The notes under the pieces are model-generated. The model was not told the origin of the DNA. It worked only from the letters and a program-made list of their open reading frames with translations, and made no database searches. Below are positions 1 to 64,000 of a stretch of 64,000 nucleotides of DNA, one piece after another. Source of the DNA: an uncultured Clostridium sp. GTDB taxonomy: Bacteria; Bacillota; Clostridia; Clostridiales; Clostridiaceae. The stretch covers positions 36,292 through 100,291 of the forward strand of contig CACZYK010000007.1 in assembly GCA_902785295.1 (NCBI GenBank), written 5' to 3'. How positions within the stretch are numbered: the first letter of the stretch is position 1; each line of letters begins with the position of its first letter. Made by a program: the position numbers and the translations under genes.

Positions 1-646
1 TATACTTCTTAGCAAATTCTTCTTTTACGGTAGCAACACAATCTAATACAAATTGAATTTCTTCTTCTGTAGCTTCTTTATAACAACATAGTTGTTCTTT
101 ATTGCTTCCAGAACCCATAGCTTTTTTTATCCATTGAACCTTTCCTACAACTATGAAGCTATTCTTTTCCAAGTAGTTTAAAGCTCTATCTATTATTGCA
201 CAGGTTCTATTACCAATCATATTACTTCCTCTTAAAACATCTATAAAAACATCATCATCATATCCTAATAGCTCCGCACTGTTGTCTCTGTTCTTTAGAA
301 GAGTATAGTTTTCATTTACTGCTCCTATTTCTAATAATAGTTTGGTTTTAGTTATGCTAATAGTAGAATCTTTAGTTTCTTTTTTATTGACTAATAGATT
401 AATCACTAAAGCTTGAACATATTTTTGAAGTCCTTTTGTACTTATTTTTTTAGGCGGACTAATAGGTTTATCATATTTTTCGTAGATTTTGAAACCATTG
501 CCTTTTTTGTTTTTAGTAAAGTTGCCCATTGTTTTTAGTTTTTCTAGTTGAAGTTTTTTTGCTTTTCCCTCACTGTGAGGTTCAACCTCAAAGAACTCAC
601 ATAGCTCCTTATAGTTTTTTACTTCTTTTAGTAGTTTTTTACTCAT
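1..646 (-). CDS. Unknown phage/plasmid protein, C-terminus beyond window
   Basis: The minus strand is open from an ATG at 646 to the window edge, giving about 215 residues with no stop. An AAGGAGA ribosome binding site lies 7 bases upstream (653-659), which fixes the start. The protein is lysine-rich and begins MSKKLLKEVKNYKELCEF. The middle part is predicted helical (KGLQKYVQALVINLL) and there is a later segment resembling a winged-helix fold (TCAIIDRALNYLEKNSFIVV). I do not recognise the family. Its position beside the initiator gene would suit a replication or regulatory role, but that is only inference. Confidence 0.8.
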   Translation of the reverse strand, partial: MSKKLLKEVKNYKELCEFFEVEPHSEGKAKKLQLEKLKTMGNFTKNKKGNGFKIYEKYDKPISPPKKISTKGLQKYVQALVINLLVNKKETKDSTISITKTKLLLEIGAVNENYTLLKNRDNSAELLGYDDDVFIDVLRGSNMIGNRTCAIIDRALNYLEKNSFIVVGKVQWIKKAMGSGSNKEQLCCYKEATEEEIQFVLDCVATVKEEFAKKY

Positions 647-826
647 TTACATCTCTCCTTGTTTATATTGTTTTTATTGTTTGTCTTCCTAAGTTGTCTA
701 TTCAAACTACATAATACTACTTAATTAAAAATAATTCAATACTTTTTTATATTATTTTTAAAAGTTGTTAAAAAATTAGATTTTTAAATTCTACAGACCT
801 CTAGGACTTTGTGATTCATTTATATA

Positions 827-1172
827 GTGTCAGACGCACAAAATACCCCCTATTTCGCTTTTTACGATATTCAATGATAAATTAGTCATTTAAAATTAAA
901 ACGTCTTAAAATCGTTTTTAAGGGGGCTGAGACCATAAAGTAGAAATTATTGCAAAATCCTATGGTTGAGATGTGGAAGTTTAGTTTCCGTTGAATTTAG
1001 TTTAAAATTTATAAATGAAGATTGTGTCACATTTTGAGAGTCAGAAGATGTTGTGTGTTCAATTATGTGGTGTCAAATACACGAAAACGGGGTCAGAAGC
1101 GTCTGAATTATGTTTAGCGATAAATTTATCGTCTAAAAATAAAAACGCCTTAAATGGCGTTTAAAGTGGGTT
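827..1172. repeat. Two diverged tandem copies of a ~105-bp non-coding unit
   Basis: Positions 827-930 and 1070-1172 share the same order of blocks: GTGTCA, a C-rich or G-rich run, GATAAATT, TAAAA...AAAACG, and a small hairpin whose arms read AAACG/CGTTT. The hairpins differ by matched changes, AAAACG/CGTTTT in the first and AAACGCC/GGCGTTT in the second. The interval 647-1185 contains no supportable gene. The units sit at the 3' side of the minus-strand gene ending at 1186, and the second one supplies its terminator. Confidence 0.5.
1133..1162 (-). terminator. Rho-independent terminator of the GIY-YIG gene
   Basis: Perfect 7-bp arms (1143-1149 and 1156-1162) around a 6-nt loop. On the minus strand the hairpin is followed by a TTTTATTTTT tract. 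It lies 24 bases beyond the stop codon of the minus-strand gene at 1186. Confidence 0.75.
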
Positions 1173-1185
1173 ATATGTTGTTGGG

Positions 1186-2166
1186 TTAAGATTTAATGAA
1201 TTTTAATTCACAAACCTTCCTTCCAAATTTTATTTCTTCATAAGTGTAGTTGTAACCTATTGACTTTAGGTCTTTGAGCATTGGTTGGATGTATTTTCTT
1301 TTAAAATTACCATATAAATCATACGCATTATTAGGAACTTTAAAATATGTTTTTAAATAATCAACATTAAATTGTTTCCTAGCGTCTCCTTGATTCAATA
1401 ATAAAAACATTTTTATTGAATTTCTACAGCAAAGTTTATTCAATAGTGTAATATCTAATTTATATTTTTCATAGTTTGTTTTATTAAATAAAATATTTTT
1501 ACCATAGTCTGACAATATTATAGATATAACTCCATTTTTATAATTAAACTTTTCTATAATATTAATATTATTTATTTTAATATTTAAATTTTCTACTTTT
1601 TTAAGGTCTCTATATATAGTTAAATACTTGAATTTCATTTTTTTAAAAAATTCAGAACTTGATAATAATATTTCTTTTGTTTCTTTTATCTCATCATTAT
1701 AAATACATTGAAACATATATATCAATATTTTATCTATAACAGATGGTTGATTGTGAGTTTCAAATAATATGTTTTTAGGTACATATATGTAGTTTTGTTT
1801 TTTTGTTTTTAGATTAGTGTTATTATTAATATGGGGATGAATATTGTTACTTATTTCATTGTCTTTATCTACTTTTTTATTATCCAATGTTTTTATTTGA
1901 GAATTATAAATACTTGCAATATTAAAGTATTTATTAATGTAAAACTGTTCATATTCTGATAGCTCACTTTTATCACAGGTTCTTAATATTGAAAAATTGA
2001 AGCAGTTGATTTTATAATTGTTCCAATCCTTTTGAAGCCTTGCATTAGCATGTTTATTGTTTTCTAAAGATTTAATATGTTGCTCCCACCTTCTCATTAT
2101 GTCATCACTCTTACCTATGTACACCATTCCGTTTTCTGTGTTTTCAATTTTATAAATTCCTATCAT
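1186..2166 (-). CDS. GIY-YIG nuclease domain fused to a Rep_3-like winged-helix domain
   Basis: 326 residues. Residues 1-80 carry a GIY-YIG nuclease signature: G3-I4-Y5, Y16-I17-G18, Arg25/Arg26 and a later Glu in SEYEQFYINKY. After a polar linker (about 90-130), the C-terminal 80 residues resemble the second winged helix of the neighbouring Rep_3 initiator: TYEEIKFGRKVCELKF here and TYEEIKVGRKVVSLKM there, both preceded by (V/I)QPxLK. GIY-YIG domains make single DNA nicks or double-strand breaks. The C-terminal part probably supplies DNA binding. A role at the origin or as a homing enzyme targeting rep iterons is inference. The gene has its own promoter and a structured leader. It could also be a decayed rep copy captured by a mobile nuclease. 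Confidence 0.85.
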   Translation of the reverse strand: MIGIYKIENTENGMVYIGKSDDIMRRWEQHIKSLENNKHANARLQKDWNNYKINCFNFSILRTCDKSELSEYEQFYINKYFNIASIYNSQIKTLDNKKVDKDNEISNNIHPHINNNTNLKTKKQNYIYVPKNILFETHNQPSVIDKILIYMFQCIYNDEIKETKEILLSSSEFFKKMKFKYLTIYRDLKKVENLNIKINNINIIEKFNYKNGVISIILSDYGKNILFNKTNYEKYKLDITLLNKLCCRNSIKMFLLLNQGDARKQFNVDYLKTYFKVPNNAYDLYGNFKRKYIQPMLKDLKSIGYNYTYEEIKFGRKVCELKFIKS

Positions 2167-2296
2167 TCTTAACCAATCCTTTCTTTTTTAAATTTCTTCT
2201 GTTTTATTTTATTTGCCAATCTTTAAAAATAATTGAGAGAAAGGCGATTGGTAATTCCTTTTTCAAATGGTTAATTACTCCATTCTATCTCTCAAA
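2167..2296 (-). promoter_or_regulatory. Structured 5' leader with possible RBS-masking switch
   Basis: The transcript from the promoter at 2301-2330 should start near 2295 and open with TTGAGAGA (2295-2288), which pairs with TCTCTCAA (2240-2233). Inside is a second stem, 2278-2273 with 2256-2251. The segment ACCAATC (minus strand, 2252-2246) can pair with GATTGGT next to the ribosome binding site (2178-2172) or with GATTGG at 2221-2216. These are mutually exclusive pairings. No known riboswitch class was recognised. Confidence 0.5.
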
Positions 2297-2300
2297 TTAT

Positions 2301-2330
2301 ATTATAACATATGTACTTGTTCTATGTCAA
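2301..2330 (-). promoter_or_regulatory. Sigma-A type promoter of the GIY-YIG gene
   Basis: TTGACA (2330-2325) and TATAAT (2306-2301) on the minus strand with an 18-bp spacer. Both hexamers are perfect. Confidence 0.85.
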
Positions 2331-2348
2331 TGTTTTTTGTTGGTGAAT

Positions 2349-3185
2349 TTATTCCCAACCTAGTAATTTTTTCTCCAGTTTATCGTAATCATATTGTCTT
2401 GGTTCAAAATTGTTAAATGAGGATTCTTTGTTAAATTTATTATAGTTTTGTGTTTTAGTTTTTTTAGTAGTTGTTACTCTCTTTACTTTTTCTGAAACAA
2501 ACATTTTTAAGCTAACAACTTTTCTACCTACTTTAATCTCCTCGTAAGTGATATTTATATCTGTTTTCTCATTTATTTCTTTTAGAGCAGGTTGCAATAC
2601 TTTGGTTCTTATACAACTATATTCTTGATAAGATTTTTGAGTTAATTTTAATTGTAATCTTAATTCATCTAAAGATAGAATATATGATTTTTTAAAAAGA
2701 TTTGCCTTACATACTTGATAGATTCTAATAGCATATTTACTATTCATACTCATAGCGTTACCCAGTTTAAAAGAAGTAAACAGCTCCTTTAATTGTAGTA
2801 GATATGGTTCTGCTTGTTTGTTTACTGTTATTTCAATACATCCTTTTTGGCTTTTATATTCAGCATGACTTATTATATTAAACAGTTCCCAACTTCCATC
2901 TGCTTTTTGAATTTCTATTATTTTGCCCATTATAGATTTACAAGTTTTTTTTAAATCTCTATATAGGTTGTCAGATGGGACTCCCATAATTTTAGCTAAA
3001 TCAGAAACTCTAAATACGGTAGTTTTTAATTTTGTGTCTTCTTTTTTGATTGTGGATAACATTGTTAATAATAATTTTTGTTCCAAAGTAGTCATATCAT
3101 AATGAGCTAAAGCTAGAGAATTGCCTTGATAGACCATATTATCATTGTCTATATCTAAAGCCATTTCTAATTGTTTCGCTTTCAT
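2349..3185 (-). CDS. repB: Rep_3 (RepB-type) replication initiator
   Basis: 278 residues, the usual length for Rep_3 initiators. The N-terminus has the family pattern (NSLALAHYDMTTLEQKLLL). A first winged helix spans about 20-120 and a second about 140-235 (SKYAIRIYQV...SLDELRLQLKL, then LQPALKEIN and TYEEIKVGRKVVSLKM). The tail is basic and polar. Such proteins bind origin iterons and open the adjacent AT-rich region, and they repress their own promoter. Here four iteron copies lie at 3457-3682, upstream of the gene, and a half-site overlaps the promoter. The start is fixed by AAGAGGTGAT ahead of the ATG at 3185. Confidence 0.93.
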   Translation of the reverse strand: MKAKQLEMALDIDNDNMVYQGNSLALAHYDMTTLEQKLLLTMLSTIKKEDTKLKTTVFRVSDLAKIMGVPSDNLYRDLKKTCKSIMGKIIEIQKADGSWELFNIISHAEYKSQKGCIEITVNKQAEPYLLQLKELFTSFKLGNAMSMNSKYAIRIYQVCKANLFKKSYILSLDELRLQLKLTQKSYQEYSCIRTKVLQPALKEINEKTDINITYEEIKVGRKVVSLKMFVSEKVKRVTTTKKTKTQNYNKFNKESSFNNFEPRQYDYDKLEKKLLGWE

Positions 3186-3206
3186 AAAATCACCTCTTTT
3201 ATTTAT

Positions 3207-3248
3207 ATAATATCATCTTCGCTAACTTTTTTCAACATAAGTTAGGAT
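3207..3248 (-). promoter_or_regulatory. repB promoter with overlapping initiator half-sites
   Basis: Minus-strand TTGAAA (3235-3230), 17-bp spacer, TATTAT (3212-3207). The spacer contains AAGTTAG, the core of the origin iteron, and an inverted partner AAGTTAG lies at 3239-3245 on the plus strand. Together they form an operator-like dyad, which suggests autorepression by RepB. Confidence 0.65.
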
Positions 3249-3285
3249 ATTCGGGGTAAAAGTTTTAAAAAAATATCATTTTGGA

Positions 3286-3682
3286 ATCTTAGAGGTTTTT
3301 AGAGTTTCATATTAATAAGATTATTTGGTCAATTATTAGGTAGAAAACGGACATAAAGTTATGTTAATCTTTATAAGTTATTGATATGACTAATTTAAAA
3401 ATGCTCTTAATATATTAATATAATAAATATATTATATACTAATATATAAATAAGGAACTATCAAAAAGTTAGGTTAAATTTTTTAGAGGTAATAGCAAAC
3501 TATCAAAAAGTTAGGTTATAAAATTAGGTAATTATTTTACATATACTTACAAAAACATCATTAAAATTTCAATATTTTTACTTTATTTACTGTTGTTAGT
3601 TGAAAATAAGTTGTTTTTATACTTGGAAACAGTTAAAATTTAAACCTAACTTTTTCACAGTTAAACCTAACTTTTTGATAGT
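3286..3682. repeat. oriV: Putative replication origin: iterons plus AT-rich unwinding region
   Basis: Direct iterons ACTATCAAAAAGTTAGGTT occur at 3457-3475 and 3499-3517. Inverted copies occur at 3664-3682 (exact complement) and 3643-3662 (variant with TTTTTCACAG). The segment 3400-3450 is almost pure A/T (repeated ATATTAATAT blocks) and would serve as the unwinding element. The arrangement sits between repB and tubY and fits an iteron-controlled Rep_3 origin. Confidence 0.8.
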
Positions 3683-3692
3683 CAAATAAATT

Positions 3693-4385
3693 TCACCTCC
3701 CAAACAACTTCCCAAAGAATCCTTTATTTTTACTCTCATACTCTTCTTTCTTCTCTACTAATCTCTGTTGAAGCTCATGTATCTTATCATTCTCTTCCTG
3801 TATAGAACTTAAATTATTAGTAATGCAGTCCAGCTTATCTTTAAGCTCTTGGTTCTCTTTAGATAACTCTTCAATCTTATCATTAATAACTTCATCAACT
3901 GTCAAACTAAGCTCTTCTTTTAAATTGTCATTATTCTCTACCATTGCAGTTTTCATTTCTTTAATAATTTCAGTTTTTATAGTGTCATTAAATTCAGTCA
4001 TTATTGCTTTTATAACAGCCTTAATTGCAAGAGGATTAGAAGAATCAATAATGTCTTTAGTATTGTTAAATCCTTTTGTATTGCAATAGTCATAGGTTTG
4101 CTTAATAGTCATACCATCTTCTCTAATTAATTTTTTTATAAAAAGTAAATTATCTACGTCCGTTTTAGTATATTTTTTTATTAAATTTGAAGTTGTAATG
4201 TTTAATAAATCATCAAATTGTTTCACCCAATACCTTATAGTGCTTTCAGATTCACCTATGATTTGAGATACTTGTTTACAATTTAAATATAGACTAGAAG
4301 TTTCTAATCCACTCTCCTGCTTCTTAGATAAACTATCTACTTCCTTATAATCTGTGTCTATATAATCCCTATTCATATCATCCAT
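3693..4385 (-). CDS. tubY: TubY-like MerR-type helix-turn-helix protein with coiled coil
   Basis: 230 residues. Residues 30-105 hold a MerR-like DNA-binding domain (LNCKQVSQIIGESESTIRYW; then DGMTIKQTYDYC). Residues 130-215 are a long heptad-patterned coiled coil. The last residues (GFFGKLFGR) look like a short amphipathic membrane-binding helix. In TubZ partition loci a MerR-like coiled-coil protein, TubY, accompanies TubR and TubZ and modulates TubZ filaments. It is divergent from tubRZ across the centromere repeats. The assignment rests on architecture and position. Confidence 0.82.
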   Translation of the reverse strand: MDDMNRDYIDTDYKEVDSLSKKQESGLETSSLYLNCKQVSQIIGESESTIRYWVKQFDDLLNITTSNLIKKYTKTDVDNLLFIKKLIREDGMTIKQTYDYCNTKGFNNTKDIIDSSNPLAIKAVIKAIMTEFNDTIKTEIIKEMKTAMVENNDNLKEELSLTVDEVINDKIEELSKENQELKDKLDCITNNLSSIQEENDKIHELQQRLVEKKEEYESKNKGFFGKLFGR

Positions 4386-4481
4386 AAAATCATCTCCTTA
4401 ATATGGTTTGCATTAAAGTATATTTAAAGTATAACACTTTTTAGAGTAAAAGTAATTAATTTTATTTTATTAATACTTTTT

Positions 4482-4630
4482 CTTAGTTTAGATTTACTTT
4501 AATAGTAAAATTATCTTAGTTTAGATTTACTTTAGATAGGTATACTCTTAGTTTAGAAATACTTTAGTTTGAAATTATCTTAGTTTAGATTTGGTTTAGT
4601 TACAACATTCTATTAGTTTAGGTTTACTTC
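4482..4630. repeat. tubC: Putative tubC centromere: five direct repeats at 32-33 bp period
   Basis: The unit CTTAGTTTAGATTTACTTT occurs at 4482, 4515, 4547, 4579 and about 4612, the last three with one to four changes. Spacing is 33, 32, 32 and 33 bp, about three helical turns, so all sites face the same side of the DNA. TubR winged-helix dimers bind such arrays upstream of tubRZ. The following 4640-4853 is nearly free of G and C and holds no gene. Confidence 0.85.
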
Positions 4631-4853
4631 AGTTTAATAATCAATAAAAATCTAAGTGTATAGTCACATAAAAAGAGACTTTATGAAATATAATAATTTT
4701 AAATAATTTATAATGAAATATAATAACATTAAACTAAAATATAATAATTTATAATATAATATAATAAAATATAGTAAAATAAGATTAAATTAATTTAAAA
4801 CATAATAAAATAAATTAAAATAAAATAATTTTAACTAAATTATAATATTTTTA

Positions 4854-4882
4854 ATGACATTTAAATATAAATGTAGTATAAT
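4854..4882 (+). promoter_or_regulatory. tubRZ promoter
   Basis: ATGACA (4854-4859), 17-bp spacer, TATAAT (4877-4882). It lies 24 bases before the tubR start and downstream of the centromere repeats, so TubR bound there could repress it. Confidence 0.7.
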
Positions 4883-4905
4883 TGAATAAAGTGAGGTGAA
4901 ACAAA

Positions 4906-5193
4906 TTGCAATACACTAAGAATGACATGAAGGTTCTTACAAATATAATGGACAAAGATGATGAACTGAAGGGTAAGAGTAAGAACAAAGCTACATCTAT
5001 AAAAGAGATAAGTGAGAAAACAGATATTTCTTATGGAGCAGTTAGAAATTCAATTAATAAACTTTTAAAAGATGGATTAGTTGACTATGGAATCTCTGAT
5101 GGTAGGACTAAAACCTATCATATTACATTAGAAGGATTGACTGAATTAGTAGAAATTAGAAAGAGTATAACGGAGGAGTTAATAGATGAATAA
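4906..5193 (+). CDS. tubR: TubR-like winged-helix centromere-binding protein
   Basis: 95 residues with a winged-helix fold of the ArsR/MarR type: KEISEKTDISYGAVRNSINKL is the recognition helix region, and LVDYGISDGRTKTYHITLEG is the wing. The TTG start at 4906 is preceded by GAGGTG at 4893-4898. It overlaps tubZ by 8 bases, as expected for a coupled partition operon. TubR binds the tubC repeats and links the DNA to the TubZ filament. Confidence 0.88.
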   Translation: MQYTKNDMKVLTNIMDKDDELKGKSKNKATSIKEISEKTDISYGAVRNSINKLLKDGLVDYGISDGRTKTYHITLEGLTELVEIRKSITEELIDE

Positions 5194-6283
5194 AAATAAT
5201 ATTGCTGTAATTGGAATGGGTGGAGCAGGTAATAAGATGTTAGACGCTCTACTAGATATTAATAGAATATATACTCCAGTATATATGAATACAAGTACAC
5301 TAGAAATGGATAAATTAAAACATATTACAAGTAGAAATATGCTATATGTAACAAATGGAGAAGGAACTGGTAAAAACAAACAATATGCCAAAGAAGTTCT
5401 AAAAGACAACTACCCTAAAATATTAAGTTATTTTGCTGAGAAGTTTTCACCTGTTTCTGGAATAGATACGTTCTTCTTAATATGTGGTGCTTCTGGGGGA
5501 AGTGGGGGAACTATGCTTACTATGTTGCCTAAATTATTAAAGAAGATAAATGAAAATATTTCAATAAATGCTGTAGTTGCTATGCCAGATTTAGATGAAA
5601 AAGAAGATAGTTTAAGAAATGCTATACAAGTGTGGAAGGAATTAAATGAACTTCAGTCTAAGGGCTTTATAAATTCAGTACAGTTTATAGACAACAATAA
5701 AATGGGTAATGACCAAGAAGAATTTAATAAAGCAACAATGGAAAGTTTAGATGAATCATTATCAATTAATTATGATGAAATAGATTTGAATGATTCTAAG
5801 AAAGTAAACTGTGAAAATGGTTATAAAGTAGTATTAAATTTAAGTAAACATAGAGCAACAGTAAAAGACGCTGTAGATGAAGCTATTAAAGAAAGTAACT
5901 TTTTACTTCCTAATAATTTAGAATGTAATATTTTAATGGCTACTTTTGATGAAGATTATTATAATAAGAATGAATTAAAAGGTATATTTAAAGTATACGG
6001 AGATGAAAAATATGACTACAATATGGATGAAAGAAATGTAGTTGTATTAGGTGGAGTAGAGCAACCTGTTGATTATATGGAACTTTTACAAGGAGCTTTA
6101 GAAACAATTCAAACTAAACAATCTGCTAGAAATGAAAGAATGAGACATATGAATGAACAAATTAACTTTGCAGATAGTGGCAATGTAACAGTAGAGACTA
6201 AAGAAGTTCCTAAGCCAAAGAAAGCTAAAAGACTAACTAAAAAAGATTTGGCTAAAATAATGGAGGATGAAGATTTATGGTAA
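5186..6283 (+). CDS. tubZ: TubZ tubulin/FtsZ-like partition GTPase
   Basis: 365 residues. The nucleotide-binding T1 loop GMGGAGNK is at residues 10-17, and the glycine-rich tubulin signature appears as GASGGSGGTM near 101-110. The C-terminal tail is basic then acidic (KPKKAKRLTKKDLAKIMEDEDLW in part), the region that contacts TubR-DNA in other TubZ systems. TubZ polymers treadmill and pull TubR-bound plasmid DNA. The signature loop departs from the usual GGGTGSG, so this is a divergent member. A GGAGGAG site precedes the ATG, and a terminator directly follows the gene. Confidence 0.92.
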   Translation: MNKNNIAVIGMGGAGNKMLDALLDINRIYTPVYMNTSTLEMDKLKHITSRNMLYVTNGEGTGKNKQYAKEVLKDNYPKILSYFAEKFSPVSGIDTFFLICGASGGSGGTMLTMLPKLLKKINENISINAVVAMPDLDEKEDSLRNAIQVWKELNELQSKGFINSVQFIDNNKMGNDQEEFNKATMESLDESLSINYDEIDLNDSKKVNCENGYKVVLNLSKHRATVKDAVDEAIKESNFLLPNNLECNILMATFDEDYYNKNELKGIFKVYGDEKYDYNMDERNVVVLGGVEQPVDYMELLQGALETIQTKQSARNERMRHMNEQINFADSGNVTVETKEVPKPKKAKRLTKKDLAKIMEDEDLW

Positions 6284-6308
6284 TAGGATTCTTCCTATTA
6301 TCTTTTTT
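6281..6308 (+). terminator. tubRZ terminator
   Basis: TAATAGGA (6281-6288) and TCCTATTA (6293-6300) form an 8-bp stem with a 4-nt loop, followed by TCTTTTTT. The first arm includes the tubZ stop codon. Confidence 0.88.
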
Positions 6309-6310
6309 GA

Positions 6311-6358
6311 AAAATAATATAAAAAAGTGTTGACTTTTATAATTAGTCATGGTATACT
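6311..6358 (+). promoter_or_regulatory. Promoter with A-rich dispersed motif
   Basis: The dispersed motif AATAATATAAAAAAGT is followed by TTGACT (6330-6335), a 17-bp spacer and TATACT (6353-6358). A small hairpin GTAAG/CTTAC (6366-6379) starts the leader. Confidence 0.8.
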
Positions 6359-6406
6359 AATATTCGTAAGGTCGCTTACATATTTAAAAAAGGAGGTTTC
6401 AAGAGC

Positions 6407-6421
6407 ATGAGGGGTTATTGA
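6407..6421 (+). promoter_or_regulatory. Four-codon leader peptide MRGY
   Basis: AGGAGG (6391-6396), the strongest ribosome binding site nearby, precedes ATG AGG GGT TAT TGA. The real downstream gene starts at 6491 with its own site. A minimal open reading frame like this could attenuate or stabilise the transcript. A second copy of the A-rich motif lies at about 6450. Confidence 0.4.
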
Positions 6422-6490
6422 TTTAGATTTTAATTTAGGTTAGATTTGAAAATAATATAAAAAAGTAAAAAATAAACGGAGGAATAAAAA

Positions 6491-6928
6491 ATGAACAACA
6501 ATATATTTTATGAATTAAAAGAAAAGGAATTTAATGCAGATGAACAATATAGAGTAGTTATAAGTGGCTATGAAGAAGGAAATGATGGATGTTATATTTC
6601 AGATAATATAATAGATGAAAAACATTTTAACTTTATTTCACCAATACTAAGAGATATTTATGTAAATTATTACATAGGTTACATAGGTGAAAAAGATATT
6701 AAAGAACTTTATGCTAAGCATAACGATTGTGAACTTGATAAGTATTTAAAGGAACTAGGTTACAATGACAAGGAAAGACATATTTTAATTGAAGATTGTG
6801 AGTTAGATACAATTCTTCCTTATTTTCTTCAAAATTTTCTAGGTGAAGTAAATGTAGAACATCTTATTGAAATGAGAATTGAAAAGACAGAACCAAATGG
6901 TAAAATCTATGAAATTATATTTAAATAA
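6491..6928 (+). CDS. Unknown acidic phage protein
   Basis: 145 residues, acidic, with no recognised domain. It has CGGAGGA 8 bases before the ATG. It is the first gene of an accessory operon that runs to about 11.15 kb with short gaps. Confidence 0.8.
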   Translation: MNNNIFYELKEKEFNADEQYRVVISGYEEGNDGCYISDNIIDEKHFNFISPILRDIYVNYYIGYIGEKDIKELYAKHNDCELDKYLKELGYNDKERHILIEDCELDTILPYFLQNFLGEVNVEHLIEMRIEKTEPNGKIYEIIFK

Positions 6929-6940
6929 AAAGGAAATAGA

Positions 6941-7171
6941 GTGACAATGAAGATTTGGGAAGTATGTAAAAAAGAAAATATTAACAAACATTATTTAGAT
7001 AGTAATAATAATATGTGGAAAGTCATAAGTGTACCAGAAGATTCAGAAGAAACGGAGGAAGTAGAGTTGGTATCTATTACTGATGATTCTTTTATAAGTG
7101 ATTATTATTATGTAAGTGAGTTATTGAAACTAGAATTTAAGTTAACAAATAATAGGGGTGAAGAACAATGA
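6941..7171 (+). CDS. Small unknown protein, paralogue of the gene at 16961
   Basis: 76 residues. The GTG at 6941 is 6 bases from AGGA, but an ATG at 6947 gives MKIWEVCKKENINKHYLD, which aligns with MKAWEICNEKNIGKIYID of the gene at 16961. Either start is possible. These short acidic proteins are common in Clostridium phages and have no known function. It overlaps the next gene by 4 bases. Confidence 0.78.
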   Translation: MTMKIWEVCKKENINKHYLDSNNNMWKVISVPEDSEETEEVELVSITDDSFISDYYYVSELLKLEFKLTNNRGEEQ

Positions 7172-7716
7172 ATAAATATGAAGAATTAAAAAACAAGATA
7201 GATGAAGAAATTAAGTCAATTAAAGAACATGAATTAAAACTTAATGAACTAAAAGAAGAGATAGATAAAGCAGAGCAAGAAGAGAAGTGTAGTAATAAAA
7301 TGCTTTTTAAAATAGGAGAGGACTATTACTATATTTCTACTGCAGGGGAAATTGCTTTTGACGAATGGGATAATTATGAGATTGATATGTGGAGATTTAA
7401 TCAAGGAAATGCGTTTAAAACTGAAAAAGAAGCAGAAGATAAATTATTTCAATTAAGACTCGAGGGCAAGGCTAGAAAATTTAGAAGAATTAATAATTGT
7501 GATGTTACTGAAGAAGATTGGAGAAATACGAATAAAAACAAATATTATATTTATTATAGTTTAATTAGAGGTATTGCAACAGTTTCAAATAACCTTATTA
7601 TAAATCCAACAAAACTAGGATATTTTAGTTCTAAGGAAATAGCAGAGAAATTTGTAGAAGAAAACAAGGAAGATTTAATAAAATATTTTGATATTGAAAT
7701 GAAATTAAGTAAATAA
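7168..7716 (+). CDS. Unknown protein with N-terminal coiled coil
   Basis: 182 residues. Residues 1-45 form a charged heptad coiled coil (EELKNKIDEEIKSIKEH). The remainder is aromatic-rich and may hold two repeats of a domain ending in tissue such as FKTEKEAEDKL and FSSKEIAEKFV. The stop-start ATGA overlap with the previous gene indicates translational coupling. Function unknown. Confidence 0.8.
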   Translation: MNKYEELKNKIDEEIKSIKEHELKLNELKEEIDKAEQEEKCSNKMLFKIGEDYYYISTAGEIAFDEWDNYEIDMWRFNQGNAFKTEKEAEDKLFQLRLEGKARKFRRINNCDVTEEDWRNTNKNKYYIYYSLIRGIATVSNNLIINPTKLGYFSSKEIAEKFVEENKEDLIKYFDIEMKLSK

Positions 7717-7728
7717 AGGGTGATGAAT

Positions 7729-8364
7729 GTGACAGAATTATTAAATTTAAAAAAAGGTGAATTACTGAATCTTAAAAAAGATAGTTTTAAAAAATTAAAT
7801 ATAGGATTAGGTTGGGATATAACAAATGGAAGAACATATGACATAGATGGCTTTGTTTTATGTTTTGACAATTCTGACAATTATTTAGGAAAAGTATATT
7901 ATGGCAAATTGTCTCTTTTTGGTATTAATCATTTAGGAGATAATTTAACTGGCGAAGGAGATGGAGATGACGAAACTCTTCAAATAGATTTAGAACAGCT
8001 AGATAGTCGAGTAAAAAAGATTAGAGTATTTGCTAATATCTTTTCTGCTGGTGGTCGTACATTTAATGAAATAGATAATGCTTTCATTAGACTATATAAC
8101 CCATTAAACAACGAAGAGCTTGCGATATATAATTTATCAGAAAAGAACAGAAACTTTAATGCTTTTCATTTTGCAGACCTAGATATTGTAAATGATGAAA
8201 TTAAATTTTCTATAGTTGCAGAAGGTCTTAATGGAAGCATAAAGGAAATTGTTGATTCTTATGTAAAAAATATTAAGAATAATAATTCACAAAATAATAC
8301 AGAGTTACAAAGAAAACCTAAAAAGAAGAGTATCTTTAAAAAAATGATGGATTTCTTTGCATAA
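7729..8364 (+). CDS. TerD-family stress protein
   Basis: About 211 residues. The TerD fold is visible in GLGWDITNGRTYDIDGF, then GDNLTGEGDGDDETLQIDL, VKKIRVFANIF and FNEIDNAFIRLYN. The acidic stretch NLTGEGDGDDE is the calcium-binding type motif of TerD/TerE proteins. A 45-residue basic tail follows. TerD proteins act in tellurite, phage and membrane stress responses, and phage-borne copies are of unsettled role. GTG at 7729 has an ideal GGGTGAT site; upstream GTG 7720 and ATG 7723 are possible but too close to it. Confidence 0.88.
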   Translation: MTELLNLKKGELLNLKKDSFKKLNIGLGWDITNGRTYDIDGFVLCFDNSDNYLGKVYYGKLSLFGINHLGDNLTGEGDGDDETLQIDLEQLDSRVKKIRVFANIFSAGGRTFNEIDNAFIRLYNPLNNEELAIYNLSEKNRNFNAFHFADLDIVNDEIKFSIVAEGLNGSIKEIVDSYVKNIKNNNSQNNTELQRKPKKKSIFKKMMDFFA

Positions 8365-8413
8365 AAAATAGATAAATAATATAAAAAAGTAATAAATTAA
8401 AAGGAATGGTTAT

Positions 8414-8986
8414 ATGACTTTAAATGATTTAAAAGGGAAAGGAATTAAAAAGGCTGTTATTATAATGGTAGACTTAGACTCTACCATTATAGATACTAGC
8501 CAAACAATAATAAATTTATATAACAAGTACAACCCCAATAATAAGATAAAATACACTGAGAATCATAATTGGAACTTTGAGCCTATGATAAAAACTAAAG
8601 AAGAATTGAGTGAGTTATTCAAATTGTTTGATAGTGAACATTTTTATGATGAAGTAATATTTAAAGAAAATGCTTTAGAAGTAGTTCATGACTTATGTGA
8701 AAAATATAAAGTAATTATTTGCACCAAGCACAATGAAAGTAGGAAACCTATAACAAGTAAGTTTATAAAACGAATGTTTCCTAAAGCTGAATTGAAGTTT
8801 GTAGATAATTTTTCAGACAAAGGAAAGATAGAGTGTGATGTTGCTATAGATGACAAACCAGAGAGCTTAAATAGTTTTAATGATACTGTACTTAAAATTT
8901 GTTTTGGGGATTATGTTTGGAACAAAAGTTGGGATGGTGTTAAAATGGTCAGTTGGTTAGAGATTAAAGAATTTTTTAATAATTAA
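8414..8986 (+). CDS. HAD-superfamily 5'-nucleotidase (NT5C type)
   Basis: 190 residues. HAD motif I is DLDST (nucleophile Asp, then the acid/base Asp). Motif III is the Lys in SNKGKIE-like FSDKGKIE. Motif IV is DVAIDDK. Size and spacing fit the 5'(3')-deoxyribonucleotidase family, which dephosphorylates nucleoside monophosphates. In phages these enzymes adjust nucleotide pools. The A-rich motif at 8375-8390 precedes the gene without a clear -35. Confidence 0.85.
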   Translation: MTLNDLKGKGIKKAVIIMVDLDSTIIDTSQTIINLYNKYNPNNKIKYTENHNWNFEPMIKTKEELSELFKLFDSEHFYDEVIFKENALEVVHDLCEKYKVIICTKHNESRKPITSKFIKRMFPKAELKFVDNFSDKGKIECDVAIDDKPESLNSFNDTVLKICFGDYVWNKSWDGVKMVSWLEIKEFFNN

Positions 8987-9007
8987 AGAAAAAGGAGATA
9001 AATTTAA

Positions 9008-10222
9008 ATGGAAAAGTTAAAGGTAAAAGATTTTATTATAGATTTAGATGAAATTAAGAAAGACAATGAAAAGAAGAATCCTGCAAAAAGAAATAAGAGT
9101 TCTGTAGACTATTCTCTTAAATTGGAGAATGATATGGATTTTGTTGTTAATAGAAAGAGCAGTAAGCAAGATAAGGACTTAGTATTTTTAGTTAGTCAAG
9201 GATTGTTTTATATTAAAGATAATAAGACAAGTGAAATAACTAAATTAAATGAACATAATGTTTCAAGAAATATAAGTTCTTTTATAAGAGATTTAAATGA
9301 ACCAGTTGTTTTTCAAAAAGTCAAGTGGATGAAGAAACTATGGGATAAAGAAGAAATGGTAGAAGTTGTTAAAAATCCAAATAGAGTTTTTATTATTCAA
9401 AACAATTTGGAATCACCAAACATTTATAAAGATAGTTATACTATTGATTTAATAAAGAAGAATAAGAAGCTTTTTAATTTAATATTCTCTACTTTCAATA
9501 GTTTTTCAAGAAATTCAATGGTTGATTCAATATACTATGTTTGTGATAAGTTTAATTATAATAATGCAGAGCTATTTGTTAAATTACTAAAGCAAACAAA
9601 TATGGATGGTTATTATTTAGATAGTATAGTAAAATTTATTAAAGCATATAACTGTGATATAAATACTTTCTTAGAATATATTACAATAGGTTTTTTAAGA
9701 CAAGGTATAACTTCAATAGATAATAGTGCTTTCTATGCTTATCAAGATTATTTAAATATGGAAAAAGAGATGTATGGAAAAATAAAAAACAAATACCCTA
9801 AGGCACTTAAAACAGAACATGATATAGTTGCAAGAAAGTATGATTACTGGTATCAATATAAAGATGATTTAACTTGTTTTGATAACAATGAAAAGACAAA
9901 AAGTTGGGAATATAAAAATAAGAAATATTGTATAGTTGCTCCTCAATGCTCTGCTGATGTATTAGATGAAGCAATACAACAAAATAATTGTGTGGCTAGT
10001 TATATAAGTAGAATAGCTAAAGGAGAAACTAATATTTTATTTATGAGATTAACTTCTAGTCCAGAAGATTCTTTAGTAACAATAGAAGTAAATAAAAACA
10101 ATGAAATATGTCAAGTTTATGCTTATAACAATACATTAACTTCTAAAGAAGAGAATAGGTTCATAGAGCAATGGGCTAAAGATAAAGGATTAACAATTAC
10201 TTATTTAAGGAGGGAAAACTAA
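9008..10222 (+). CDS. PcfJ-like protein
   Basis: 404 residues. The C-terminal half carries the PcfJ family pattern: an NNCVASYISRIAKGETNILFMR segment in part, then SLVTIEV and ICQVYAYNN. PcfJ-type proteins occur in conjugative plasmids and phages and have no established biochemical activity. A GGAGAT site lies ahead of the ATG. It is directly coupled to the next gene (the last stop base is the first base of its ATG). Confidence 0.8.
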   Translation: MEKLKVKDFIIDLDEIKKDNEKKNPAKRNKSSVDYSLKLENDMDFVVNRKSSKQDKDLVFLVSQGLFYIKDNKTSEITKLNEHNVSRNISSFIRDLNEPVVFQKVKWMKKLWDKEEMVEVVKNPNRVFIIQNNLESPNIYKDSYTIDLIKKNKKLFNLIFSTFNSFSRNSMVDSIYYVCDKFNYNNAELFVKLLKQTNMDGYYLDSIVKFIKAYNCDINTFLEYITIGFLRQGITSIDNSAFYAYQDYLNMEKEMYGKIKNKYPKALKTEHDIVARKYDYWYQYKDDLTCFDNNEKTKSWEYKNKKYCIVAPQCSADVLDEAIQQNNCVASYISRIAKGETNILFMRLTSSPEDSLVTIEVNKNNEICQVYAYNNTLTSKEENRFIEQWAKDKGLTITYLRREN

Positions 10223-10485
10223 TGAATATAAAAGTTAAAGATAAAGTGTATTTAAAAAAGGATTTAATTTGTGGATTACCAACAGGACTAACAACAATAA
10301 GCAAAGGAACTGAAGCAGAAATAACCTATGTAGATAATAATATTATTGGAATTGTTATTCATACTATGGGTTATGGTTCTTTTAGTAAAAAAGAATTTAA
10401 AGAGTTTTTTACAGTAAAAGAAGTTAGTAAAACAAGTAAAAAGTCTGGTTTATTATTTAAGTTTAGGAGAAATAAAAATGAGTAA
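10222..10485 (+). CDS. Small KOW/SH3-like protein
   Basis: 87 residues. VKDKVYLKKDL, then ISKGTEAEITYVDNNIIGIVI is the sequence pattern of a small beta-barrel of SH3 type. The tail is basic. Function unknown. It overlaps the phosphatase gene by 8 bases. Confidence 0.75.
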   Translation: MNIKVKDKVYLKKDLICGLPTGLTTISKGTEAEITYVDNNIIGIVIHTMGYGSFSKKEFKEFFTVKEVSKTSKKSGLLFKFRRNKNE

Positions 10486-11152
10486 ATATGTAATGAGCGA
10501 CTTACATGGTGAATATGGTAGATTTTTACAAATGTTTGAATTAATTAATTTTAAAGATACTGATACTTTATATATTTTAGGTGATGTGTTTGATAGAGGT
10601 AGTAAGCCTTTAGAAATAATTGATTATATTGTAGCACATAAGAATATTGTTTTATTAAAAGGAAATCATGAAAAGATGTTTGAAGAAGCATTTGAATCTG
10701 GCGATTATTCTTTATGGTATTACAATGGTGGACAAGTAACACATGAAGAAATACTAAAAAGAAATTGGACTTATGAAGAAAGTTTATATCACTATATTAA
10801 TAAATTAAAACTGATTGAAGTGGTTGATAATGAGTTTATTTTATCTCATGCAGGAATAGTTCTACCTAACGAATATGAAACTATGTCATTAAATGAAATA
10901 TTAGAAAAGCAGACGGAAGATATTCTACTATGGAATAGAAAGACATTAAATAATGAAATACAATATAAAAATTATAAAATTATCTGTGGGCATACACCAA
11001 CATGTTTGATAGATGAAACCTTAACAGAATGTAAAATATTAAACCAAAATAATACCATCTATATTGATTGTGGTGCTTGTTTCACTAAAGACAAAAGATG
11101 TAGTTTAGGCTGTTTAAGACTTAATGATATGAAAGAATTCTATGTAAAATAA
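10478..11152 (+). CDS. PP2A/lambda-type metallophosphoesterase
   Basis: 224 residues. Metal-binding motifs appear in order: SDLHGEYGRF, GDVFDRG, GNHEKMF, a later HAGIVLP and CGHTP. This is the lambda phosphatase/PP2A family of manganese-dependent Ser/Thr phosphatases, some of which act on Ap4A-type dinucleotides. The last gene of the operon that starts at 6491. Confidence 0.92.
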   Translation: MSKYVMSDLHGEYGRFLQMFELINFKDTDTLYILGDVFDRGSKPLEIIDYIVAHKNIVLLKGNHEKMFEEAFESGDYSLWYYNGGQVTHEEILKRNWTYEESLYHYINKLKLIEVVDNEFILSHAGIVLPNEYETMSLNEILEKQTEDILLWNRKTLNNEIQYKNYKIICGHTPTCLIDETLTECKILNQNNTIYIDCGACFTKDKRCSLGCLRLNDMKEFYVK

Positions 11153-11160
11153 TTTTTATA

Positions 11161-11208
11161 AAAATAATATAAAAAAGTATTTACAATTTTTAAAAGTTAT
11201 GTTATTAT
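11161..11208 (+). promoter_or_regulatory. Promoter with A-rich dispersed motif
   Basis: Motif AATAATATAAAAAAGT, then TTTACA (11180-11185), 17-bp spacer, TATTAT (11203-11208). It drives the methyltransferase gene 18 bases on. Confidence 0.8.
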
Positions 11209-11225
11209 AATTAAGGAGCGAGAGG

Positions 11226-11738
11226 ATGAAAGAATATAATCCTTTTAGAACTGCTATAAACAGAAGTTCCCTATCACTCCCAATGAGTGTGTTATTAAAT
11301 AATAAAATGTTATTTGGAAAGTGTTTAGATTATGGATGTGGTAGGGGAACTGATGTTAAGTTTTGTAAAGAACTAGGAATAAACATTGAAGGGTATGATA
11401 AATATAATGAAGCCTTCAATATTCCTAATTTGCTAAAAGAACATTATGATGTAGTAGTTTGTAATTATGTTTTTAATGTTATTCCTAATTTAAAAGAACA
11501 TAAGGAGCTATTAGGACGATTAAGAGAACTAGGGGACAATATTTATATTGCAGTAAGAAGTGATATTAAAGCTATAAGAGATAATTGGGAATACATTAAA
11601 GATTATGATTGTTATAAAACTTCTACCAATACTTATCAGAGGTTTTACAATGAAGAAATGATAAAAGAATATTTTGGAGAAGTAAAGTTTTTGTTGAATA
11701 ACAATAACTTAAAACTTTTTCATTTGCAAACAATATAA
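11226..11738 (+). CDS. SAM-dependent methyltransferase, short form
   Basis: 170 residues. Motif I is LDYGCGRGTDVKF and the acidic post-I residue is in GYDKYN. The N-terminal RTAINRSSLSLPM resembles the start of a methyltransferase family annotated near DNA phosphorothioation genes, but no dnd genes are present here and the protein is much shorter than those. The substrate cannot be told from the sequence. Confidence 0.82.
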   Translation: MKEYNPFRTAINRSSLSLPMSVLLNNKMLFGKCLDYGCGRGTDVKFCKELGINIEGYDKYNEAFNIPNLLKEHYDVVVCNYVFNVIPNLKEHKELLGRLRELGDNIYIAVRSDIKAIRDNWEYIKDYDCYKTSTNTYQRFYNEEMIKEYFGEVKFLLNNNNLKLFHLQTI

Positions 11739-11776
11739 ACAAGTAATAAGATTAAAAAAGAAAGCGAGGAATTTAA

Positions 11777-12841
11777 GTGGAAAATGAAAATAATAATTTA
11801 ATGGTGTTTGAAGGACATAATGTAGAAATATTTGAATGGGAAGGTAAGGTGCTATTTAATCCAAAGCATGTTGCTGAATGTTTAGATATTAAAAATGTTA
11901 ATGATAATATTAGAAAAATGAATGAAAAACAAGTAATCAAGCTAACTAATTCAGATGTCGGTTCTACCGACTTCCGAAAATTAAACAATAGAGGAGAGAA
12001 TTTCTTAACAGAAAGTGGAGTTTACAAGTTGATTTTTAAATCTCATAAAGAAGAAGCAGAGAAATTTCAAGATTGGGTAACAGATGAAGTTCTGCCAACA
12101 ATAAGAAAAACAGTATCAGCCCTAGAAACCATTGAATTTAAGGGTAATATAGATAACTTAGTATACAGTAAAGATGGAAAACCTATAACAACAAGCAAAT
12201 GCATAGCAGAAGTTACAGGTAAAGAACACTTTCATATTCTTAGAGATATAAGAGAAGAAATTGCAAAACTAAATGATATTCATAATCCAAAATTGGATAA
12301 TGAAGAAATAAGCTTAATAATAAATGATTTTAAAGAAATTAAATATATAGCAAATAATGGACAGACATATACACAATACGAATTGGGAGAAATGGCAACT
12401 ATGCAATTAATGTTAAAATATTCTACTGAATTTAGAGCAAGATTTATATTAAGTTTCCAAAAAATGAAACAATCATTGAACAATATGTTTAAAGCTAAAC
12501 TAATAGAATCTGTATTGCCCCAAGATAATAGAAATAGACAATATGTTTATATAATTAAAAACCCATTAAATGAAACTATAAAAATAGGTGTTGCTAATGA
12601 TGTTGAAAAAAGAATGAAACAACTACAAACAGGAGCGGGAATAGAATTAGAATTAATTTATAAATCGCTAATATGTAGTAATGCTTTTAGTATAGAAAAA
12701 GATGTACATAAACACTTTGAAAATTATAGAACATTCGGTGAATGGTTTAAAATCAATCCTACTGATGTTATTAATTTTTTAGAAAAACAGACTTTTGTAT
12801 TAAAAAGTGAATTTGTAAAATATGTTAGTCTTGCTTGTTAA
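11777..12841 (+). CDS. Antirepressor: Bro-N + Rha-type + T5orf172 (GIY-YIG-like) domains
   Basis: 354 residues in three parts. Residues 1-115 are a Bro-N domain (FNPKHVAECLDI...GVYKLIFKS...WVTDEVLPTIRK). Residues 130-235 resemble the phage Rha/KilA-type regulator (ITTSKCIAEVTGKEHFHILRDI). Residues 255-345 are a T5orf172/MUG113 domain of the GIY-YIG superfamily (YVYIIKNP...KIGVANDVEKRMKQLQ...EKDVHKHFENYR). Bro-N/Rha proteins act as antirepressors in temperate phages. Start is GTG at 11777 with GCGAGGA upstream. Downstream 12842-12904 encodes an open tail (QLYENDVKELVKEMYGIV) without a start, probably debris of a fused or replaced C-terminus. Confidence 0.85.
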   Translation: MENENNNLMVFEGHNVEIFEWEGKVLFNPKHVAECLDIKNVNDNIRKMNEKQVIKLTNSDVGSTDFRKLNNRGENFLTESGVYKLIFKSHKEEAEKFQDWVTDEVLPTIRKTVSALETIEFKGNIDNLVYSKDGKPITTSKCIAEVTGKEHFHILRDIREEIAKLNDIHNPKLDNEEISLIINDFKEIKYIANNGQTYTQYELGEMATMQLMLKYSTEFRARFILSFQKMKQSLNNMFKAKLIESVLPQDNRNRQYVYIIKNPLNETIKIGVANDVEKRMKQLQTGAGIELELIYKSLICSNAFSIEKDVHKHFENYRTFGEWFKINPTDVINFLEKQTFVLKSEFVKYVSLAC

Positions 12842-12933
12842 TAAAGTAAACAACTATATGAAAATGATGTTAAAGAGTTAGTTAAAGAAATGTATGGTAT
12901 TGTTTAACTAAAATAAACAATTAGGTGAATAAA

Positions 12934-13074
12934 ATGAGGAAGATAGACAATATAATGTTTGTACTAATAGTTGTTTTAGGAACTATATTAACGTTTTTAT
13001 TATTTTTATTAATAATGTGTGGTTTTGGATTCTTAATATATAAAGGAATATTAATGCTAATTAGCTTATTGTAG
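12934..13074 (+). CDS. Small two-helix membrane protein
   Basis: 46 residues, starting MRKIDNIMFVLIVVLG. It consists almost wholly of two hydrophobic segments. AGGTGA lies 6 bases before the ATG, and its stop codon sits inside the ribosome binding site of the next gene. Function unknown. Confidence 0.65.
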   Translation: MRKIDNIMFVLIVVLGTILTFLLFLLIMCGFGFLIYKGILMLISLL

Positions 13075-13085
13075 GAGGTGAGATA

Positions 13086-13472
13086 ATGGAAGATTTTACA
13101 GTTATACAAGATAACAAATATATTAAAAGAGTCAGAATAGATGATGGTATTATTTTTAATATCTATAAATTTAAAAGTAGTTATTCTTATATCGGCTCTG
13201 ATTTTAAAATAAGAAAACAAAAGAAGTTAGATAAAGATTTTTATGAATTAACAGAAGATTATAGAGATTTACCTAAAGGCACAGTAATCTATTATAAAGA
13301 GTCTTTAGTTGTTACTGAATTAATTGAGAACAAAGAAGATTATCTTTATGAATTAAAAACAACATCAAGTGCTTTTAGTGGAAACTTAAACAGAATAGAA
13401 GATTTAATGTTTAGGGTTAGTTATTTTATATCAAACTGTGATGAAAAGTCAGACTATTGGAAAGATATTTAG
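13086..13472 (+). CDS. Unknown phage protein
   Basis: 128 residues with a beta-rich N-terminal half (DNKYIKRVRIDDGIIFNIYKF) and no recognised domain. GGAGGTGAGATA precedes the ATG and is ideal. Confidence 0.78.
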   Translation: MEDFTVIQDNKYIKRVRIDDGIIFNIYKFKSSYSYIGSDFKIRKQKKLDKDFYELTEDYRDLPKGTVIYYKESLVVTELIENKEDYLYELKTTSSAFSGNLNRIEDLMFRVSYFISNCDEKSDYWKDI

Positions 13473-13483
13473 AAGGTGAGATA

Positions 13484-13507
13484 ATGGAAGAATATATAGA
13501 GAAATAA
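13484..13507 (+). pseudogene. Stub of a small gene cut by the IS607-type element
   Basis: AAGGTGAGATA and an ATG start a seven-codon frame (MEEYIEK) that ends in TAA just before the left end of the mobile element at about 13514. A good ribosome binding site with almost no coding sequence suggests the rest was displaced by the insertion. Confidence 0.4.
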
Positions 13508-13632
13508 AACAGTAAAATCAATAAAAAATATTAAAAATTTTAATAAAATATATTTACATTTTTTCTTAATGTATAGTATAGCATACAGTTAATGAGTTGA
13601 TGTAAATAAAAGCAAAAGAAGTTTTAGAACTA

Positions 13633-14193
13633 TTGCAAATTACCAGACCTACTTTAACTAAATATGTAAAAGAAGGATTAATAGAAGTAACTACTCTTCC
13701 AAACGGAAGATATGATTATAGCAAAGAGTCAGTTTATAAAATTTTTAATAAGGGTGTTCAACGTAAAACTTACATTTATGCAAGAGTTTCAACAACAAAA
13801 CAAAAGAAAGATTTAGAAAATCAAATAGATATGCTTAAACAATTTTGTTTTTCTAATGGATATGAGGTTTCTAAAGTTTATTCTGATATAGCTAGTGGAA
13901 TAAGTTTTGAAAAAAGAAAAGATTTCTTTAAAATGTTAGATGATATAATGTCTGGAAAGGTTGAAAGGGTTGTTATCTCTTGCAAAGATAGGCTTTCAAG
14001 AGTTGGATATGAGTTATTTTATTATTTATTTAAGAAATACAACTGTGAAATTATAGTTATGAGTGAAGTTGGTTCTGAAAAATTAGACAGTGAAGAAATT
14101 TTTGAAGAAATAATTAGTTTATTGCATTGCTATAGTATGAGGCTATATAGTAAGAGAAAAGGACAAAAAATAAAAGAAATTTTAAAAGAATGA
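13633..14193 (+). CDS. tnpA: IS607-type serine recombinase (TnpA), start uncertain
   Basis: 186 residues from the TTG at 13633. The resolvase core reads YARVSTTKQKKDLENQ with the catalytic Ser, then VVISCKDRLSRVGYELF. The helix-turn-helix begins upstream: in the same frame 13606-13632 encode IKAKEVLEL, which completes the expected N-terminal helix. That extension is preceded by ATG TAA at 13600-13605, a stop straight after the natural-looking start. So either ATA at 13606 or TTG at 13633 is used, or the gene is inactivated at codon 2. Confidence 0.8.
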   Translation: MQITRPTLTKYVKEGLIEVTTLPNGRYDYSKESVYKIFNKGVQRKTYIYARVSTTKQKKDLENQIDMLKQFCFSNGYEVSKVYSDIASGISFEKRKDFFKMLDDIMSGKVERVVISCKDRLSRVGYELFYYLFKKYNCEIIVMSEVGSEKLDSEEIFEEIISLLHCYSMRLYSKRKGQKIKEILKE

Positions 14194-14209
14194 GGGGGTG
14201 ATTGTAGCA

Positions 14210-15430
14210 ATGGATAATGAAGCAACTAGAGTAGAAAAACATATTATAAAATCAAATAATAAATATTATAAAATATTAGACGAATATTGTTTTAAATCTA
14301 AAAATCTATATAATTTTGCAAATTACCATATTAGAAAGACTTTTATTGATACAGGGGAATGGCTTAAATATAATAAACTTGATAAAATGTTAAAGCAAAA
14401 AGACATGGATTTTGATTATAGAAATATGCCAACTGCTCAATCATCTCAACAATGTTTAAAACTATTAGATAAGAATTGGAAATCATTTTTCAAAAGTATT
14501 AAAGATTGGGTTAAGCATAAAGATAAATACAGTGGTAGACCTAAATTGCCAAAATATTTAAAGAAGAATGGAAGAAATATTCTAATATTAACTAATCAAA
14601 ATTGTAAATTAAAAAACAACATAATAAATTTCCCTAAAACTTTTAATGGTTTTACATTAAAGACTAAAGCTAATAATATTCAGCAAGTTAGAATGTTATC
14701 AAGAAACAAACATATTGTAATAGAAGTAGTATATAAGATTAATATAAAAGACAAAATAAAAGACAATAATAAATATGTATCAATAGATATTGGATTGGAT
14801 AATTTAGCAACATTAACTAACAATTGTAATATACAACCAGTTATAATTAATGGCAGAAAAATAAAATCAATTAATAAGTATTACAACAAAGAACTATCTC
14901 ATTATAGAGAAATTGCTAAAAGAGTTAACAATTTAGATTATACAAATAGAATGAACAGATTAACAATCAAAAGAAATAATATTATTAGTGATTTAATTCA
15001 CAAAGCAAGTAAAAGTATAATAGAATATACTTTAAGCTGTGGAGCAAATACAATAATCATAGGAAATAATAAAGATTGGAAAAGGAATAGTTCTATGAGT
15101 AAAAAAGTTAATCAAAGTTTTGTATGTATTCCACATCAAGATTTAATTGATAAAATAACATATAAGGCTGAAAATATAGGATTAAATGTCATTGTAACCG
15201 AAGAATCTTATACAAGTGGAACATCCTTTTTGGATAACGAGTTACCTATAAAAGAAAACTACAAAAAAGAAAGAAGAATTTTTAGAGGATTGTTTAAAAC
15301 AAACAAAGGAAGATTAATAAATGCTGACGTAAATGGTTCTCTGCAAATAATGAAAAAAGTATTCTCAAATGCCTTTGATGGTTATGAGATAGAGGGGTTA
15401 GGGTTAACTCCAATTAAAGTAGGTTTATAA
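14210..15430 (+). CDS. tnpB: TnpB RNA-guided nuclease with rearranged RuvC site
   Basis: 406 residues. RuvC-I Asp is in SIDIGLDNLATL and RuvC-III Asp is in NADVNGSLQI. At the usual RuvC-II position (IVIEDL in typical TnpB) the sequence is IIIGNNKDWK, with no Glu. A candidate replacement Glu lies later in VTEESYTSGTSF. The four-cysteine zinc finger is also absent. TnpB proteins with a relocated RuvC-II Glu are a known group. Start ATG 14210 has GAGGGGGTGAT upstream. Confidence 0.88.
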   Translation: MDNEATRVEKHIIKSNNKYYKILDEYCFKSKNLYNFANYHIRKTFIDTGEWLKYNKLDKMLKQKDMDFDYRNMPTAQSSQQCLKLLDKNWKSFFKSIKDWVKHKDKYSGRPKLPKYLKKNGRNILILTNQNCKLKNNIINFPKTFNGFTLKTKANNIQQVRMLSRNKHIVIEVVYKINIKDKIKDNNKYVSIDIGLDNLATLTNNCNIQPVIINGRKIKSINKYYNKELSHYREIAKRVNNLDYTNRMNRLTIKRNNIISDLIHKASKSIIEYTLSCGANTIIIGNNKDWKRNSSMSKKVNQSFVCIPHQDLIDKITYKAENIGLNVIVTEESYTSGTSFLDNELPIKENYKKERRIFRGLFKTNKGRLINADVNGSLQIMKKVFSNAFDGYEIEGLGLTPIKVGL

Positions 15431-15585
15431 TTTATTTATAAACTGATTAATAAATAAAATTTATTAAAATACTGAAGATTTTTTAATATTTTTAATGAAT
15501 TTTATAACCTGAGTAGAATGTGGGAACAAGCGATAAATAAAATAAAACAGTAATAAACAGTAACAAGAAAGGAATGAGTGTAAGA

Positions 15586-16020
15586 ATGGAATTAAAAGAA
15601 ATTAGTAAAGAAGAGTTAAAAAGAAAATTAGAACTTCATAGAAAATGGTTAAATGACGAAGAAGGAGGAGTTAAATTAGATTTAAGAAATACTAATTTAA
15701 AAGGTGCTGATTTAAGTGATTCTGATTTAAGTTATGCTAATTTATATGAAGCTGATTTAAGTAAAACAGAGTTCTATTCAACAAACTTATATAAAACAAA
15801 AGGTAATTTTGTTGGAGTAGAAAACATAGGCTCAAGAAATAACACAACACACTATTTTTATAATGATAATAGAATTATATGTGGTTGTTTTGATGGTACT
15901 ATGGAAGAATTTAAAAATGAGGTAAAAGAAACTTATGAAGAAAACAGTAAAGAATATAAGCAATATATGATTGCTATTGATACTTTAAAAAAATTAGCTG
16001 AATTGGAAGGTGAGAAGTAA
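15586..16020 (+). CDS. Pentapeptide-repeat protein (short)
   Basis: 144 residues. Residues 1-30 (EISKEELKRKLELHRKWLN) match the N-terminus of the protein at 50935. The A(D/N)Lxx repeats cover about residues 36-72 and form a right-handed beta-helix. The C-terminus is different from that of its paralogue. Homology to the paralogue supports ATG 15586 rather than ATG 15574, which abuts the AAAGGA. Role unknown. Confidence 0.82.
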   Translation: MELKEISKEELKRKLELHRKWLNDEEGGVKLDLRNTNLKGADLSDSDLSYANLYEADLSKTEFYSTNLYKTKGNFVGVENIGSRNNTTHYFYNDNRIICGCFDGTMEEFKNEVKETYEENSKEYKQYMIAIDTLKKLAELEGEK

Positions 16021-16527
16021 ATGAAATATATAAAAGCAGAAGAATTTTTACAACAACCAAAAGAGATACAAAAAGTGTTTTTAGATTGGTGGCAACCAGA
16101 AGAATTTGATATTTATGTTAATAAAGAACTAGAAAAGCATAGAGTTACTCAAACAGACTTAGAGGACGATGTTTGTAATTATTATTTAAGTGTAGAGAGT
16201 GTTCCATTACTAACAGAAGGACAGTTAAGAGAATTTATAGAAGATAAAACTTCTGAACTAGCAAAGACCAAATGCAAAATGAAAATAGAATATAAAACAA
16301 AAGATGAAATAGAAGAAAGTAAAAGTAATTCAAATTTATCTTTACAATCTCAAGAAGGATATTTCATACAAATAACAAGTACAGAATTTATGGGTGGTAT
16401 TATGGAGTTCCATGACCTAGGAACAGATTTGTTAAAAGCTTATTGGGAAGTTGCCTATAAGATAGCTTATGAGTGTAGTGAATTAAAAATAGAAGAAGAA
16501 CTAAAGACTTTAAAACATAACATATAG
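16021..16527 (+). CDS. Unknown phage protein, possibly frameshifted at the C-terminus
   Basis: 168 residues with no known domain. It is coupled to the pentapeptide gene (ATG immediately after the TAA). After the stop, 16524-16598 continues in another frame as LLESNKEKYNKLMKDYYGF to a stop that overlaps the next ribosome binding site. A 2-base loss in a TATA run near 16520 would explain this. Confidence 0.75.
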   Translation: MKYIKAEEFLQQPKEIQKVFLDWWQPEEFDIYVNKELEKHRVTQTDLEDDVCNYYLSVESVPLLTEGQLREFIEDKTSELAKTKCKMKIEYKTKDEIEESKSNSNLSLQSQEGYFIQITSTEFMGGIMEFHDLGTDLLKAYWEVAYKIAYECSELKIEEELKTLKHNI

Positions 16528-16606
16528 TGATTTACTAGAATCTAATAAAGAAAAATACAATAAACTAATGAAAGATTATTATGGTTTCAAGGAGAGTGAT
16601 GAATAA

Positions 16607-16960
16607 ATGTTAGAAGGAATAAAAGGTTTAAAATTAGTAGAAGAAAATTCTTATTATGAATTAAATGATATAGGTTTGATTATATCATTTATAGGAATTG
16701 TATTGTTTTTCGCTGGTCTACTTTTAATAGAAAATAGTTATGAAGAGACATGGAATACAATATGCGGAATAGTTGCAATAATAGGATTATCCTTAGTAAT
16801 AAATGGTGTTATTTTTGGGCGAAAAGAGTATAAAGAATATACATTTATGCCAATAGAAGAAAACTATTGTATAGATTTAGATAAATATGCTATAGATAAT
16901 GAAGAGTCAAATAATAATTTAATAGTAATAAGAGAGAAGTATGAAAGTGAGGAAGATTAG
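16607..16960 (+). CDS. Small membrane protein with two transmembrane helices
   Basis: 117 residues. Hydrophobic helices at about 22-43 (LIISFIGIVLFFAGLLLI) and 53-70 (ICGIVAIIGLSLVINGVIF), followed by a polar cytoplasmic-type tail. AAGGAGAGTGAT precedes the ATG. Unknown function. Confidence 0.78.
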   Translation: MLEGIKGLKLVEENSYYELNDIGLIISFIGIVLFFAGLLLIENSYEETWNTICGIVAIIGLSLVINGVIFGRKEYKEYTFMPIEENYCIDLDKYAIDNEESNNNLIVIREKYESEED

Positions 16961-17338
16961 ATGAAAGCATGGGAAATCTGTAATGAAAAGAACATAGGTA
17001 AAATCTATATAGATGATAAGGAAGGAGTAAAATGGAAAGTTGAACAAAAATATAAAGATATTTTTGATTTATATGATAATGAGAATGATTCAATAAGTTA
17101 CTATGGATTATCAGAAATGAATTTTGAAGAAGTTATAGATTGGTCTAAAGTGCCAGTAGATACTAAAATATTAGTTAGGGATGGAAAAGATGAAGGATGG
17201 AAAAGAAAATATTTTGCCAAATATAAAGATGGAAGAGTTTATACTTGGACTTGGGGCAAAACTTGTTTTGATGATGATGGTAACGAAGATGTTATAGACT
17301 GGGAATATGCTAAATTATACAATGAAGGTGAAGAATAA
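16961..17338 (+). CDS. Unknown protein, paralogue of the gene at 6941
   Basis: 125 residues beginning MKAWEICNEKNIGKIYID. The N-terminal third matches the protein at 6941. The second part (VPVDTKILVRDGKDEGWKRK, YAKLYNEGEE) is typical of small phage proteins predicted to form a beta-domain. Coupled to the following metallophosphoesterase by overlapping stop and start. Confidence 0.78.
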   Translation: MKAWEICNEKNIGKIYIDDKEGVKWKVEQKYKDIFDLYDNENDSISYYGLSEMNFEEVIDWSKVPVDTKILVRDGKDEGWKRKYFAKYKDGRVYTWTWGKTCFDDDGNEDVIDWEYAKLYNEGEE

Positions 17339-17859
17339 TGATTTATTTTATAAGTGACACACATTTTTACCATGAGAAAATAATAGAATATGTAAATAGA
17401 CCTTTTAAAGATGTTGAAGAAATGAACAATACCTTGATTGATAACTGGAATAAAAGAGTAAAACCTAAAGATGAGGTTTATATTTTAGGAGACTTCTCTT
17501 TTGGAAATAAAGAACAGACATTAGATTTATTAGATAAATTGAATGGTAGAAAGTATTTGATAAAAGGCAACCACGATAGAGTTATAAAGGACAAGGAAGT
17601 AGCAAGTAGATTTGAATGGATAAAGGATTATCATATGCTAAAGTATAAGAAATATAAGTTTGTTTTATTTCATTATCCATTAATGGTGTGGGATTGTCAG
17701 TGCTATGGTGCAATTCATTTATATGGTCATATTCATTCTAGTGTAACTCCTTTAGGTCAAGCTAGAATGTTTAATATGAGCGTAGAGAAGAATAATTATG
17801 AGCCTGTAAGCATTGAAGAAATAATAGAAAACAGAGATAAGAGAATAGTTGGGAGATGA
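17338..17859 (+). CDS. Calcineurin-like metallophosphoesterase
   Basis: 173 residues. Motifs SDTHFYHEKI, GDFSFGN, KGNHDR, FHYPL and YGHIHSS are all present in order and give the full dinuclear metal centre. This is a different family from the PP2A-like enzyme at 10478 and fits small phage phosphoesterases. The natural substrate is unknown. Confidence 0.92.
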   Translation: MIYFISDTHFYHEKIIEYVNRPFKDVEEMNNTLIDNWNKRVKPKDEVYILGDFSFGNKEQTLDLLDKLNGRKYLIKGNHDRVIKDKEVASRFEWIKDYHMLKYKKYKFVLFHYPLMVWDCQCYGAIHLYGHIHSSVTPLGQARMFNMSVEKNNYEPVSIEEIIENRDKRIVGR

Positions 17860-17865
17860 ATAAAA

Positions 17866-18051
17866 ATGAAAATAATAGATAAAGTAATGGAAAATTATAA
17901 AAGAAATTTTATGGAACTTCATTGTCCTAGTGATTATGGATATTTAGATTTGTATATTATGGATTCAACAGGTTCTTGTCCAGAGGTAATTAAAAACGGA
18001 TATAAGGCTTGTGAAAAATGTTGGAATAGAGAAATAAAGGATAGTGAATAG
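17866..18051 (+). CDS. Small cysteine-containing phage protein
   Basis: 61 residues with Cys at LHCPSDYG, GSCPEV, KACEKCW. The C-terminal CxxCW pattern and upstream Cys suggest a zinc-binding knuckle. This type recurs in Clostridium phages. Function unknown. Confidence 0.75.
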   Translation: MKIIDKVMENYKRNFMELHCPSDYGYLDLYIMDSTGSCPEVIKNGYKACEKCWNREIKDSE

Positions 18052-18053
18052 TA

Positions 18054-18389
18054 ATGAGTAAGATTAGTGCAAATAAAACTAATATAAATAAAATAAAAAG
18101 GCTATTGTTAATGTTGTTGGTGTGTACTGTGGTAGGTGGATTGTTTTTAGGTTGTGGTTCTAATGATACTATGAAAAGCAATGATAATTATGATTTTATA
18201 TTGATGAAAAAAGACATAGATATAGAAAATGTTGATACTTTGTGTAAATCTGCTTTATATTATGATAAAAAAACTAAAATTGTTTACATTTGGGTTTACG
18301 ATACAAATGGTTTTGGTGGTTATAGTGTATTATATAATGCAAGTGGTACTCCAATGACATTAGATGAATATGATAGTTATGAGGACTAG
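18054..18389 (+). CDS. Putative lipoprotein (DUF6440-like)
   Basis: 111 residues. A basic N-terminus, a hydrophobic stretch (about 17-34) and LFLGC form a plausible lipobox, so the protein is probably anchored on the outer face of the membrane. The mature part (YDKKTKIVYIWVYDTNGFGG then LYNASGTPM) resembles DUF6440 proteins. Followed at once by a strong terminator. Confidence 0.78.
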   Translation: MSKISANKTNINKIKRLLLMLLVCTVVGGLFLGCGSNDTMKSNDNYDFILMKKDIDIENVDTLCKSALYYDKKTKIVYIWVYDTNGFGGYSVLYNASGTPMTLDEYDSYED

Positions 18390-18413
18390 GGCTGAAGTTC
18401 CTAGTTCTTTTTT
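18385..18413 (+). terminator. Terminator of the 15.6-18.4 kb operon
   Basis: ACTAGG (18385-18390) pairs with CCTAGT (18400-18405), followed by TCTTTTTT. The stop codon of the lipoprotein gene is within the first arm. Confidence 0.85.
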
Positions 18414-18466
18414 ATGGTATAATTAATATATAACTAATATATTGTTTAAGAATAAGGGGTAAAACA

Positions 18467-19909
18467 ATGAGTGAGCAAAAGGAAGTTGATATAAGTTTAT
18501 TGGTAGCAGACGCTATTGCAAATAATAAAAATCTACATAAAGTTATAGATGATATTTATTTAAAAAATGAAGTAGTGTTATCTGAAATTAATGTATTAGA
18601 TAAAGCTAGGAGCTTTGACTTTGGTTCTATTGAATTTCAAAAATACTTCATAAGAACCTTACAAATATTAGAAGCTAGTTTAGAAGATTTTAAAGATATA
18701 AATGTATTAGACAAGGCTTTGAAGAAAGAGTATAACTATGAATATAATTACATTAAAAGACTCAATAGTGATGAATTATATTTAGAAATATACCTTAACT
18801 ACTTAGGTAAAAAGGTTAGAAACAAGAACTTAACTAATGATGAATTTAACTGGAGAATGTATATATTGTTGTACTTTGCTATTAATAATGGAATACAGGT
18901 AGTAGATAGTGAAGTTCTTCAATTAGTATTTGAGAATATTAATTTGTACCATAGGGATAGTGGTAATAATGTGTTTGCTTATAAGAACATTGATAAGGAT
19001 AATTTGAAATTAATTAATGATAAAATAAAAATGCTTAAAGAAGAATATCCTCAAATAAATAGTAATACAGTAATATTTAATAAACCTATTGAGGAAATAC
19101 AAAAGAATAAGTTGACTAGAAAAGAGATGAATTATATAGCTTTAGAGTATTTATATGACAAATATAAAATTGACTTAAATGCTGTATGCAAATATAAAGC
19201 TATTACCAATAAAGAACTAGCAGAACTATTAAATATTTATTTAATGGCACACTTTGGAGACTTTGGAACTGATAGTAATCTAAAGGATTGGATAGTTTAT
19301 GTAGTTCAAATTAATTATCTTATAAAGGCTTATAGGGAAGCTAAAGACTTTTCATACAAGAACTCTAATAGTGCCTTGATAGATAAAATAAAGGTTCAGA
19401 ATGATAAGCTAAGGGAATTAAAAAAGGAAGTTAGTAAAGTTAGAAATGATAATAGAGGGTTGGCTGAAGAAAATGAAAAGTTAAAAAGGGAAGTTGAAAA
19501 ACTTAGGAGTGAAAATGAGGAACTAAGAAATGGCAAATTAGAAATAGATTCATTAAGGGAGTTTATGTTTAGCCAAGAGAATGAAGTTGTTGTTGGTGAT
19601 AAGATTGATTTTAGCAATATGGTTGATGTAGTTAATAATAAGAAGTTATTAATTATAGGTGGAAATGATATTTGGATAAGAAAGATGAAAGAAAAACTAA
19701 ATAAGTGTATTTTTATTTCTCCTAATGTAAGTTTTGATAATAGAGTTCTTGAGGGTAAGGATGTTGTAATTAATACTGATTGCATAGGGCATAGTATGTA
19801 TTATAAAGTTATTAGCAATATTAATAAGATAAATAGTTTTAGGTTTTTTAGTGGAAGTGGGAATGTGGAATTAAGTATTAGAAAATTGTATGAGTTGGTT
19901 AGGGAGTAA
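18467..19909 (+). CDS. Large coiled-coil protein with C-terminal DUF2325 domain
   Basis: 480 residues. Residues 1-300 are helical and unrecognised. Residues 310-365 form a coiled coil (KLREL, KEVSKVRNDNRGLAEENEKL in part). Residues 385-480 match DUF2325: LLIIGGNDIWI, then DVVINTDCIGHSMYYKV. DUF2325 domains have a Rossmann-like fold and are found in predicted nucleic-acid or nucleotide responsive proteins. It converges on the minus-strand gene ending at 19899 with an 11-base overlap. Confidence 0.82.
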   Translation: MSEQKEVDISLLVADAIANNKNLHKVIDDIYLKNEVVLSEINVLDKARSFDFGSIEFQKYFIRTLQILEASLEDFKDINVLDKALKKEYNYEYNYIKRLNSDELYLEIYLNYLGKKVRNKNLTNDEFNWRMYILLYFAINNGIQVVDSEVLQLVFENINLYHRDSGNNVFAYKNIDKDNLKLINDKIKMLKEEYPQINSNTVIFNKPIEEIQKNKLTRKEMNYIALEYLYDKYKIDLNAVCKYKAITNKELAELLNIYLMAHFGDFGTDSNLKDWIVYVVQINYLIKAYREAKDFSYKNSNSALIDKIKVQNDKLRELKKEVSKVRNDNRGLAEENEKLKREVEKLRSENEELRNGKLEIDSLREFMFSQENEVVVGDKIDFSNMVDVVNNKKLLIIGGNDIWIRKMKEKLNKCIFISPNVSFDNRVLEGKDVVINTDCIGHSMYYKVISNINKINSFRFFSGSGNVELSIRKLYELVRE

Positions 19910-20591
19910 TAAGCTCCCTAATTTTTTCAGTTTTTATGTTTTGTGTATTTACTATTATTTCATCTTCATTTCTGGAGTTAAAATAGCATAACATATCCTT
20001 TTTTGTTACCTTAGCCTTTAATATGTAGTTGTTTGAAGCAGAGAACCTATTTGCAAACCATTTAGCTGTTTCTAGGTTTCTAGTCCATGATATTCCTTTA
20101 GGGTTGCTTTTAGAACCTATACCTCTATATAGGGTTAATTCATTAGGCAAATTTTGATATGTTATGTACTCTTCTTTATCCATTAGAGATAGTTTATCTG
20201 CTTCCTCAAACCATTTTATTAAAGTATTGATACTTACATTAACATCTTTGTTTGGGTTTTCCGATGAAGTCCAAGCATAGCTTAATATGTTTGAGAAATC
20301 TGCAAGAGATAAATAAGGTTTAACAAGCTTTAAAGTTGTTAGTAAGTATGGCTTATTTATTAAGAAAAAGAGTTTTATTGCTGACTCCGTTCTATCTATA
20401 AGATTAAATAATTTACTTTCCCATTCATTATAATCCTCTGAATTTGTTAAAATTAATATTCTTGTTTTACTACAAGCATGAATAGAGTTAGTAAAAGGAT
20501 GTGAAGCCATATTAAAATCTAATGGTTTTATTTTAACTGTGGAGCATAGAGTTTTAAAAGTTGCTTTTACTTGAGATAGATTGGTTTCCAT
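19899..20591 (-). CDS. Putative ADP-ribosyltransferase-fold protein
   Basis: 230 residues. The C-terminal 90 residues carry an Arg-Ser-Glu type pattern: LYRGIGS, then GISWTRNLETAKWFANRF, then RNEDEIIV. This order is that of the H/R-S-E mono-ADP-ribosyltransferases used by phages and toxins. The N-terminal part is unrecognised. It lies behind a second minus-strand gene and may form a two-gene unit with it. Secretion is not indicated. The target is unknown. Confidence 0.7.
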   Translation of the reverse strand: METNLSQVKATFKTLCSTVKIKPLDFNMASHPFTNSIHACSKTRILILTNSEDYNEWESKLFNLIDRTESAIKLFFLINKPYLLTTLKLVKPYLSLADFSNILSYAWTSSENPNKDVNVSINTLIKWFEEADKLSLMDKEEYITYQNLPNELTLYRGIGSKSNPKGISWTRNLETAKWFANRFSASNNYILKAKVTKKDMLCYFNSRNEDEIIVNTQNIKTEKIRELITP

Positions 20592-20605
20592 TTTTGAATC
20601 TCCTT

Positions 20606-21064
20606 TTATTTTGCTTTATTAAAAAAATCCAATATTTCTTGATTTGTAGTAATGTTATCATGTTTTAATATAATAGAAATTACTGTTTTATCTTCATTGG
20701 TTATGTCAACTTTGCAATATTCCTCTGTTAATTCTTTAGTATTTTTCATTCCTAGAGCAAATATTCCAAATACTACTAACTTGCCTAAGCTAACTTGTTC
20801 TTGTAGTTGAGTTTGAGTGATTATACTACATTTTGTTTTCTTTATTTTAGAATGTCTTATAGTATCAATAGAAAAACGATATTCAAATTCTTCACCTTTT
20901 TTAGTTATAGTACATTTCTTTTTGTTACTTACATCTGGAAATCCTCCATAATATTTACAAGTTACAAATTTAATTTCCCTGTTTTGTCCTATACTTGCTA
21001 TAAGAACCATTAGTATAAAAATAGGAATACCAAATACTACTAGACAGAAAATAACTGACGTCAT
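20606..21064 (-). CDS. Membrane-anchored unknown protein
   Basis: 152 residues. A single N-terminal transmembrane helix (about 3-24) is followed by a beta-rich soluble domain (FVTCKYYGGFPDV...KKCTITKKGEEFEYRF) with the look of a pleckstrin-homology-like domain. AAGGGGGTAAT precedes the ATG. Start of the minus-strand pair with the putative ADP-ribosyltransferase. Confidence 0.75.
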   Translation of the reverse strand: MTSVIFCLVVFGIPIFILMVLIASIGQNREIKFVTCKYYGGFPDVSNKKKCTITKKGEEFEYRFSIDTIRHSKIKKTKCSIITQTQLQEQVSLGKLVVFGIFALGMKNTKELTEEYCKVDITNEDKTVISIILKHDNITTNQEILDFFNKAK

Positions 21065-22597
21065 AGATATTACCCCCTTAATTGTGAATATTGTATATTA
21101 TTTTTATTCTATAAAAAGGGATAATTTCCTTTTATTTTTTATAAGATAAAAGTTAAATGTTGGTTAAGGATATGTAAAGGGGAAATATTCCCCTATGTGA
21201 TTATTGTTTTAAAGAATCATTAGAAGGTTATTATTAGTATATGTTGGGAAAATGGATATTATGATAAGAAATGTATTAGGGAGTGGAATAATATTTAGGA
21301 GTTAAGGGGTAGTGATTTTTTAATTTTATATAGGGGTATAGTAGGGGTTTTATGGAATTAGAGAAAAGTGTAAAAGTACCCCCTGTGTATATGGGAGAGA
21401 ACGTAGGAATTTAACTTGAGTAAAAGGAGAATAATAAGGATAATTTAATAGGTTAATCGCAATATTAGGGGATATGTGTTTGGATAAGGAGATGTGATAA
21501 GAGATTTTTAATTAGGAGTAAGGGGGATTTATTTTAGGGAATTTAAAGGGGTTTGTTTTGGAAGTTGTCGGAGATTTTTTTGGGTGTACGGATGAGTTGA
21601 GAAATTGGGTTGGAGAGTAAGTAAGAGAATAGGGTTTTTATTGTAGAGTTAAAGGACGGATGAGACTAATATTAAGAGGAGTGAAAAATAGGGATTGAGT
21701 GGTAAGAGAGAGTGAGGGTGGATGTAAGGGGAAAAATAAGGGGAAGAATAGGGAATGATTTGGAGTAAGGAAGAGTAGAGAAGGAGTGTGAGGATGGTGT
21801 GAGAGAGGTGAATTTTAGGTTTTGTTGTTTAGCAGTTGGTGGGTAAAATTGGCAGGGAAAAACTGGAAAAAATGGAAACATACCCCCTTATTTATCCCCT
21901 ATAACTATATATTATAGGGGGTAGAAATCCCCTAAAAATTGGTAATGGAAAATATAGGAAAATTAAAGAATTTAAGGAAATATGTATAAGTTTTACATTT
22001 TTACAAGGTGGGAGGGAATAAAAAAATTTGCTGGAGGCTTTTAATTTTTTCGGTTTTTTTATAGTGAGATTAAAAAAATCCTAAAAAACAAAAATTTATT
22101 TTTATCCTCCTCACACCACTACACACGCCCCACGTTCTTACACTATGCCTATATCAAAGCCTCTCTTTATCACTTATAAAAGCCTATCAAACTTCTTACT
22201 CCTGAACCTGAACCAGCCCCAAAAACTTTTTTAAAACTATTATACATTAATATACACTTTTATACATCCATTTTCACAAAAATTATATTTTAAGAAATAT
22301 AATAAACAAGTAAATACCTACATAACAAATAAGTTAATTGAGAATTTTCCTAGAAATCAATACCCCTTAAACCCACTGATACCAACGGTTTACAAGATGT
22401 CAATTATTTACATTCTCAATTAGAAATTATTATTAAATAAGTGTAAACGTATACAGTAATTAAAATTTGCGTTTTTACTCTAATTTTTGCATTTTTTTAT
22501 ACTAATATTAAGCATTAAAAAACTAATATAAATAAGTGTGCATAAATATTGCATATATATTCAATTAGTGCATAAAAATATTTTTTAAAAAAATACA
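21065..22597. other. 1.5-kb non-coding region with strong strand bias
   Basis: No supportable gene on either strand. From about 21170 to 22050 the plus strand is dominated by A and G with many GGGG and AGGAG runs and little C. From about 22095 to 22230 it switches to C-rich (CCTCCTCACACCACTACAC). CCCCTATA (21896-21903) pairs with TATAGGGG (21913-21920), while TACCCCC (21881-21887) can pair with GGGGGTA (21917-21923) instead. TAATTGAGAAT (22335-22345) and ATTCTCAATTA (22412-22422) form an 11-bp dyad with a 66-base loop. Possible roles are a packaging or transfer site, or a long RNA. Confidence 0.7.
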
Positions 22598-22645
22598 AAA
22601 ATAATATAAAAAAGAGTTGCAAAAATATCTAAAGTGTAGTATTAT
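22598..22645 (+). promoter_or_regulatory. Promoter with A-rich dispersed motif
   Basis: Motif, then TTGCAA (22617-22622), 17-bp spacer, TATTAT (22640-22645). The leader 22652-22700 includes GGTA/TACC and a CCTAAGCGG stretch. Confidence 0.75.
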
Positions 22646-22718
22646 ATATGTAGGGAGTAAAGTAAATATAAAACCTAAGCGGTAACAAATACCACTTAAA
22701 AAATTGGAGGTTGATAAT

Positions 22719-22982
22719 ATGAAGCTTACTTTTAAACAAGAGGCTAGACAAAAACTAGCACACATAAGAGAATACATAAAAGAGTACAATAACACAGATA
22801 TAAGAATTAACTTATGTGGTACAAGTTACAAAAAGAACATAATGTTAAAGGAGCTTGAAAAGGCTAAAAGGGGTAATGAAATAGATATGAAAATAGGCGT
22901 TATAAGTAGAGAAGAATACGAATTTGAAGTAAAAACATTGTATTGCTTTGAAGAAAGTTTAAAGAATTTTGAAATATTCTAG
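22719..22982 (+). CDS. Small unknown basic protein
   Basis: 87 residues, helical and charged (EARQKLAHIREYIKEYNN). GGAGGTTGATAAT precedes the ATG at 22719 and excludes the upstream TTG at 22704. First of two genes on one transcript. Unknown function. Confidence 0.78.
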   Translation: MKLTFKQEARQKLAHIREYIKEYNNTDIRINLCGTSYKKNIMLKELEKAKRGNEIDMKIGVISREEYEFEVKTLYCFEESLKNFEIF

Positions 22983-22993
22983 GAGGTAACAAC

Positions 22994-23209
22994 ATGACTA
23001 TAAGATTAAAAGAAAAAATTAAGACTACTATGCTGGTACTACAATCTATTGTAGTATTAACAACTGCGATTATTTTACTTTCTAACGTTCGCTACTGTAA
23101 AGTATGCGGAGAGCGTTATATAAGCTTTAATAAAGAAAATATATGTGACGTTTGCCTAGACTATAAACAAGCTAAAATAAACGGTATAGCGTGGCACGAT
23201 AACTATTAA
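22994..23209 (+). CDS. Small membrane protein with zinc-ribbon motif
   Basis: 71 residues. A transmembrane helix at about 12-30 is followed by CKVCGERY and CDVCLDY, two CxxC knuckles that should bind one zinc. AGGAGGTAACAAC precedes the ATG. Unknown function. Confidence 0.78.
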   Translation: MTIRLKEKIKTTMLVLQSIVVLTTAIILLSNVRYCKVCGERYISFNKENICDVCLDYKQAKINGIAWHDNY

Positions 23210-23231
23210 TAGATACTAGAAAAAATTTTAA

Positions 23232-23279
23232 AAAATAATATAAAAAAGTCTTGCAAAAATAAAAAGCCTATGTTATAAT
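23232..23279 (+). promoter_or_regulatory. Promoter of RNA motif copy 1
   Basis: A-rich dispersed motif, then TTGCAA (23251-23256), 17-bp spacer, TATAAT (23274-23279). Confidence 0.85.
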
Positions 23280-23283
23280 AGAC

Positions 23284-23354
23284 TTGTCAATAAGGTAAGG
23301 GAATACAGAACGACCACAGAACGTGGCAAACAGTAACAATTATTCTATAGACAA
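23284..23354 (+). ncRNA. Unrecognised structured RNA motif, copy 1
   Basis: Nested stems: TTGTC/GACAA (23284-23288, 23350-23354), GAATA/TATTC (23301-23305, 23341-23345) and CCAC/GTGG (23314-23317, 23323-23326). The core ACGACC and GGCAAACAGTAACAA is shared with copy 2 at 24415-24469, while the stems differ with base pairing kept. It lies directly downstream of a perfect promoter and upstream of a further promoter and gene. Confidence 0.65.
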
Positions 23355-23390
23355 TGTATTGTAGCGATTAAATAAATACTTTTAAAAAAA

Positions 23391-23434
23391 CAATATAAAA
23401 AAGTATTTACAAAATAAAAAACCTATGCTATAAT
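23391..23434 (+). promoter_or_regulatory. Promoter with A-rich dispersed motif
   Basis: CAATATAAAAAAGTA, then TTTACA (23406-23411), 17-bp spacer, TATAAT (23429-23434). Drives the small gene at 23482. Confidence 0.82.
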
Positions 23435-23481
23435 AAAAGCATAGAAAAACAAAAAAAATTTTTTGAAGGGAAGTTGATAAT

Positions 23482-23709
23482 ATGAATAAAAAAGTAACTA
23501 AAAAATTTATAAAGGGTTTTAACGCCTTAGATATTACTAATATTAATTCAGAAGAGTGCGAGGCACTAAGAGACAAAGAAAAAAGCTTTACAACAATAGC
23601 TATATCATACGGCATTTACGGCATGACTGGGGCTATATTGGAAGGGTATACAAGTGGAAAATTATATAAAATATGTGCTAGAAATAGTAATTTATTTTAC
23701 TTTGTTTAG
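23482..23709 (+). CDS. Small unknown protein
   Basis: 75 residues with a glycine-rich hydrophobic part (IAISYGIYGMTGAILEGYTSG). GAAGGGAAGTTGATAAT precedes the ATG. A strong bidirectional terminator follows. Function unknown. Confidence 0.7.
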   Translation: MNKKVTKKFIKGFNALDITNINSEECEALRDKEKSFTTIAISYGIYGMTGAILEGYTSGKLYKICARNSNLFYFV

Positions 23710-23726
23710 GAACATAAAATAAAAAA

Positions 23727-23756
23727 GCAACGTATAAAATATACGTTGCTTTTTTA
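23727..23756 (+). terminator. Strong bidirectional terminator
   Basis: Perfect 10-bp arms GCAACGTATA (23727-23736) and TATACGTTGC (23740-23749), preceded by A6 and followed by T7. Confidence 0.95.
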
Positions 23757-24280
23757 TTGCCTCCAGCACTATACCAGCACCAAAAAATTTTTTATATTCA
23801 ATGTAAACGTTTACTATAAAAATATGAATCATTTACAATTATTGGAAAAAATATTACTAAAAAAACAAACATATATTTGTATAAAATACCATTTTAATTT
23901 TAAAGCCGATATAAGACGATTTAAGACGTTTTTGCCTATAAACGATAAATTATACCTTTAATGTGTTAAACGTGCCTTAAAAAGCTTATATAAGCCTTTA
24001 AAAATGATGTATATAAAAAAATATATTATATTGTTATAGTAAAGAAAAAATAAAGAACCAGCAAAGAAAAAATAATATAAAAATATATATACTTTTAAAT
24101 AGCTTTATGAGGCGTTTTAAGACGCTTTATATATTAGATAATAAATTATACTATAAATATATTTAAAAGGCTTAAAAAAGCCTATAGGCGTTTTAAAATA
24201 GATATAGCATAAAAATATATATATGTGTAACAATAGAAAAATAAAAAAAGACTGATAACAATAAACATAAAAAAATTTTA
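23757..24280. other. Non-coding AT-rich interval with repeated AAGACG/CGTTTT units
   Basis: No gene seen. Two loosely similar units, about 23905-24000 and 24110-24200, share GACG/CGTTTT, GATAA...TTATAC and AAAGGC/GCCTTTA blocks that can pair. They recall the tandem units at 827-1172 in composition but not closely in sequence. Confidence 0.4.
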
Positions 24281-24328
24281 AAAATATTATAAAAAAGACT
24301 TTACAAGTACATAACACTATGTTATAAT
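24281..24328 (+). promoter_or_regulatory. Promoter of RNA motif copy 2
   Basis: AATATTATAAAAAAGAC, then TTTACA (24300-24305), 17-bp spacer, TATAAT (24323-24328). Confidence 0.85.
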
Positions 24329-24359
24329 AAAGTTGTAGTCAAGGAAATGACCTAAAAAA

Positions 24360-24469
24360 ACTTAATATTTTTATTTTAACATTTCTTTAAAAAGCTTATA
24401 ATATTAAGTGTTAAGAAAGTAAGAAACGGGACGACCTTTTAACAAGGCAAACAGTAACAAAAAACTTTC
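24360..24469 (+). ncRNA. Unrecognised structured RNA motif, copy 2, with added stem
   Basis: A first stem ACTTAATATT/AATATTAAGT (24360-24369, 24400-24409) is followed by the motif proper: GAAAGT/ACTTTC (24415-24420, 24464-24469) enclosing CCTT/AAGG (24435-24438, 24444-24447). The unpaired ACGACC and GGCAAACAGTAACAA are identical to copy 1. Two stems covary between copies, which supports a conserved RNA fold. Confidence 0.65.
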
Positions 24470-24488
24470 TAAACCAAAATAAAAAAGC

Positions 24489-24517
24489 TTGACACCAAAA
24501 AGAAAACTTGTTATAAT
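24489..24517 (+). promoter_or_regulatory. Promoter of the boxA leader
   Basis: TTGACA (24489-24494), 17-bp spacer, TATAAT (24512-24517); both hexamers perfect. Confidence 0.88.
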
Positions 24518-24533
24518 AAAGGTGTTAAGAGAA

Positions 24534-24770
24534 TTGTTCTTTGAAAATTGAATAATATGCAACTAATAATAGTTATTATATTATTATAACCTTTATATTA
24601 TTATGTTTCTAACTAGAGCAAAAAGCTCCACTGGAAGCTCTTTATAGGGTTCTTAATAAGTGTTACATAGAGTTAAACTATATTTATATAAGTTATAATT
24701 CTAGTGTAATAAATTAAGTCAATCTTATATATCTTGCATTGTTAAAATGCCTATTAAGGCAGGGCTTTTT
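24534..24770 (+). promoter_or_regulatory. Leader with boxA-like site and downstream terminator
   Basis: TTGTTCTTTGAAAA at 24534-24547 matches the boxA region of clostridial rRNA leaders, the Nus-factor loading site. GAGC/GCTC pairings near 24614-24635 allow alternative hairpins. At the end, TGCCT/AGGCA (24748-24752, 24757-24761) and CTTTTT form an intrinsic terminator before the gene at 24821. Antitermination through boxA is inference. Confidence 0.55.
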
Positions 24771-24820
24771 GTTCAATGGTGGAAACATCAAAAAAATAAA
24801 ATGAAAAGGTGGTAATAAAA

Positions 24821-25405
24821 ATGAGAAAAACAATATTATTAGGAGTTAATGGAAGACAAATATATACAGGTGAATTTGAAATCAGAACACTTTGTCAAGG
24901 TGGAAAATACTTTTCAGCCTCTTTCAATATTGGTTTTGCTTTTGACATAAATAATACCGACAGTTGGGCAGAGGATTATTTTGAAGAATTGTGGAATAAT
25001 TCTGATGACGAAAGAAAATTAGAAATGTTGCAAGATGGAGACATAACCAAAGAAGAAGCAAGAAATAATTTTATCAATGATACTTACTATTATAGTGGGT
25101 ACAGAGCGTTTATTGATTGCTCTTGCACAGATTTTGAAGTTGATATGCCTAATGGTGATACCATCAACTTTGAAACTGAAAGTTGTGGTCAATGTGACAT
25201 TAGAAAACAGCCTAATTTTAAGAATACAGTATTCACAAATAAAGAAGCTGTATTCAAGTTACTTGAGTTTTGGGATAATTTTCATTTGAAAGAAATTTCA
25301 AAAGCTCAAGAAGAAGAAATTAATAATCTTCTTAATGAACTAGCTCCTTTTGAAGAGTGGGGAACTAAATTTGAAGACTTCATAAGTGACAATGTTAGAC
25401 TTTAA
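24821..25405 (+). CDS. Unknown protein of clostridial mobile elements
   Basis: 194 residues with mixed acidic and aromatic composition and several cysteines (DCSCTDFEV, ESCGQCD). AAAAGGTGGTAAT sets ATG 24821 as the start, rather than the GTG at 24809 within that site. No domain recognised. Its transcript runs toward the hammerhead-like ribozyme. Confidence 0.8.
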   Translation: MRKTILLGVNGRQIYTGEFEIRTLCQGGKYFSASFNIGFAFDINNTDSWAEDYFEELWNNSDDERKLEMLQDGDITKEEARNNFINDTYYYSGYRAFIDCSCTDFEVDMPNGDTINFETESCGQCDIRKQPNFKNTVFTNKEAVFKLLEFWDNFHLKEISKAQEEEINNLLNELAPFEEWGTKFEDFISDNVRL

Positions 25406-25427
25406 CTCTTGCAAATAATATAAAAAA

Positions 25428-25491
25428 GTCGAAACTAGCGTATTATTTACGCTAGTCCATGCAAGATGACAACTTGTATGCTGATGAAGAC
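25428..25491 (+). ncRNA. Hammerhead-like self-cleaving ribozyme (type II order)
   Basis: Elements appear in hammerhead order. GAA (25431-25433) follows GTC. Stem III is ACTAGCGTA/TACGCTAGT (25434-25442, 25448-25456), a perfect 9 bp. The cleavage base C25457 closes GUC. Stem I is CATGCAAG/CTTGTATG (25458-25465, 25473-25480) with one G-U pair. CTGATGA follows at 25481-25487. Stem II is open and short: GAC 25489-25491 with GTC 25428-25430, after one extra A at 25488. The extra base and the weak stem II are the doubtful points. It lies in the 5' leader of the gene at 25530. Confidence 0.7.
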
Positions 25492-25529
25492 AAGTCAAGA
25501 AAAATAATATAAATAAGGTGGTTGATAAT

Positions 25530-25805
25530 ATGAAAGACTTAGAAAAAATAATAAGTCTTAAAAGCTGTGAAAAAATTCTTTCACTAGCTTGTAAAAACGA
25601 TTATGAGATAGAACAGTTTGAAGGTGGCTTATTGGATAGCTATTTAATAAGCGATAACACAACTATTTCTATTAATAGGGCTAAGCCTAGAAGGTTTATA
25701 GCTATATTAGATGAATATGTCAATGAATGGACTAGTCAATTAAGACTGGTTCAAACAGACAACGAGGAAAAAATTAATGATATAAGAAAGATGTTAACAC
25801 GTTAG
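25530..25805 (+). CDS. Small unknown gene flanked by two ribozymes
   Basis: 91 residues beginning MKDLEKIISLKSCEKILS. AAGGTGGTTGATAAT sets the ATG at 25530. No domain recognised; predicted mixed alpha/beta. Its stop codon lies in the pseudoknot loop of the pistol ribozyme that follows, and a hammerhead-like ribozyme lies 38 bases before its start. Self-cleavage at both would release a short monocistronic RNA. Confidence 0.8.
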   Translation: MKDLEKIISLKSCEKILSLACKNDYEIEQFEGGLLDSYLISDNTTISINRAKPRRFIAILDEYVNEWTSQLRLVQTDNEEKINDIRKMLTR

Positions 25806-25877
25806 GGCGTGTATAAATAGAGCCTCAAGCCCTAAGCGTTATGACGATAGAAAAAAAATAATATCGTCATAGGTGGC
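25797..25877 (+). ncRNA. Pistol self-cleaving ribozyme
   Basis: All pistol elements are present with correct spacing. P1 is ACACG/CGTGT (25797-25801, 25808-25812) around the loop TTAGGG. Then come ATAAATAG (25813-25820), six variable bases, and AAGCCCTAAGCG (25827-25838), in which CCCTAA pairs with the loop as the pseudoknot. P3 is TATGACGAT/ATCGTCATA (25840-25848, 25863-25871). The conserved AGGTG follows at 25871-25875 and contains the expected G-U cleavage step. Cleavage of this copy has not been tested. Confidence 0.92.
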
Positions 25878-25950
25878 TAATGCCAAAAATATAATATAAA
25901 GAAGGGTGAAAAACAGTTAATAAAAACTTATAAAAAGTTATAAATTAGTG

Positions 25951-25979
25951 TTGACTTTTATAACTTTTGAATATAGAAT
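25951..25979 (+). promoter_or_regulatory. Promoter within the IS607 left end
   Basis: TTGACT (25951-25956), 17-bp spacer, TAGAAT (25974-25979), 20 bases ahead of tnpA. Confidence 0.7.
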
Positions 25980-25998
25980 AATATTGAGGTGATAGTTA

Positions 25999-26634
25999 AT
26001 GAGTAAATATTATTCTATAAATGAATTTTCAAAAATATTAGGAGTTTCAGCACAAACATTAAGAAACTGGGATAAAAACAACAAATTAAAACCACATCAT
26101 ACTTCTTCTAATGGTTATAGATATTATTCTCACGAACAATTAAATAAAGTAATGAATTTAAATCCAACACTAGATAGAAAAGTTATTGGATATTGTAGGG
26201 TATCTAGTCATAAACAAAAAGATGATTTAGAAAGACAAATAGAAAATATGAGGATGTATTTATTATCTCAAGGAAAACCATTTGAAATAATTAATGATAT
26301 AGGCAGTGGTATTAATTATAAAAAGAAAGGCTTAAGACAATTGTTAAAACTTATAACTCAAAATAAAGTTGAAAAAGTCGTGGTATTATACAAAGATAGA
26401 CTTTTAAGATTTGGTTTTGAATTAATTGAGTATATTGCAAGTTTATATAATTGTGAAATAGAAATAATTGATACTACTAAGAAGTCAGAACAGCAAGAAT
26501 TAGTTGAGGATTTAGTTCAAATAATAACAGTATTTAGTTGTAAATTACAAGGAAAACGAGCAAATAAAGCTAGAAAAATGGTTAAAGAATTAATAGAAGA
26601 AGGTGAAAATGATGATAAAGACATTAAAGATTAA
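25999..26634 (+). CDS. tnpA: IS607-type serine recombinase (TnpA)
   Basis: 211 residues. MerR-like helix-turn-helix at residues 5-60 (YYSINEFSKILGVSAQTLRNW). The resolvase domain starts GYCRVSSHKQKDDLERQ with the catalytic Ser and continues VVVLYKDRLLRFGFELI. GAGGTGATAGTTA precedes the ATG. The C-terminus overlaps the tnpB start. Looks intact. Confidence 0.93.
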   Translation: MSKYYSINEFSKILGVSAQTLRNWDKNNKLKPHHTSSNGYRYYSHEQLNKVMNLNPTLDRKVIGYCRVSSHKQKDDLERQIENMRMYLLSQGKPFEIINDIGSGINYKKKGLRQLLKLITQNKVEKVVVLYKDRLLRFGFELIEYIASLYNCEIEIIDTTKKSEQQELVEDLVQIITVFSCKLQGKRANKARKMVKELIEEGENDDKDIKD

Positions 26635-27659
26635 ACTAAAACCCAATAACAAACAAAAGACAAAAATGTTTCAAAATTATAAAAATGGTGGTAAGTTTAT
26701 TCAAGATAATATTTTAAGAAAAGAATTTACACAATTAAAAAAACAAGAAGAATATAAATGGCTATATTCAATAAGTAACAATGTTACTAAACAAGCTATT
26801 AAAGATGCTTGTTTGTCTTATAAAAGATTTTTTAAAGGACAAACTAAATTTCCTAAATTCAAAAGTAAAAAATTTGATAGACCAAGTTTTTATGTAGATA
26901 ATATAAAAATTAAATTTACAAGTACACATGTTAAATTAGAGATTAAATTGGATTAGACTTTGTGAAAAGAATAAAATTCCAACTAATTGTAAATATATAA
27001 ACCCACATGTAGTTTTTGATGGCATAGATTGGTTTATATGTGTTGGTATTGAATATGTTGATAATACAGAAATACCAAATAACAAAGGTATAGGAATAGA
27101 TTTAGGTGTCAAAGATTTAGCAATATGTTCTGATAAAAATACTTATAAAAATATAAACAAAACACACAAAATAAAAAAATTAGAAAAAATAAAACGTAGG
27201 TTGCAACGTAAAATAAGTAGAAAATACTTAAATAATAAGAAAGGAGATAGTTACTATAAAACAAGCAACATTATAAATCATAGACTAACTAATATCAGAG
27301 ATAATTATTTACATCAAACCACTTCTAAAATAATAAAACGAAAACCAAGTTTTATTGTAATAGAAGATCTAAATGTGAAAGGTATGATGAAGAATAAACA
27401 TTTATCTAAAGCAATTCAACAACAAAAGTTTTATGAGTTTCGTAGGCAATTAGAATATAAATGTAAATGGAACAATATAGAACTAAGAATTGTTGATAGA
27501 TTCTATCCTTCAAGTAAAATATGCCATTGTTGTGGCTCTATAAAAAAAGATTTAAAACTTAAAGATAGAATTTATAAATGTGATTGTGGTTATATTGAAG
27601 ATAGAGATTATAATGCAAGTCTTAATTTAAGAGATTGCAAAACTTATAATATAGCATAA
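26609..27659 (+). pseudogene. tnpB: TnpB, frameshifted
   Basis: The first frame runs to TAG 26954 (KTLKIKLKPNNKQKTKMF...). The protein resumes one frame over at about 26943 (NWIRLCEKNKIPTNC...) and continues to 27659. The second part has the RuvC-I Asp in IGIDLGVKDLAI, RuvC-II Glu in IVIEDLNVKG, a CxxC...CxC zinc finger (CHCCGS, CDCG) and the RuvC-III Asp in DRDYNASLNL. So this is a canonical TnpB, unlike the one at 14210, broken by a single indel of the +1 or -2 type. Confidence 0.88.
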
Positions 27660-27847
27660 ACAAGCATTTATAAGTATGTACGGATAGTTAGTTCGGAATT
27701 TACGCCTTTGGAGTATTATATCAAATGTGAGTAGTTTTAGGTTACTATTACAAAAACAGATACGTTGAAGAAGGAAATAAACATAAAAGTTAAATTTATA
27801 ACTTTTTATAAGTTTTATGTAACGGTTGAAATGAAGCAGAAAAAGAA

Positions 27848-28027
27848 ATGCAAAGTAGTAATATTTTACAAACAAAAATATTAAACATTGAATTTCTTTT
27901 GGGGAAATGGCATGAATTAATGGAAGTTCTTTTAAGGTTAGATTCTGTAGAATATATAAACATGGCAGGAAAAACCGAACCAACAAGAAAAAAATTATTA
28001 AAATTTATAGAAAAAATTTATAAATAA
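27848..28027 (+). CDS. Small unknown protein downstream of the IS607 insertion
   Basis: 59 residues, starting MQSSNILQTKILNIEFLLGK. The frame is open upstream to 27826 (NEAEKE) but has no good start or ribosome binding site there, so the 5' end was probably displaced by IS607 element 2. The residual ATG may be weakly used. Unknown function. Confidence 0.5.
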   Translation: MQSSNILQTKILNIEFLLGKWHELMEVLLRLDSVEYINMAGKTEPTRKKLLKFIEKIYK

Positions 28028-28040
28028 AGCAGGTGATAAT

Positions 28041-28322
28041 GTGGGAATAGAAAAATTTTACAAGGACAATTCAATAATACTTAATCAAGTATCACTAAAC
28101 GTCAAAAATGAATTGACTAGGTTATTGAAAAAATTAATAGAATTAAAGTATATTAAAGAAGTTAATACCAGCAACGTGAAGCTGGAATTAAATTTTTTTA
28201 ATAGTTTATGGATTACTGCCCATGGTATAAGAAAAAATTTACATTTAACCATACTAGAAAATGTTGAAAAAACAGAAGCTAAGACTATATGTAGATTTTT
28301 TGGCAGACCAAAGGAGGAGTAA
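28041..28322 (+). CDS. Small unknown protein
   Basis: 93 residues from GTG 28041, preceded by AGGTGATAAT. Charged and helical (VSLNVKNELTRLLKKLIELKYIKE in part). Unknown function. The region 28345-28370 after it holds AAGGCT/AGCCTT, a small hairpin without a T tract. Confidence 0.75.
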   Translation: MGIEKFYKDNSIILNQVSLNVKNELTRLLKKLIELKYIKEVNTSNVKLELNFFNSLWITAHGIRKNLHLTILENVEKTEAKTICRFFGRPKEE

Positions 28323-28384
28323 ACCTATGAAAAAAATTTTTAAAGTAAAAAAGGCTTGTATGAGCCTTTAAGGAGGGAGAAAAA

Positions 28385-28504
28385 ATGCTAGTATATTATT
28401 ATATTAAAACGGTTATAATTAGCTTATTAGCTATATATAGCTTATTTACAGTGGCTTATGTAGTAACTACTGTAATGAAGCATATTGAAATAAAAGAAGA
28501 CTAA
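28385..28504 (+). CDS. Small single-helix membrane protein
   Basis: 39 residues with one transmembrane helix (IISLLAIYSLFTVAYVVTTV). AAGGAGGGAG precedes the ATG. Confidence 0.65.
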   Translation: MLVYYYIKTVIISLLAIYSLFTVAYVVTTVMKHIEIKED

Positions 28505-28525
28505 AAGTTTTTAAGAAAAAATTTT

Positions 28526-28574
28526 AAAAATAATATAAAAAAGTATTGACAAATAAGAAAAAATATTATAAAAT
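28526..28574 (+). promoter_or_regulatory. Promoter with A-rich dispersed motif
   Basis: AATAATATAAAAAAGTA, then TTGACA (28546-28551), 17-bp spacer, TAAAAT (28569-28574). Confidence 0.78.
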
Positions 28575-28620
28575 ATAATTGTAAGGTAAAAGAAATAAAC
28601 AACACACACTCATTGGAAAA

Positions 28621-28707
28621 TATAAGCTGGAGCAAAGCTCCTTGCTTATACAAGACTATTAAAAAATAAAATTAGTAGTTTTATATAAGCAAAAAAACTT
28701 ATAACAC
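28621..28707 (+). promoter_or_regulatory. Structured leader with alternative TATAAGC/GCTTATA pairing
   Basis: A stable hairpin TATAAGC-GGAGC / GCTCC-GCTTATA (28621-28650) is followed by a second TATAAGC with its own partner CTTATA (about 28692-28707). The first GCTTATA can pair with either TATAAGC, so two folds compete upstream of the gene at 28745. Confidence 0.45.
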
Positions 28708-28744
28708 AATGAAAGAAAAAAATAATAAGGAAGGATGATGTATT

Positions 28745-29059
28745 ATGATAAAAAATTTAACTCCACATGATGTAAACATAGTTGAAGGAGGTAAAGTCAT
28801 TAAAACTTTTAAACCAGAAGGCTTAGTAAGATGTACTCAAAGCACTAAAGTAATAGGAGAAGTTGAAGGAATAAATATTACTTCAACCGTTTTTGGTGAC
28901 GTGGAAGGACTACCAGCAGAGGCAGAAGGAACTTACTATATAGTTAGTAGATTAGTTCTCAATGCTTGTAAAAGCAGGAATGATTTATTAGTACCTAATG
29001 AGCTTGTTAGGGACGATAAAGGTAATATTATAGGTTGTCAATCTTTAGCTAACAACTAG
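28745..29059 (+). CDS. Unknown protein of phages and mobile elements
   Basis: 104 residues. The N-terminal NLTPHDVNIVEGGKVIKTF and later YYIVSRLVLNAC, RNDLLVPNELVRDDKGNIIGC are typical of a family of about 100 residues found in phage and plasmid genomes; I know no function for it. GGAAGGATGATGT precedes the ATG. Confidence 0.82.
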   Translation: MIKNLTPHDVNIVEGGKVIKTFKPEGLVRCTQSTKVIGEVEGINITSTVFGDVEGLPAEAEGTYYIVSRLVLNACKSRNDLLVPNELVRDDKGNIIGCQSLANN

Positions 29060-29134
29060 GTTGATTAACTTATAATAAGACTTATAATAAGTATAAATAA
29101 AATAAAAAAGTAAAGAAAAAGGAAGGGTTATTAA

Positions 29135-29248
29135 GTGGATATATTAATAGGTATGATGTTAGTAATATTAGTAGTATTCATAGGAATTAATGTTTCTTAT
29201 GGTTTAGGATGGCTAATAGTGAAAGCTTGGAAATATTTTGTTCTCTAA
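29135..29248 (+). CDS. Small single-helix membrane protein
   Basis: 37 residues from GTG 29135 with GGAAGGG upstream. One transmembrane helix (MMLVILVVFIGINVSYGLG) and a basic end. Confidence 0.6.
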   Translation: MDILIGMMLVILVVFIGINVSYGLGWLIVKAWKYFVL

Positions 29249-29300
29249 AGAGTAGAGAATAAATACATATAAAAGAAAAAAAGGAAGGAATGAAGGAAGA

Positions 29301-29480
29301 ATGAAAAAAGAAAAAATTAAAAAGAACGTCATAAAGATGTTTGAAGAAAAAACAAGAGGGATAGAAAATAAGATTGAGTTAAAATCCCAATGGGATTTTC
29401 TAATACAAGATTTAATTGATAATAAGATTATAAGAAAGAATGAAGGAAAGAAGTTAAAGTACCCTTCAATATGTATGTAG
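29301..29480 (+). CDS. Small basic unknown protein
   Basis: 59 residues, lysine-rich (KKEKIKKNVIKMFEEKTRG). The purine-rich AAGGAAGGAATGAAGGAAGA precedes the ATG. Unknown. Confidence 0.6.
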   Translation: MKKEKIKKNVIKMFEEKTRGIENKIELKSQWDFLIQDLIDNKIIRKNEGKKLKYPSICM

Positions 29481-29509
29481 TAACAAAGCTAGTTAGAAAC
29501 TACAAAAAA

Positions 29510-29546
29510 TTTCCTTGCATACTCAATTAATTTGTATGCAAGGAAA
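29510..29546. terminator. Long perfect hairpin
   Basis: Perfect 13-bp arms (29510-29522, 29534-29546) with an 11-nt loop. The T run is on the minus-strand side (TTTTTT before 29510 when read on the minus strand), so on the plus strand it may be an RNA structure rather than a terminator. Confidence 0.5.
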
Positions 29547-29640
29547 AAATTAGTAGATTAAAGCATTAAATTAAATGTTGTAATGTGCTAATTAATAAGT
29601 GCTAAAAGTGTTAAGAAAATAAGATAAGGCAGGTGAATAT

Positions 29641-29748
29641 GTGAATCCAATTTATTTATATACGCAACTAATTATAGTTGCTGGAAGAATAGACCTAAAA
29701 AGAATTTTCGGTTTAATAAATATAGTAATACATTATTTTATGTTATAA
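29641..29748 (+). CDS. Possible small protein
   Basis: 35 residues from GTG 29641 with GGCAGGTGAATAT upstream. Partly hydrophobic (YLYTQLIIVAGRI). The good ribosome binding site is the main evidence. Confidence 0.4.
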   Translation: MNPIYLYTQLIIVAGRIDLKRIFGLINIVIHYFML

Positions 29749-29800
29749 TTATTTTATAATATAAATGGGAAAATTTTTAATTATAAGGAGATGGATATTT

Positions 29801-30109
29801 ATGATAAACTTAAACCATGAGGGGTTATTTATAAGTAAATTTAATTATGGAAAAACTCAAAATATTGAATGTAGATTAGGGAAAAAAATATACTACATTG
29901 ATATAGATAAAAATAGCAATTGTACTTTTTTAGATTTTTACAGAAAAATAAATGAGCGTAATAAATTTTCTAAATATACCAAAGAAGCAGAAAAAAGTTC
30001 TGTAACCGTTAAAAATAATGCAGTATTATTTAGAGAATTTTTTGAAAATATCTTAGAAATTGAAAAAGCACAAAGAATAATGAATAAGTATATTCAAGAG
30101 CTAGTTTAA
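29801..30109 (+). CDS. Unknown protein
   Basis: 102 residues from ATG 29801, preceded by AAGGAGATGG; the ATG at 29765 lacks a site. Basic, mixed fold, C-terminal helix (EIEKAQRIMNKYIQEL). A -10 TATAAT lies near 29752. Unknown. Confidence 0.75.
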   Translation: MINLNHEGLFISKFNYGKTQNIECRLGKKIYYIDIDKNSNCTFLDFYRKINERNKFSKYTKEAEKSSVTVKNNAVLFREFFENILEIEKAQRIMNKYIQELV

Positions 30110-30123
30110 AGGGGTGGTTTATA

Positions 30124-30300
30124 ATGAAAACTTTAAGTTATGTGTTGAGTTCAGAAGAAGAAATAGTTATCAATAAGGAATATTATTTTGGTCAGTTATG
30201 GGATGGTAACGGTGATGGTGAAAATGTAGTTTCTTTTGAGGTTGTTAAAAAAGCTAATGATATATTAGAAACAATAGTTAGAGTAACTGATATGTATTAA
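30124..30300 (+). CDS. Small acidic protein
   Basis: 58 residues, starting MKTLSYVLSSEEEIVINKEY, with AAAGGGGTGG upstream. The gene fits tightly between its neighbours. Unknown function. Confidence 0.65.
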   Translation: MKTLSYVLSSEEEIVINKEYYFGQLWDGNGDGENVVSFEVVKKANDILETIVRVTDMY

Positions 30301-30328
30301 TGTGAATAAATTTTAAGGAGTGATTAAT

Positions 30329-30799
30329 ATGAATATGAAAAAATTTTATAATGAAAAGGATTTAGCAGAATACTTAAACGCTAGTAAACAATATATAAAT
30401 GATGAAATACATGATTTTTTAGGTTGTCAAGGAAGTGAAATCTTCAAAAGTGAAAGTGACATCACTAGCGTAGATAGTTTTGAAAATGAAGGCTTTGATA
30501 TTAATGACTTCAACGTATATATCGCTAGTATCCCTAGTGGTGAAGATGAATGGAAACAAATATATTGTGTTGATGTTCTTTCTGGATTAATAGGAAAAAA
30601 ATGGGGAGAACTTTCAGCAGAATTAAAAGAAGATTTATTAAGTAATTGCAATCCAGTCGACAATATGTGCGAAACTGTGAAGGAAGGGGATTGCATTATA
30701 GATTTTCTTGAATATGAATATGTGAGCGTTTTAGGGGCTGTTAAAGATGGCGAGGTTGTTATAGATGATGAAGCTATTATTTATGATACTAGGGGATAA
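30329..30799 (+). CDS. Unknown acidic protein
   Basis: 156 residues from ATG 30329 with AAGGAGTGA upstream. Very acidic. Starts with a helical KFYNEKDLAEYLNASKQYIN that could be a degenerate helix-turn-helix. Unknown. Confidence 0.75.
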   Translation: MNMKKFYNEKDLAEYLNASKQYINDEIHDFLGCQGSEIFKSESDITSVDSFENEGFDINDFNVYIASIPSGEDEWKQIYCVDVLSGLIGKKWGELSAELKEDLLSNCNPVDNMCETVKEGDCIIDFLEYEYVSVLGAVKDGEVVIDDEAIIYDTRG

Positions 30800-30860
30800 A
30801 AAATAAGAACTAGAAAAAATTAACAGATATGTAAATAAATATAAAGAATAAATAAAAAGG

Positions 30861-30904
30861 CAATATAAAAAAGTATTGTCTTTTTTGTTGTCTTGTGCTA
30901 TAAT
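30861..30904 (+). promoter_or_regulatory. Promoter with A-rich dispersed motif
   Basis: CAATATAAAAAAGTA, then TTGTCT (30876-30881), 17-bp spacer, TATAAT (30899-30904). Confidence 0.82.
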
Positions 30905-30944
30905 TTAATCATAGAGAAAAATAAATTATAGGAGAGGATAACAG

Positions 30945-31721
30945 ATGGAAGTATTTAAAATTCAAGAAAGAATAATAAAGTGTAAAGAAAAAATAGAAAA
31001 AAGAATAGTAACAACAGAAAAACTAAGAAAGAGAATGAATAAGAAAAACTCAAAAGGGCTTTCAGAAAAAGAAATAGACGAAAGAAAAAATCAATTAATA
31101 GAAAAAGGTACTAACAGAACTAGAAAAGAAAATGAAGAGCTTGATAATCTATTTGATGTAAGTCTTTTATTTGAAAGCATAAGAGAAAGTGAAAAGAAAT
31201 ACAGAGAACTACAATTAACATTAGAGAACTGGAAAAATAAATTAATTATAGAACAACAGAAATTAGGAATAGTTGAATCAGCTCCCAAAATTATTTTAGA
31301 CTTCATGGAAGGCTGGAAGCAAAGAGCATATGAATATCAGTTAGAGCTTTTAAAAAGATATACTACAGTGATTAATAGTAAAGACTATAAGGAAGCAGAC
31401 TACAAAAAGCAATGTGAAATGAAACAATACTTTACAGAATTAACTATATCTTTGTATGATAAGCCTAAAGCTCAAAGGGAAAAATGGTTAAGTGAGATTT
31501 TAGAAAGAGAAAAAAATATAAAGATATTAGATTTATTGAACAGAGTAAATGATATTATAGGAACTATTATGGACGCTAGTAATCTATCAATAGGCTATAA
31601 AGGGGATATAGTAGGAACTATAGTAGGGGATAAGGGAAAGTGTAGAATAGAAACCATAGGGGCTGGAGGATATAATATACAATGTTATCATTTCAGAACC
31701 TTAATAAATAAAATAGATTAA
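30945..31721 (+). CDS. Conserved protein of Firmicutes mobile elements
   Basis: 258 residues. Long charged helices over residues 1-110, then a compact C-terminal domain (GYKGDIVGTIVGDKGKCR, IGAGGYNIQCYHFRTL) that I recognise from conjugative elements of Firmicutes, where the function is unknown. TAGGAGAGGATAACAG precedes the ATG. Confidence 0.82.
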   Translation: MEVFKIQERIIKCKEKIEKRIVTTEKLRKRMNKKNSKGLSEKEIDERKNQLIEKGTNRTRKENEELDNLFDVSLLFESIRESEKKYRELQLTLENWKNKLIIEQQKLGIVESAPKIILDFMEGWKQRAYEYQLELLKRYTTVINSKDYKEADYKKQCEMKQYFTELTISLYDKPKAQREKWLSEILEREKNIKILDLLNRVNDIIGTIMDASNLSIGYKGDIVGTIVGDKGKCRIETIGAGGYNIQCYHFRTLINKID

Positions 31722-31740
31722 TTTCTATTTTATTTATTAA

Positions 31741-31786
31741 AATATTATAAAAAAGTATTGACATATACCTAAACAAGTAATATAAT
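31741..31786 (+). promoter_or_regulatory. Promoter with A-rich dispersed motif
   Basis: AATATTATAAAAAAGTA, then TTGACA (31758-31763), 17-bp spacer, TATAAT (31781-31786). No gene follows before the next promoter at 31900; the short interval may be an RNA. Confidence 0.82.
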
Positions 31787-31880
31787 ATACTTGTAAAGAA
31801 AAATAAGAAGTTGGTTATAAGTTAATATATAATCTACTATAAAGAGGAAGTGACATAAAGAAGATAATAAAATAATTTAA

Positions 31881-31928
31881 AAAATAATATAAAAAAGTAT
31901 TGACAATTAACTTGATAAATGTTATACT
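31881..31928 (+). promoter_or_regulatory. Promoter with A-rich dispersed motif
   Basis: AATAATATAAAAAAGTA, then TTGACA (31900-31905), 17-bp spacer, TATACT (31923-31928). Confidence 0.85.
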
Positions 31929-31944
31929 TAATACATAGTAAAGG

Positions 31945-32008
31945 TTAAATATTGGTAGATAAAAACATACACTTTCCAATATTAAAAAGTGATGTATGGT
32001 AGTGAATA
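31945..32008 (+). promoter_or_regulatory. Predicted pseudoknotted leader
   Basis: AATATTGG pairs with CCAATATT (about 31950-31957 and 31975-31982). The loop segment CATACA pairs with TGTATG downstream (about 31993-31998), giving an H-type pseudoknot. It lies in the leader of the gene at 32052. No known class recognised. Confidence 0.45.
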
Positions 32009-32051
32009 ATTATTAAAAATATAAAAACAATATAAATAAGAGGTGTTTGAA

Positions 32052-32435
32052 ATGGAAATGAAGATTGATAAAGAGTTAAGAAATATTATAGAAGATAATG
32101 ACTGGAATATTACTTGTTGTGAGATTGATAATAATAATATTATTACACTAGACTTACAAACATATACTAATTATGATTGTAATTTTACTGTATCAATCTC
32201 ATATGAGATAAATTCAAATAAAGCCATAGAAAAAGAAAATTTAATTAATACCCTAATTGAATTTTATAACAATTTTGACGTATCATATGAAACTTACTTG
32301 TGGTTAGACGGTACGGGTCATGGTATAGATGGAGCACCTTATGATATGAAAGATGTATATGAAGACCAATTATATGCAATAGAACAACTTGATAAATTAA
32401 CAATAGAAATTAGTCAAAAATGGATTATAGATTAA
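32052..32435 (+). CDS. Conserved protein of mobile elements
   Basis: 127 residues from ATG 32052, preceded by AGAGGTGTTTGAA. The segment YETYLWLDGTGHGIDGAPYD and MKDVYEDQLYAIEQL is a pattern I recall from Firmicutes plasmids and conjugative elements. No known function. Confidence 0.8.
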   Translation: MEMKIDKELRNIIEDNDWNITCCEIDNNNIITLDLQTYTNYDCNFTVSISYEINSNKAIEKENLINTLIEFYNNFDVSYETYLWLDGTGHGIDGAPYDMKDVYEDQLYAIEQLDKLTIEISQKWIID

Positions 32436-32450
32436 AGGAAGTGTTTAAAA

Positions 32451-32963
32451 ATGGAAAAGAATATTAACGAAGAAAAGGAAAGAAGAATAGAGGAAGCAAC
32501 AAGAGAATGGGTCAATGGTTTCAATGCTGTTGAGCAAGAACTAATTAAAGAAAGCTTATCTATTAACATAGACAACTGGTTTGAGCTTACTCCTTTAATT
32601 AAAGGTGACTATGTGGTTGGCTGGAGTTCAAAAGGAGAAGTAAACGGAGAAATTGAGGAAGTCAACTATGAAGAAGAAACAGCAATAGTTGACGGTGAAG
32701 AATTTAACATAGATGAACTAGAAAAAGAACAAGACTTCTTGCCTATGTGGAGTACAATGTGGACTTTTGGAGAGAGGATTGACGAGGAGTGGGCTAGAAA
32801 GCACTTAGTAGAAATGGCTGAACTAGGGTTTAGGATTTATGAATACTATCCTACAGGCACTTTATATTTTGGAATAAATGGCTGTGGCTATAGTTTTTAT
32901 GAAGCACATTGGATTCCATTGTACAAGGCTAGAGGTTTAAGGTGGCATGAGATTGATAAATAA
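32451..32963 (+). CDS. Conserved protein of mobile elements
   Basis: 170 residues. The second half (FLPMWSTMWTFGE, GFRIYEYYPTGTLYFGING, FYEAHWIPLYKARGLRWH) is a strongly conserved family in Firmicutes mobile DNA without an assigned role. An SH3-like part precedes it (VVGWSSKGEVNGEIEEVNYE). GGAAGTGTT precedes the ATG. Confidence 0.82.
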   Translation: MEKNINEEKERRIEEATREWVNGFNAVEQELIKESLSINIDNWFELTPLIKGDYVVGWSSKGEVNGEIEEVNYEEETAIVDGEEFNIDELEKEQDFLPMWSTMWTFGERIDEEWARKHLVEMAELGFRIYEYYPTGTLYFGINGCGYSFYEAHWIPLYKARGLRWHEIDK

Positions 32964-32984
32964 TATAAAAAATATATAATAACA

Positions 32985-33031
32985 AAGGTGATATTCTGAA
33001 TTATTTCACACCTTGAACAAAGAAGTAATTC
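32985..33031 (+). promoter_or_regulatory. Predicted H-type pseudoknot
   Basis: AAGGTG (32985-32990) pairs with CACCTT (33009-33014), and GAATTA (32998-33003) pairs with TAATTC (33026-33031). The stems cross. The element lies between the gene ending at 32963 and that starting at 33089. Confidence 0.45.
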
Positions 33032-33088
33032 TCCAATAAAATTAAAATTTTATACTAAATTGTATATAAAAAATAAGGGGGTGTAATT

Positions 33089-33277
33089 ATGACCATAGTA
33101 ATAAATGATAATAGGAAAAATGTTATTAAAGGAGCTATAGACAAAACCAAAAGCAATGAAACAATATATGCCACTATACTTGATATTTTAGGTATAGTAG
33201 GATATGAAATAACAACAGAGGATAAGAAGTATATCTTAAATTTAGGATATATCCTAGATGATTTTAAGAACGAATAA
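33089..33277 (+). CDS. Small unknown protein
   Basis: 62 residues with AGGGGGTGTAATT upstream. Predicted helical (YATILDILGIVGYEI). Unknown. Confidence 0.7.
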   Translation: MTIVINDNRKNVIKGAIDKTKSNETIYATILDILGIVGYEITTEDKKYILNLGYILDDFKNE

Positions 33278-33303
33278 AAATATTTAACGAGGAGTGATTA
33301 GTA

Positions 33304-33792
33304 ATGGGTAAAATATTAAATGAAGAAAATTTAAACAAGGTTCATCAAGGTGTAGCACTAATAGAAAAACTAGCAAAGGAGAACATATTTAACTTTATTC
33401 TTTTTGTACAAGATAGAATAACAGATTTTAGCAGTGAGGCTGAAAGTGACCTATATCCTTTATCAAGGGTAATAGAAAATAATGACACTTTTAAAGAAAA
33501 AAATAAATATACGGACAACATGAGAAGAAGTGTCGAAGGAGGTTTTTATAATCCATTAAAGAAATATGTTGGTGTTAGCTTTTACGGTACTTTTTGTTCT
33601 TATTCAGAAGAAGAGTTATTAAAGGAAGTAAAAAACCATAGCTATACTATACTAGCTTATTTGATATTGTTTGAGGTTAAAAGAATACCAAATGAACTTA
33701 AAGAAATAGTTAATAGTTTTGTGGAAGGTTGTAACTCTTCAGATGAATTAGAAGAGTTATTTGATAAAATAACTGATTTAGACTGGGAGTAA
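33304..33792 (+). CDS. Unknown protein
   Basis: 162 residues, helical and acidic, no recognised domain. GAGGAGTGATTAGTA precedes the ATG. Confidence 0.78.
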   Translation: MGKILNEENLNKVHQGVALIEKLAKENIFNFILFVQDRITDFSSEAESDLYPLSRVIENNDTFKEKNKYTDNMRRSVEGGFYNPLKKYVGVSFYGTFCSYSEEELLKEVKNHSYTILAYLILFEVKRIPNELKEIVNSFVEGCNSSDELEELFDKITDLDWE

Positions 33793-33816
33793 ATTTATAT
33801 TAAGGAGTGATTAATA

Positions 33817-34038
33817 ATGAAAAAAATAAAAATGGAAGAATTAGAACCAGAAGTACAAGAATATGTAATTAAACATGGATGGAAAGATGAAGAAGTAGAA
33901 AAATTAGCCAACTATATTAAGAAAAATAATTTAATGAAAGTAATAATAACCGAAAGAAGAGTAGTTGCTAAAGATAATGAATACAATACTTTCATTATTA
34001 ATAGAGAAGATTTAAAGATAGCTAAAAATCCTAAATAA
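33817..34038 (+). CDS. Small unknown protein
   Basis: 73 residues, highly charged (EEVEKLANYIKKNN). AAGGAGTGATTAATA precedes the ATG. Unknown. Confidence 0.72.
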   Translation: MKKIKMEELEPEVQEYVIKHGWKDEEVEKLANYIKKNNLMKVIITERRVVAKDNEYNTFIINREDLKIAKNPK

Positions 34039-34045
34039 TAATATT

Positions 34046-34110
34046 AAAATAAATGTTGGCTCAAGAACATTAAATCTGTTCCTTAATGTTCTTGTACAAG
34101 CATTTATTTT
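34046..34110 (+). ncRNA. Long hairpin with symmetric 7x7 internal loop
   Basis: Outer stem of 10 bp (34046-34055 with 34101-34110) and inner stem of 11 bp (34063-34073 with 34083-34093), both perfect, separated by a 7 x 7 internal loop (TTGGCTC opposite GTACAAG). No T tract follows, so it is not a usual terminator. It lies just upstream of the gene at 34137. Confidence 0.45.
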
Positions 34111-34136
34111 AAAATAATATAAAGAGGTGAGATAAA

Positions 34137-34286
34137 ATGGATAAAATAATTTTAAATAATAAAATGCTAGATACTGTTTTGTTTTGGTTCAGTGGAGCGA
34201 GAGACAAAGAGTTAAGAGAAATACCGTTAGATTATTATGAAAATAAAATTCATATTATGGGAAGCATGGGTAAAGCCCTACGTTAA
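34137..34286 (+). CDS. Small unknown protein
   Basis: 49 residues, starting MDKIILNNKMLDTVLFWFSG. AAAGAGGTGAGATAAA precedes the ATG. The A-rich motif (AATAATATAAAG) overlaps its ribosome binding site. Unknown. Confidence 0.6.
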   Translation: MDKIILNNKMLDTVLFWFSGARDKELREIPLDYYENKIHIMGSMGKALR

Positions 34287-34341
34287 AGGCAAGGGGAAAA
34301 AGAAAGAAAAAATTTATAAGGTATAGGGGAAGTGAAACAAA

Positions 34342-34644
34342 ATGTCAAGTAAAAAAATGAAAAGATTCAGAGCTAAATGTGAGAGCAATAAAAATATAGC
34401 AATGGAAAAAAGCAGACCTGTTATAGATATAAAATTAGAAGATTTATTAGTAAAAGTAGATAGAAAAAATTTAACTGTGGCTGATACGTTAATTAAAAGT
34501 CAAGTAAGGGATTTATACAAGTTTGGTGAAATAGAATTAGAAGGAGAGAAAAAATATTTCCCTATTAGCAAATGTAGTGATAGTATGTTTGATTTGAGAA
34601 TTGTTTCTCAAATAGGAAATACAATAAACATGGAAATTTGCTAA
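34342..34644 (+). CDS. Unknown protein upstream of the cas operon
   Basis: 100 residues, basic N-terminus (SSKKMKRFRAKCESNKN). GGGGAAGTG precedes the ATG. It is separated from cas6 by 54 bases and could share its transcript. No Cas family recognised. Confidence 0.72.
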   Translation: MSSKKMKRFRAKCESNKNIAMEKSRPVIDIKLEDLLVKVDRKNLTVADTLIKSQVRDLYKFGEIELEGEKKYFPISKCSDSMFDLRIVSQIGNTINMEIC

Positions 34645-34698
34645 TTTTAATTTACAAAGAAGGTTTGGTAAGTTATTATGTAGGAAGGAGGAAAGTTT

Positions 34699-35412
34699 AT
34701 GAACGTTTATGAATTAACAGTAAAGATTTATTTATTAAATAATATGAAAGTAAACCATATAGGTTATCATATAGGAAATTTTATCAATGGAGCAATGAAA
34801 AAAGATAAAAACTTATCTAAATTACATAACAGAAACAACTTGAAGCACTACTGTTTTTCAGAACTATATCCAATAGAAGAAGGATTTATGTATAATCAAA
34901 ACGGAGTTTATACTTTTAGCATACGTTCTGCTGATTTAGATTTGATTATGAAGTTTGATAAGGTATTGCAAGGGGCTAAGGATAATAATTTCATAGTTAT
35001 TACAATGAACCATAGTGAAGTACCAATGAAAAAAATTAAAGGCATAAGAACAATAATGCCTGTAATATGTACGGTTAGAGAAAATGAAAAGTTTAGAAGT
35101 TTAACAATAAACAAAGATGGAGAAGAAGCCATTAAAGAAAAAATATTTTACAATCTTAACTATAAATATAAGAAGTTAAATAATGTTAATTTGACAACTT
35201 CTTTTGATAGTGTGTTTGAGAATATTATTATCAAACCAAAGGTAAAATACATTTACTATAAAAACATAATGTTCTTAGGATATAAAGCTATCCTATATTT
35301 TAAAGACAATTCACTTGCTCAAGATTTTGCAAGAATAGCTTTAGCTGAAGGAGTAGGTGAGAAAAACAGTTCTTGTGGTGCTGGATTTGGGCAGGTGATG
35401 AGGTATTGTTAA
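34699..35412 (+). CDS. cas6: Cas6 CRISPR RNA endoribonuclease
   Basis: 237 residues. Two RAMP-type halves end in the glycine-rich loop GVGEKNSSCGAGFG near the C-terminus, diagnostic of Cas6. His24 (near IGYHIGNF) is a candidate general base. Cas6 cuts within CRISPR repeats to make guide RNAs. AGGAAGGAGGAAAG precedes the ATG. It overlaps cas8b. Confidence 0.9.
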   Translation: MNVYELTVKIYLLNNMKVNHIGYHIGNFINGAMKKDKNLSKLHNRNNLKHYCFSELYPIEEGFMYNQNGVYTFSIRSADLDLIMKFDKVLQGAKDNNFIVITMNHSEVPMKKIKGIRTIMPVICTVRENEKFRSLTINKDGEEAIKEKIFYNLNYKYKKLNNVNLTTSFDSVFENIIIKPKVKYIYYKNIMFLGYKAILYFKDNSLAQDFARIALAEGVGEKNSSCGAGFGQVMRYC

Positions 35413-37034
35413 AAGAATTAATTGAAAACATAGGATATGATAACATATTAAACTACTTAGAGAACAATTTTAATTTAGGCGACTGTGTTTGTGTTAGACT
35501 AGAAAAAAATTCTAATGAATTGAAAGAAGATAACATTTTAATACTAGACAAAAAGCAAAAGGAAGAACTACCAAAGGAAAAAATAGTTCTTATGAAGTGG
35601 TTTCAATCAAGAGCTTTTTATTCAACATATTTAAATAGTAATAAAGCAATTGTTTGTAAAGGTGATTCTACAAAGCTAGTAGTTAGTTGTGTTAAAGACA
35701 ATATAACTTTTAACTACAATACTTTTCTAGCTAAAGCTAAAAAGACAATAGGTTCAGACAATGAGTTTGCTTTAATAGACATGTTTAACATTACAGTTAA
35801 TGAATATTTTAACAATCTAGTTAAGGTTGATTCAGATGTAAATGTGGAAAAATATATAAAAATATTTAAAGGATATTCAAGCGTAATATTAGATACTTTA
35901 AAAGGAATAGAAGGTATAGAAAATAAAAAGGTTAGACTTTTTATTGACGAAGATTTAGAAGTTTATAAACAAGATAATATTTCATATCTTAACAAAAAAA
36001 TTTTTGATAGTGGAACAGAGAAAAAAATTAATAATATTTTAGTTGGTAGATACGGAGGATTTTTAACTTTAAATTCAAATAAGCCACTATTAAAATTGCA
36101 TGGATTAGATGAAATAAATTTATGTACTAAAGAAGAAGCAATAGAATATAGAAACCTTTTGTTGTATTTAGGAAACAATAGAGAAAAAATTAATGGTTTA
36201 TATGGAGGGGAAATAAAAGTTAATTTTAATCCAAAAGACCAGCAAGTAGAAAATTTTGATATTATTCCTTTTGAAGTAGATAGAGAAGAAGAAAATTTAA
36301 TTGAATATAAAAATATTCTACATTTAAAAAATTTTACTGAGGAAAAAATTAATATTGTTAATAAAATTAATTTCTTACTTGATGGTTATTTATATAAACA
36401 AGGATTTGGTAAATATGATAATTTTTGTTTCTTGTATAAGGACGCTATTGAGAAGTTTGTACACGAACAAAATACTCAAAAGTTAATTAATGTAGCAAAG
36501 AAAATAACAAGTCAATTAATTAGTTTAAATTTACATAGTGATAATCAATATAAAATGCAAGATGTTATTAACTTTAATCTTAACTTATTAGATAGTGTTT
36601 TGGGAGAAAAAAATAAGGAGTTGATGGACTATATGTATGAAAAAATCTTTGAAAAGATAAAGAACTATAGAGAAGAATTTATAATAGAAAATGATGAAGA
36701 ATTTGTATTTTTAGCTGGTCAAATGGCTTATTTTTTAGTATCAAAAAGTAAAGCTCAAGTTTTAACAAATAAATTATTAACTAAATACATTAAGGTAAAA
36801 AAGCTAAGTAGGATAAAAGAAATGTTAGCTATAGATTTTAATACTTATAGCTATGATGAAAGTCTATTCAGTAGAATCAATAAAATATTTGCTGGATTAA
36901 TGAACTATGATATTAAATCAGATGTGATAAACGACAAAGAAAAAAATATCTTTTTAGGTTCTTTGTTTGGAGAAAATTTATTGTATAAAAGTACTAAAAA
37001 TAAGGGGAGTGAAGTAAATGAAGAAGAAAAATAA
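35406..37034 (+). CDS. cas8b: Cas8b-like large subunit of a type I-B Cascade
   Basis: 542 residues from TTG 35406, which has AGGTGATGAGG upstream and overlaps the end of cas6 by 7 bases. Called by position between cas6 and cas7 and by size; the sequence is divergent (IVLMKWFQSRAFYSTYLNSNKAIVCKGDS in part). Large subunits recognise the PAM and dock Cas3. No nuclease motif seen. It overlaps cas7 by 17 bases. Confidence 0.8.
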   Translation: MLKELIENIGYDNILNYLENNFNLGDCVCVRLEKNSNELKEDNILILDKKQKEELPKEKIVLMKWFQSRAFYSTYLNSNKAIVCKGDSTKLVVSCVKDNITFNYNTFLAKAKKTIGSDNEFALIDMFNITVNEYFNNLVKVDSDVNVEKYIKIFKGYSSVILDTLKGIEGIENKKVRLFIDEDLEVYKQDNISYLNKKIFDSGTEKKINNILVGRYGGFLTLNSNKPLLKLHGLDEINLCTKEEAIEYRNLLLYLGNNREKINGLYGGEIKVNFNPKDQQVENFDIIPFEVDREEENLIEYKNILHLKNFTEEKINIVNKINFLLDGYLYKQGFGKYDNFCFLYKDAIEKFVHEQNTQKLINVAKKITSQLISLNLHSDNQYKMQDVINFNLNLLDSVLGEKNKELMDYMYEKIFEKIKNYREEFIIENDEEFVFLAGQMAYFLVSKSKAQVLTNKLLTKYIKVKKLSRIKEMLAIDFNTYSYDESLFSRINKIFAGLMNYDIKSDVINDKEKNIFLGSLFGENLLYKSTKNKGSEVNEEEK

Positions 37035-37944
37035 CGTTTATGGAATAATAGGAGTAGGTGTTAAAAATGCTAATTATAATGCAGGGTTTGATAGATACCC
37101 TAAGAGAACAGCAGAAGGTGAACTATACGCTACTCCTCAATGTTTAGAATATATGATAAGAACTCAATTAGAAAAAGAAGGAGAATTAATACTATATAGA
37201 AAAAGTTATAATGAAGATGGAAGCGTTAGAGATTTAAAAAATAGATATGAAAATCTTTTTGATACAAAAGACGATAAGAAAAATTCATCTGAAACAAAAG
37301 CTAATGTTTTTAAAACTTTAGATGTAAGACTGTTTGGAGCTGTTTATACTGGAGCTTCTACTTTTGGAGTTACTGGAGCAGTACAAATAGGTTTTGGAAT
37401 TAACAAATATGAGAACACGAATATAGAAAGTGAAATTATTCTATCACCCTTTGCAAGTGCAGAAGGGAAAAATGCAAATACTTTAGGAACTCAAATTTTC
37501 ACAGATAAGGCTCACTATTTACATTCTTTTACTTTCAATGCTAACGCATATAATAACATTAACATTGAAAATTTTGAAGGGGTTACAGAAGAAGATTTCA
37601 ATTCATTTAAAAATGCAAGTTTAATAGCAGTTTCTAATTGTAACAGTAAAGCAAAAACAGGTTGTCAAAATGAGTTTGCTATGTTTGTAGAAACAGTAGA
37701 TGATATTAATACTTTGAATTTAAATGGATTAGGGGATTATGTTACAATATCAGATAATGAAAATAATCCTAATATTATTAACTATAACTTAGAAAATATA
37801 TTTGAAGTGTTAAATAGTCTTAAAGAAAAAATTAAGTTAATAGAGATTTATTATAATCCATATACTTTGAATTTAAGTGGGGTGGATAATAGTTTTAAGA
37901 ACTGTACTTTATACAATATTTTAACAAGAGAAGTGATTAAGTAA
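37018..37944 (+). CDS. cas7: Cas7 (Cst2/DevR family) backbone subunit
   Basis: 308 residues. N-terminus VYGIIGVGVKNANYNAGFDRYPKR and the later GASTFGVTGAVQIGFGI and SLIAVSNCNSKAKTGCQNEFAMF in parts are typical of the Cst2/DevR type of Cas7. Several copies coat the guide RNA in Cascade. Its stop overlaps the cas5 start. Confidence 0.9.
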   Translation: MKKKNNVYGIIGVGVKNANYNAGFDRYPKRTAEGELYATPQCLEYMIRTQLEKEGELILYRKSYNEDGSVRDLKNRYENLFDTKDDKKNSSETKANVFKTLDVRLFGAVYTGASTFGVTGAVQIGFGINKYENTNIESEIILSPFASAEGKNANTLGTQIFTDKAHYLHSFTFNANAYNNINIENFEGVTEEDFNSFKNASLIAVSNCNSKAKTGCQNEFAMFVETVDDINTLNLNGLGDYVTISDNENNPNIINYNLENIFEVLNSLKEKIKLIEIYYNPYTLNLSGVDNSFKNCTLYNILTREVIK

Positions 37945-38666
37945 TGGAAGTTTTGAGTTTTGTTTTAAAAGGGCGAATGGCTCATTTTAAAAATCCAGAG
38001 AACAATTTAAATGTAGAGTTGACTTATAGTAATATACATAAACCTGCATTATTGGGATTATTGGGGGCAGTGATAGGGCTAAAAGGGAGAAATCAATATA
38101 AGGAACTAGGATATATTGAATATTATAAAGAGCTTAAAGACTTAGAAATTGCTATTGTACCTCATAAACCTTATTGGAATAAGTTTATAGATGAATTAAC
38201 TAATACTACAGGGTTTGCTAACAAACAATTTAATCAAATAATAAAAAGGCAATATTTAGAAAATGTGAGTTGGAATATTTACATTAGACAAAATACTGTC
38301 AAAGATGAGTTGTGGCAAACATTAAAATTTAATTTATTAAATGGAATAAGTTACTATCATATTTCTCTAGGCGGTAGAAAAAACACAGCTAGAATAGAAA
38401 GAGTAGAAATTTTAGAAGATAAAAAGATTGACAAAATAGATTATTGTGATAGTATCATAAAATTTAAAAATGTCAATAATATTTTTAAAGATACAATTTC
38501 AGATAGTTGGGGAAAAGCTTTTTGCTTAAAAGAAAATATGCCTGTTGGCTTAGAAGGAAATACATTGTATAATAAAGAAGACTTGATATTTACATCTAAT
38601 AAGTTGATTTTTAAACAGGACGTGGATATTTATAAGGTGAAAAATAATTATGTTTCTTATATGTAA
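37944..38666 (+). CDS. cas5: Cas5 (Cas5t type) subunit
   Basis: 240 residues. The N-terminal LSFVLKGRMAHFKNPEN and IHKPALLGLLGAVIGLKG is the Cas5 signature region, which grips the 5' handle of the guide RNA. The CRISPR array starts 120 bases further on, in the same direction. Confidence 0.9.
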   Translation: MEVLSFVLKGRMAHFKNPENNLNVELTYSNIHKPALLGLLGAVIGLKGRNQYKELGYIEYYKELKDLEIAIVPHKPYWNKFIDELTNTTGFANKQFNQIIKRQYLENVSWNIYIRQNTVKDELWQTLKFNLLNGISYYHISLGGRKNTARIERVEILEDKKIDKIDYCDSIIKFKNVNNIFKDTISDSWGKAFCLKENMPVGLEGNTLYNKEDLIFTSNKLIFKQDVDIYKVKNNYVSYM

Positions 38667-38786
38667 TTATATATATTGGTAAAGAGAATTAATTTTTCCA
38701 AGTAGAAAATATAAAATGGCTGGTAAAAGTGGTCGAAAGTCTGTGTTTGTCACAAAAGAAAATTTAAGATTTAACCAATAGCTAAG
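38667..38786 (+). promoter_or_regulatory. CRISPR leader
   Basis: 120 bases between cas5 and the first repeat. No obvious -35/-10 pair was found, so the array may be read through from the cas operon. Confidence 0.5.
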
Positions 38787-39403
38787 GTTGAGGTCCTACA
38801 ATGTAAGTTTTTAAATTATACGTAGCTTAGTGGTCGCGTCTTTTTTGTGTTTGTTGAGGTTCTACAATGTAAGTTTTTAAATAAGCTACGTATTGTATAA
38901 TAGCACCTAGCCTAGTTGTTGAGGTTTTACAACACAAGTTTTTAAATTTTATGTAGGTTTAAACTGGTCATGAAAAGTCATAAAGCTAAGGTTCTACAAT
39001 ATAAGTTTTTAAATATGTCTTTTAAAGTTGTTTCTATTACAAATTCTCGGGTTAAAGCTCCACAATATAAGTTTTTAAAGCCTTCTTTTAACGCCCTAAA
39101 AAAGTTAGGTTCTAAGTTGAAGTTCCACAATATAAGTTTTTAAATTTATCAAAAATTACTTTGAATTTAGTTTGAGAAGCGTTGAGGTTTTACAATATAA
39201 GTTTTTAAATATAATAAACGGTACAATAAAAGAGTAAAAAGACAGTTGAGGTTCTACAATATGAGTTTTTAAATATAATAACGATTGGACAATAACTTTC
39301 TATTTTTAGTTGAAGTTCCACAATATAAGTTTTTAAAGTTTTGTAACGCATTAGACAGGTGTAAAATACAAAAGTTAAGGTTCTACGATATGAGTTTTTA
39401 AAG
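38787..39403 (+). CRISPR. CRISPR array: 10 degenerate 30-nt repeats, 9 spacers of 34-37 nt
   Basis: Consensus begins GTTGAGGTTCTACAATATAA and ends GTTTTTAAAT. Repeats start at 38787, 38853, 38918, 38985, 39051, 39116, 39181, 39245, 39309 and 39374. Nearly every repeat differs from the next at 1-5 positions (for example GCTAAGG, GTTAAAG, GTTGAAG starts; CAATGT, CAATAT, GATATG cores). Such decay across the whole array fits long absence of spacer acquisition. No cas1, cas2 or cas3 lies nearby. Confidence 0.95.
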
Positions 39404-39430
39404 GATATTATTAAAGAAGGAAAAGTTTCA

Positions 39431-39478
39431 TAAAATTAATTTATAAAGATGTTCAAACATCTTTATAAATTAATTTTA
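39431..39478. terminator. 23-bp perfect palindromic hairpin after the array
   Basis: Arms 39431-39453 and 39456-39478 are perfect complements with a CA centre. It is a candidate terminator of the CRISPR transcript, though no long T run follows; the T-rich 3' arm may serve. Confidence 0.65.
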
Positions 39479-39480
39479 AA

Positions 39481-39526
39481 AATAAAATAAAAAAGTATTG
39501 ACATTAAAAAGAAACAATAGTATACT
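39481..39526 (+). promoter_or_regulatory. Promoter with A-rich dispersed motif
   Basis: AATAAAATAAAAAAGTA, then TTGACA (39498-39503), 17-bp spacer, TATACT (39521-39526). Confidence 0.85.
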
Positions 39527-39556
39527 ATAAGAGAAGTTAAGAAAGGGGATGAACAA

Positions 39557-39769
39557 ATGAATTTAACATTGGCAATAGCTGTAACATCAGTAGGAATAAT
39601 AGTTGGGTTAATTGTAGGTCAGAAACAAAAAATAAGCTTCACCTACAAAAACATACGTTGTGTTAAGGGATTGGACAATCTTTATCACACAAGCGTGTCT
39701 GATAAAGCGTTTAAATCAAAAAAACAATGCAAAAAGTTTATAAATAGTTTAAATGGGGGAACAATATAA
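39557..39769 (+). CDS. Small membrane protein
   Basis: 70 residues. One transmembrane helix (LAIAVTSVGIIVG LIVG) and a basic tail with two Cys. AAAGGGGATGAACAA precedes the ATG. Unknown. Confidence 0.72.
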   Translation: MNLTLAIAVTSVGIIVGLIVGQKQKISFTYKNIRCVKGLDNLYHTSVSDKAFKSKKQCKKFINSLNGGTI

Positions 39770-39836
39770 AAAAGGAAGTGAATAAAGTGTTTTTGAAAAA
39801 ATTTGAAGAATTATGGTATGAAGAGAAATTTAAAAA

Positions 39837-39971
39837 ATGAATCATAAAAAAAAGAAAAAACATACAAAACAAGAAATAAAAAGCATAAAATTTTTTAAGA
39901 TAGTAAAAATGAAAAAATTTTTTGTTAAAAAATGCGACAATACACACGTTTTTCGCAAAAAGGAAAAATGA
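39837..39971 (+). CDS. Possible very basic small protein
   Basis: 44 residues, nearly half lysine, overlapping by ATGA a preceding 17-codon frame from GTG 39789. Coupled translation would be needed because its own site is poor. Weak call. Confidence 0.3.
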   Translation: MNHKKKKKHTKQEIKSIKFFKIVKMKKFFVKKCDNTHVFRKKEK

Positions 39972-39986
39972 GGGAGAATAAAACAG

Positions 39987-40015
39987 TTGTTATTTAAAAA
40001 TGATGGTGCTATAAT
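39987..40015 (+). promoter_or_regulatory. Recombinase promoter
   Basis: TTGTTA (39987-39992), 17-bp spacer, TATAAT (40010-40015). Confidence 0.7.
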
Positions 40016-40039
40016 CTAAGCACAGAGGAGGTCAAAGCA

Positions 40040-41041
40040 ATGCAAACTTTATTCAATAGGTTTGTTAAAAGTTTAAAACAAAATGATAGAAAGAATACTT
40101 GTATAAGTTATAAAACAGATGTCAAGATTTTTTTAGATAAAGTTATAGCAATTAAAAATCCAAAAACAGAAAATGAACTTTGTGATATTTTAGATGGAGC
40201 AAAAAGAGAGAATATCTTATTTGTTACAGATACAATAGAAGAAATTTTTGAAAAAAACAATTATAAAATATCTACAAAAAATAGAAAATTAGCTTCATTA
40301 AAATGTTTTTTTGATTTTTTAACTAGCTATAAATTAATAAAAGAAAGCCCTTTAGTAATTAAGAACTATAAGGATAAAAAAGATTATTCTGAAGAATCTT
40401 ATGAGGAGTATGTCGTAAGAACAAGTCAAGAGCAAAAAGAATTTTTAACATTAGAGGAGATGAAAAACTTGTTAGATAACATGGAAGCTCATGACAAAGA
40501 TTGGATAACCCCTATAAAGAAAATGAGTTTATACAGAGATATGTTTGTTCTTTCACTAATGTATACTACAGGTGCTAGAATAGGAGAAGTATTAAACATT
40601 AAAAATTTTGACATGGAAAAAACAGAATATGGAACTATGATAAACATAAGGACACATAAATGTTCTCGAAAAATCGGAGCAAAGAGAATCGGAGTAGGAC
40701 AAAGAGTTCAAAGATATTTAGAAATATATTTAACTTTAAGAGAACAAAATATGACAACTCAAAACGAATACTTAATAGTTTCAAAAACTGGCAAAAAGAT
40801 TGATGAAAAAACCTTTAGAGATAATTTAAACAAGTATTTAAAATGGGCTAATATAACAAAACATATTACCCCACATTCACAACGTCATGCTTTTCAAACT
40901 GTTGCTTCCTCTTTAGGAGTTAGTGAGAGAATGATAAAAATAATAGGTGGGTGGACTTTGGGGAGTATATCCAATCGTTATACGCATACAACAGATAAAA
41001 TGTTGGATGAAGAGAAAATTAAAATAAGTAGCTTTTTATAA
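40040..41041 (+). CDS. Tyrosine recombinase (XerC/D or phage integrase type)
   Basis: 333 residues. A SAM-like N-terminal domain is followed by the catalytic domain: TTGARIGEVLN (Arg), HSQRHAF (His-x-x-Arg), IGGWTLGSISNRYTH (Trp at the His position and the Tyr nucleophile). All needed residues are present. It may resolve multimers of the circular element or integrate it. AGAGGAGGTCAAAGCA precedes the ATG. Confidence 0.92.
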   Translation: MQTLFNRFVKSLKQNDRKNTCISYKTDVKIFLDKVIAIKNPKTENELCDILDGAKRENILFVTDTIEEIFEKNNYKISTKNRKLASLKCFFDFLTSYKLIKESPLVIKNYKDKKDYSEESYEEYVVRTSQEQKEFLTLEEMKNLLDNMEAHDKDWITPIKKMSLYRDMFVLSLMYTTGARIGEVLNIKNFDMEKTEYGTMINIRTHKCSRKIGAKRIGVGQRVQRYLEIYLTLREQNMTTQNEYLIVSKTGKKIDEKTFRDNLNKYLKWANITKHITPHSQRHAFQTVASSLGVSERMIKIIGGWTLGSISNRYTHTTDKMLDEEKIKISSFL

Positions 41042-41103
41042 GTTTCTTAACTATAATGGTAATTTATATTTTTAAAAAATTTTACTCGGTAAGGGGGATG
41101 TTT

Positions 41104-41388
41104 ATGATAAACACATATGATGACTTTAAGGAAGAACTTAGTTATTATGGAGAGGAAACAGGCTTCTTTTCAAAACAACTAATCCATAACAAAGAAAAGA
41201 TATACTCAATAAGAGAGATTGAATCTATAATAACTAAAGAGCTATTCTTTAAAGCCATAGTAGAGGATAATGAGATTATAGTGAGTACTACTAAAAGAAT
41301 TAATCCTAAACCACAAACGGACATTGTATTAAGTGACAATGGAAGTTTTAAGTTTAAAGGAGAAATAATTCACTTACATATGGTATAA
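41104..41388 (+). CDS. Small unknown protein
   Basis: 94 residues from ATG 41104 with AAGGGGGATGTTT upstream; the frame is open further back but without a site. Beta-rich. Unknown. Confidence 0.72.
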   Translation: MINTYDDFKEELSYYGEETGFFSKQLIHNKEKIYSIREIESIITKELFFKAIVEDNEIIVSTTKRINPKPQTDIVLSDNGSFKFKGEIIHLHMV

Positions 41389-41417
41389 AAATTATAAAAA
41401 TAAAATAAAAATATACC

Positions 41418-41446
41418 TTGCAAAAGACTAGACTTTGTGATATAAT
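41418..41446 (+). promoter_or_regulatory. Promoter of the DGxHR/recombinase-like pair
   Basis: TTGCAA (41418-41423), 17-bp spacer, TATAAT (41441-41446). Confidence 0.8.
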
Positions 41447-41474
41447 TTAGTTGTAAAAGATATTAAGGAGTGTG

Positions 41475-42866
41475 ATGGGCGAGATGAGTAATTTATTTAT
41501 GCTTAACACCAAAGACAAAATAAAAAATATCTTACAAGTAATAATTAATGATGAAATTGACAATCCAAAATTTGCAGAAAAAATAGTTAAAGAATATATT
41601 AAAAGAGGTTTACCTTTTAATAAGGTTTCAGAAATTCTTACTGAAGGAATAGATAAAACATGGGACACTTTAACTCAGATGGAGCAGATAGGTTTTGTCA
41701 TAGGAAGTCAGTCTTTTGCTAAAAACAAAATAGAAATAAAAGATTATTTTGGAGAGAACGTATTAAAAAATTATTATACCTTGTCTCCGACCAAGAAGCA
41801 AATAGAAAAGGAGGTGTTATTAAAGAAGTTTAGAAAAGTAGATGATTTTAATTATTACGGATATGTGACATATGAAGATATTTATAAATGGTATGTAAAT
41901 GGATTATTATTTTACAATACCAACTCCCAAAGAGATACCAAGTTAAAAAGGCTAGGTACAAAAGGTTTGTTCTTTAAAACTTTCAATATAAACAGGGAAA
42001 ATGTAGAAAAGATTGCAGAATTAATGTTAAAAAAGAAATACAATGCAGATACAATAATTTTAAATAGTAGAATTATAAAGAATAAAGAAATGAATTTAGA
42101 AGAAATGCCTTCAGAGATAGAGGGTATTTGTGATATAAAAATAGTTCCAGAATATGATGATAAAAAAGATAATCAAACAATATTAGATATAGTAGATGGT
42201 ATGCACAGAATTGAAGGAGTAGTAGTCGCAACAGAAAAGAATCTAGCTGAAAAGGGAAGTTATTTAAAAGGTGGATTATTTTTAAATCTTGTAGTAAGAA
42301 CGGTTGAAGAAGCAAGAGGAATAGTTGCTCAAACTTTTGAACGTTCAGACTTAAAAGACAATGACTACAAAGAATTATTGAAAAATGATGAGTATACAGT
42401 CTTCTTAAATAGGCTAATTGATAAGGTTAGCATATTAGAAGATAATGTAACAGATAAGTTTGAAGAATGTGTGATGTTAAAAAAATTAACTTACAAAGGT
42501 CTATTATTAAGGACTATTAAATTTATGAATTTAGATTTAAAAAGCAGAGCTAAAATTGCTAGTAAAGAAGAAACAATGTCAGAAAATATTAATGATATGG
42601 TAGATTATTTAAAAGTAAAATTTTATAATGATAGCTTAGAATTAATGAAAGAAAGTTCAATATTTTTAAGTATTAATATTTTTTGTGGTTATGTTTTTAT
42701 TAGCGATAAAATTGAAAACTATAATATTTTAACAAAATTTTGTGATAAACTATATGAGTGTCAAGGTGAATTAGCAGGTTTTAAATTAGGCACAAAGAAT
42801 TTTCCAATGGGTGTGCTAACAAATTTCTTTTACAATATATTGAAAGATGTGGAGGAGAGTGATTAG
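41475..42866 (+). CDS. DGxHR-motif protein, possibly YopQ-like
   Basis: About 463 residues. Centre of the protein has DGMHRIEGVVVATEKN and later TFERSDLKDNDYKELL, the pattern of the DGQHR (DndB/ParB-like fold) families. The rest is unrecognised. Length and its position between a tyrosine recombinase and a recombinase-like protein recall SPbeta YopQ (about 460 residues), part of the lysogeny module. That parallel is from memory and needs an alignment. It is followed after 3 bases by the next gene. Confidence 0.75.
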   Translation: MGEMSNLFMLNTKDKIKNILQVIINDEIDNPKFAEKIVKEYIKRGLPFNKVSEILTEGIDKTWDTLTQMEQIGFVIGSQSFAKNKIEIKDYFGENVLKNYYTLSPTKKQIEKEVLLKKFRKVDDFNYYGYVTYEDIYKWYVNGLLFYNTNSQRDTKLKRLGTKGLFFKTFNINRENVEKIAELMLKKKYNADTIILNSRIIKNKEMNLEEMPSEIEGICDIKIVPEYDDKKDNQTILDIVDGMHRIEGVVVATEKNLAEKGSYLKGGLFLNLVVRTVEEARGIVAQTFERSDLKDNDYKELLKNDEYTVFLNRLIDKVSILEDNVTDKFEECVMLKKLTYKGLLLRTIKFMNLDLKSRAKIASKEETMSENINDMVDYLKVKFYNDSLELMKESSIFLSINIFCGYVFISDKIENYNILTKFCDKLYECQGELAGFKLGTKNFPMGVLTNFFYNILKDVEESD

Positions 42867-42869
42867 CAT

Positions 42870-44006
42870 ATGATTAAAGAGTTTATTGGTAAGTCTTATG
42901 AAACGGAACAAGACAAGAAAAATATTTTAAAAAATTATGATGACTATGAAAAAAGAAAATTAATTTATTTAAATGAAATGTATAAAGAAAACAGTTTAAA
43001 TACTTTAATTAATTCATGGAGTAAATATGAAAAGCATATACACAAATTTGAAGAGTTGTTTAATAAAGATTTAATGGAATTTAATTCAAATGAAATTAAA
43101 GGTGTTATAACAAATTTAGTTAGCTATGGCACAGATGTAAAAAGTGGAGTTTATAATTTTATAAATAATTATTTTAAATGGTGTGAACTTAGAGGAGAAG
43201 TAGTTACTAATCCTTGTAATGTTATTGATAGAAAAGAAATTATTTCAGACAACGAACAAGTCTTAAAAAAGAAAATTCAATCTATAGATTATATTGAAGA
43301 CTTATTAGAATTATCAGATGATTTAAATTGTTTATACTTAGCTTTTCCTTTATTATTAGCTAGGTATGGAATCGTAGGAAATAAATTATCCTATATGAGA
43401 AAATTAAAATGGGAAGATATTGATTATGAAAACAAAAAAGTAAGAATATGTGATGAAGTCAACGGAACTTTTTACATACCAGTTGATGATATATTCTTAA
43501 AATGGATAAAAACAATGAAGGAAACTACTACTTACGATAGTGTAAGAAAAGGAGATAACATTGTAACAAAAGACCTTTACGATAATGGATATGTTTTAAA
43601 GAAAACTACAGATGAAGGTGGGTACATAAAAAACGATAGTTCAGTAAACTCAAGAAATGCGAGATTTACTAAATTGATAAAAGAATTTGACAAGAGTTTC
43701 AAGAGAATATCATATGAAGGCTTATATAAAGCTAGAATATTAGATTTTTTAGTTAAGGCTAGAGAAAGTGGAGCTTTAACAACAGATAAGATGTACAAGA
43801 TTGATAGAATATTTATGCCAAAGGCAACAAAAGAACAATTATTTGAAAAGAATACTCGTTTAAAAAGATTATGGTCTACGGTTGGAGGTGACAAGATATA
43901 TACACAGAGGGAAAGCGAGAATATCCCTTTAGTAGACAATTCAATAGCAAAAGAATTAGCAAACGAGTATAAAATTGATTTATCAACTTTGCCAGAAATA
44001 AGGTAA
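42870..44006 (+). CDS. Tyrosine-recombinase-fold protein lacking the first catalytic Arg; MrpR/YopR-like candidate
   Basis: 378 residues. Residues 45-120 fit the core-binding domain of integrases. The catalytic-domain start reads LLARYGIVGNKLSYMRKLKWEDIDYENKKVRI, in which the expected TGxRxSE arginine is absent, and no HxxR or terminal Tyr motif is seen. Such inactive recombinases act as DNA-binding regulators; the SPbeta repressor MrpR (YopR) is one. Inferred role: repressor or maintenance regulator. Confidence 0.72.
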   Translation: MIKEFIGKSYETEQDKKNILKNYDDYEKRKLIYLNEMYKENSLNTLINSWSKYEKHIHKFEELFNKDLMEFNSNEIKGVITNLVSYGTDVKSGVYNFINNYFKWCELRGEVVTNPCNVIDRKEIISDNEQVLKKKIQSIDYIEDLLELSDDLNCLYLAFPLLLARYGIVGNKLSYMRKLKWEDIDYENKKVRICDEVNGTFYIPVDDIFLKWIKTMKETTTYDSVRKGDNIVTKDLYDNGYVLKKTTDEGGYIKNDSSVNSRNARFTKLIKEFDKSFKRISYEGLYKARILDFLVKARESGALTTDKMYKIDRIFMPKATKEQLFEKNTRLKRLWSTVGGDKIYTQRESENIPLVDNSIAKELANEYKIDLSTLPEIR

Positions 44007-44152
44007 AGAATATTATTTTAAATTATTTCTAAAAATATAATTAAAAAACATTTCTAAGAGGGTAGATAATATTAAATAAATTAAAACAGAAAAAAACTTA
44101 ATAAAGATTGACACACAATTATTTTTTAACAGATACACAAATAATATAAAAA

Positions 44153-44166
44153 CGAACAGGCGTTCG
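44153..44166. promoter_or_regulatory. LexA/DinR (SOS) box
   Basis: CGAACAGGCGTTCG is a perfect dyad and fits the Firmicutes SOS consensus CGAAC-N4-GTTC. It lies 39 bases downstream of TTGACA (44108-44113) and immediately after an AT-rich -10-like ATAATATAAA. It would block a promoter in this gap. Confidence 0.75.
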
Positions 44167-44254
44167 CATGTGTTCGATATTAGTTCTGAAGCTAGTAAAA
44201 TAGGGTGTCAAGTAATATTGGCTAACTTTAAAAGTTAGTCAATAATTGTTTTTA
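44167..44254 (+). ncRNA. Candidate SOS-controlled short transcript
   Basis: Between the SOS box and a terminator there is no gene with a ribosome binding site; only an 11-codon frame from 44167 is open. The stem ATTGGCTAACTTT/AAAGTTAGTCAAT (44217-44229, 44231-44243) followed by TTGTTTTTAT is an intrinsic terminator. A short regulatory RNA under LexA control is the simplest reading. Confidence 0.45.
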
Positions 44255-44255
44255 T

Positions 44256-44304
44256 AAAAATAAAATAAAAAAGTGTTGACATAATATTATAAAGAGGTTA
44301 TAAT
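44256..44304 (+). promoter_or_regulatory. Promoter with A-rich dispersed motif
   Basis: AATAAAATAAAAAAGTG, then TTGACA (44276-44281), 17-bp spacer, TATAAT (44299-44304). Confidence 0.88.
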
Positions 44305-44354
44305 ATTACTTGTAAGGTCAAAAGATAAAATTTTAAGGAAAGGATTGATAAATT

Positions 44355-45224
44355 ATGGGAAAATATAAAAGTTTTGAAATACAATTAGTTAAAGGAGACA
44401 TAGTTACAAAACTAAGCAATGAAGCCAGTTACACAGAAATGTGTAAGAACTATTCTGAAAAAAAGAAAGACCTTTTAAAGAATAATGATTTAAATATAGA
44501 AAGAATTGCTCTAATTGGAATAACTCAAGAAGGAACTTCTAGTACAATTAGAGAAACAGTTTTAATAGATAGACCAAAGGAACAAGAAGAAGTAAAAACA
44601 ATATCAAAAGACAAACAAAATAAACAAGTTAATGCAAACAGTATTTATGATGGAGGAATAGATGTATCTAGTTTTTCAGTTGATTATCATAATGTGAACA
44701 ATGAACTAGGACAACTAAAGACAATAAGTTTAAATCTTATGAAGAAACTGAAAGAAGCTACAACTCAAGTAGGGGTGCTGGATAAACAAAGGGATAATTT
44801 CTTTCACATACTAGAAGAACTCTATCCTAAGTATATGAATAAAGAAATAGGAGAACAACAATTAGCCAAAGAGCTTAAAGAGTGCTTTTTAAACATAGGT
44901 AAAGCTAATACATTGCGTAGGGAGTGTAAAAATAATATAGCAGTTCTATCAAGTGTTATTAATACTCTAAGTCTAAATAAAACCTCTAGCTTAGTAGATA
45001 GTAAGATTAAGACACTAGAACAGAACAAACATAAAACTACAGACTTTTCTAAAAGCAATTTGAAACAAAACAACCTACTTCCTAGAATTGTTAAATTTAA
45101 GGGTGGAAAAGACAGGGTAACTAAATTAACTCAGCTTAGAAAGAAGTATGATAAAGTTGAGGTTATGGAAAACAAGAACGAGATTTGGTGCTACAATAAT
45201 TATTATAATGGAGTAGCTAAATAA
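44355..45224 (+). CDS. Unknown protein with central coiled coil
   Basis: 289 residues. Residues 110-175 form a coiled coil (NELGQLKTISLNLMKKLKEA). The C-terminal 40 residues are a compact basic and aromatic domain (LTQLRKKYDKVEVMENKNEIW). AAGGAAAGGATTG precedes the ATG. Unknown. Confidence 0.78.
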   Translation: MGKYKSFEIQLVKGDIVTKLSNEASYTEMCKNYSEKKKDLLKNNDLNIERIALIGITQEGTSSTIRETVLIDRPKEQEEVKTISKDKQNKQVNANSIYDGGIDVSSFSVDYHNVNNELGQLKTISLNLMKKLKEATTQVGVLDKQRDNFFHILEELYPKYMNKEIGEQQLAKELKECFLNIGKANTLRRECKNNIAVLSSVINTLSLNKTSSLVDSKIKTLEQNKHKTTDFSKSNLKQNNLLPRIVKFKGGKDRVTKLTQLRKKYDKVEVMENKNEIWCYNNYYNGVAK

Positions 45225-45263
45225 TATAACTAAGTAGATTTTAAAACAGAGGAGGACAAAGAA

Positions 45264-45593
45264 ATGAGTTTAGGAATACAAAATGTCTTGTCATTGTGTA
45301 ACTTAGGTGTGGGAATTATAGATAGTATTTTGGTAACTAGAATGATTCTAAAGTGTCAAGAAGAATTAAGAAATAGGAACTGTAAGAAGAAATTAAATAC
45401 TTCGCTAGGAAGAATTATGTTATTAGTAATAATAAGTCTTATACCAATAGTAAACCTAACGTGGTTTTTCATGTTAGTCTTGTTTAATTTAGATGGCACA
45501 ATTAAAAGAATAATTGATGATAATTATAATGTCACACACACTCGTGACTTCAGTCATGAGTTAGTGACACCATATAGAAATATCATTCAATAA
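45264..45593 (+). CDS. Membrane protein, C-terminus replaced by IS605-type insertion
   Basis: 109 residues with hydrophobic segments at about 10-28 and 49-75. The last 20 residues (from about THTRDFSHEL) are encoded by the left end of the mobile element at 45535, so the natural C-terminus has been lost. AGAGGAGGACAAAGAA precedes the ATG. Confidence 0.72.
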   Translation: MSLGIQNVLSLCNLGVGIIDSILVTRMILKCQEELRNRNCKKKLNTSLGRIMLLVIISLIPIVNLTWFFMLVLFNLDGTIKRIIDDNYNVTHTRDFSHELVTPYRNIIQ

Positions 45594-45780
45594 ATTTAAT
45601 CACATCTTCAATTTTACAATGTAAACAAGAACATATTTTATCAAGGACAGACATGGATATATATTCATTCTTTCCGATTTTAGCAAGAGTGTTCATGCTC
45701 ATACCAGTAAGTTCACGTAGTTGAGTTTTCGTCATGTCATTTTCAATAAGTAATTTTAACAGTGGTTTGTATGAAAACAT
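45583..45780 (-). CDS. Xre/Cro-type helix-turn-helix regulator of the TnpB element
   Basis: 65 residues from the ATG at 45780 (GGAGGTGATATT upstream). The helix-turn-helix is MTKTQLRELTGMSMNTLAKI. It is divergent from tnpB with 150 bases between, so it may repress the shared promoter region. Such regulators accompany some IS605-type tnpB genes. Confidence 0.85.
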   Translation of the reverse strand: MFSYKPLLKLLIENDMTKTQLRELTGMSMNTLAKIGKNEYISMSVLDKICSCLHCKIEDVIKFIE

Positions 45781-45933
45781 AATATCACCTCCATATTTAT
45801 ATTGTAACATATAAAATGTAATAGTAAAGATAAAATATATAGAAAATTATATAAAATATGTTGACAAATAATATAGAAAGTGATATATTATATATAGAAA
45901 CACAAATATATAATATAAAAAGGAGGATATTTT

Positions 45934-47271
45934 ATGAAAGTATATTCATCTTATAAAGTAAAAATTAAACATTATAACAATATTTTTAAACAAACAGTTG
46001 AGATATATAGAAATGCAGTATCCTTCTTTATAGATGTTTGTGATAAAGAATGGGATACATTAAAACCATTAAAAAATCTGGAAAGATGTAGTAAAATTGA
46101 AAAATTAACAATCCAAACAAAGAAAAACCAAAACCCTAAATATGATTTTAATGAAAGATTTTATAAAATGCCAGTGTATTTTAGACGTTCAGCGATAAAT
46201 ACTGCAATAGGTTGCTATTCTTCATATTATTCTAATTTAAAGAATTGGGAAGCAAATCCTATTGATAAGAAACCTACGTTACAATTAGATAGAAATGTAA
46301 TGCCTACATTCTATAAAGGTAACACTTATATTCGTACAGATAGCAATACAGCAAGAATTAAGATTTTTCATAAAAATGATTGGGTTTGGTTAGATGTAGA
46401 ATTAAATAATCGAGATGTAAAATATATTCAAAAACATTGCAAGTTTAAAAAAGAATATGTTCCTACGTTAAAGAAACAAGGAAAATGTTGGTATTTAGTA
46501 TTTCCATTTTCTGATGATATAAAACTTCAAAAAGTAGATATTAAAGAGCAACTTATTTGTGCAGTTGATTTAGGATTAAATAATAATGCAACTTGTTCAA
46601 TAATGCAGAGTAATGGAACTGTCGTTGGAAGAAAATTTATCAATCTTAGAACAGAAAAAGACCATTTATACAAATCATTGAACAGAGTTAAGAAAGCACA
46701 ACAAAATGGTGCAAGAAAATGTCCTACTCTTTGGAAACACGTAAATGATTTAAATACAGATGTTAGTAGAAAAACAGCAAAAGAGATTATAGACTTTGCA
46801 GTTTTATACAATGTAGATGTAATTGTATTTGAATACTTGGATACACAAGGCAAGAAAAAAGGTAAAGGTAAACAGAAACTTGCACTTTGGAGAAAACAAG
46901 AAATACAAAGACTTGTAGAACATAAAGCACATATATTAGGAATTAGAATTAGTAGAATTTGTGCTTGGAATACAAGCAGATTAGCATTTGATGGTTCTGG
47001 AAAGGTCGAAAGAGGTACTTATATTCAGAATGGCAAAGAAAAATATAATTACTCTATTTGCACTTTTCAAAATGGCAAACAATATCATTGCGATTTAAAT
47101 GCAACTTATAATATTGGAGCAAGATATTTTATAAGAGAACTTTTAAAATCCAACTCAGTGATGAGAAGGTTGCCTAATCAGACAAAAGATTCTGATTATG
47201 GTACGGGAACAACACGCACCTTGTCTACGTTAATTAGACTTAATGCAGATTTATGTGGTGTATCTGCATAA
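45934..47271 (+). CDS. tnpB: TnpB RNA-guided nuclease (IS605 type)
   Basis: 445 residues. RuvC-I is AVDLGLNNNAT, RuvC-II is VIVFEYLDTQG, RuvC-III is CDLNATYNIGARY; Asp, Glu and Asp are all present. The usual zinc-finger cysteines are missing (ICAWNTSRLAFDGSG in that place). AAAAGGAGGATATTTT precedes the ATG. The 3' sequence to the right end (47272-47355) should encode the omega RNA. Confidence 0.92.
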   Translation: MKVYSSYKVKIKHYNNIFKQTVEIYRNAVSFFIDVCDKEWDTLKPLKNLERCSKIEKLTIQTKKNQNPKYDFNERFYKMPVYFRRSAINTAIGCYSSYYSNLKNWEANPIDKKPTLQLDRNVMPTFYKGNTYIRTDSNTARIKIFHKNDWVWLDVELNNRDVKYIQKHCKFKKEYVPTLKKQGKCWYLVFPFSDDIKLQKVDIKEQLICAVDLGLNNNATCSIMQSNGTVVGRKFINLRTEKDHLYKSLNRVKKAQQNGARKCPTLWKHVNDLNTDVSRKTAKEIIDFAVLYNVDVIVFEYLDTQGKKKGKGKQKLALWRKQEIQRLVEHKAHILGIRISRICAWNTSRLAFDGSGKVERGTYIQNGKEKYNYSICTFQNGKQYHCDLNATYNIGARYFIRELLKSNSVMRRLPNQTKDSDYGTGTTRTLSTLIRLNADLCGVSA

Positions 47272-47388
47272 CATCTGAGTTTAGAACTGTATGGTAGATA
47301 AGTAATTTGGTTTCTAAAGAACTGGAAGCACACGACTTTAGTCGTGTGAGTGTTCACAAATTTGAGAACAAAAGGTAGGGGACTAATT

Positions 47389-47493
47389 ATGCTAGAGAAT
47401 GTGAAAAACTTAATTTCAAGTCATTTAGACGCTGTATTTGTATTAATTTTTACAATATTGTTATTCTTAATGGTGAAAGTGAGTGTGAAGTAA
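47389..47493 (+). CDS. Small single-helix membrane protein
   Basis: 34 residues with a transmembrane helix (AVFVLIFTILLFLMVKV). AAAGGTAGGGGACTAATT precedes the ATG. One base separates it from the next gene. Confidence 0.6.
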   Translation: MLENVKNLISSHLDAVFVLIFTILLFLMVKVSVK

Positions 47494-47494
47494 A

Positions 47495-47773
47495 ATGGCA
47501 AAAGTAGATTTAAGAGAAGCTGTAATAGGAGAAGATGGAAAGTTATACTGTGAATGTGGTAAACCTCTAGGAAGAATGAAAGACTATGGATTAGTAACTA
47601 AAAATGGAGAAAAGTTTATTCAATTCATTAGATTTTGTAGTGGTACTAAATGTCATATTCTAAGTCAATATTGTTGGACTGGAATTATAGGAGATGATAG
47701 GAGACTTGTATTTAAAGAAAGCGATTTAACAGAAGTTAAGGAAGTTCAGAGCAAAAAGGAAGGTGAAGAATAA
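47495..47773 (+). CDS. Small zinc-binding-type protein
   Basis: 92 residues with CECGKP, FCSGTKCH and a further Cys, a likely zinc site. Directly coupled to the gene before it. Unknown. Confidence 0.72.
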   Translation: MAKVDLREAVIGEDGKLYCECGKPLGRMKDYGLVTKNGEKFIQFIRFCSGTKCHILSQYCWTGIIGDDRRLVFKESDLTEVKEVQSKKEGEE

Positions 47774-47836
47774 ATGGTAATTGCTTTCACAGGACATAGA
47801 AAATTAAATGAAGAAGTGGCAAGGAAAAAATATTAA
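47774..47836 (+). pseudogene. 5' fragment of a SLOG/DUF1273-type gene
   Basis: Frame starts MVIAFTGHRKLNEEVARKKY and stops after 20 codons. MxIAFTGHR is the start of DUF1273/SLOG-type proteins, which are about 170-200 residues. The remainder has been removed, probably when the adjacent IS scar formed. Confidence 0.6.
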
Positions 47837-47866
47837 ATTTATTTGAAAAATAATAGCAAAAACATA

Positions 47867-47896
47867 TTGACAAATAAAATAAAAAAGTAATATAAT
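47867..47896 (+). promoter_or_regulatory. Promoter with the A-rich motif inside the spacer
   Basis: TTGACA (47867-47872), 18-bp spacer made of AATAAAATAAAAAAGTAA, TATAAT (47891-47896). The motif is between the boxes rather than upstream of -35. Confidence 0.7.
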
Positions 47897-47934
47897 AAAT
47901 AAGCAACTTGAGAAAAAATTTTAAGGGGTAAAAG

Positions 47935-48101
47935 AACAGTTAATAAAAACTTATAAAAAGTTATAAATTAGTGTTGACTTTTATAAGTTTTAAGCACAAG
48001 GTAATAATGAAATTTTAAAAATATTATTAGGTGGGGTTAAGGAGGTGAAAATGATGATAAAGACATTAAAGATTAAACTAAAACCCAATAACAAACAAAA
48101 T
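47935..48101 (+). mobile_element. IS607 scar: left end joined to the start of tnpB
   Basis: 47936-47990 matches the left end of IS607 element 2 (AACAGTTAATAAAAACTTAT onward). 48046-48100 matches the first 50 bases of its tnpB with the same GGTGAAAATGATGATAAAG. The tnpA between is missing and tnpB is cut at 48101 by an IS3 remnant. Confidence 0.85.
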
Positions 48102-48236
48102 GGACCTATGTCAATATAGTAGACACATTTTTTTTAGTTTTTTAAGCAGATTGTGTAATAAGATCTTCATAAGCTTGTGGAGTCATATAACCAATTCTGC
48201 TATGAATTCTTTTTCTGTTATACCAACTCAAATATT
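48102..48236 (-). mobile_element. IS3-family remnant (end of orfB and terminal repeat)
   Basis: On the minus strand 48236-48143 encodes QYLSWYNRKRIHSRIGYMTP and QAYEDLITQSA before a stop, the C-terminus of an IS150-group transposase. Beyond it TGGACCTATGTCAATATAGT (plus strand, 48102-48121) is the usual IS3-type end. Everything 5' of this is gone. Confidence 0.8.
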
Positions 48237-48440
48237 GAAGAATGGAGTAAGAAATTACCAAAACTTGATGATGTAAATAAAAATAATGAGAGTGAAGAAT
48301 ATAAACTACTTGAAATTTATCAAGACGGTAGGTATTTATCTTTGCAAGACATGCTTATAGTGTTAGGTTGGTTTTTATCTGGAGAAGATTTGAGAGAACT
48401 ATTATCAAGCAATGAAAAAGTTTGGTGTGTGGAGGAGTAA
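48237..48440 (+). pseudogene. 3' fragment of a gene truncated by the IS3 remnant
   Basis: From the junction the frame reads EEWSKKLPKLDDVNKNNESE... to VWCVEE at 48440. An upstream ATG at 48177 lies in IS3 sequence, so the apparent 87-codon frame is chimeric. The fragment is coupled to the RecU gene and may still be translated. Original function unknown. Confidence 0.7.
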
Positions 48441-48444
48441 TTTA

Positions 48445-48993
48445 ATGGGAGAAAAAAAATTAAAAGATACTAAGAAAAAAATTCCAAAATCTAGTTATCG
48501 GAACAGAGGGTTGAAATTTGAAGAAAGAATACAACACAAATGCGATGAACTAAGAAAAAATAAGGTCGCCTTATTAAGCAAAGTTCCAACAGAATGGAAG
48601 GTTGTAAGAAGGGGGGCTTATATAGTTAAAGCTTTTACTGTAGCAGAATCACGTTTTGTAGATTTTGTAGGTTGTAATAACAAAGGACAAGCAATAGGAA
48701 TTGAAGCAAAAGAAACTTCTAATAAAACAAGTTTTCCTTTTGGTAACATTAAAGAAAGTCAATTTTCATTCTTTGGCTTATGGTGTGGATTAGGAGCAAT
48801 AGGATATTATATAATACACTTTAAAGAACATGAAAAAGTATTTTTAGTTAGAGCAACAGACTTAGAAGAAATTAAAGATACCATAGGTAGAAAATCAGTC
48901 CCTTATAAAATGTTTTGTGAAGATGATAGGTTCATTGAATTAGATTATGAAAAATTAAACTTTGAAGATTATATAAATAATATAAAAAAGTAG
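48445..48993 (+). CDS. recU: RecU-like Holliday junction resolvase
   Basis: 182 residues from ATG 48445, with GTGGAGGAG upstream. RecU motifs: YRNRGLKFEERI, then ESRFVDFVGC, IGIEAKETSN, SFPFGNIKESQFSFF. Active-site Asp (VDF), Glu and Lys (EAKE) are present. RecU cuts four-way junctions during recombination and phage DNA maturation. The stop codon lies in the next promoter. Confidence 0.92.
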   Translation: MGEKKLKDTKKKIPKSSYRNRGLKFEERIQHKCDELRKNKVALLSKVPTEWKVVRRGAYIVKAFTVAESRFVDFVGCNNKGQAIGIEAKETSNKTSFPFGNIKESQFSFFGLWCGLGAIGYYIIHFKEHEKVFLVRATDLEEIKDTIGRKSVPYKMFCEDDRFIELDYEKLNFEDYINNIKK

Positions 48994-49022
48994 TTGACAA
49001 AATAATTTTATAGTATTATAAT
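48974..49022 (+). promoter_or_regulatory. Promoter with A-rich dispersed motif
   Basis: AATAATATAAAAAAGTA overlaps the recU 3' end, then TTGACA (48994-48999), 17-bp spacer, TATAAT (49017-49022). Confidence 0.88.
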
Positions 49023-49067
49023 TTTAAATGTACTAAGAAATTAAATTGTTTTCAAGGAGGATTGGCG

Positions 49068-49229
49068 TTGAGCAAAGAACAAAAGAAACTAATGTATAAT
49101 TTAAGCGTCATAGAAGATGGAATATATCAAGAACTAATGAAACTACATAATAATGAAAAAGCAAACAAAGAAAATTTAAGTTTATATTTAAAATTATTAG
49201 CTGAAGCAATAGAATTAAATGATAAATAA
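49068..49229 (+). CDS. Small helical protein
   Basis: 53 residues from TTG 49068 with AAGGAGGATTGGCG upstream, one of the best sites in the window. Charged helix. Unknown. Confidence 0.7.
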   Translation: MSKEQKKLMYNLSVIEDGIYQELMKLHNNEKANKENLSLYLKLLAEAIELNDK

Positions 49230-49278
49230 TTAGTTTAATTCTCAATTAAAAACAATATAAAAAAGCGAGGTGTAATAA

Positions 49279-49680
49279 ATGAAGTGCAAAGATTGTTGTT
49301 CATATCGTCCTTCAGATTTTATTGGTGGTCAAGGAACTTGTAAAGAAAGTTTACAACCTGTCATAGTAGACAAAGAATGTAGTCTATACTTAAAAGAAAA
49401 ACAACCACAGTATAAAACTATTAATGGGGAAAAGGAGGGTGCAAATAAAATGGAAGAATATATTAGAGATTATAACAATATTTTTTTAGATGACGTTATA
49501 GAAAGAATAAACTATAAAATATTAAACTGTGTAGAAAGAAATTTTAATGCAGGGAAATTAGAAGATAAATTCTGTTTAGAGGAATTGTCTATGTTACAGA
49601 AAGCCAAAGAACTTTTCTTAGATTGTGCAGATGAAATTTATGAAGAAAGATTAGAAGAATCTGATGAGGAAGAAGAATAA
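49279..49680 (+). CDS. Cysteine-rich small protein
   Basis: 133 residues. N-terminal KCKDCCSYRPSD, GTCKESLQP and KECSLY suggest a zinc-binding knuckle; the C-terminal half is acidic and helical. GCGAGGTG precedes the ATG, directly after a copy of the A-rich motif (49252-49265). Its last base is shared with the next start. Confidence 0.75.
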   Translation: MKCKDCCSYRPSDFIGGQGTCKESLQPVIVDKECSLYLKEKQPQYKTINGEKEGANKMEEYIRDYNNIFLDDVIERINYKILNCVERNFNAGKLEDKFCLEELSMLQKAKELFLDCADEIYEERLEESDEEEE

Positions 49681-49832
49681 TGGATAAAATAATATTTGGA
49701 ACAATGCTTGTAGTTCTCATATTGTTTGTTCTAACTGCAATAATTATTTTTGTATTGCCATATATTCCTTCCATACTAAGGGAATGTCGAGAAGCAATAC
49801 AAGAAATAAAGGATGAATTAAATAAATTTTAA
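49680..49832 (+). CDS. Small single-helix membrane protein
   Basis: 50 residues. Transmembrane helix (TMLVVLILFVLTAIIIFVLP) then a charged tail. Overlaps the preceding stop (TAATG). Confidence 0.68.
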   Translation: MDKIIFGTMLVVLILFVLTAIIIFVLPYIPSILRECREAIQEIKDELNKF

Positions 49833-49848
49833 GAAAGGAATGATAAAA

Positions 49849-50376
49849 ATGATAGAATGGGCAAAGTCTCAGATAGAAAAAGTTATAGAAGATAAAGAGA
49901 AGCAAAAACAATATATAGAAATATTAAAAGAGTTTAAAGAAGAAAAAAGAGATATATTATCTATATTTAATTTATTCATAAGATATGACTTTAGTAAAGA
50001 AGATTATTATAGAATCTGTAGATTATTAACTTGGAAACCAATAATTTCTTTAACTGGTGCCGAAGAAGAATGGAATACAATAAAAGAAGGTTTTGAGCAA
50101 AATGAATTATGCAGTGCAGTATTTAGATATAACAAAGATAACAGTACAGCTCATTATATGGATGGTAAAATCTTTTCAAATGATGGTGGTATAAGTTGGC
50201 ATACAAATAAAAAGAGCCATATTAATATTACATTTCCTTTTGTTGTGCCAGATGAACCAGAAAAAGTTTATTTAGATATAGCAGGAAATGTAATAACAAA
50301 TAACAAAGAAAAAATAGAAGCTCTTAAACAAGCTGAAACAAAAAGAAGAGAAGAAATAAGAAAAGGTGAAGAATAA
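49849..50376 (+). CDS. Unknown phage protein
   Basis: 175 residues. ATG 49849 is 10 bases from GAAAGGA; ATG 49840 overlaps the site. Helical N-terminus, then WNTIKEGFEQNELCSAVFRYN. No domain recognised. Overlaps the kinase gene by one base. Confidence 0.78.
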   Translation: MIEWAKSQIEKVIEDKEKQKQYIEILKEFKEEKRDILSIFNLFIRYDFSKEDYYRICRLLTWKPIISLTGAEEEWNTIKEGFEQNELCSAVFRYNKDNSTAHYMDGKIFSNDGGISWHTNKKSHINITFPFVVPDEPEKVYLDIAGNVITNNKEKIEALKQAETKRREEIRKGEE

Positions 50377-50921
50377 TGAAAAAGATAATATTAATTAGTG
50401 GTAAGGCACGTTCTGGAAAAGACTATTGTGCTAAACTATTAAAAAATAAACTTGAAAAAGAAGGTTGTAAAGTAGTAATAGACAGGTTTGCTAAATATAT
50501 AAAAAGCTATCTAAAAGATTATTACGGTTGGAATGGTGTAAAAGATGAAGAGTATAGACATAAGCTACAATGGTTGGGAACTGAAAGAATAAAGCAAGAC
50601 TTAAACTTTAAAAGTTTTCACGCTAAGAGATTGTCAGAAGATTTTCAAATATTTGAAGATGAATTTGATTATTTTATTGTATCAGATACTAGGTTTCCAG
50701 ATGAAATTTATACTATGTTATCAGCTTTTGGAAAAGATAAAGTGATAACTATTAGAGTTAATAGAATAGATAAAGATGTTACTAAGGACTTGGGTGAACT
50801 ATCTAAACATAGTAGTGAAGTGGCTTTGGATGACTTTAAATTTGATTATACTTTTATTAATGACGGAGCTGAAGGTTTTAAAAAGAATATAGGTAATTTT
50901 GCTAAATTGTTAGCAATTTAA
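50376..50921 (+). CDS. Deoxynucleoside monophosphate kinase
   Basis: 181 residues. P-loop SGKARSGKDYCA, then DRFAKYIKSYLKDYYGW, QWLGTERIKQ and VSDTRFPDEI, the layout of phage dNMP kinases of the T4 gp1 type. It phosphorylates dNMPs for phage DNA synthesis. Confidence 0.88.
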   Translation: MKKIILISGKARSGKDYCAKLLKNKLEKEGCKVVIDRFAKYIKSYLKDYYGWNGVKDEEYRHKLQWLGTERIKQDLNFKSFHAKRLSEDFQIFEDEFDYFIVSDTRFPDEIYTMLSAFGKDKVITIRVNRIDKDVTKDLGELSKHSSEVALDDFKFDYTFINDGAEGFKKNIGNFAKLLAI

Positions 50922-50934
50922 AGGAGGTAAAACA

Positions 50935-51579
50935 ATGAAAAAGATAAGTAAAGAAGAATTAAAAGAAAAATTAGAACTTCATAAAAAATGGTTAAATAAT
51001 GAAAAGGGAGGAGTTAGACTAAATTTAAGTTATACTGATTTAACTAATGCTAATTTATATGAAGTTAATTTAGAAGGTGGTGATTTAAGTTATGCAGATT
51101 TAAGTTATACTAATTTAACCAATGCTAATTTAAGTTATACCGAATTATATGAAGCTAATTTATATGAAACTAATTTAAAAGGTGCTAATTTAAGTTATGC
51201 AGATTTAAATAATGCTAAATTAAACAATATAAAATATAATCATTTAACATCTTTTTTAGCATTACAATGCCCCGAAGAAGGAAGTTTTATAGGATTTAAA
51301 AAAGCAAATGGTAAAATAGTTAAGTTATTAGTAATGGAAGATAGTTTAAGAAGTTCAGCGACAAGTAGAAAATGTAGATGTTCAAAAGCAAAAGTATTAT
51401 CTATAACAAGTTTGGATAATAAAAAGAGTTTTGACAAAACAGAAAGTGACTATGACAAAAATTTTATATATGAAGTAGGAAAGATAGTAGAAGTCAAGGA
51501 TTTTGACAAAAATAGGTGGGATGAGTGTAGCGTAGGTATACATTTTTTTATCACAAGAGAAGAAGCAGTTAATTATTAA
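50935..51579 (+). CDS. Pentapeptide-repeat protein with DUF5758-like C-terminus
   Basis: 214 residues. N-terminus matches the protein at 15586. About 14 ANLxx/ADLxx repeats over residues 28-98. The C-terminal 110 residues (GSFIGFKKANGKIVKLLVME, then SSATSRKCRCSKAKVLSI) are a domain often paired with pentapeptide repeats in phages. Role unknown. Confidence 0.88.
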   Translation: MKKISKEELKEKLELHKKWLNNEKGGVRLNLSYTDLTNANLYEVNLEGGDLSYADLSYTNLTNANLSYTELYEANLYETNLKGANLSYADLNNAKLNNIKYNHLTSFLALQCPEEGSFIGFKKANGKIVKLLVMEDSLRSSATSRKCRCSKAKVLSITSLDNKKSFDKTESDYDKNFIYEVGKIVEVKDFDKNRWDECSVGIHFFITREEAVNY

Positions 51580-51600
51580 AAAGAGAGGGAGGAAGAATAA

Positions 51601-51873
51601 ATGCAGAAGTGTAAAATAAATAAACTTTCTTGTTGTGGTTATAATAAAGAAACTAAAGAATGTAATAGTATAGAAAATTGTAAAGAGCAGATAGAATGTA
51701 TGGAGAAAGAGGAAGTAATAAATATAATAAGAGATATACAAAGAGAATGTAATAATTTTTTAACTTGTAATAAATGTGGATTTTATAATAAGAAAAAAGA
51801 GAGATGTGTACTTAAATTTATGTATACTCCTATTGAAATAGAACTTGAAGATTTATTAGGAGATGATGAATAA
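51601..51873 (+). CDS. Cysteine-rich small protein
   Basis: 90 residues with twelve cysteines or so in two groups (SCCGY...CNSIENCKEQIEC and CNNFLTCNKCGFYNKKKERC), likely zinc-binding. GAGAGGGAGGAAGAATAA precedes the ATG. Confidence 0.75.
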   Translation: MQKCKINKLSCCGYNKETKECNSIENCKEQIECMEKEEVINIIRDIQRECNNFLTCNKCGFYNKKKERCVLKFMYTPIEIELEDLLGDDE

Positions 51874-52080
51874 ATGGATTTAAAAGAATTAAACTTCACA
51901 AAAGAAGAGATAAATGAATTAAAAAGAATGGCAAATGCTCTTATCAATGATAGAGTTATTTGCAGGTGCTATGAAAAAGAAAATACAGCACATAAATGGC
52001 TAAATGATAAATACTTAGAGATGGACTATGAGATTTTAAAAAAGATAATAATGTTGGAGAATAGGTTAAATGAAGAATAA
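51874..52080 (+). CDS. Small helical protein
   Basis: 68 residues, acidic helices, coupled directly to the previous stop (TAAATG). Unknown. Confidence 0.72.
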   Translation: MDLKELNFTKEEINELKRMANALINDRVICRCYEKENTAHKWLNDKYLEMDYEILKKIIMLENRLNEE

Positions 52081-52106
52081 AAGATTATATAAAAAGGTGA
52101 AGAATA

Positions 52107-52718
52107 ATGAAATATTATGCTATTAGAAAAATAGACAGTAAGAATGTAAATCTATTGTTAAGCGATTGGGATGAATGTAAGAATAAGGTACAAGGGCATA
52201 ATTGTGAATATAAGAGTTTTAAAAGCAAAGAAGAAGCACAAAAATACTTAAATGAAAATTCAGAAGAGATAACAGAAGAACAAGCCTTAAATAGTGATAA
52301 GGTTGTATATTATGTAGATGGTAGCTATATTGACAATAAAATAGGATGGAGTTATGTAGCAGTTAAGGATAAAAAAATTAAGGTATATAATAGTGGAAAC
52401 ATAAAAGAAACAAAAGATACATCAAGGAATATTTCTGGAGAGTTATTTGCTACTTTAGGTGCAGTAGTAAGTGCTATTATGATGGACAAAAATGAAATAT
52501 ATATAGTTCATGATTATCAAGGCATTAGTTCTTTTGTAACTGGAGCATGGACTCCTAAGACAGTTGAAGCTAAAAAATATACAACAACTATGAAAGGATT
52601 AATAAAGGAATACGATTTAAACATTCATTTTGTTAAGGTCAAGGGGCATAGTGACAACGAGTTCAACGATTTAGCTGACAAGTTGGCAAAGAAAGGAGCT
52701 ATGAAGGGTGAAAATTAA
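52107..52718 (+). CDS. rnhA: Ribonuclease H1 with N-terminal hybrid-binding domain
   Basis: 203 residues. Residues 1-55 resemble the Cauli_VI/HBD module (YYAIRKI...YKSFKSKEEAQKYL). Residues 70-200 are RNase HI: YYVDGSYIDNKIGWSYV (Asp), SGELFAT (Glu), IVHDYQGI (Asp), KVKGHSDNEFNDLADKLA (His, Asp). All active-site acids present. Removes RNA primers in phage replication. Confidence 0.93.
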   Translation: MKYYAIRKIDSKNVNLLLSDWDECKNKVQGHNCEYKSFKSKEEAQKYLNENSEEITEEQALNSDKVVYYVDGSYIDNKIGWSYVAVKDKKIKVYNSGNIKETKDTSRNISGELFATLGAVVSAIMMDKNEIYIVHDYQGISSFVTGAWTPKTVEAKKYTTTMKGLIKEYDLNIHFVKVKGHSDNEFNDLADKLAKKGAMKGEN

Positions 52719-52737
52719 TATTATAAAAATATTTAAA

Positions 52738-52784
52738 AAATAAAATAAAAAAGTATTGACAATAAATTGTGTTGGTAGTAGAAT
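52738..52784 (+). promoter_or_regulatory. Promoter with A-rich dispersed motif
   Basis: AATAAAATAAAAAAGTA, then TTGACA (52756-52761), 17-bp spacer, TAGAAT (52779-52784). Confidence 0.82.
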
Positions 52785-52814
52785 AGAATCATCAAGTGAA
52801 AGGAAGTGATTCTG

Positions 52815-52955
52815 TTGTTAGAAACAAATAAGAAAACAACATTTAACAAGAAGAAATTAAAGCAACAAAAAGAAGACAATTTAAATGAGACTAAAGTTCA
52901 AAATAAAATTAATTTTAGTCTCAGCAGTTGTCTAGCGAAACTAAAAACAAAATAA
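52815..52955 (+). CDS. Small basic protein
   Basis: 46 residues from TTG 52815 with AAAGGAAGTGATT upstream, lysine and glutamine rich. The coding sequence contains a 9-bp dyad GAGACTAAA/TTTAGTCTC. Confidence 0.55.
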   Translation: MLETNKKTTFNKKKLKQQKEDNLNETKVQNKINFSLSSCLAKLKTK

Positions 52956-52973
52956 AAAAATTTCAAAAACCTA

Positions 52974-53002
52974 TTTACAAACAAAATAAAAAAGTGTATA
53001 AT
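52974..53002 (+). promoter_or_regulatory. Promoter with the A-rich motif inside the spacer
   Basis: TTTACA (52974-52979), 17-bp spacer containing AACAAAATAAAAAAGTG, TATAAT (52997-53002). Confidence 0.8.
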
Positions 53003-53035
53003 AAATAGGTAGTCGAAATTCAAGAGGTGAAATAA

Positions 53036-53242
53036 ATGCCAAAAAATTGTTATGAGATGGCTATAGAGCTTTTTGAAATTGGTGAAGCCATTAAACAACT
53101 AGGAAACATAATTAGTAATTCTAATAGTTCTAATGACGTTGAAACGTTCTTAGAACAGGTAGAAATATTGAATAATGAGTTTTCAACAATAAAAGAAAGT
53201 TTAAAAGCTATTAATTATAAAGAAATAAAAAAGGAAAGGTGA
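53036..53242 (+). CDS. Small acidic helical protein
   Basis: 68 residues, AGAGGTGAAATAA upstream. Helical with heptad-like pattern. Coupled to the next gene. Unknown. Confidence 0.72.
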   Translation: MPKNCYEMAIELFEIGEAIKQLGNIISNSNSSNDVETFLEQVEILNNEFSTIKESLKAINYKEIKKER

Positions 53243-53247
53243 AGCAA

Positions 53248-53772
53248 ATGAAAATTTATATCGTTGATTTAGGAAAGGGACTGGAGACAACAAGGGCTAT
53301 ACTATCAACTCCAACGAGAACAGAACCAAAAATTGGAGATATTGTAAAGGTAGAAGTTAATGTTTCAAATCCATTCTCTCTTATAAAAACTATACCTATT
53401 GTATTTTATGGGAAAATAATAGACTATGCAGAACCAAAATCAATAACAATAGAAAATGCAGAAGAGAAATTAAGTAAAATTAAAGAAATAGTCAACAATA
53501 ATAGCATTGTAATAATAGAACAGCAAAAAGAAATTAGTAGATTAAATTTAGAGCTAGGTGAAGTTCAAAGAGACAGAGACAATTATAAGAAAGCCTATGA
53601 AGACTTAAAAGAATTAAGAAGAACAAGAGAACAAAAAAGCTGTGAGAATGTAACAAACAATTTAAGTAGCAATAAAGAAGAGTCAAAGACCAAAGAAACA
53701 GAAAACAAAGAAACTATGGAAGATTATACTTATGAGGCTTTAAAAGAATTATTTAGAAGATATACTATTTAA
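53248..53772 (+). CDS. Unknown protein with coiled coil
   Basis: 174 residues from ATG 53248 with AAAGGTGAAGCA upstream. Residues 1-70 are beta-rich, 75-130 a coiled coil (EQQKEISRLNLELGEVQRDR), the rest polar. Unknown. Confidence 0.77.
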   Translation: MKIYIVDLGKGLETTRAILSTPTRTEPKIGDIVKVEVNVSNPFSLIKTIPIVFYGKIIDYAEPKSITIENAEEKLSKIKEIVNNNSIVIIEQQKEISRLNLELGEVQRDRDNYKKAYEDLKELRRTREQKSCENVTNNLSSNKEESKTKETENKETMEDYTYEALKELFRRYTI

Positions 53773-53781
53773 AAAAATATA

Positions 53782-53810
53782 TTGACAAACAAAATAAAAA
53801 AGTATATAAT
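53782..53810 (+). promoter_or_regulatory. Promoter with the A-rich motif inside the spacer
   Basis: TTGACA (53782-53787), 17-bp spacer AACAAAATAAAAAAGTA, TATAAT (53805-53810). Confidence 0.85.
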
Positions 53811-53902
53811 TTAAATATCGTGTGGCACAAGTCGAGAGATTGTAATAAGTCCATATAAAAACAATATAAACGATAAACAACATAATTAAGGAGAGATGTA
53901 TA

Positions 53903-54238
53903 ATGAAAAAGGTAACAGTAGTAATAGGAGATTTTTGCAACTTAGATGAAACAGAAGGAATCAAAACTTATAAGAAGAACTTAAAGGATGTTAGAAAGCA
54001 ATTAGAAAACAAAGGTTTTATGGAACTAAATATTCAATACAAAGCAGGGAAACATATTTTAACTTATATCACTGAAAAAGTAGATAGATTAATTCTTATA
54101 GATAGTGGATTAATTAAAGGTACTAAAGCAGAAAGAAAACAATTAGCAAAAGTTAAGGATAATCCAAAAGACAAATATAGCTTGTTAGGTTATAGCTATG
54201 TGCCAACTTTAAAAGATAAGGTGGCAGACATAGAATAG
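53903..54238 (+). CDS. Unknown protein
   Basis: 111 residues, alpha/beta look (KVTVVIGDFCNLDE...RLILIDSGLI), no known family. AAGGAGAGATGTATA precedes the ATG. Confidence 0.75.
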   Translation: MKKVTVVIGDFCNLDETEGIKTYKKNLKDVRKQLENKGFMELNIQYKAGKHILTYITEKVDRLILIDSGLIKGTKAERKQLAKVKDNPKDKYSLLGYSYVPTLKDKVADIE

Positions 54239-54256
54239 TAAGAGTGAGGTGATTAC

Positions 54257-54664
54257 ATGAAAATATCAATAAGAAGGGGAGTTTTTGAAACTAATAGTAG
54301 TTCTACACATAGTATAAGCATACAAAACAATAGAATAGACCCATCTTTAATCAAAAGTTTAATTCTTGATAAATCTAGTTTTGGATGGAGAAAAGACGAA
54401 TATACTGACGCTCAATCTCGTATGACTTATCTTAATACTTATATAGAAGAGTATGCTCCTAAAGAACAACAAGATAAGTTTCATAAAATGTTAGAATCAA
54501 TTAGTCAAACTTATGGAGTTGAGTTTCTTGTTTCTAAAAATTCAGAAGAAGGTTATATAGACCACGCCGAACTTGAAGAATTTGCTGAATATGTGCTTTC
54601 ATCTGAAGATAAATTACTACAATATTTATATGGAAAAGATAGTTGCATTAGAACATCTTTATAA
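54257..54664 (+). CDS. Phage protein with GVFETNSSSTHS N-terminus, copy 1
   Basis: 135 residues. Starts MKISIRRGVFETNSSSTHSI. The same N-terminus occurs in the next gene. The remainder is acidic and helical. A family known from several phages, function unknown. Confidence 0.8.
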   Translation: MKISIRRGVFETNSSSTHSISIQNNRIDPSLIKSLILDKSSFGWRKDEYTDAQSRMTYLNTYIEEYAPKEQQDKFHKMLESISQTYGVEFLVSKNSEEGYIDHAELEEFAEYVLSSEDKLLQYLYGKDSCIRTSL

Positions 54665-54687
54665 GGGTAATTAAGGAGGAACGTAAA

Positions 54688-54993
54688 ATGAAATTATCAG
54701 TAAGAAAAGGTGTGTTTGAAACTAATAGTAGTTCCACTCATAGTTTAACTATGTGTAGTGAAGATGAGTTTGACCAGTGGAAAGATGGAAAACTACTTTA
54801 TGATACCTACAACGAAGAATTAGTTTCATGGGAAGAACTATTTAATACTTATAGAGAAAATGATGAAAAAAGCAGATTTTTAACTTTCGACCAGTTTGCT
54901 TCAGATAAGTACTTAGAATCATACTGGAGTACCTATACTACTAAGAGTGGTGAAAAAGTAGTCGCTTTTGGGCAATTTGGTTATGATTGTTAA
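54688..54993 (+). CDS. Phage protein with GVFETNSSSTHS N-terminus, copy 2
   Basis: 101 residues. Starts MKLSVRKGVFETNSSSTHSL; after this the two proteins diverge. AAGGAGGAACGTAAA precedes the ATG. Confidence 0.8.
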   Translation: MKLSVRKGVFETNSSSTHSLTMCSEDEFDQWKDGKLLYDTYNEELVSWEELFNTYRENDEKSRFLTFDQFASDKYLESYWSTYTTKSGEKVVAFGQFGYDC

Positions 54994-55013
54994 TTAAGAA
55001 TGAGGTAATTTAA

Positions 55014-55936
55014 ATGAAAAGAATAGGATTTTATAGAAATAATAATTATACAGTTTCATTATTTAATGAAGGAACAAAAATAAGAAGAGAACAGAAGATG
55101 AAGAATTTAAACCAATTTTTCCAGAAAGTATGGATGTTAAAATCTCTAATCAATGTGATATAGGTTGTCCAATGTGTCATGAAAATTCAACAATAGATGG
55201 TAAAATAGGAAATATAATGAACGCTAAGTTTATAGATACCTTACATCCTTACACAGAAATGGCTTTGGGTGGAGGAAATGTATTAACTCACCCAGATTTA
55301 GTTCCATTTCTAAGGAAATTAAAACTAAGACACATATTCCCAAGTATGACAGTTAATCAAAAACATTTTATGAAGGATTTAGATTTAATAAAAGAGTTAG
55401 TAGATGAAAAGCTAATATATGGATTAGGAATTTCAGTAATTGATTTAAATTTAGAGTTTTTGGAAATAGTAAAACAGTTTCCTAATGCAGTATTACATAT
55501 AATCAATGGCTTAACTTCAGAAAAAGATATTGAAAAGTTATATGATAAAGATTTAAAAGTTCTAATTTTGGGATATAAAACCTTTAGGCGTGGAGTAAAG
55601 TGCTATCAAAAGAATCATGAATTAATAGATTCACAAAAACAAATGATGTTCAATAAGTTAAAGGAAATGACAGAACATATCGGTGTGGTTAGTTTTGATA
55701 ATTTAGCTATAGAACAACTAGACGTTAAAAGACTAATGTCCGAAGAAGAGTGGAATCAATTCTATATGGGCAATGATGGAAACTTTACTATGTATATTGA
55801 TTTGGTAGAAAAACAATTTGCTACAAGCTCTATTTCTACCTTTAGATATAACTTGTTGGATAATATTGAAGATATGTTTAAGGTAATTTTAGAAGAAAAT
55901 ATAGAAAAACAATATAAACAAGTTGCTATTAGGTAA
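55014..55936 (+). pseudogene. Radical SAM protein, frameshifted near the N-terminus
   Basis: A frame from ATG 55014 (GAGGTAATTTAA upstream) encodes KRIGFYRNNNYTVSLFNEG. It would continue into TEDEEFKPIFPESMDVKI, but an extra GA around 55085-55090 breaks the frame. The downstream frame, from ATG 55130 or further upstream, holds the cluster CDIGCPMCHE (CxxxCxxC), then ALGGGNVLTHPDL, the SAM-binding region. 268 residues follow ATG 55130, but that start lacks a site. The substrate is unknown; related phage radical SAM proteins have the same FPESxDxKI entry. Confidence 0.8.
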
Positions 55937-55963
55937 GGAAAATCAAGGAGTAACAACATTAGG

Positions 55964-55999
55964 ATAAACCTAATAAAATTATTCTTTTATTAGGTTTAT
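55964..55999 (+). terminator. Bidirectional terminator
   Basis: Perfect 15-bp arms 55964-55978 and 55985-55999 with a 6-nt loop; ends in TTTTATTAGG on one side. Confidence 0.8.
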
Positions 56000-56019
56000 T
56001 ATAAGAAAGGAAGAAACAT

Positions 56020-57462
56020 ATGAAAACATTTAATAATTTTTTAAAGAAATATAATTTCAACATAGATACAATAAAACTATTTGATAGCTTTGCAGGAATT
56101 GGAGCATTGCACCAAGCACTCAATGAACTAGGAGTACCTGTAGAATTAGTAGGTATATCAGAAATAGATATAGACGCAATTATTTCCTATGGAGCAGTAC
56201 ACAACGTAACATCCAATAAAAGAATAAATTTACCATCCGAAGAAGAAATGAGACAATATTTAATGGATAGAAACATAGGATATGATTTTAAAACTGGGAA
56301 ATCAAAAATACCTAGACTAAAGAAAGACAAGCTAATCAAGTGTTATCAAGTTTGTGTAGCAACTAATAACTATGGAGATATTAGTAAAATTAACTACAAA
56401 GATATAGAAGATTTTGACCTGTTTAATTTTAGCTTTCCTTGCACAGACCTGTCTGTGGCTGGTAAACAAGAGGGTATGAGTGATAAAGAAGGAAATAAAA
56501 CAAGAAGTGGATTATGTAAAGATGGTATAGAATTAATCAAGGTTAAAAAACCCAAATTTATAATGATAGAAAATGTTAAGAATCTAATAGGTAAAAAGTT
56601 TATAAAAGACTTTTATGATATTACTAATGAAATTGAAAGTTTTGGTTACAAGTGTCATTATCCAACTAACGATAAAGGACAACCTAAAGCTTTAAACGCA
56701 AAGAACTTTGGAATACCTCAAAATAGAGAAAGAATATACGTTATCTGTATTAGAAATGATGTTGATTTAGATTTTGAATTTCCTAAAGAATTTGATAGTA
56801 ATTTAAGATTAAAAGATATATTAGAAGATGAAGTTGATAAAAAGTATTATTTAGATGAAGAAAGATTAGATAAAGTATTTCAATGGAAAGCTCATCAAAA
56901 ACCACTAGAAAAGGTATTAGGAAAAGAAAGCATATGTCCAACTCTAACTGCCAGAGGGGCAGGAGAGTATCATAGTGGAATGATACTATTAAATGAATAT
57001 TTTAAAGATACAACTAACGTTGATAAAATTATTAGTGCAGACTTTAGATATGACGAAGGGTTAAGAATAAGAAAAGAAGAAATTTCTCCTTGTTTAACTT
57101 GCAAAACAGGAGGAGAATCTTTAAGTAGTAATCCTTTAATTATTAGTAAAAATGAAATCAATGTAGTTGGGAATTATAGTCCAAGCAACCACAACGCAAG
57201 TAGAATTGTAGATATTGAAGGAATAGCACCAACAGTTATGGAAAACCATGGAACAGTAACAGCAGTAAATACATTTAAGATAAGGAAATTAACACCAAAA
57301 GAGTGTTGGAGATTAATGGGATTTAGAGATGAATGTTTTGATAGAGCTAAAGCTGAAGGAATTTCAGATAGTCAACTCTATAAACAAGCAGGAAATAGTA
57401 TTGTGGTTAATGTATTATATTATATTTTCTTAGAAATTTTTAAAAAATACATTGACAAATAA
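56020..57462 (+). CDS. C5-cytosine DNA methyltransferase
   Basis: 480 residues. Motif I FDSFAGIGALHQAL, motif IV FPCTDLSVAGKQ with the catalytic Cys, motif VI ENVKNL, motif VIII QNRERIY, motif IX RKLTPKECWRLMGF and motif X QAGNSIVV. The target-recognition region lies between VIII and IX. No restriction partner is seen, so it probably protects the element from host restriction. AAGAAAGGAAGAAACAT precedes the ATG. Confidence 0.95.
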   Translation: MKTFNNFLKKYNFNIDTIKLFDSFAGIGALHQALNELGVPVELVGISEIDIDAIISYGAVHNVTSNKRINLPSEEEMRQYLMDRNIGYDFKTGKSKIPRLKKDKLIKCYQVCVATNNYGDISKINYKDIEDFDLFNFSFPCTDLSVAGKQEGMSDKEGNKTRSGLCKDGIELIKVKKPKFIMIENVKNLIGKKFIKDFYDITNEIESFGYKCHYPTNDKGQPKALNAKNFGIPQNRERIYVICIRNDVDLDFEFPKEFDSNLRLKDILEDEVDKKYYLDEERLDKVFQWKAHQKPLEKVLGKESICPTLTARGAGEYHSGMILLNEYFKDTTNVDKIISADFRYDEGLRIRKEEISPCLTCKTGGESLSSNPLIISKNEINVVGNYSPSNHNASRIVDIEGIAPTVMENHGTVTAVNTFKIRKLTPKECWRLMGFRDECFDRAKAEGISDSQLYKQAGNSIVVNVLYYIFLEIFKKYIDK

Positions 57463-57481
57463 TATAAACAAGTAATATAAT
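57452..57481 (+). promoter_or_regulatory. Promoter with A-rich motif variant inside the spacer
   Basis: TTGACA (57452-57457), 18-bp spacer AATAATATAAACAAGTAA, TATAAT (57476-57481). It overlaps the end of the methyltransferase gene. Confidence 0.85.
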
Positions 57482-57574
57482 AAACAAGACAAACGAATTG
57501 GATTAATTGTTTCAGAGAGAACGAATCCATGAGAGAAAAACAAATATTATAAATGATAAGGAGAGAATTTGAAC

Positions 57575-58597
57575 ATGGAAAATGAATTAAGAACAGCTAA
57601 GAACGAAGTCAAAATCATAGGAGAAGTAATTGAACACAAATTAAACGAAGGAACTGCAAGTAATGACAATGGTACTTTTAATTATATTAATGGTTCTATC
57701 GTAGTGAGAGCAGGTGAAACAACTGAAGTATCTGTTAAGGTTTTTGTTCAAGAACTTACTAAAAAGAAAGAGATTAACAAAACTTATGCAACATTAAAAA
57801 GATTTATTGATGGCGATTTACTTACCGAGGTATCTGCAACAGAAGCTAATAAGAATCTTTCAGAAAACGAACCTAAATTTACAGCAACTAAAGTATCAAT
57901 CTTTGGTAATGGAGATTTTCAACCAGCATTAAAAGAAGAAAGATATGCTAATGCACAAAGAACCGAAGCAGTTTCAAGAGTGGGAGTGGATTTAGGATTT
58001 GGAAGAATTGCAATAGATGATACACTTTCTCCAGAAGACTATTTAGCTACTTTTGATGTTGAAGCTTATGTTAAGAGCATTGAAGATGAGGTAGTAGTTG
58101 AGAATGACGAAGAAAAGGAAACTGGAAGAGTTGTAGTAAAAGGATATGTTCCACTTTATGGGGGAGACATTATGCCAATTACAATGATAGCTACTAAAAC
58201 TATTGATGAAGACGGAGAAGAGATTGACTTAGGAGAAGGCTTTAAGCAAGAAATTAATGAAGGAGATACAGTAGATATTTGGGGTTCAATTAATTTCGAT
58301 AAGATAGTTGTTACTACTAAGAAGAAGGGAACTTTAGGCAAGGCAAAGGTAACTACTTCTACTAAATATGTTCATGAACTAATCATTGAAGGTGCAGACG
58401 TAGAAGAAGACGAAGAAAGAATGTTTGACGAAGATGATATTAGAAAAGCACTTCAAGAAAGAGAAATTAAATTAGAAGAAATAGTTTCCAAGGCTAAGGA
58501 AAATGACAAGAAATCTTCTAAGAAGGGTACTGGTATTAACACTAAGAAAGTAGGAGTAACAGGCAGAACAAGAACAACTAGAAATGTAGGATTTTAA
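57575..58597 (+). CDS. Phage protein, probably ssDNA-associated
   Basis: 340 residues from ATG 57575 (AAGGAGAG upstream). Beta-rich with charged C-terminal tail (KSSKKGTGINTKKVGVTGRT). It directly precedes the Sak4-like ATPase, a place where single-strand binding or annealing cofactors often lie. No firm family match. Confidence 0.78.
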   Translation: MENELRTAKNEVKIIGEVIEHKLNEGTASNDNGTFNYINGSIVVRAGETTEVSVKVFVQELTKKKEINKTYATLKRFIDGDLLTEVSATEANKNLSENEPKFTATKVSIFGNGDFQPALKEERYANAQRTEAVSRVGVDLGFGRIAIDDTLSPEDYLATFDVEAYVKSIEDEVVVENDEEKETGRVVVKGYVPLYGGDIMPITMIATKTIDEDGEEIDLGEGFKQEINEGDTVDIWGSINFDKIVVTTKKKGTLGKAKVTTSTKYVHELIIEGADVEEDEERMFDEDDIRKALQEREIKLEEIVSKAKENDKKSSKKGTGINTKKVGVTGRTRTTRNVGF

Positions 58598-58678
58598 TTT
58601 ACCATAGGGAGTTTTCTCCCTTGTGTAAATAAAATAAACAAGTGATAATTTAAAAAGAACAAAAGGAGAGATTATTGT

Positions 58679-59710
58679 ATGGCAATGGATAAAAATATAA
58701 TGGATTTATTTCAAACTCAATTTAAAGATGATGTTTCTGTAAGCAGAGTATCAGAAGACTTAAAAGGTAAAGTAATTGTTATATATGGTGGAAACAACTT
58801 AGGTAAAACTTATCAGTGTTCACGTTTTGAAAATCCAATCTTTATTCCCTGTGAAAAAGGTATGAACGCAGTAAATGGAGCAATGGTATTAAAGACTAGA
58901 AGTTGGGCTGATTTAAAAAAACATGGTAGAAAGTTAGCAAGTAAGAATTTTGTTGAAGCTTTAAAAAATGGAGCAAATATCACTTTAGTAATAGATGGTA
59001 TAGAAAGAATAGGAAACTATGTTAAAAGTTATCTTTGTAGTAAATATGACGTTGACGTTATAGGAGACGCTAGAAATGGTTTTGGTTGTTGGGAAGAATA
59101 TGACAACTTAGTATGGAGCTGGGTAGACAACATAATTAGTTTAGGTTACACAGTGGTATTTATAGGACATGAAAAAGAAGACAAGAAGAAGGGTAAATAT
59201 GTTATAGCTGGGGACGAAAGAGCAATTAAGCCTATTAGAGATAATGCTGACATAGTAGCTTATTTAGTTCCAAATGGTTTAGATGAAGAAGGTAATGAAA
59301 TACATTCTAGTGCTTATTTTGCTGAAACAGAAGAGTTCTTCGCTAGAAGTAGATTCAACTATATGCCACCTATGATAGAAGACTTTACAGCAGAAAACTT
59401 TAAAAAGGCAGTAGTTGAAGGTATCAAAGCACAAAATAAAGCAGAAGGTTGTGAAAATGTTACCTTTGAACAACAACAAGAAGTTTATGGTGACGATAGT
59501 GAAACTTTTGAAGATGTAGTAGCAGAAATTAAAGACCTATATAGTTCTATTGCTGAGACAGGAAATGAAACTGCATTAGAAGGCTATGCTAGTGTTGTAG
59601 AAAGTCATTTAGGTGAGGGAGTATTAGTTTCTCAAGCAACACCAAAACAATTAGAAGCATTAAAATGTATAAGAGATGAAGTTTCAGAAATACTAGATGA
59701 ATTAGACTAA
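58679..59710 (+). CDS. Sak4/AAA_24-type RecA-like ATPase
   Basis: 343 residues. Walker A IYGGNNLGKTYQC, Walker B TLVIDGIE, then VVFIGHEKEDKK. This family supports phage recombination with a single-strand binding protein. The C-terminal 80 residues are extra and acidic. AAAGGAGAGATTATTGT precedes the ATG. Confidence 0.88.
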   Translation: MAMDKNIMDLFQTQFKDDVSVSRVSEDLKGKVIVIYGGNNLGKTYQCSRFENPIFIPCEKGMNAVNGAMVLKTRSWADLKKHGRKLASKNFVEALKNGANITLVIDGIERIGNYVKSYLCSKYDVDVIGDARNGFGCWEEYDNLVWSWVDNIISLGYTVVFIGHEKEDKKKGKYVIAGDERAIKPIRDNADIVAYLVPNGLDEEGNEIHSSAYFAETEEFFARSRFNYMPPMIEDFTAENFKKAVVEGIKAQNKAEGCENVTFEQQQEVYGDDSETFEDVVAEIKDLYSSIAETGNETALEGYASVVESHLGEGVLVSQATPKQLEALKCIRDEVSEILDELD

Positions 59711-59715
59711 AATAG

Positions 59716-59742
59716 AAAGACGTATTTTATGTACGTCTTTTC
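59716..59742 (+). terminator. Terminator after the ATPase
   Basis: AAAGACGTA (59716-59724) pairs with TACGTCTTT (59732-59740), then TTCTT. Confidence 0.78.
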
Positions 59743-59772
59743 TTGAACGATATAAAATAGTGTGGTGATTAA

Positions 59773-60288
59773 ATGGCAAAAAGTAAACAAGTTAAGTGTC
59801 CTATTTGTAGTAAAATGAATGACAAAGAAGACACGATAAAAATAGGCAACAGATACTATTGTAAAGAATGTGCAGAGCATAAAGATGAATATAAGAGCGA
59901 TTGGGATTTACTTTTTGAATATATCTGCAAACTTTACAATATATCAAAACCAACAGGAATGATGTTTAGACAGTTAAAAGAATTTAGAAGTGAGCCTTAT
60001 TGCTTTACAGATGGTGGTATGTATGCAACCTTGAGATATTACCATGAAATCTTAGGTAATAATGTTTTAGATGGAAGTGGAATAGGAATTATTCCGTATT
60101 ACTATGACAAAACAAGACAATATTATGAACAAATGAACGAAGTAGAAGAGAGCTTAAAGAACCACTCAAAAGACGAAACAAATATTGTTAATATTAATCC
60201 TTCAGCTATGGAAGAACTATCTAAGTTTAAAATAAGAGAATTGAGTTTTGAGAATATTGATATGGAGGATGAACTAGAAGATGAATAA
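59773..60288 (+). CDS. Zinc-ribbon phage replication-module protein
   Basis: 171 residues. N-terminal CPICSKM...YYCKECAEH zinc ribbon, then a helical domain (EYICKLYNISKPTGMMFRQLKEF). Position before dnaB suits a helicase loader or replisome factor, by inference. Overlaps the dnaB start by 8 bases. Confidence 0.78.
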   Translation: MAKSKQVKCPICSKMNDKEDTIKIGNRYYCKECAEHKDEYKSDWDLLFEYICKLYNISKPTGMMFRQLKEFRSEPYCFTDGGMYATLRYYHEILGNNVLDGSGIGIIPYYYDKTRQYYEQMNEVEESLKNHSKDETNIVNINPSAMEELSKFKIRELSFENIDMEDELEDE

Positions 60289-61000
60289 AGCTAAAAGAAA
60301 CAGTTTAATTAAGAAATATTATGACAGTAGGTCAGCAATTCAAGTGTTAGGTAGCATTATGGTAGATACTTCTTTTCTTAAAATGACGAGTTATCCTTTA
60401 AGTCAAAAAGACTTTGTTATAACAGAACATGAGATTTTATTTACTGCAATATTCAATTTGGCACAACAAGGATTTAAAAGTGTAACAGTAGGAGATATTG
60501 AAAGTTATCTACATATTGCAAGTCCTATACATTATAAAAAGATTTTTGAAGATATGGAAGACCCACTGGGTTGGATAAATAAAATAATTGATGACGCTGG
60601 TATTCCTACTTTAGAGAACTATGTTTATTATTACAACACTTTAAGAAAGTTTGCTTTATTAAGAAGTTATTTGCTAGAAGGAGTAGATGTCAGTGCTATT
60701 TTAGATTTAACTGAAGTAGACCCAACTTTAGAAGAAAAGCAATTAAATAAATTCAACAATATGGATATTAATGAAATTATTGATTTCTTTGATAGACAAA
60801 ACTTAAATAGCAAACAAAGATTTATTATTAGAGAAAGCAATAGAAGTAGAAAGAGTGGAGACAATGCACAAGAATTAAGAGAAGCTTTAAAAGTAGCTCC
60901 ATGTTATGGATATGGACTTTTTAGTGAATATTTAAATACAATTTCAAGAGGAATACAAGGGAATAGATTTATACTAGAAACTAGAGATTCTGGAATGGGT
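60281..61000 (+). CDS. dnaB: DnaB-like replicative helicase, exon 1
   Basis: 240 codons. N-terminal helical domain, then the RecA-type core YGLFSEYLNTISRGIQGNRF and ETRDSGMG at the end. The last codons are the first half of Walker A. Unspliced, the frame runs on to a stop at 61045 in intron sequence. Joined to exon 2 the protein is 529 residues. Confidence 0.9.
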
Positions 61001-61322
61001 AGATTTTGCCGTTTTGAGACAAGAAGCACAGAAGTCTCAAAATAATTAGAGTGGGATTAAACTGGAAGGGGTTAGAACCTAATCAGAACTGAAGGCGTTA
61101 TTTTTAAATAACTAAGTTATGGTGACATAATGATAACTGTAATATCAGTTAGTCAAGGGCAACGCATAGGAAATGAAATAATTTTCCCAAGAGACCGCTC
61201 TACGTTGTGCTTTATAAAGAACGTAAAAAGTTATGCTAGGCTGAGTATGAATTAACATACTGATGAAAATGAGAGAAATCTCCAGAGCTGTAGATAAAAA
61301 GCTACAGGTTAATAACAATCCG
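61001..61322 (+). ncRNA. Group I intron in dnaB (322 nt, no ORF)
   Basis: Protein continuity fixes the junction: exon 1 ends GGA ATG GGT and exon 2 starts AAA ACC AGA, restoring the Walker A sequence SGMGKT. The exon ends in T and the intron ends in G, as in group I introns; it does not begin GTGYG, so group II is excluded. Internal hairpins include GTATG/CATAC (about 61234-61256) and CTGTAG/CTACAG (about 61289-61307). P1 would pair exon GGT with GCC at 61008-61010. I could not place every core helix. Confidence 0.82.
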
Positions 61323-62192
61323 AAAACCAGAAGTGCTTTAAAACAACTATGTGGACTTTGTTCTCCATATTTGTGGGATTTTAAGAAAGAGAAATTTGTT
61401 CCTAATCCAAATGGACAAGGAAACGCAGGACTATATATAGGTACAGAAATGGATTTATATATAGAACTTGAACCTATTCTTTGGTGCATTATATCTGGCG
61501 TATCAGAGAAGAAATTAAAAGACAATGATTTAACAGAAGAAGAAGAAGAAAGAATACAAATGGCTATGGAATATGCAAAGGAAATGCAACTTTTCTTAGA
61601 AGACGAAGAAGATTTTGATGTTAATTTCCTTTGGCAGACAATAGAAAGATACAAGATAAACCACAATATAAAAATGGTTTGTTTGGACTATATTGAATTA
61701 AATGGAGCATTAGTAAGCGAATATGTTTCAGTAACCAAAGGTATGCCTGCCAGAGAAGACCAAATACTATTAAACCTTTCTAAGAACTGTAAAGCTATCT
61801 GTAAAAAATATGACTTAACTATGATAGCTTATACTCAAACAAATGATGAAGGTAGAAGACAAGAGGCAAGAGACCAAACTGCTGTAAAAGGTGGTAAATC
61901 ACTTCCTAATAAAGCAGACTTAGGCTATACAGTATTTGCTCCAACAGTGAAAGAATTAGAATTGTTAGAACCTGTTATAACAGAAGCAACAAAAGGAATT
62001 AACAATAGAGTCATTCCAAATGTTTGTTTAACTATTTATAAGAATAGATGGTTTAATCCTAAAGATGTTAAAATATGGGGCTATCAAGATTTAGGGACAG
62101 GTCAATTTATAGATTTATTTTGTACTGATAAGAATTATAATGTATTAAATATTTCTAAAACAAAGATAAACTTAGCAAACGAAGAAGAATAA
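61323..62192 (+). CDS. dnaB: DnaB-like replicative helicase, exon 2
   Basis: 289 residues from KTRSALKQLCGLCSPYLWDF. Contains LYIGTEMDLYIELEPILWCII, Walker B region IKMVCLDYIELNG, and TMIAYTQTNDEGR, with an arginine finger region later. The ATG at 61263 lies in the intron and is not a true start. Confidence 0.9.
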   Translation, partial: KTRSALKQLCGLCSPYLWDFKKEKFVPNPNGQGNAGLYIGTEMDLYIELEPILWCIISGVSEKKLKDNDLTEEEEERIQMAMEYAKEMQLFLEDEEDFDVNFLWQTIERYKINHNIKMVCLDYIELNGALVSEYVSVTKGMPAREDQILLNLSKNCKAICKKYDLTMIAYTQTNDEGRRQEARDQTAVKGGKSLPNKADLGYTVFAPTVKELELLEPVITEATKGINNRVIPNVCLTIYKNRWFNPKDVKIWGYQDLGTGQFIDLFCTDKNYNVLNISKTKINLANEEE

Positions 62193-62206
62193 GGAGGCAG
62201 GAAACT

Positions 62207-63349
62207 ATGAGCTTTATGACTAGAGATGAACTATTAAACACAATAACAACTGAAGACGTTATAGGTATAATGGCAAAACTAGGCACAGATTATAAAACAA
62301 ACAAAAGCCATAGTGACCAACTTTATTTTAGAACAGTTTGTCATCATGGAAATAAATATAAACTTTTATATTATACAGATTCTAAACTGTTTCACTGTTT
62401 AACTGAAGATGGAATAATTAGTTTATTTGATGTTGTAATGGGTGCTTTAGAATGTGAGTTTATAGACGCAGTAAAATTCATTGAACAATATAAAGGAATT
62501 AAAACTTTTTCTACTAAAAGGAAGGTAGGAATACAAGGTAGGAAAAGTGAAGCCGAAAAAGATATAGAGTTCTTAGACAAGCATTTATATAAACCATTAT
62601 CAACTAAAATAAAGCTACCAAATTATAACAATGACATTTTGAAAATTTTTGATGACTACTATCCTTCTTGTTGGGAAGATGAGGGTCTTTCTATAGAAGA
62701 GATGGAGCATTTTGGGGTGAAAATGTATTTTAATCAAATGAAGGCAATCTTACCTCATAGAGATATAAATGGAAATTTAATAGGTATTCGTGGACGTAGT
62801 TTCATGGAAAGTGATATAGATAATGGTAAGAAATATATGCCAATTACTATACAAGGTTTAACTTATAGATTTCCTACAGGATTAACATTATATGGAGCTT
62901 ATGAGAACAAGGATAATATAAAAAGGTTAAAGAAATGTATTCTTTTTGAAGGAGAAAAGAGTCCTATCAAATATGGAAGTTATTATGGTCAAAACAATAA
63001 TATAGGATTGGCTACATTAGGAACTAATCTATCTTCTTATCAAAGAAACTTAATATTGGATATGGGTGTTAGTGAAGTAATAATGGCTTATGACAAACAA
63101 TTTCAACCAGACTTAATTGATAAAGAAGATGATAAAGCTATAAAAGAATATAATGCTTACATTAAAAAGATGATAAAGGCTTATAAGATGTTTTCTCCTT
63201 ATTGTCTTTTCTCTATTATCTATTGTGAAGATGATAGATTAGACTACAAAGACGCTCCAATAGACAAAGGAAAAGAAGTTTTTTCTGAGTTATACAAAGA
63301 AAGAATTACTATAGAAAACATAGAAGAATTGGAGGAAGGTTTATTATGA
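62207..63349 (+). CDS. DnaG-like phage primase
   Basis: 380 residues. Zinc-finger-like CHHGNKYKLL...LFHC near residues 45-65 and a TOPRIM domain (CILFEGEKSPI with Glu, VIMAYDKQF with Asp) near 245-300. Synthesises primers for the replisome with the DnaB encoded just before. AAGGAGGCAGGAAACT precedes the ATG. It overlaps the next gene by 4 bases. Confidence 0.9.
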   Translation: MSFMTRDELLNTITTEDVIGIMAKLGTDYKTNKSHSDQLYFRTVCHHGNKYKLLYYTDSKLFHCLTEDGIISLFDVVMGALECEFIDAVKFIEQYKGIKTFSTKRKVGIQGRKSEAEKDIEFLDKHLYKPLSTKIKLPNYNNDILKIFDDYYPSCWEDEGLSIEEMEHFGVKMYFNQMKAILPHRDINGNLIGIRGRSFMESDIDNGKKYMPITIQGLTYRFPTGLTLYGAYENKDNIKRLKKCILFEGEKSPIKYGSYYGQNNNIGLATLGTNLSSYQRNLILDMGVSEVIMAYDKQFQPDLIDKEDDKAIKEYNAYIKKMIKAYKMFSPYCLFSIIYCEDDRLDYKDAPIDKGKEVFSELYKERITIENIEELEEGLL

Positions 63350-63564
63350 AATATAAGGCTAAATTTAGTAAATATGAAAGATTAACTGATGAAGATTTAT
63401 TAAACAAGCTATTAATTGAAAGAGGAGTTGAAGACCCTTTTGCTTTATTAAATGTAGATGAATCTGTTTTAGTTAATGCTAAAAAGTTAAAAGACATAGA
63501 CAAGGGGTGCGATTTAATAGACAAGTATGTTAAAGATGGTGGAAAGATTTGTATTATCGTGGAT
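63346..63564 (+). CDS. DHH-family exonuclease (RecJ-like), exon 1
   Basis: 73 codons ending GGKICIIVD, exactly where DHH nucleases have the first metal motif VDxDxDG. The stop TAA at 63565 belongs to the inserted element. The remainder of the gene must lie beyond the window, downstream of the IStron. Confidence 0.75.
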
Positions 63565-63905
63565 TAACTGTAGTCCCTTCATATAGGCAACTATGTGTCG
63601 AAAAGACCTTAAACTGCTGGGAAGCCTTAAAGTTCAATACACTACAACATAATCTGAAAAGATAAGTGTGAATGTTACGAAAGTAGAAAGAAGTTATTGA
63701 AATGACCTAAGCTGAAATAAAAGCAATAAAAAGACTTATCCACTTTTTATTGTGCTAAGGGTTGAGTAAAGTTGGCAATCAGCTTTGAAATCTTCTAAAT
63801 TACAACAGTAATAAGAAGAACATTCAACGACTATAATAGGTCTAACCTTAATATAAGGTTAATGGTATAGTCTAATCCCTTAAAAATACTACGAAAGTAG
63901 GGGTA
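63565..63905 (+). ncRNA. Group I intron core at the left end of an IStron
   Basis: P1: exon GGAT (63561-63564) pairs with GTCC (63573-63576), including the conserved U-G at the splice site. P7/P8: GACTAT (about 63830) and ATAGTC (about 63873) flank the hairpin TAACCTT/AAGGTTA. These are hallmarks of group I introns. It is followed directly by an IS607-type left end, the layout of an IStron, whose 3' splice site would be at the far transposon end. Confidence 0.85.
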
Positions 63906-64000
63906 ACTAACAGTTACAAATAAATTATAAAAAGTTATAAATTGGTGTTGACTTTTATAATTTAGAAAATTGTTGACAGCCTCCCATATTCGTAAAGAGT
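63565..64000 (+). mobile_element. IStron (group I intron + IS607-type left end), continues past window
   Basis: After the intron core, 63909-63965 (AACAGTTACAAATAAATTAT, then AAAGTTATAAATTGGTGTTGA in part) matches the left ends of IS607 element 2 at 25917 and the scar at 47935 with scattered changes. It includes the same promoter TTGACTTTTATAA. In known IStrons the intron lets the element splice itself out of the host mRNA. Confidence 0.82.

Follow-up and report, generated by a model that had tools for sequence, protein, structure and literature searches.

Type II hammerhead ribozymes with a pseudoknot were described in 2011 in clusters that flank single prophage genes, and the function proposed for them was the cutting of long phage transcripts into single-gene mRNAs (PMC3088659). 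Three tandem hammerhead arrangements were shown to cleave in vitro, and one in E. coli (PMC3088659). The pistol class, whose first report is a 2015 paper as cited in PMC4604425, turned up in searches around genes with which other ribozymes are associated. Pistols lie near phage-related genes, prevalently in Firmicutes and in environmental samples (PMC4604425), a context that a first-pass annotation of the present sequence rendered rather loosely as "clostridial mobile DNA". In B. subtilis, the 5'-hydroxyl product of the self-cleaving glmS RNA is degraded by RNase J1 (PMC3328962).

Here we describe a locus where one small gene is bracketed by ribozymes of two different classes. The first-pass annotation had proposed such a bracket, and it stands: an Rfam pistol lies on the downstream side and a hammerhead scoring 59.0 bits on the upstream side.

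The locus and its setting

The window, that is the whole stretch of 64,000 nucleotides that was analyzed, covers positions 36292-100291 of a 100,291-base contig belonging to a 3.2 Mb genome. By its gene content the contig looks like a phage-plasmid: ten large proteins encoded in its first 36 kb include a portal protein and members of other phage families. A Rep3 initiator and a tubulin-like protein (window 2349-6283) fit a phage-plasmid with its own partition filament; relatives of the tubulin-like protein occur in 15 of 67 genomes of the genus, its own included, and none was found in phage records at E 1e-10. The window also holds a phage-borne CRISPR-like locus (34699-39405), type I by eye, with Cas6 and Cas7 by Pfam, two adjoining genes that have no Pfam match, and an array (38781-39405) of 10 degenerate repeats spaced by 64-67 nt; neither Cas1 nor Cas2 nor Cas3 was noticed. 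Downstream of the bracket lies an IS607-type element (25999-27776), serine recombinase included, with a TnpB-like frame in two pieces by eye (26603-26956 and 27201-27659) and a RAGATH-18 RNA at 27705-27776 (75.7 bits); RAGATH-18 is the guide RNA of IS607 TnpB (PMC11061315). Further TnpA/TnpB-like frames can be seen by eye in the list of open reading frames, at 13633-15430 and 45934-47271. The only relative of the locus found at the DNA level is one phage, whose match (25898-25979) covers what by eye is the left portion of the IS607-type element, and none was found in plasmids.

The features of the locus, in window coordinates and all on the + strand, are as follows:

24489..24517 (+): sigma-70-type promoter-like site, TTGACA-17-TATAAT, 12 of 12, with TG before the second hexamer; a consensus match only, which may drive the unit
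24821..25405 (+): upstream gene, open frame of 194 codons from ATG, stop TAA 25403-25405
25426..25501 (+): type II hammerhead ribozyme with its 3' tail (59.0 bits, covariance model of 60 viral hammerheads)
25428-25430 (+): hammerhead stem II strand GUC (descriptor)
25431-25434 (+): hammerhead GAAA (descriptor)
25435-25442/25448-25455 (+): hammerhead stem III, 8 pairs (descriptor and fold)
25431..25455 (+): GAAA and stem III hairpin, would-be 3' end of the upstream mRNA (fold)
25456-25457 (+): hammerhead U25456 C25457, the UH ahead of the cut (sequence)
25457..25458 (+): predicted hammerhead cleavage site after C25457 (UC between stems III and I; predicted from the family)
25458..25480 (+): hammerhead stem I hairpin (25458-25465/25473-25480), loop AUGACAA, would-be first bases of the released mRNA
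25481-25487 (+): hammerhead CUGAUGA (descriptor)
25488..25491 (+): extra A25488, then the stem II partner GAC 25489-25491 (alignment to the A1 model)
ending at 25498 (+): hammerhead tail AAGUCAA, whose GUCA (25494-25497) can pair with UGAC in loop I
25515..25521 (+): likely ribosome-binding site AAGGUGG, 8 nt before ATG 25530 (sequence)
25530..25805 (+): bracketed gene, 91 codons, stop UAG 25803-25805 inside the pistol
25797..25878 (+): pistol ribozyme (Rfam RF02679, 60.7 bits, cut-off 34.5, E 1.4e-8 for the window)
25797-25801/25808-25812 (+): pistol P1 (Rfam alignment)
25802-25807 with 25830-25835 (+): pistol pseudoknot, UUAGGG with CCCUAA (Rfam alignment)
25812-25820 (+): pistol UAUAAAUAG (Rfam alignment)
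25821-25824/25875-25878 (+): pistol P2 (Rfam alignment)
25840-25849/25862-25871 (+): pistol P3 hairpin, 10 pairs, near the would-be 3' end of the released mRNA (Rfam alignment and fold)
25873..25874 (+): predicted pistol cleavage site, G/U joining P3 and P2 (RF02679 alignment and PMC4604425)

The product of the bracketed gene matches phrog_26789, a family of unknown function (E 4.2e-5), and has no Pfam match. Distant relatives were found in 46 phage records (E <= 1), mostly of Bacillus and Staphylococcus, and also in plasmids, several being annotated as JAB-domain or RadC proteins; none was confirmed in viral contigs. Four phage loci that carry such relatives contained no pistol and no hammerhead in the 5.2 kb examined (2.5 kb on either side), which means that this gene's family does not always carry the bracket. 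The upstream gene has no family match over the cut-off and no match in phage records; its stop codon lies 22 nt ahead of stem II of the hammerhead, a looser spacing than usual.

The window contains 47 promoter-like sites against 37.9 +/- 7.4 in shuffled sequences, little above chance. Four of those on the + strand, between 23251 and 24517, have TG before the second hexamer (10, 11, 11 and 12 of 12). Between 24761 and 28168, no terminator-like site was found on the + strand, consensus matches being all that was searched. Given this and the 12-of-12 promoter-like site, all four parts from the upstream gene to the pistol are likely to be co-transcribed.

The pistol ribozyme

The downstream RNA exceeds the cut-off of the Rfam pistol model and scores 50.8 bits with R2, a pistol model built without the window. 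P1, the pseudoknot, P3 and the GU cleavage site are all as the first-pass annotation had described them, and the stop codon that it placed in the pistol loop does lie there, within one strand of the pseudoknot. Covariation in P1 and in the pseudoknot is seen among 35 relatives (alignment A2, 35 of 38 pistols). This is the only pistol found in the genome. Within the genus, 2 of 68 genomes have a pistol; for the family the figure is 2 of 206, and the two genomes are the same. In the predicted fold, a weak hairpin (UGGC/GCCA) stands at the new 5' end that the pistol cut would leave.

The hammerhead ribozyme

Judged from sequence and predicted fold, the upstream RNA is a type II hammerhead. It reads GUC-GAAA-[stem III]-UC/cut-[stem I]-CUGAUGA-A-GAC, the type II order, and all the core elements (CUGANGA, GAAA and the UH before the cut) are present. 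Stems III and I are closed by loops, with 9 pairs (A25434-U25456 counted) and 8 pairs in the minimum free energy fold, whereas stem II is open and consists of the three pairs GUC/GAC after a one-base insertion. The fold of the 81-nt RNA has a z of -4.0, none of 200 shuffles being equally stable. Descriptor and fold thus agree with the two cores, the two perfect hairpins and the cleavage site at C25457 named in the first-pass annotation, which did not mention two further features, the insertion before stem II and the possible UGAC/GUCA pseudoknot, of four pairs, between loop I and the tail. In the window this is the single match of a strict descriptor that covers the three hammerhead types. In 1545 random windows of 64 kb, which were first-order Markov sequences and not exact shuffles, the type II descriptor with hairpins of at least 4 pairs matched 140 times, with hairpins of 5/6 pairs or more 6 times, and with 8/8 or more never; counted in the same way, the hairpins found here are 8/8. 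On the - strand, at 25432-25458, stem III followed by a T run forms an intrinsic-terminator-like site for antisense transcripts.

The first-pass annotation had suggested a covariance search with the Rfam models, and its outcome was divided. The pistol model gave the match listed above, but none of the Rfam hammerhead families matched the window at E <= 10. The type II model, RF02276, had no match at E <= 10 over the whole genome and hence none at its cut-off. In control genomes it matched in 10 of 14, never over the cut-off, and in 200 genomes of the family it gave no match at E 0.001, a result that does not speak for absence, since the controls were equally silent.

Relatives were collected from viral contigs with patterns that fixed the core and a 3-bp stem II, one of them shaped on the insertion seen here, and that left free the bases before GUC/GCC, the pairing of the stems, the loop and the tail. 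These scans gave at least 354 hammerhead loci, the first found rather than a random sample. A descriptor count over 423 loci, the window's own copy excluded, yielded at least 595 type II sites, reduced to 446 with unique cores, hairpins of at least 5 pairs and a 3-bp stem II. A covariance model built on alignment A1 (60 of 80 candidate hammerheads, relatives with the insertion; window left out) gives the hammerhead 59.0 bits, a score owed partly to the core by which the training sequences were found, while the contribution of stems, loop and tail is independent of that selection. Its E-value is 3.5e-14, a rough figure, and it is the sole match in the 3.2 Mb genome at E 1.

In alignment A1, 90.3% of the cells at paired positions hold standard pairs, against 61.6% in shuffles and 28.9-40.4% when the alignment is slid, and 349 cells are changed on both sides, against 110.6 in shuffles. 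Two-sided changes affect 18 of the 21 pairs, a count that is weak by itself since shuffles give 16.7 and 14 of 500 reach as high. The pseudoknot between loop I and the tail is paired in 82.5% of cases among the 60 relatives, with two-sided changes at all four pairs. Among the 446 unique sites, for the matches listed, the longest loop-tail complement is mostly 4-6 bases, and 2-3 when tails are swapped. One viral locus (L288) shares with the window the loop and loop-closing bases, AAGAUGACAACUUG, as well as the tail start AAGUCA. The insertion itself is a common form: in the set of at least 595 sites, stem II is flush to CUGAUGA in 384, one base intervenes in 189, and 22 have other forms. Among the 189 sites listed the extra base is T in 179, A in 7 and C in 3, the window having the A form. 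Several one-base-insertion sites, in L217 and L263, score over the Rfam cut-off.

Mixed brackets and arrays in other viral contigs

Model R2 detected pistols in 4 of the 354 hammerhead loci listed (L177, L278, L394 and L406), and hammerheads were found with model R1 in 2 of 51 pistol loci (L016 and L043), the search having taken 51 of 63 such loci and left out 12, mostly near-duplicates. The mix is therefore rare: with the window there are seven mixed loci, and in all seven the two ribozymes lie on the same strand. A single gene separates them in five. L177 has the order seen here, hammerhead, 89-codon gene and pistol, the stop UAA lying within the pistol's UAUAAACA, and in L406 a 61-codon gene has a hammerhead before it and a pistol after it. 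L043 and L394 show the reverse order, pistol, gene, hammerhead. Several open reading frames separate the ribozymes of L278, and in L016 the gap is about 1.45 kb. Compared by eye, the bracketed genes of the window, L177, L406 and L043 differ. The mixed bracket is thus rare yet recurrent, with different genes inside.

Pistols suggested by regular expressions in L078, L197, L239, L247, L265, L323, L352 and L382 were unconfirmed by R2 and were not used. A partial Rfam pistol match elsewhere in L197 (35.6 bits) was missed by R2 and is excluded from the mixed count.

Arrays of one class are commoner than mixed ones. Two or more pistols occur in 7 of the 63 pistol loci (L006, L012, L021, L030, L033, L039 and L046; five of them also by Rfam), and up to 9 hammerheads per locus were seen among the matches listed. 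In L019 a pistol and a type-P5 twister lie on the same strand, 1.9 kb apart. Two of the viral contigs carry other structured RNAs of note: L018 has a phage tRNA gene cluster (6108-8497) with a pistol inside it (7008-7070), and L024 has a run of three group I intron matches on its - strand (14734-15735).

For 248 of the 446 hammerheads listed, another hammerhead lies on the same strand within 1.5 kb, and for none does one lie on the opposite strand. The median of the 168 gaps between hammerheads, among the matches listed, is 466 nt; in 87 of these 168 the longest sense open reading frame takes up 60% of the gap or more, as the longest antisense one does in 13.

Placement on stop codons

The position of the ribozymes relative to genes was measured with mechanical tests on open reading frames, which are not gene calls. 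For pistols, a sense frame of at least 40 codons had to end between -10 and +16 nt from P1, and for hammerheads the stop of such a frame was sought in the same interval around stem II. The pistol set comprised 59 sites (72 less 13 duplicates) and includes the window's own, whereas the hammerhead set is without the window; related contigs were only partly removed from these counts. Sites too near locus ends were left out, namely 30 of 446 hammerheads, and 1 of 59 pistols in the stop test and 3 of 59 in the start test.

Pistols lie at the end of a frame in 36 of 58 cases, against 4.8 at random places and 2 on the antisense strand, and a frame begins within 45 nt after the pistol in 27 of 56 (8.2 expected). 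Among the hammerhead matches listed, 336 of 416 lie at a stop, against 44.5 at random places and 65 on the antisense strand; since the antisense figure exceeds the random one, a small part of the stop signal may be due to composition. A frame starts after the hammerhead in 234 of those listed, where 80.3 are expected. When one hammerhead is taken per locus, again among the matches listed, a stop is nearby in 199 of 242. In the commonest single arrangement, seen in 55 of the loci listed, stem II begins with the G of a UAG stop. Stops built into the ribozymes do not readily explain this placement: with frames taken at random, no more than a third of genes could use them, and the observed stops end no later than the first base of the ribozyme.

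How the bracket may work

The two ribozymes probably act as RNA punctuation in a phage operon, their cleavage releasing a single-gene mRNA. We infer cleavage at this locus, together with the RNA ends, their stability and the coupling to translation, in the following way. RNA polymerase would start near 24.5 kb and transcribe the upstream gene, then the hammerhead, then the bracketed gene and finally the pistol. During transcription, and without protein, the hammerhead would cut after C25457 and the pistol after G25873, giving three separate mRNAs. The middle one would be a 416-nt RNA carrying the 91-codon gene, with a 5'-hydroxyl start and a 2',3'-cyclic phosphate end: a 72-nt leader that begins with stem I and includes AAGGUGG, the frame from ATG 25530 to UAG 25805, and a tail. 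It would open with the 8 pairs of stem I and close two bases past the 10 pairs of P3, while the upstream message would finish with stem III of the hammerhead. On geometrical grounds, type II is the one permutation of the hammerhead whose two products each keep a hairpin at the cut, and the pistol leaves one on its upstream product only, so that the message here would be capped by hairpins on both sides. These hairpins may take the place of ordinary terminators and leaders and may shield the pieces; from one promoter, each gene would then have its own message and its own dose. With the stop codon in the pistol pseudoknot, a ribosome that terminates there should sit over P1 and hold back folding, which would tie cutting to finished translation.

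Several observations support this punctuation reading: the pistol is over the Rfam cut-off, and models that exclude the window still match each ribozyme; mixed brackets recur, arrays keep to one strand and ribozymes sit on stop codons; and tandem hammerheads are known to cleave (PMC3088659). Against it stand the Rfam miss of the hammerhead, the rare extra A and the 22-nt gap to the upstream stop, as well as the decay precedent of glmS, the ribozyme-free loci of the gene's relatives, the rarity of the mix and the near-chance number of promoter-like sites.

A broader proposal, which we regard as possible and put forward tentatively, is that phages use a class-blind stop code in which the stop codon and a self-cleaving RNA are fused, so that translation would end and the mRNA 3' end would form at one site. 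Any fast ribozyme would suffice, be it a type II hammerhead, a pistol or perhaps a twister, hence the existence of mixed brackets; and the use of type II in arrays would be explained by the hairpins it leaves at both new ends. Ribosomes at the stop would gate the cut, and a message would be released once translated.

Alternative explanations

Cleavage could have the opposite effect to mRNA maturation and work as an off-switch, feeding 5'-hydroxyl pieces to RNase J1 and lowering the dose of an accessory gene unless translation or some factor blocks ribozyme folding. The fate of glmS RNA in B. subtilis (PMC3328962) is a precedent, and stop codons in or beside the ribozymes would allow ribosomes to block folding. 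However, the first base of a type II product begins a closed hairpin, and the many units per phage, up to 9 hammerheads per locus among those listed, are odd for mere destruction; we consider this explanation unlikely. It is very unlikely that the pistol works alone beside a hammerhead that is a decayed relic. The extra base, the weak 3-bp stem II, the Rfam miss and the rarity of the A insertion (7 of the 595 sites listed) would suit a relic, but the core bases, both hairpins and the 4-bp loop-tail complement are intact, phage hammerheads often have one base inserted here (189 of the 595 listed), and several sites with such an insertion, in L217 and L263, pass the Rfam cut-off.

Least probable of all is a mobile cassette, in which hammerhead, gene and pistol would move together, perhaps by way of a circular RNA made by joining the 5'-hydroxyl and cyclic-phosphate ends. 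Plant retrozymes, which carry ribozymes, spread through circular RNAs (PMC4918200), and the recombinase gene of the IS607-type element begins about 120 nt downstream of the bracket. The gene found between the ribozymes nevertheless differs, by eye, among the window, L177, L406 and L043; all four fetched loci with relatives of the window's gene are free of pistol and hammerhead; arrays on one strand that abut stop codons are what punctuation would give; and circular or spliced products were undetected in the experiments reported in PMC3088659. No reverse transcriptase was noticed either.

Comparison with known systems

Self-cleavage of an mRNA to give 5'-hydroxyl and cyclic phosphate ends, as predicted here, is a property of glmS, but cleavage of glmS is stimulated by glucosamine-6-phosphate and its outcome is decay (PMC3328962). 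The theta ribozymes of gut phages likewise are self-cleaving RNAs in phage genomes; they differ in having an HDV-like fold and a tRNA context and in not punctuating mRNA (PMC10879173). With the pistol class as defined by RF02679 and PMC4604425, the downstream ribozyme shares all the helices, the pseudoknot, the GU cleavage site and the phage neighborhood. The context described for the class in PMC4604425 does not feature a pistol and a hammerhead around one gene, the pair present here.

The closest likeness is to the prophage hammerhead clusters (PMC3088659), which are also type II with a pseudoknot between loop I and the tail, surround single genes or short blocks and have the same proposed function. 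Ribozymes around one gene in a phage are found here too, on a contig that carries a portal protein. Whereas hammerheads stand on both sides in those cases, the 3' ribozyme here is a pistol. The words "stop codon" occur 0 times in the main text of PMC3088659, so that the placement is not described there in those words. Among the matches listed from the open-licence literature (titles and starts of abstracts), none dealt with mixed brackets or stop-codon placement, which is weak evidence of novelty.

The release of a small mRNA, suggested in the first-pass annotation, is thus partly supported: a 416-nt message is the best reading of the recurrence and of the placement, and the idea, plausible as it is, is not new in outline, having been proposed in 2011 for arrays of one class (PMC3088659). 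Less expected are the mixing of two ribozyme classes and the finding that, in the other viruses examined, ribozymes lie mostly at gene stops. Their placement at stop codons, on the coding strand and between small genes, has now been quantified. The use of two unrelated folds in the same slot points to selection for a cut at that place and not for a particular fold. To our knowledge, the purpose of the self-cleaving ribozymes of phages is unproven; the single-gene-mRNA hypothesis is now testable by RNA end mapping. If it is true, some phages form their mRNA ends by RNA alone, where bacteria use terminators and RNases. The arrangement itself is real and well supported, with two conserved ribozyme structures on the same strand, one gene between them, recurrence in other contigs and placement at stop codons, and it is a mixed-class version of a known arrangement, whose function we infer.
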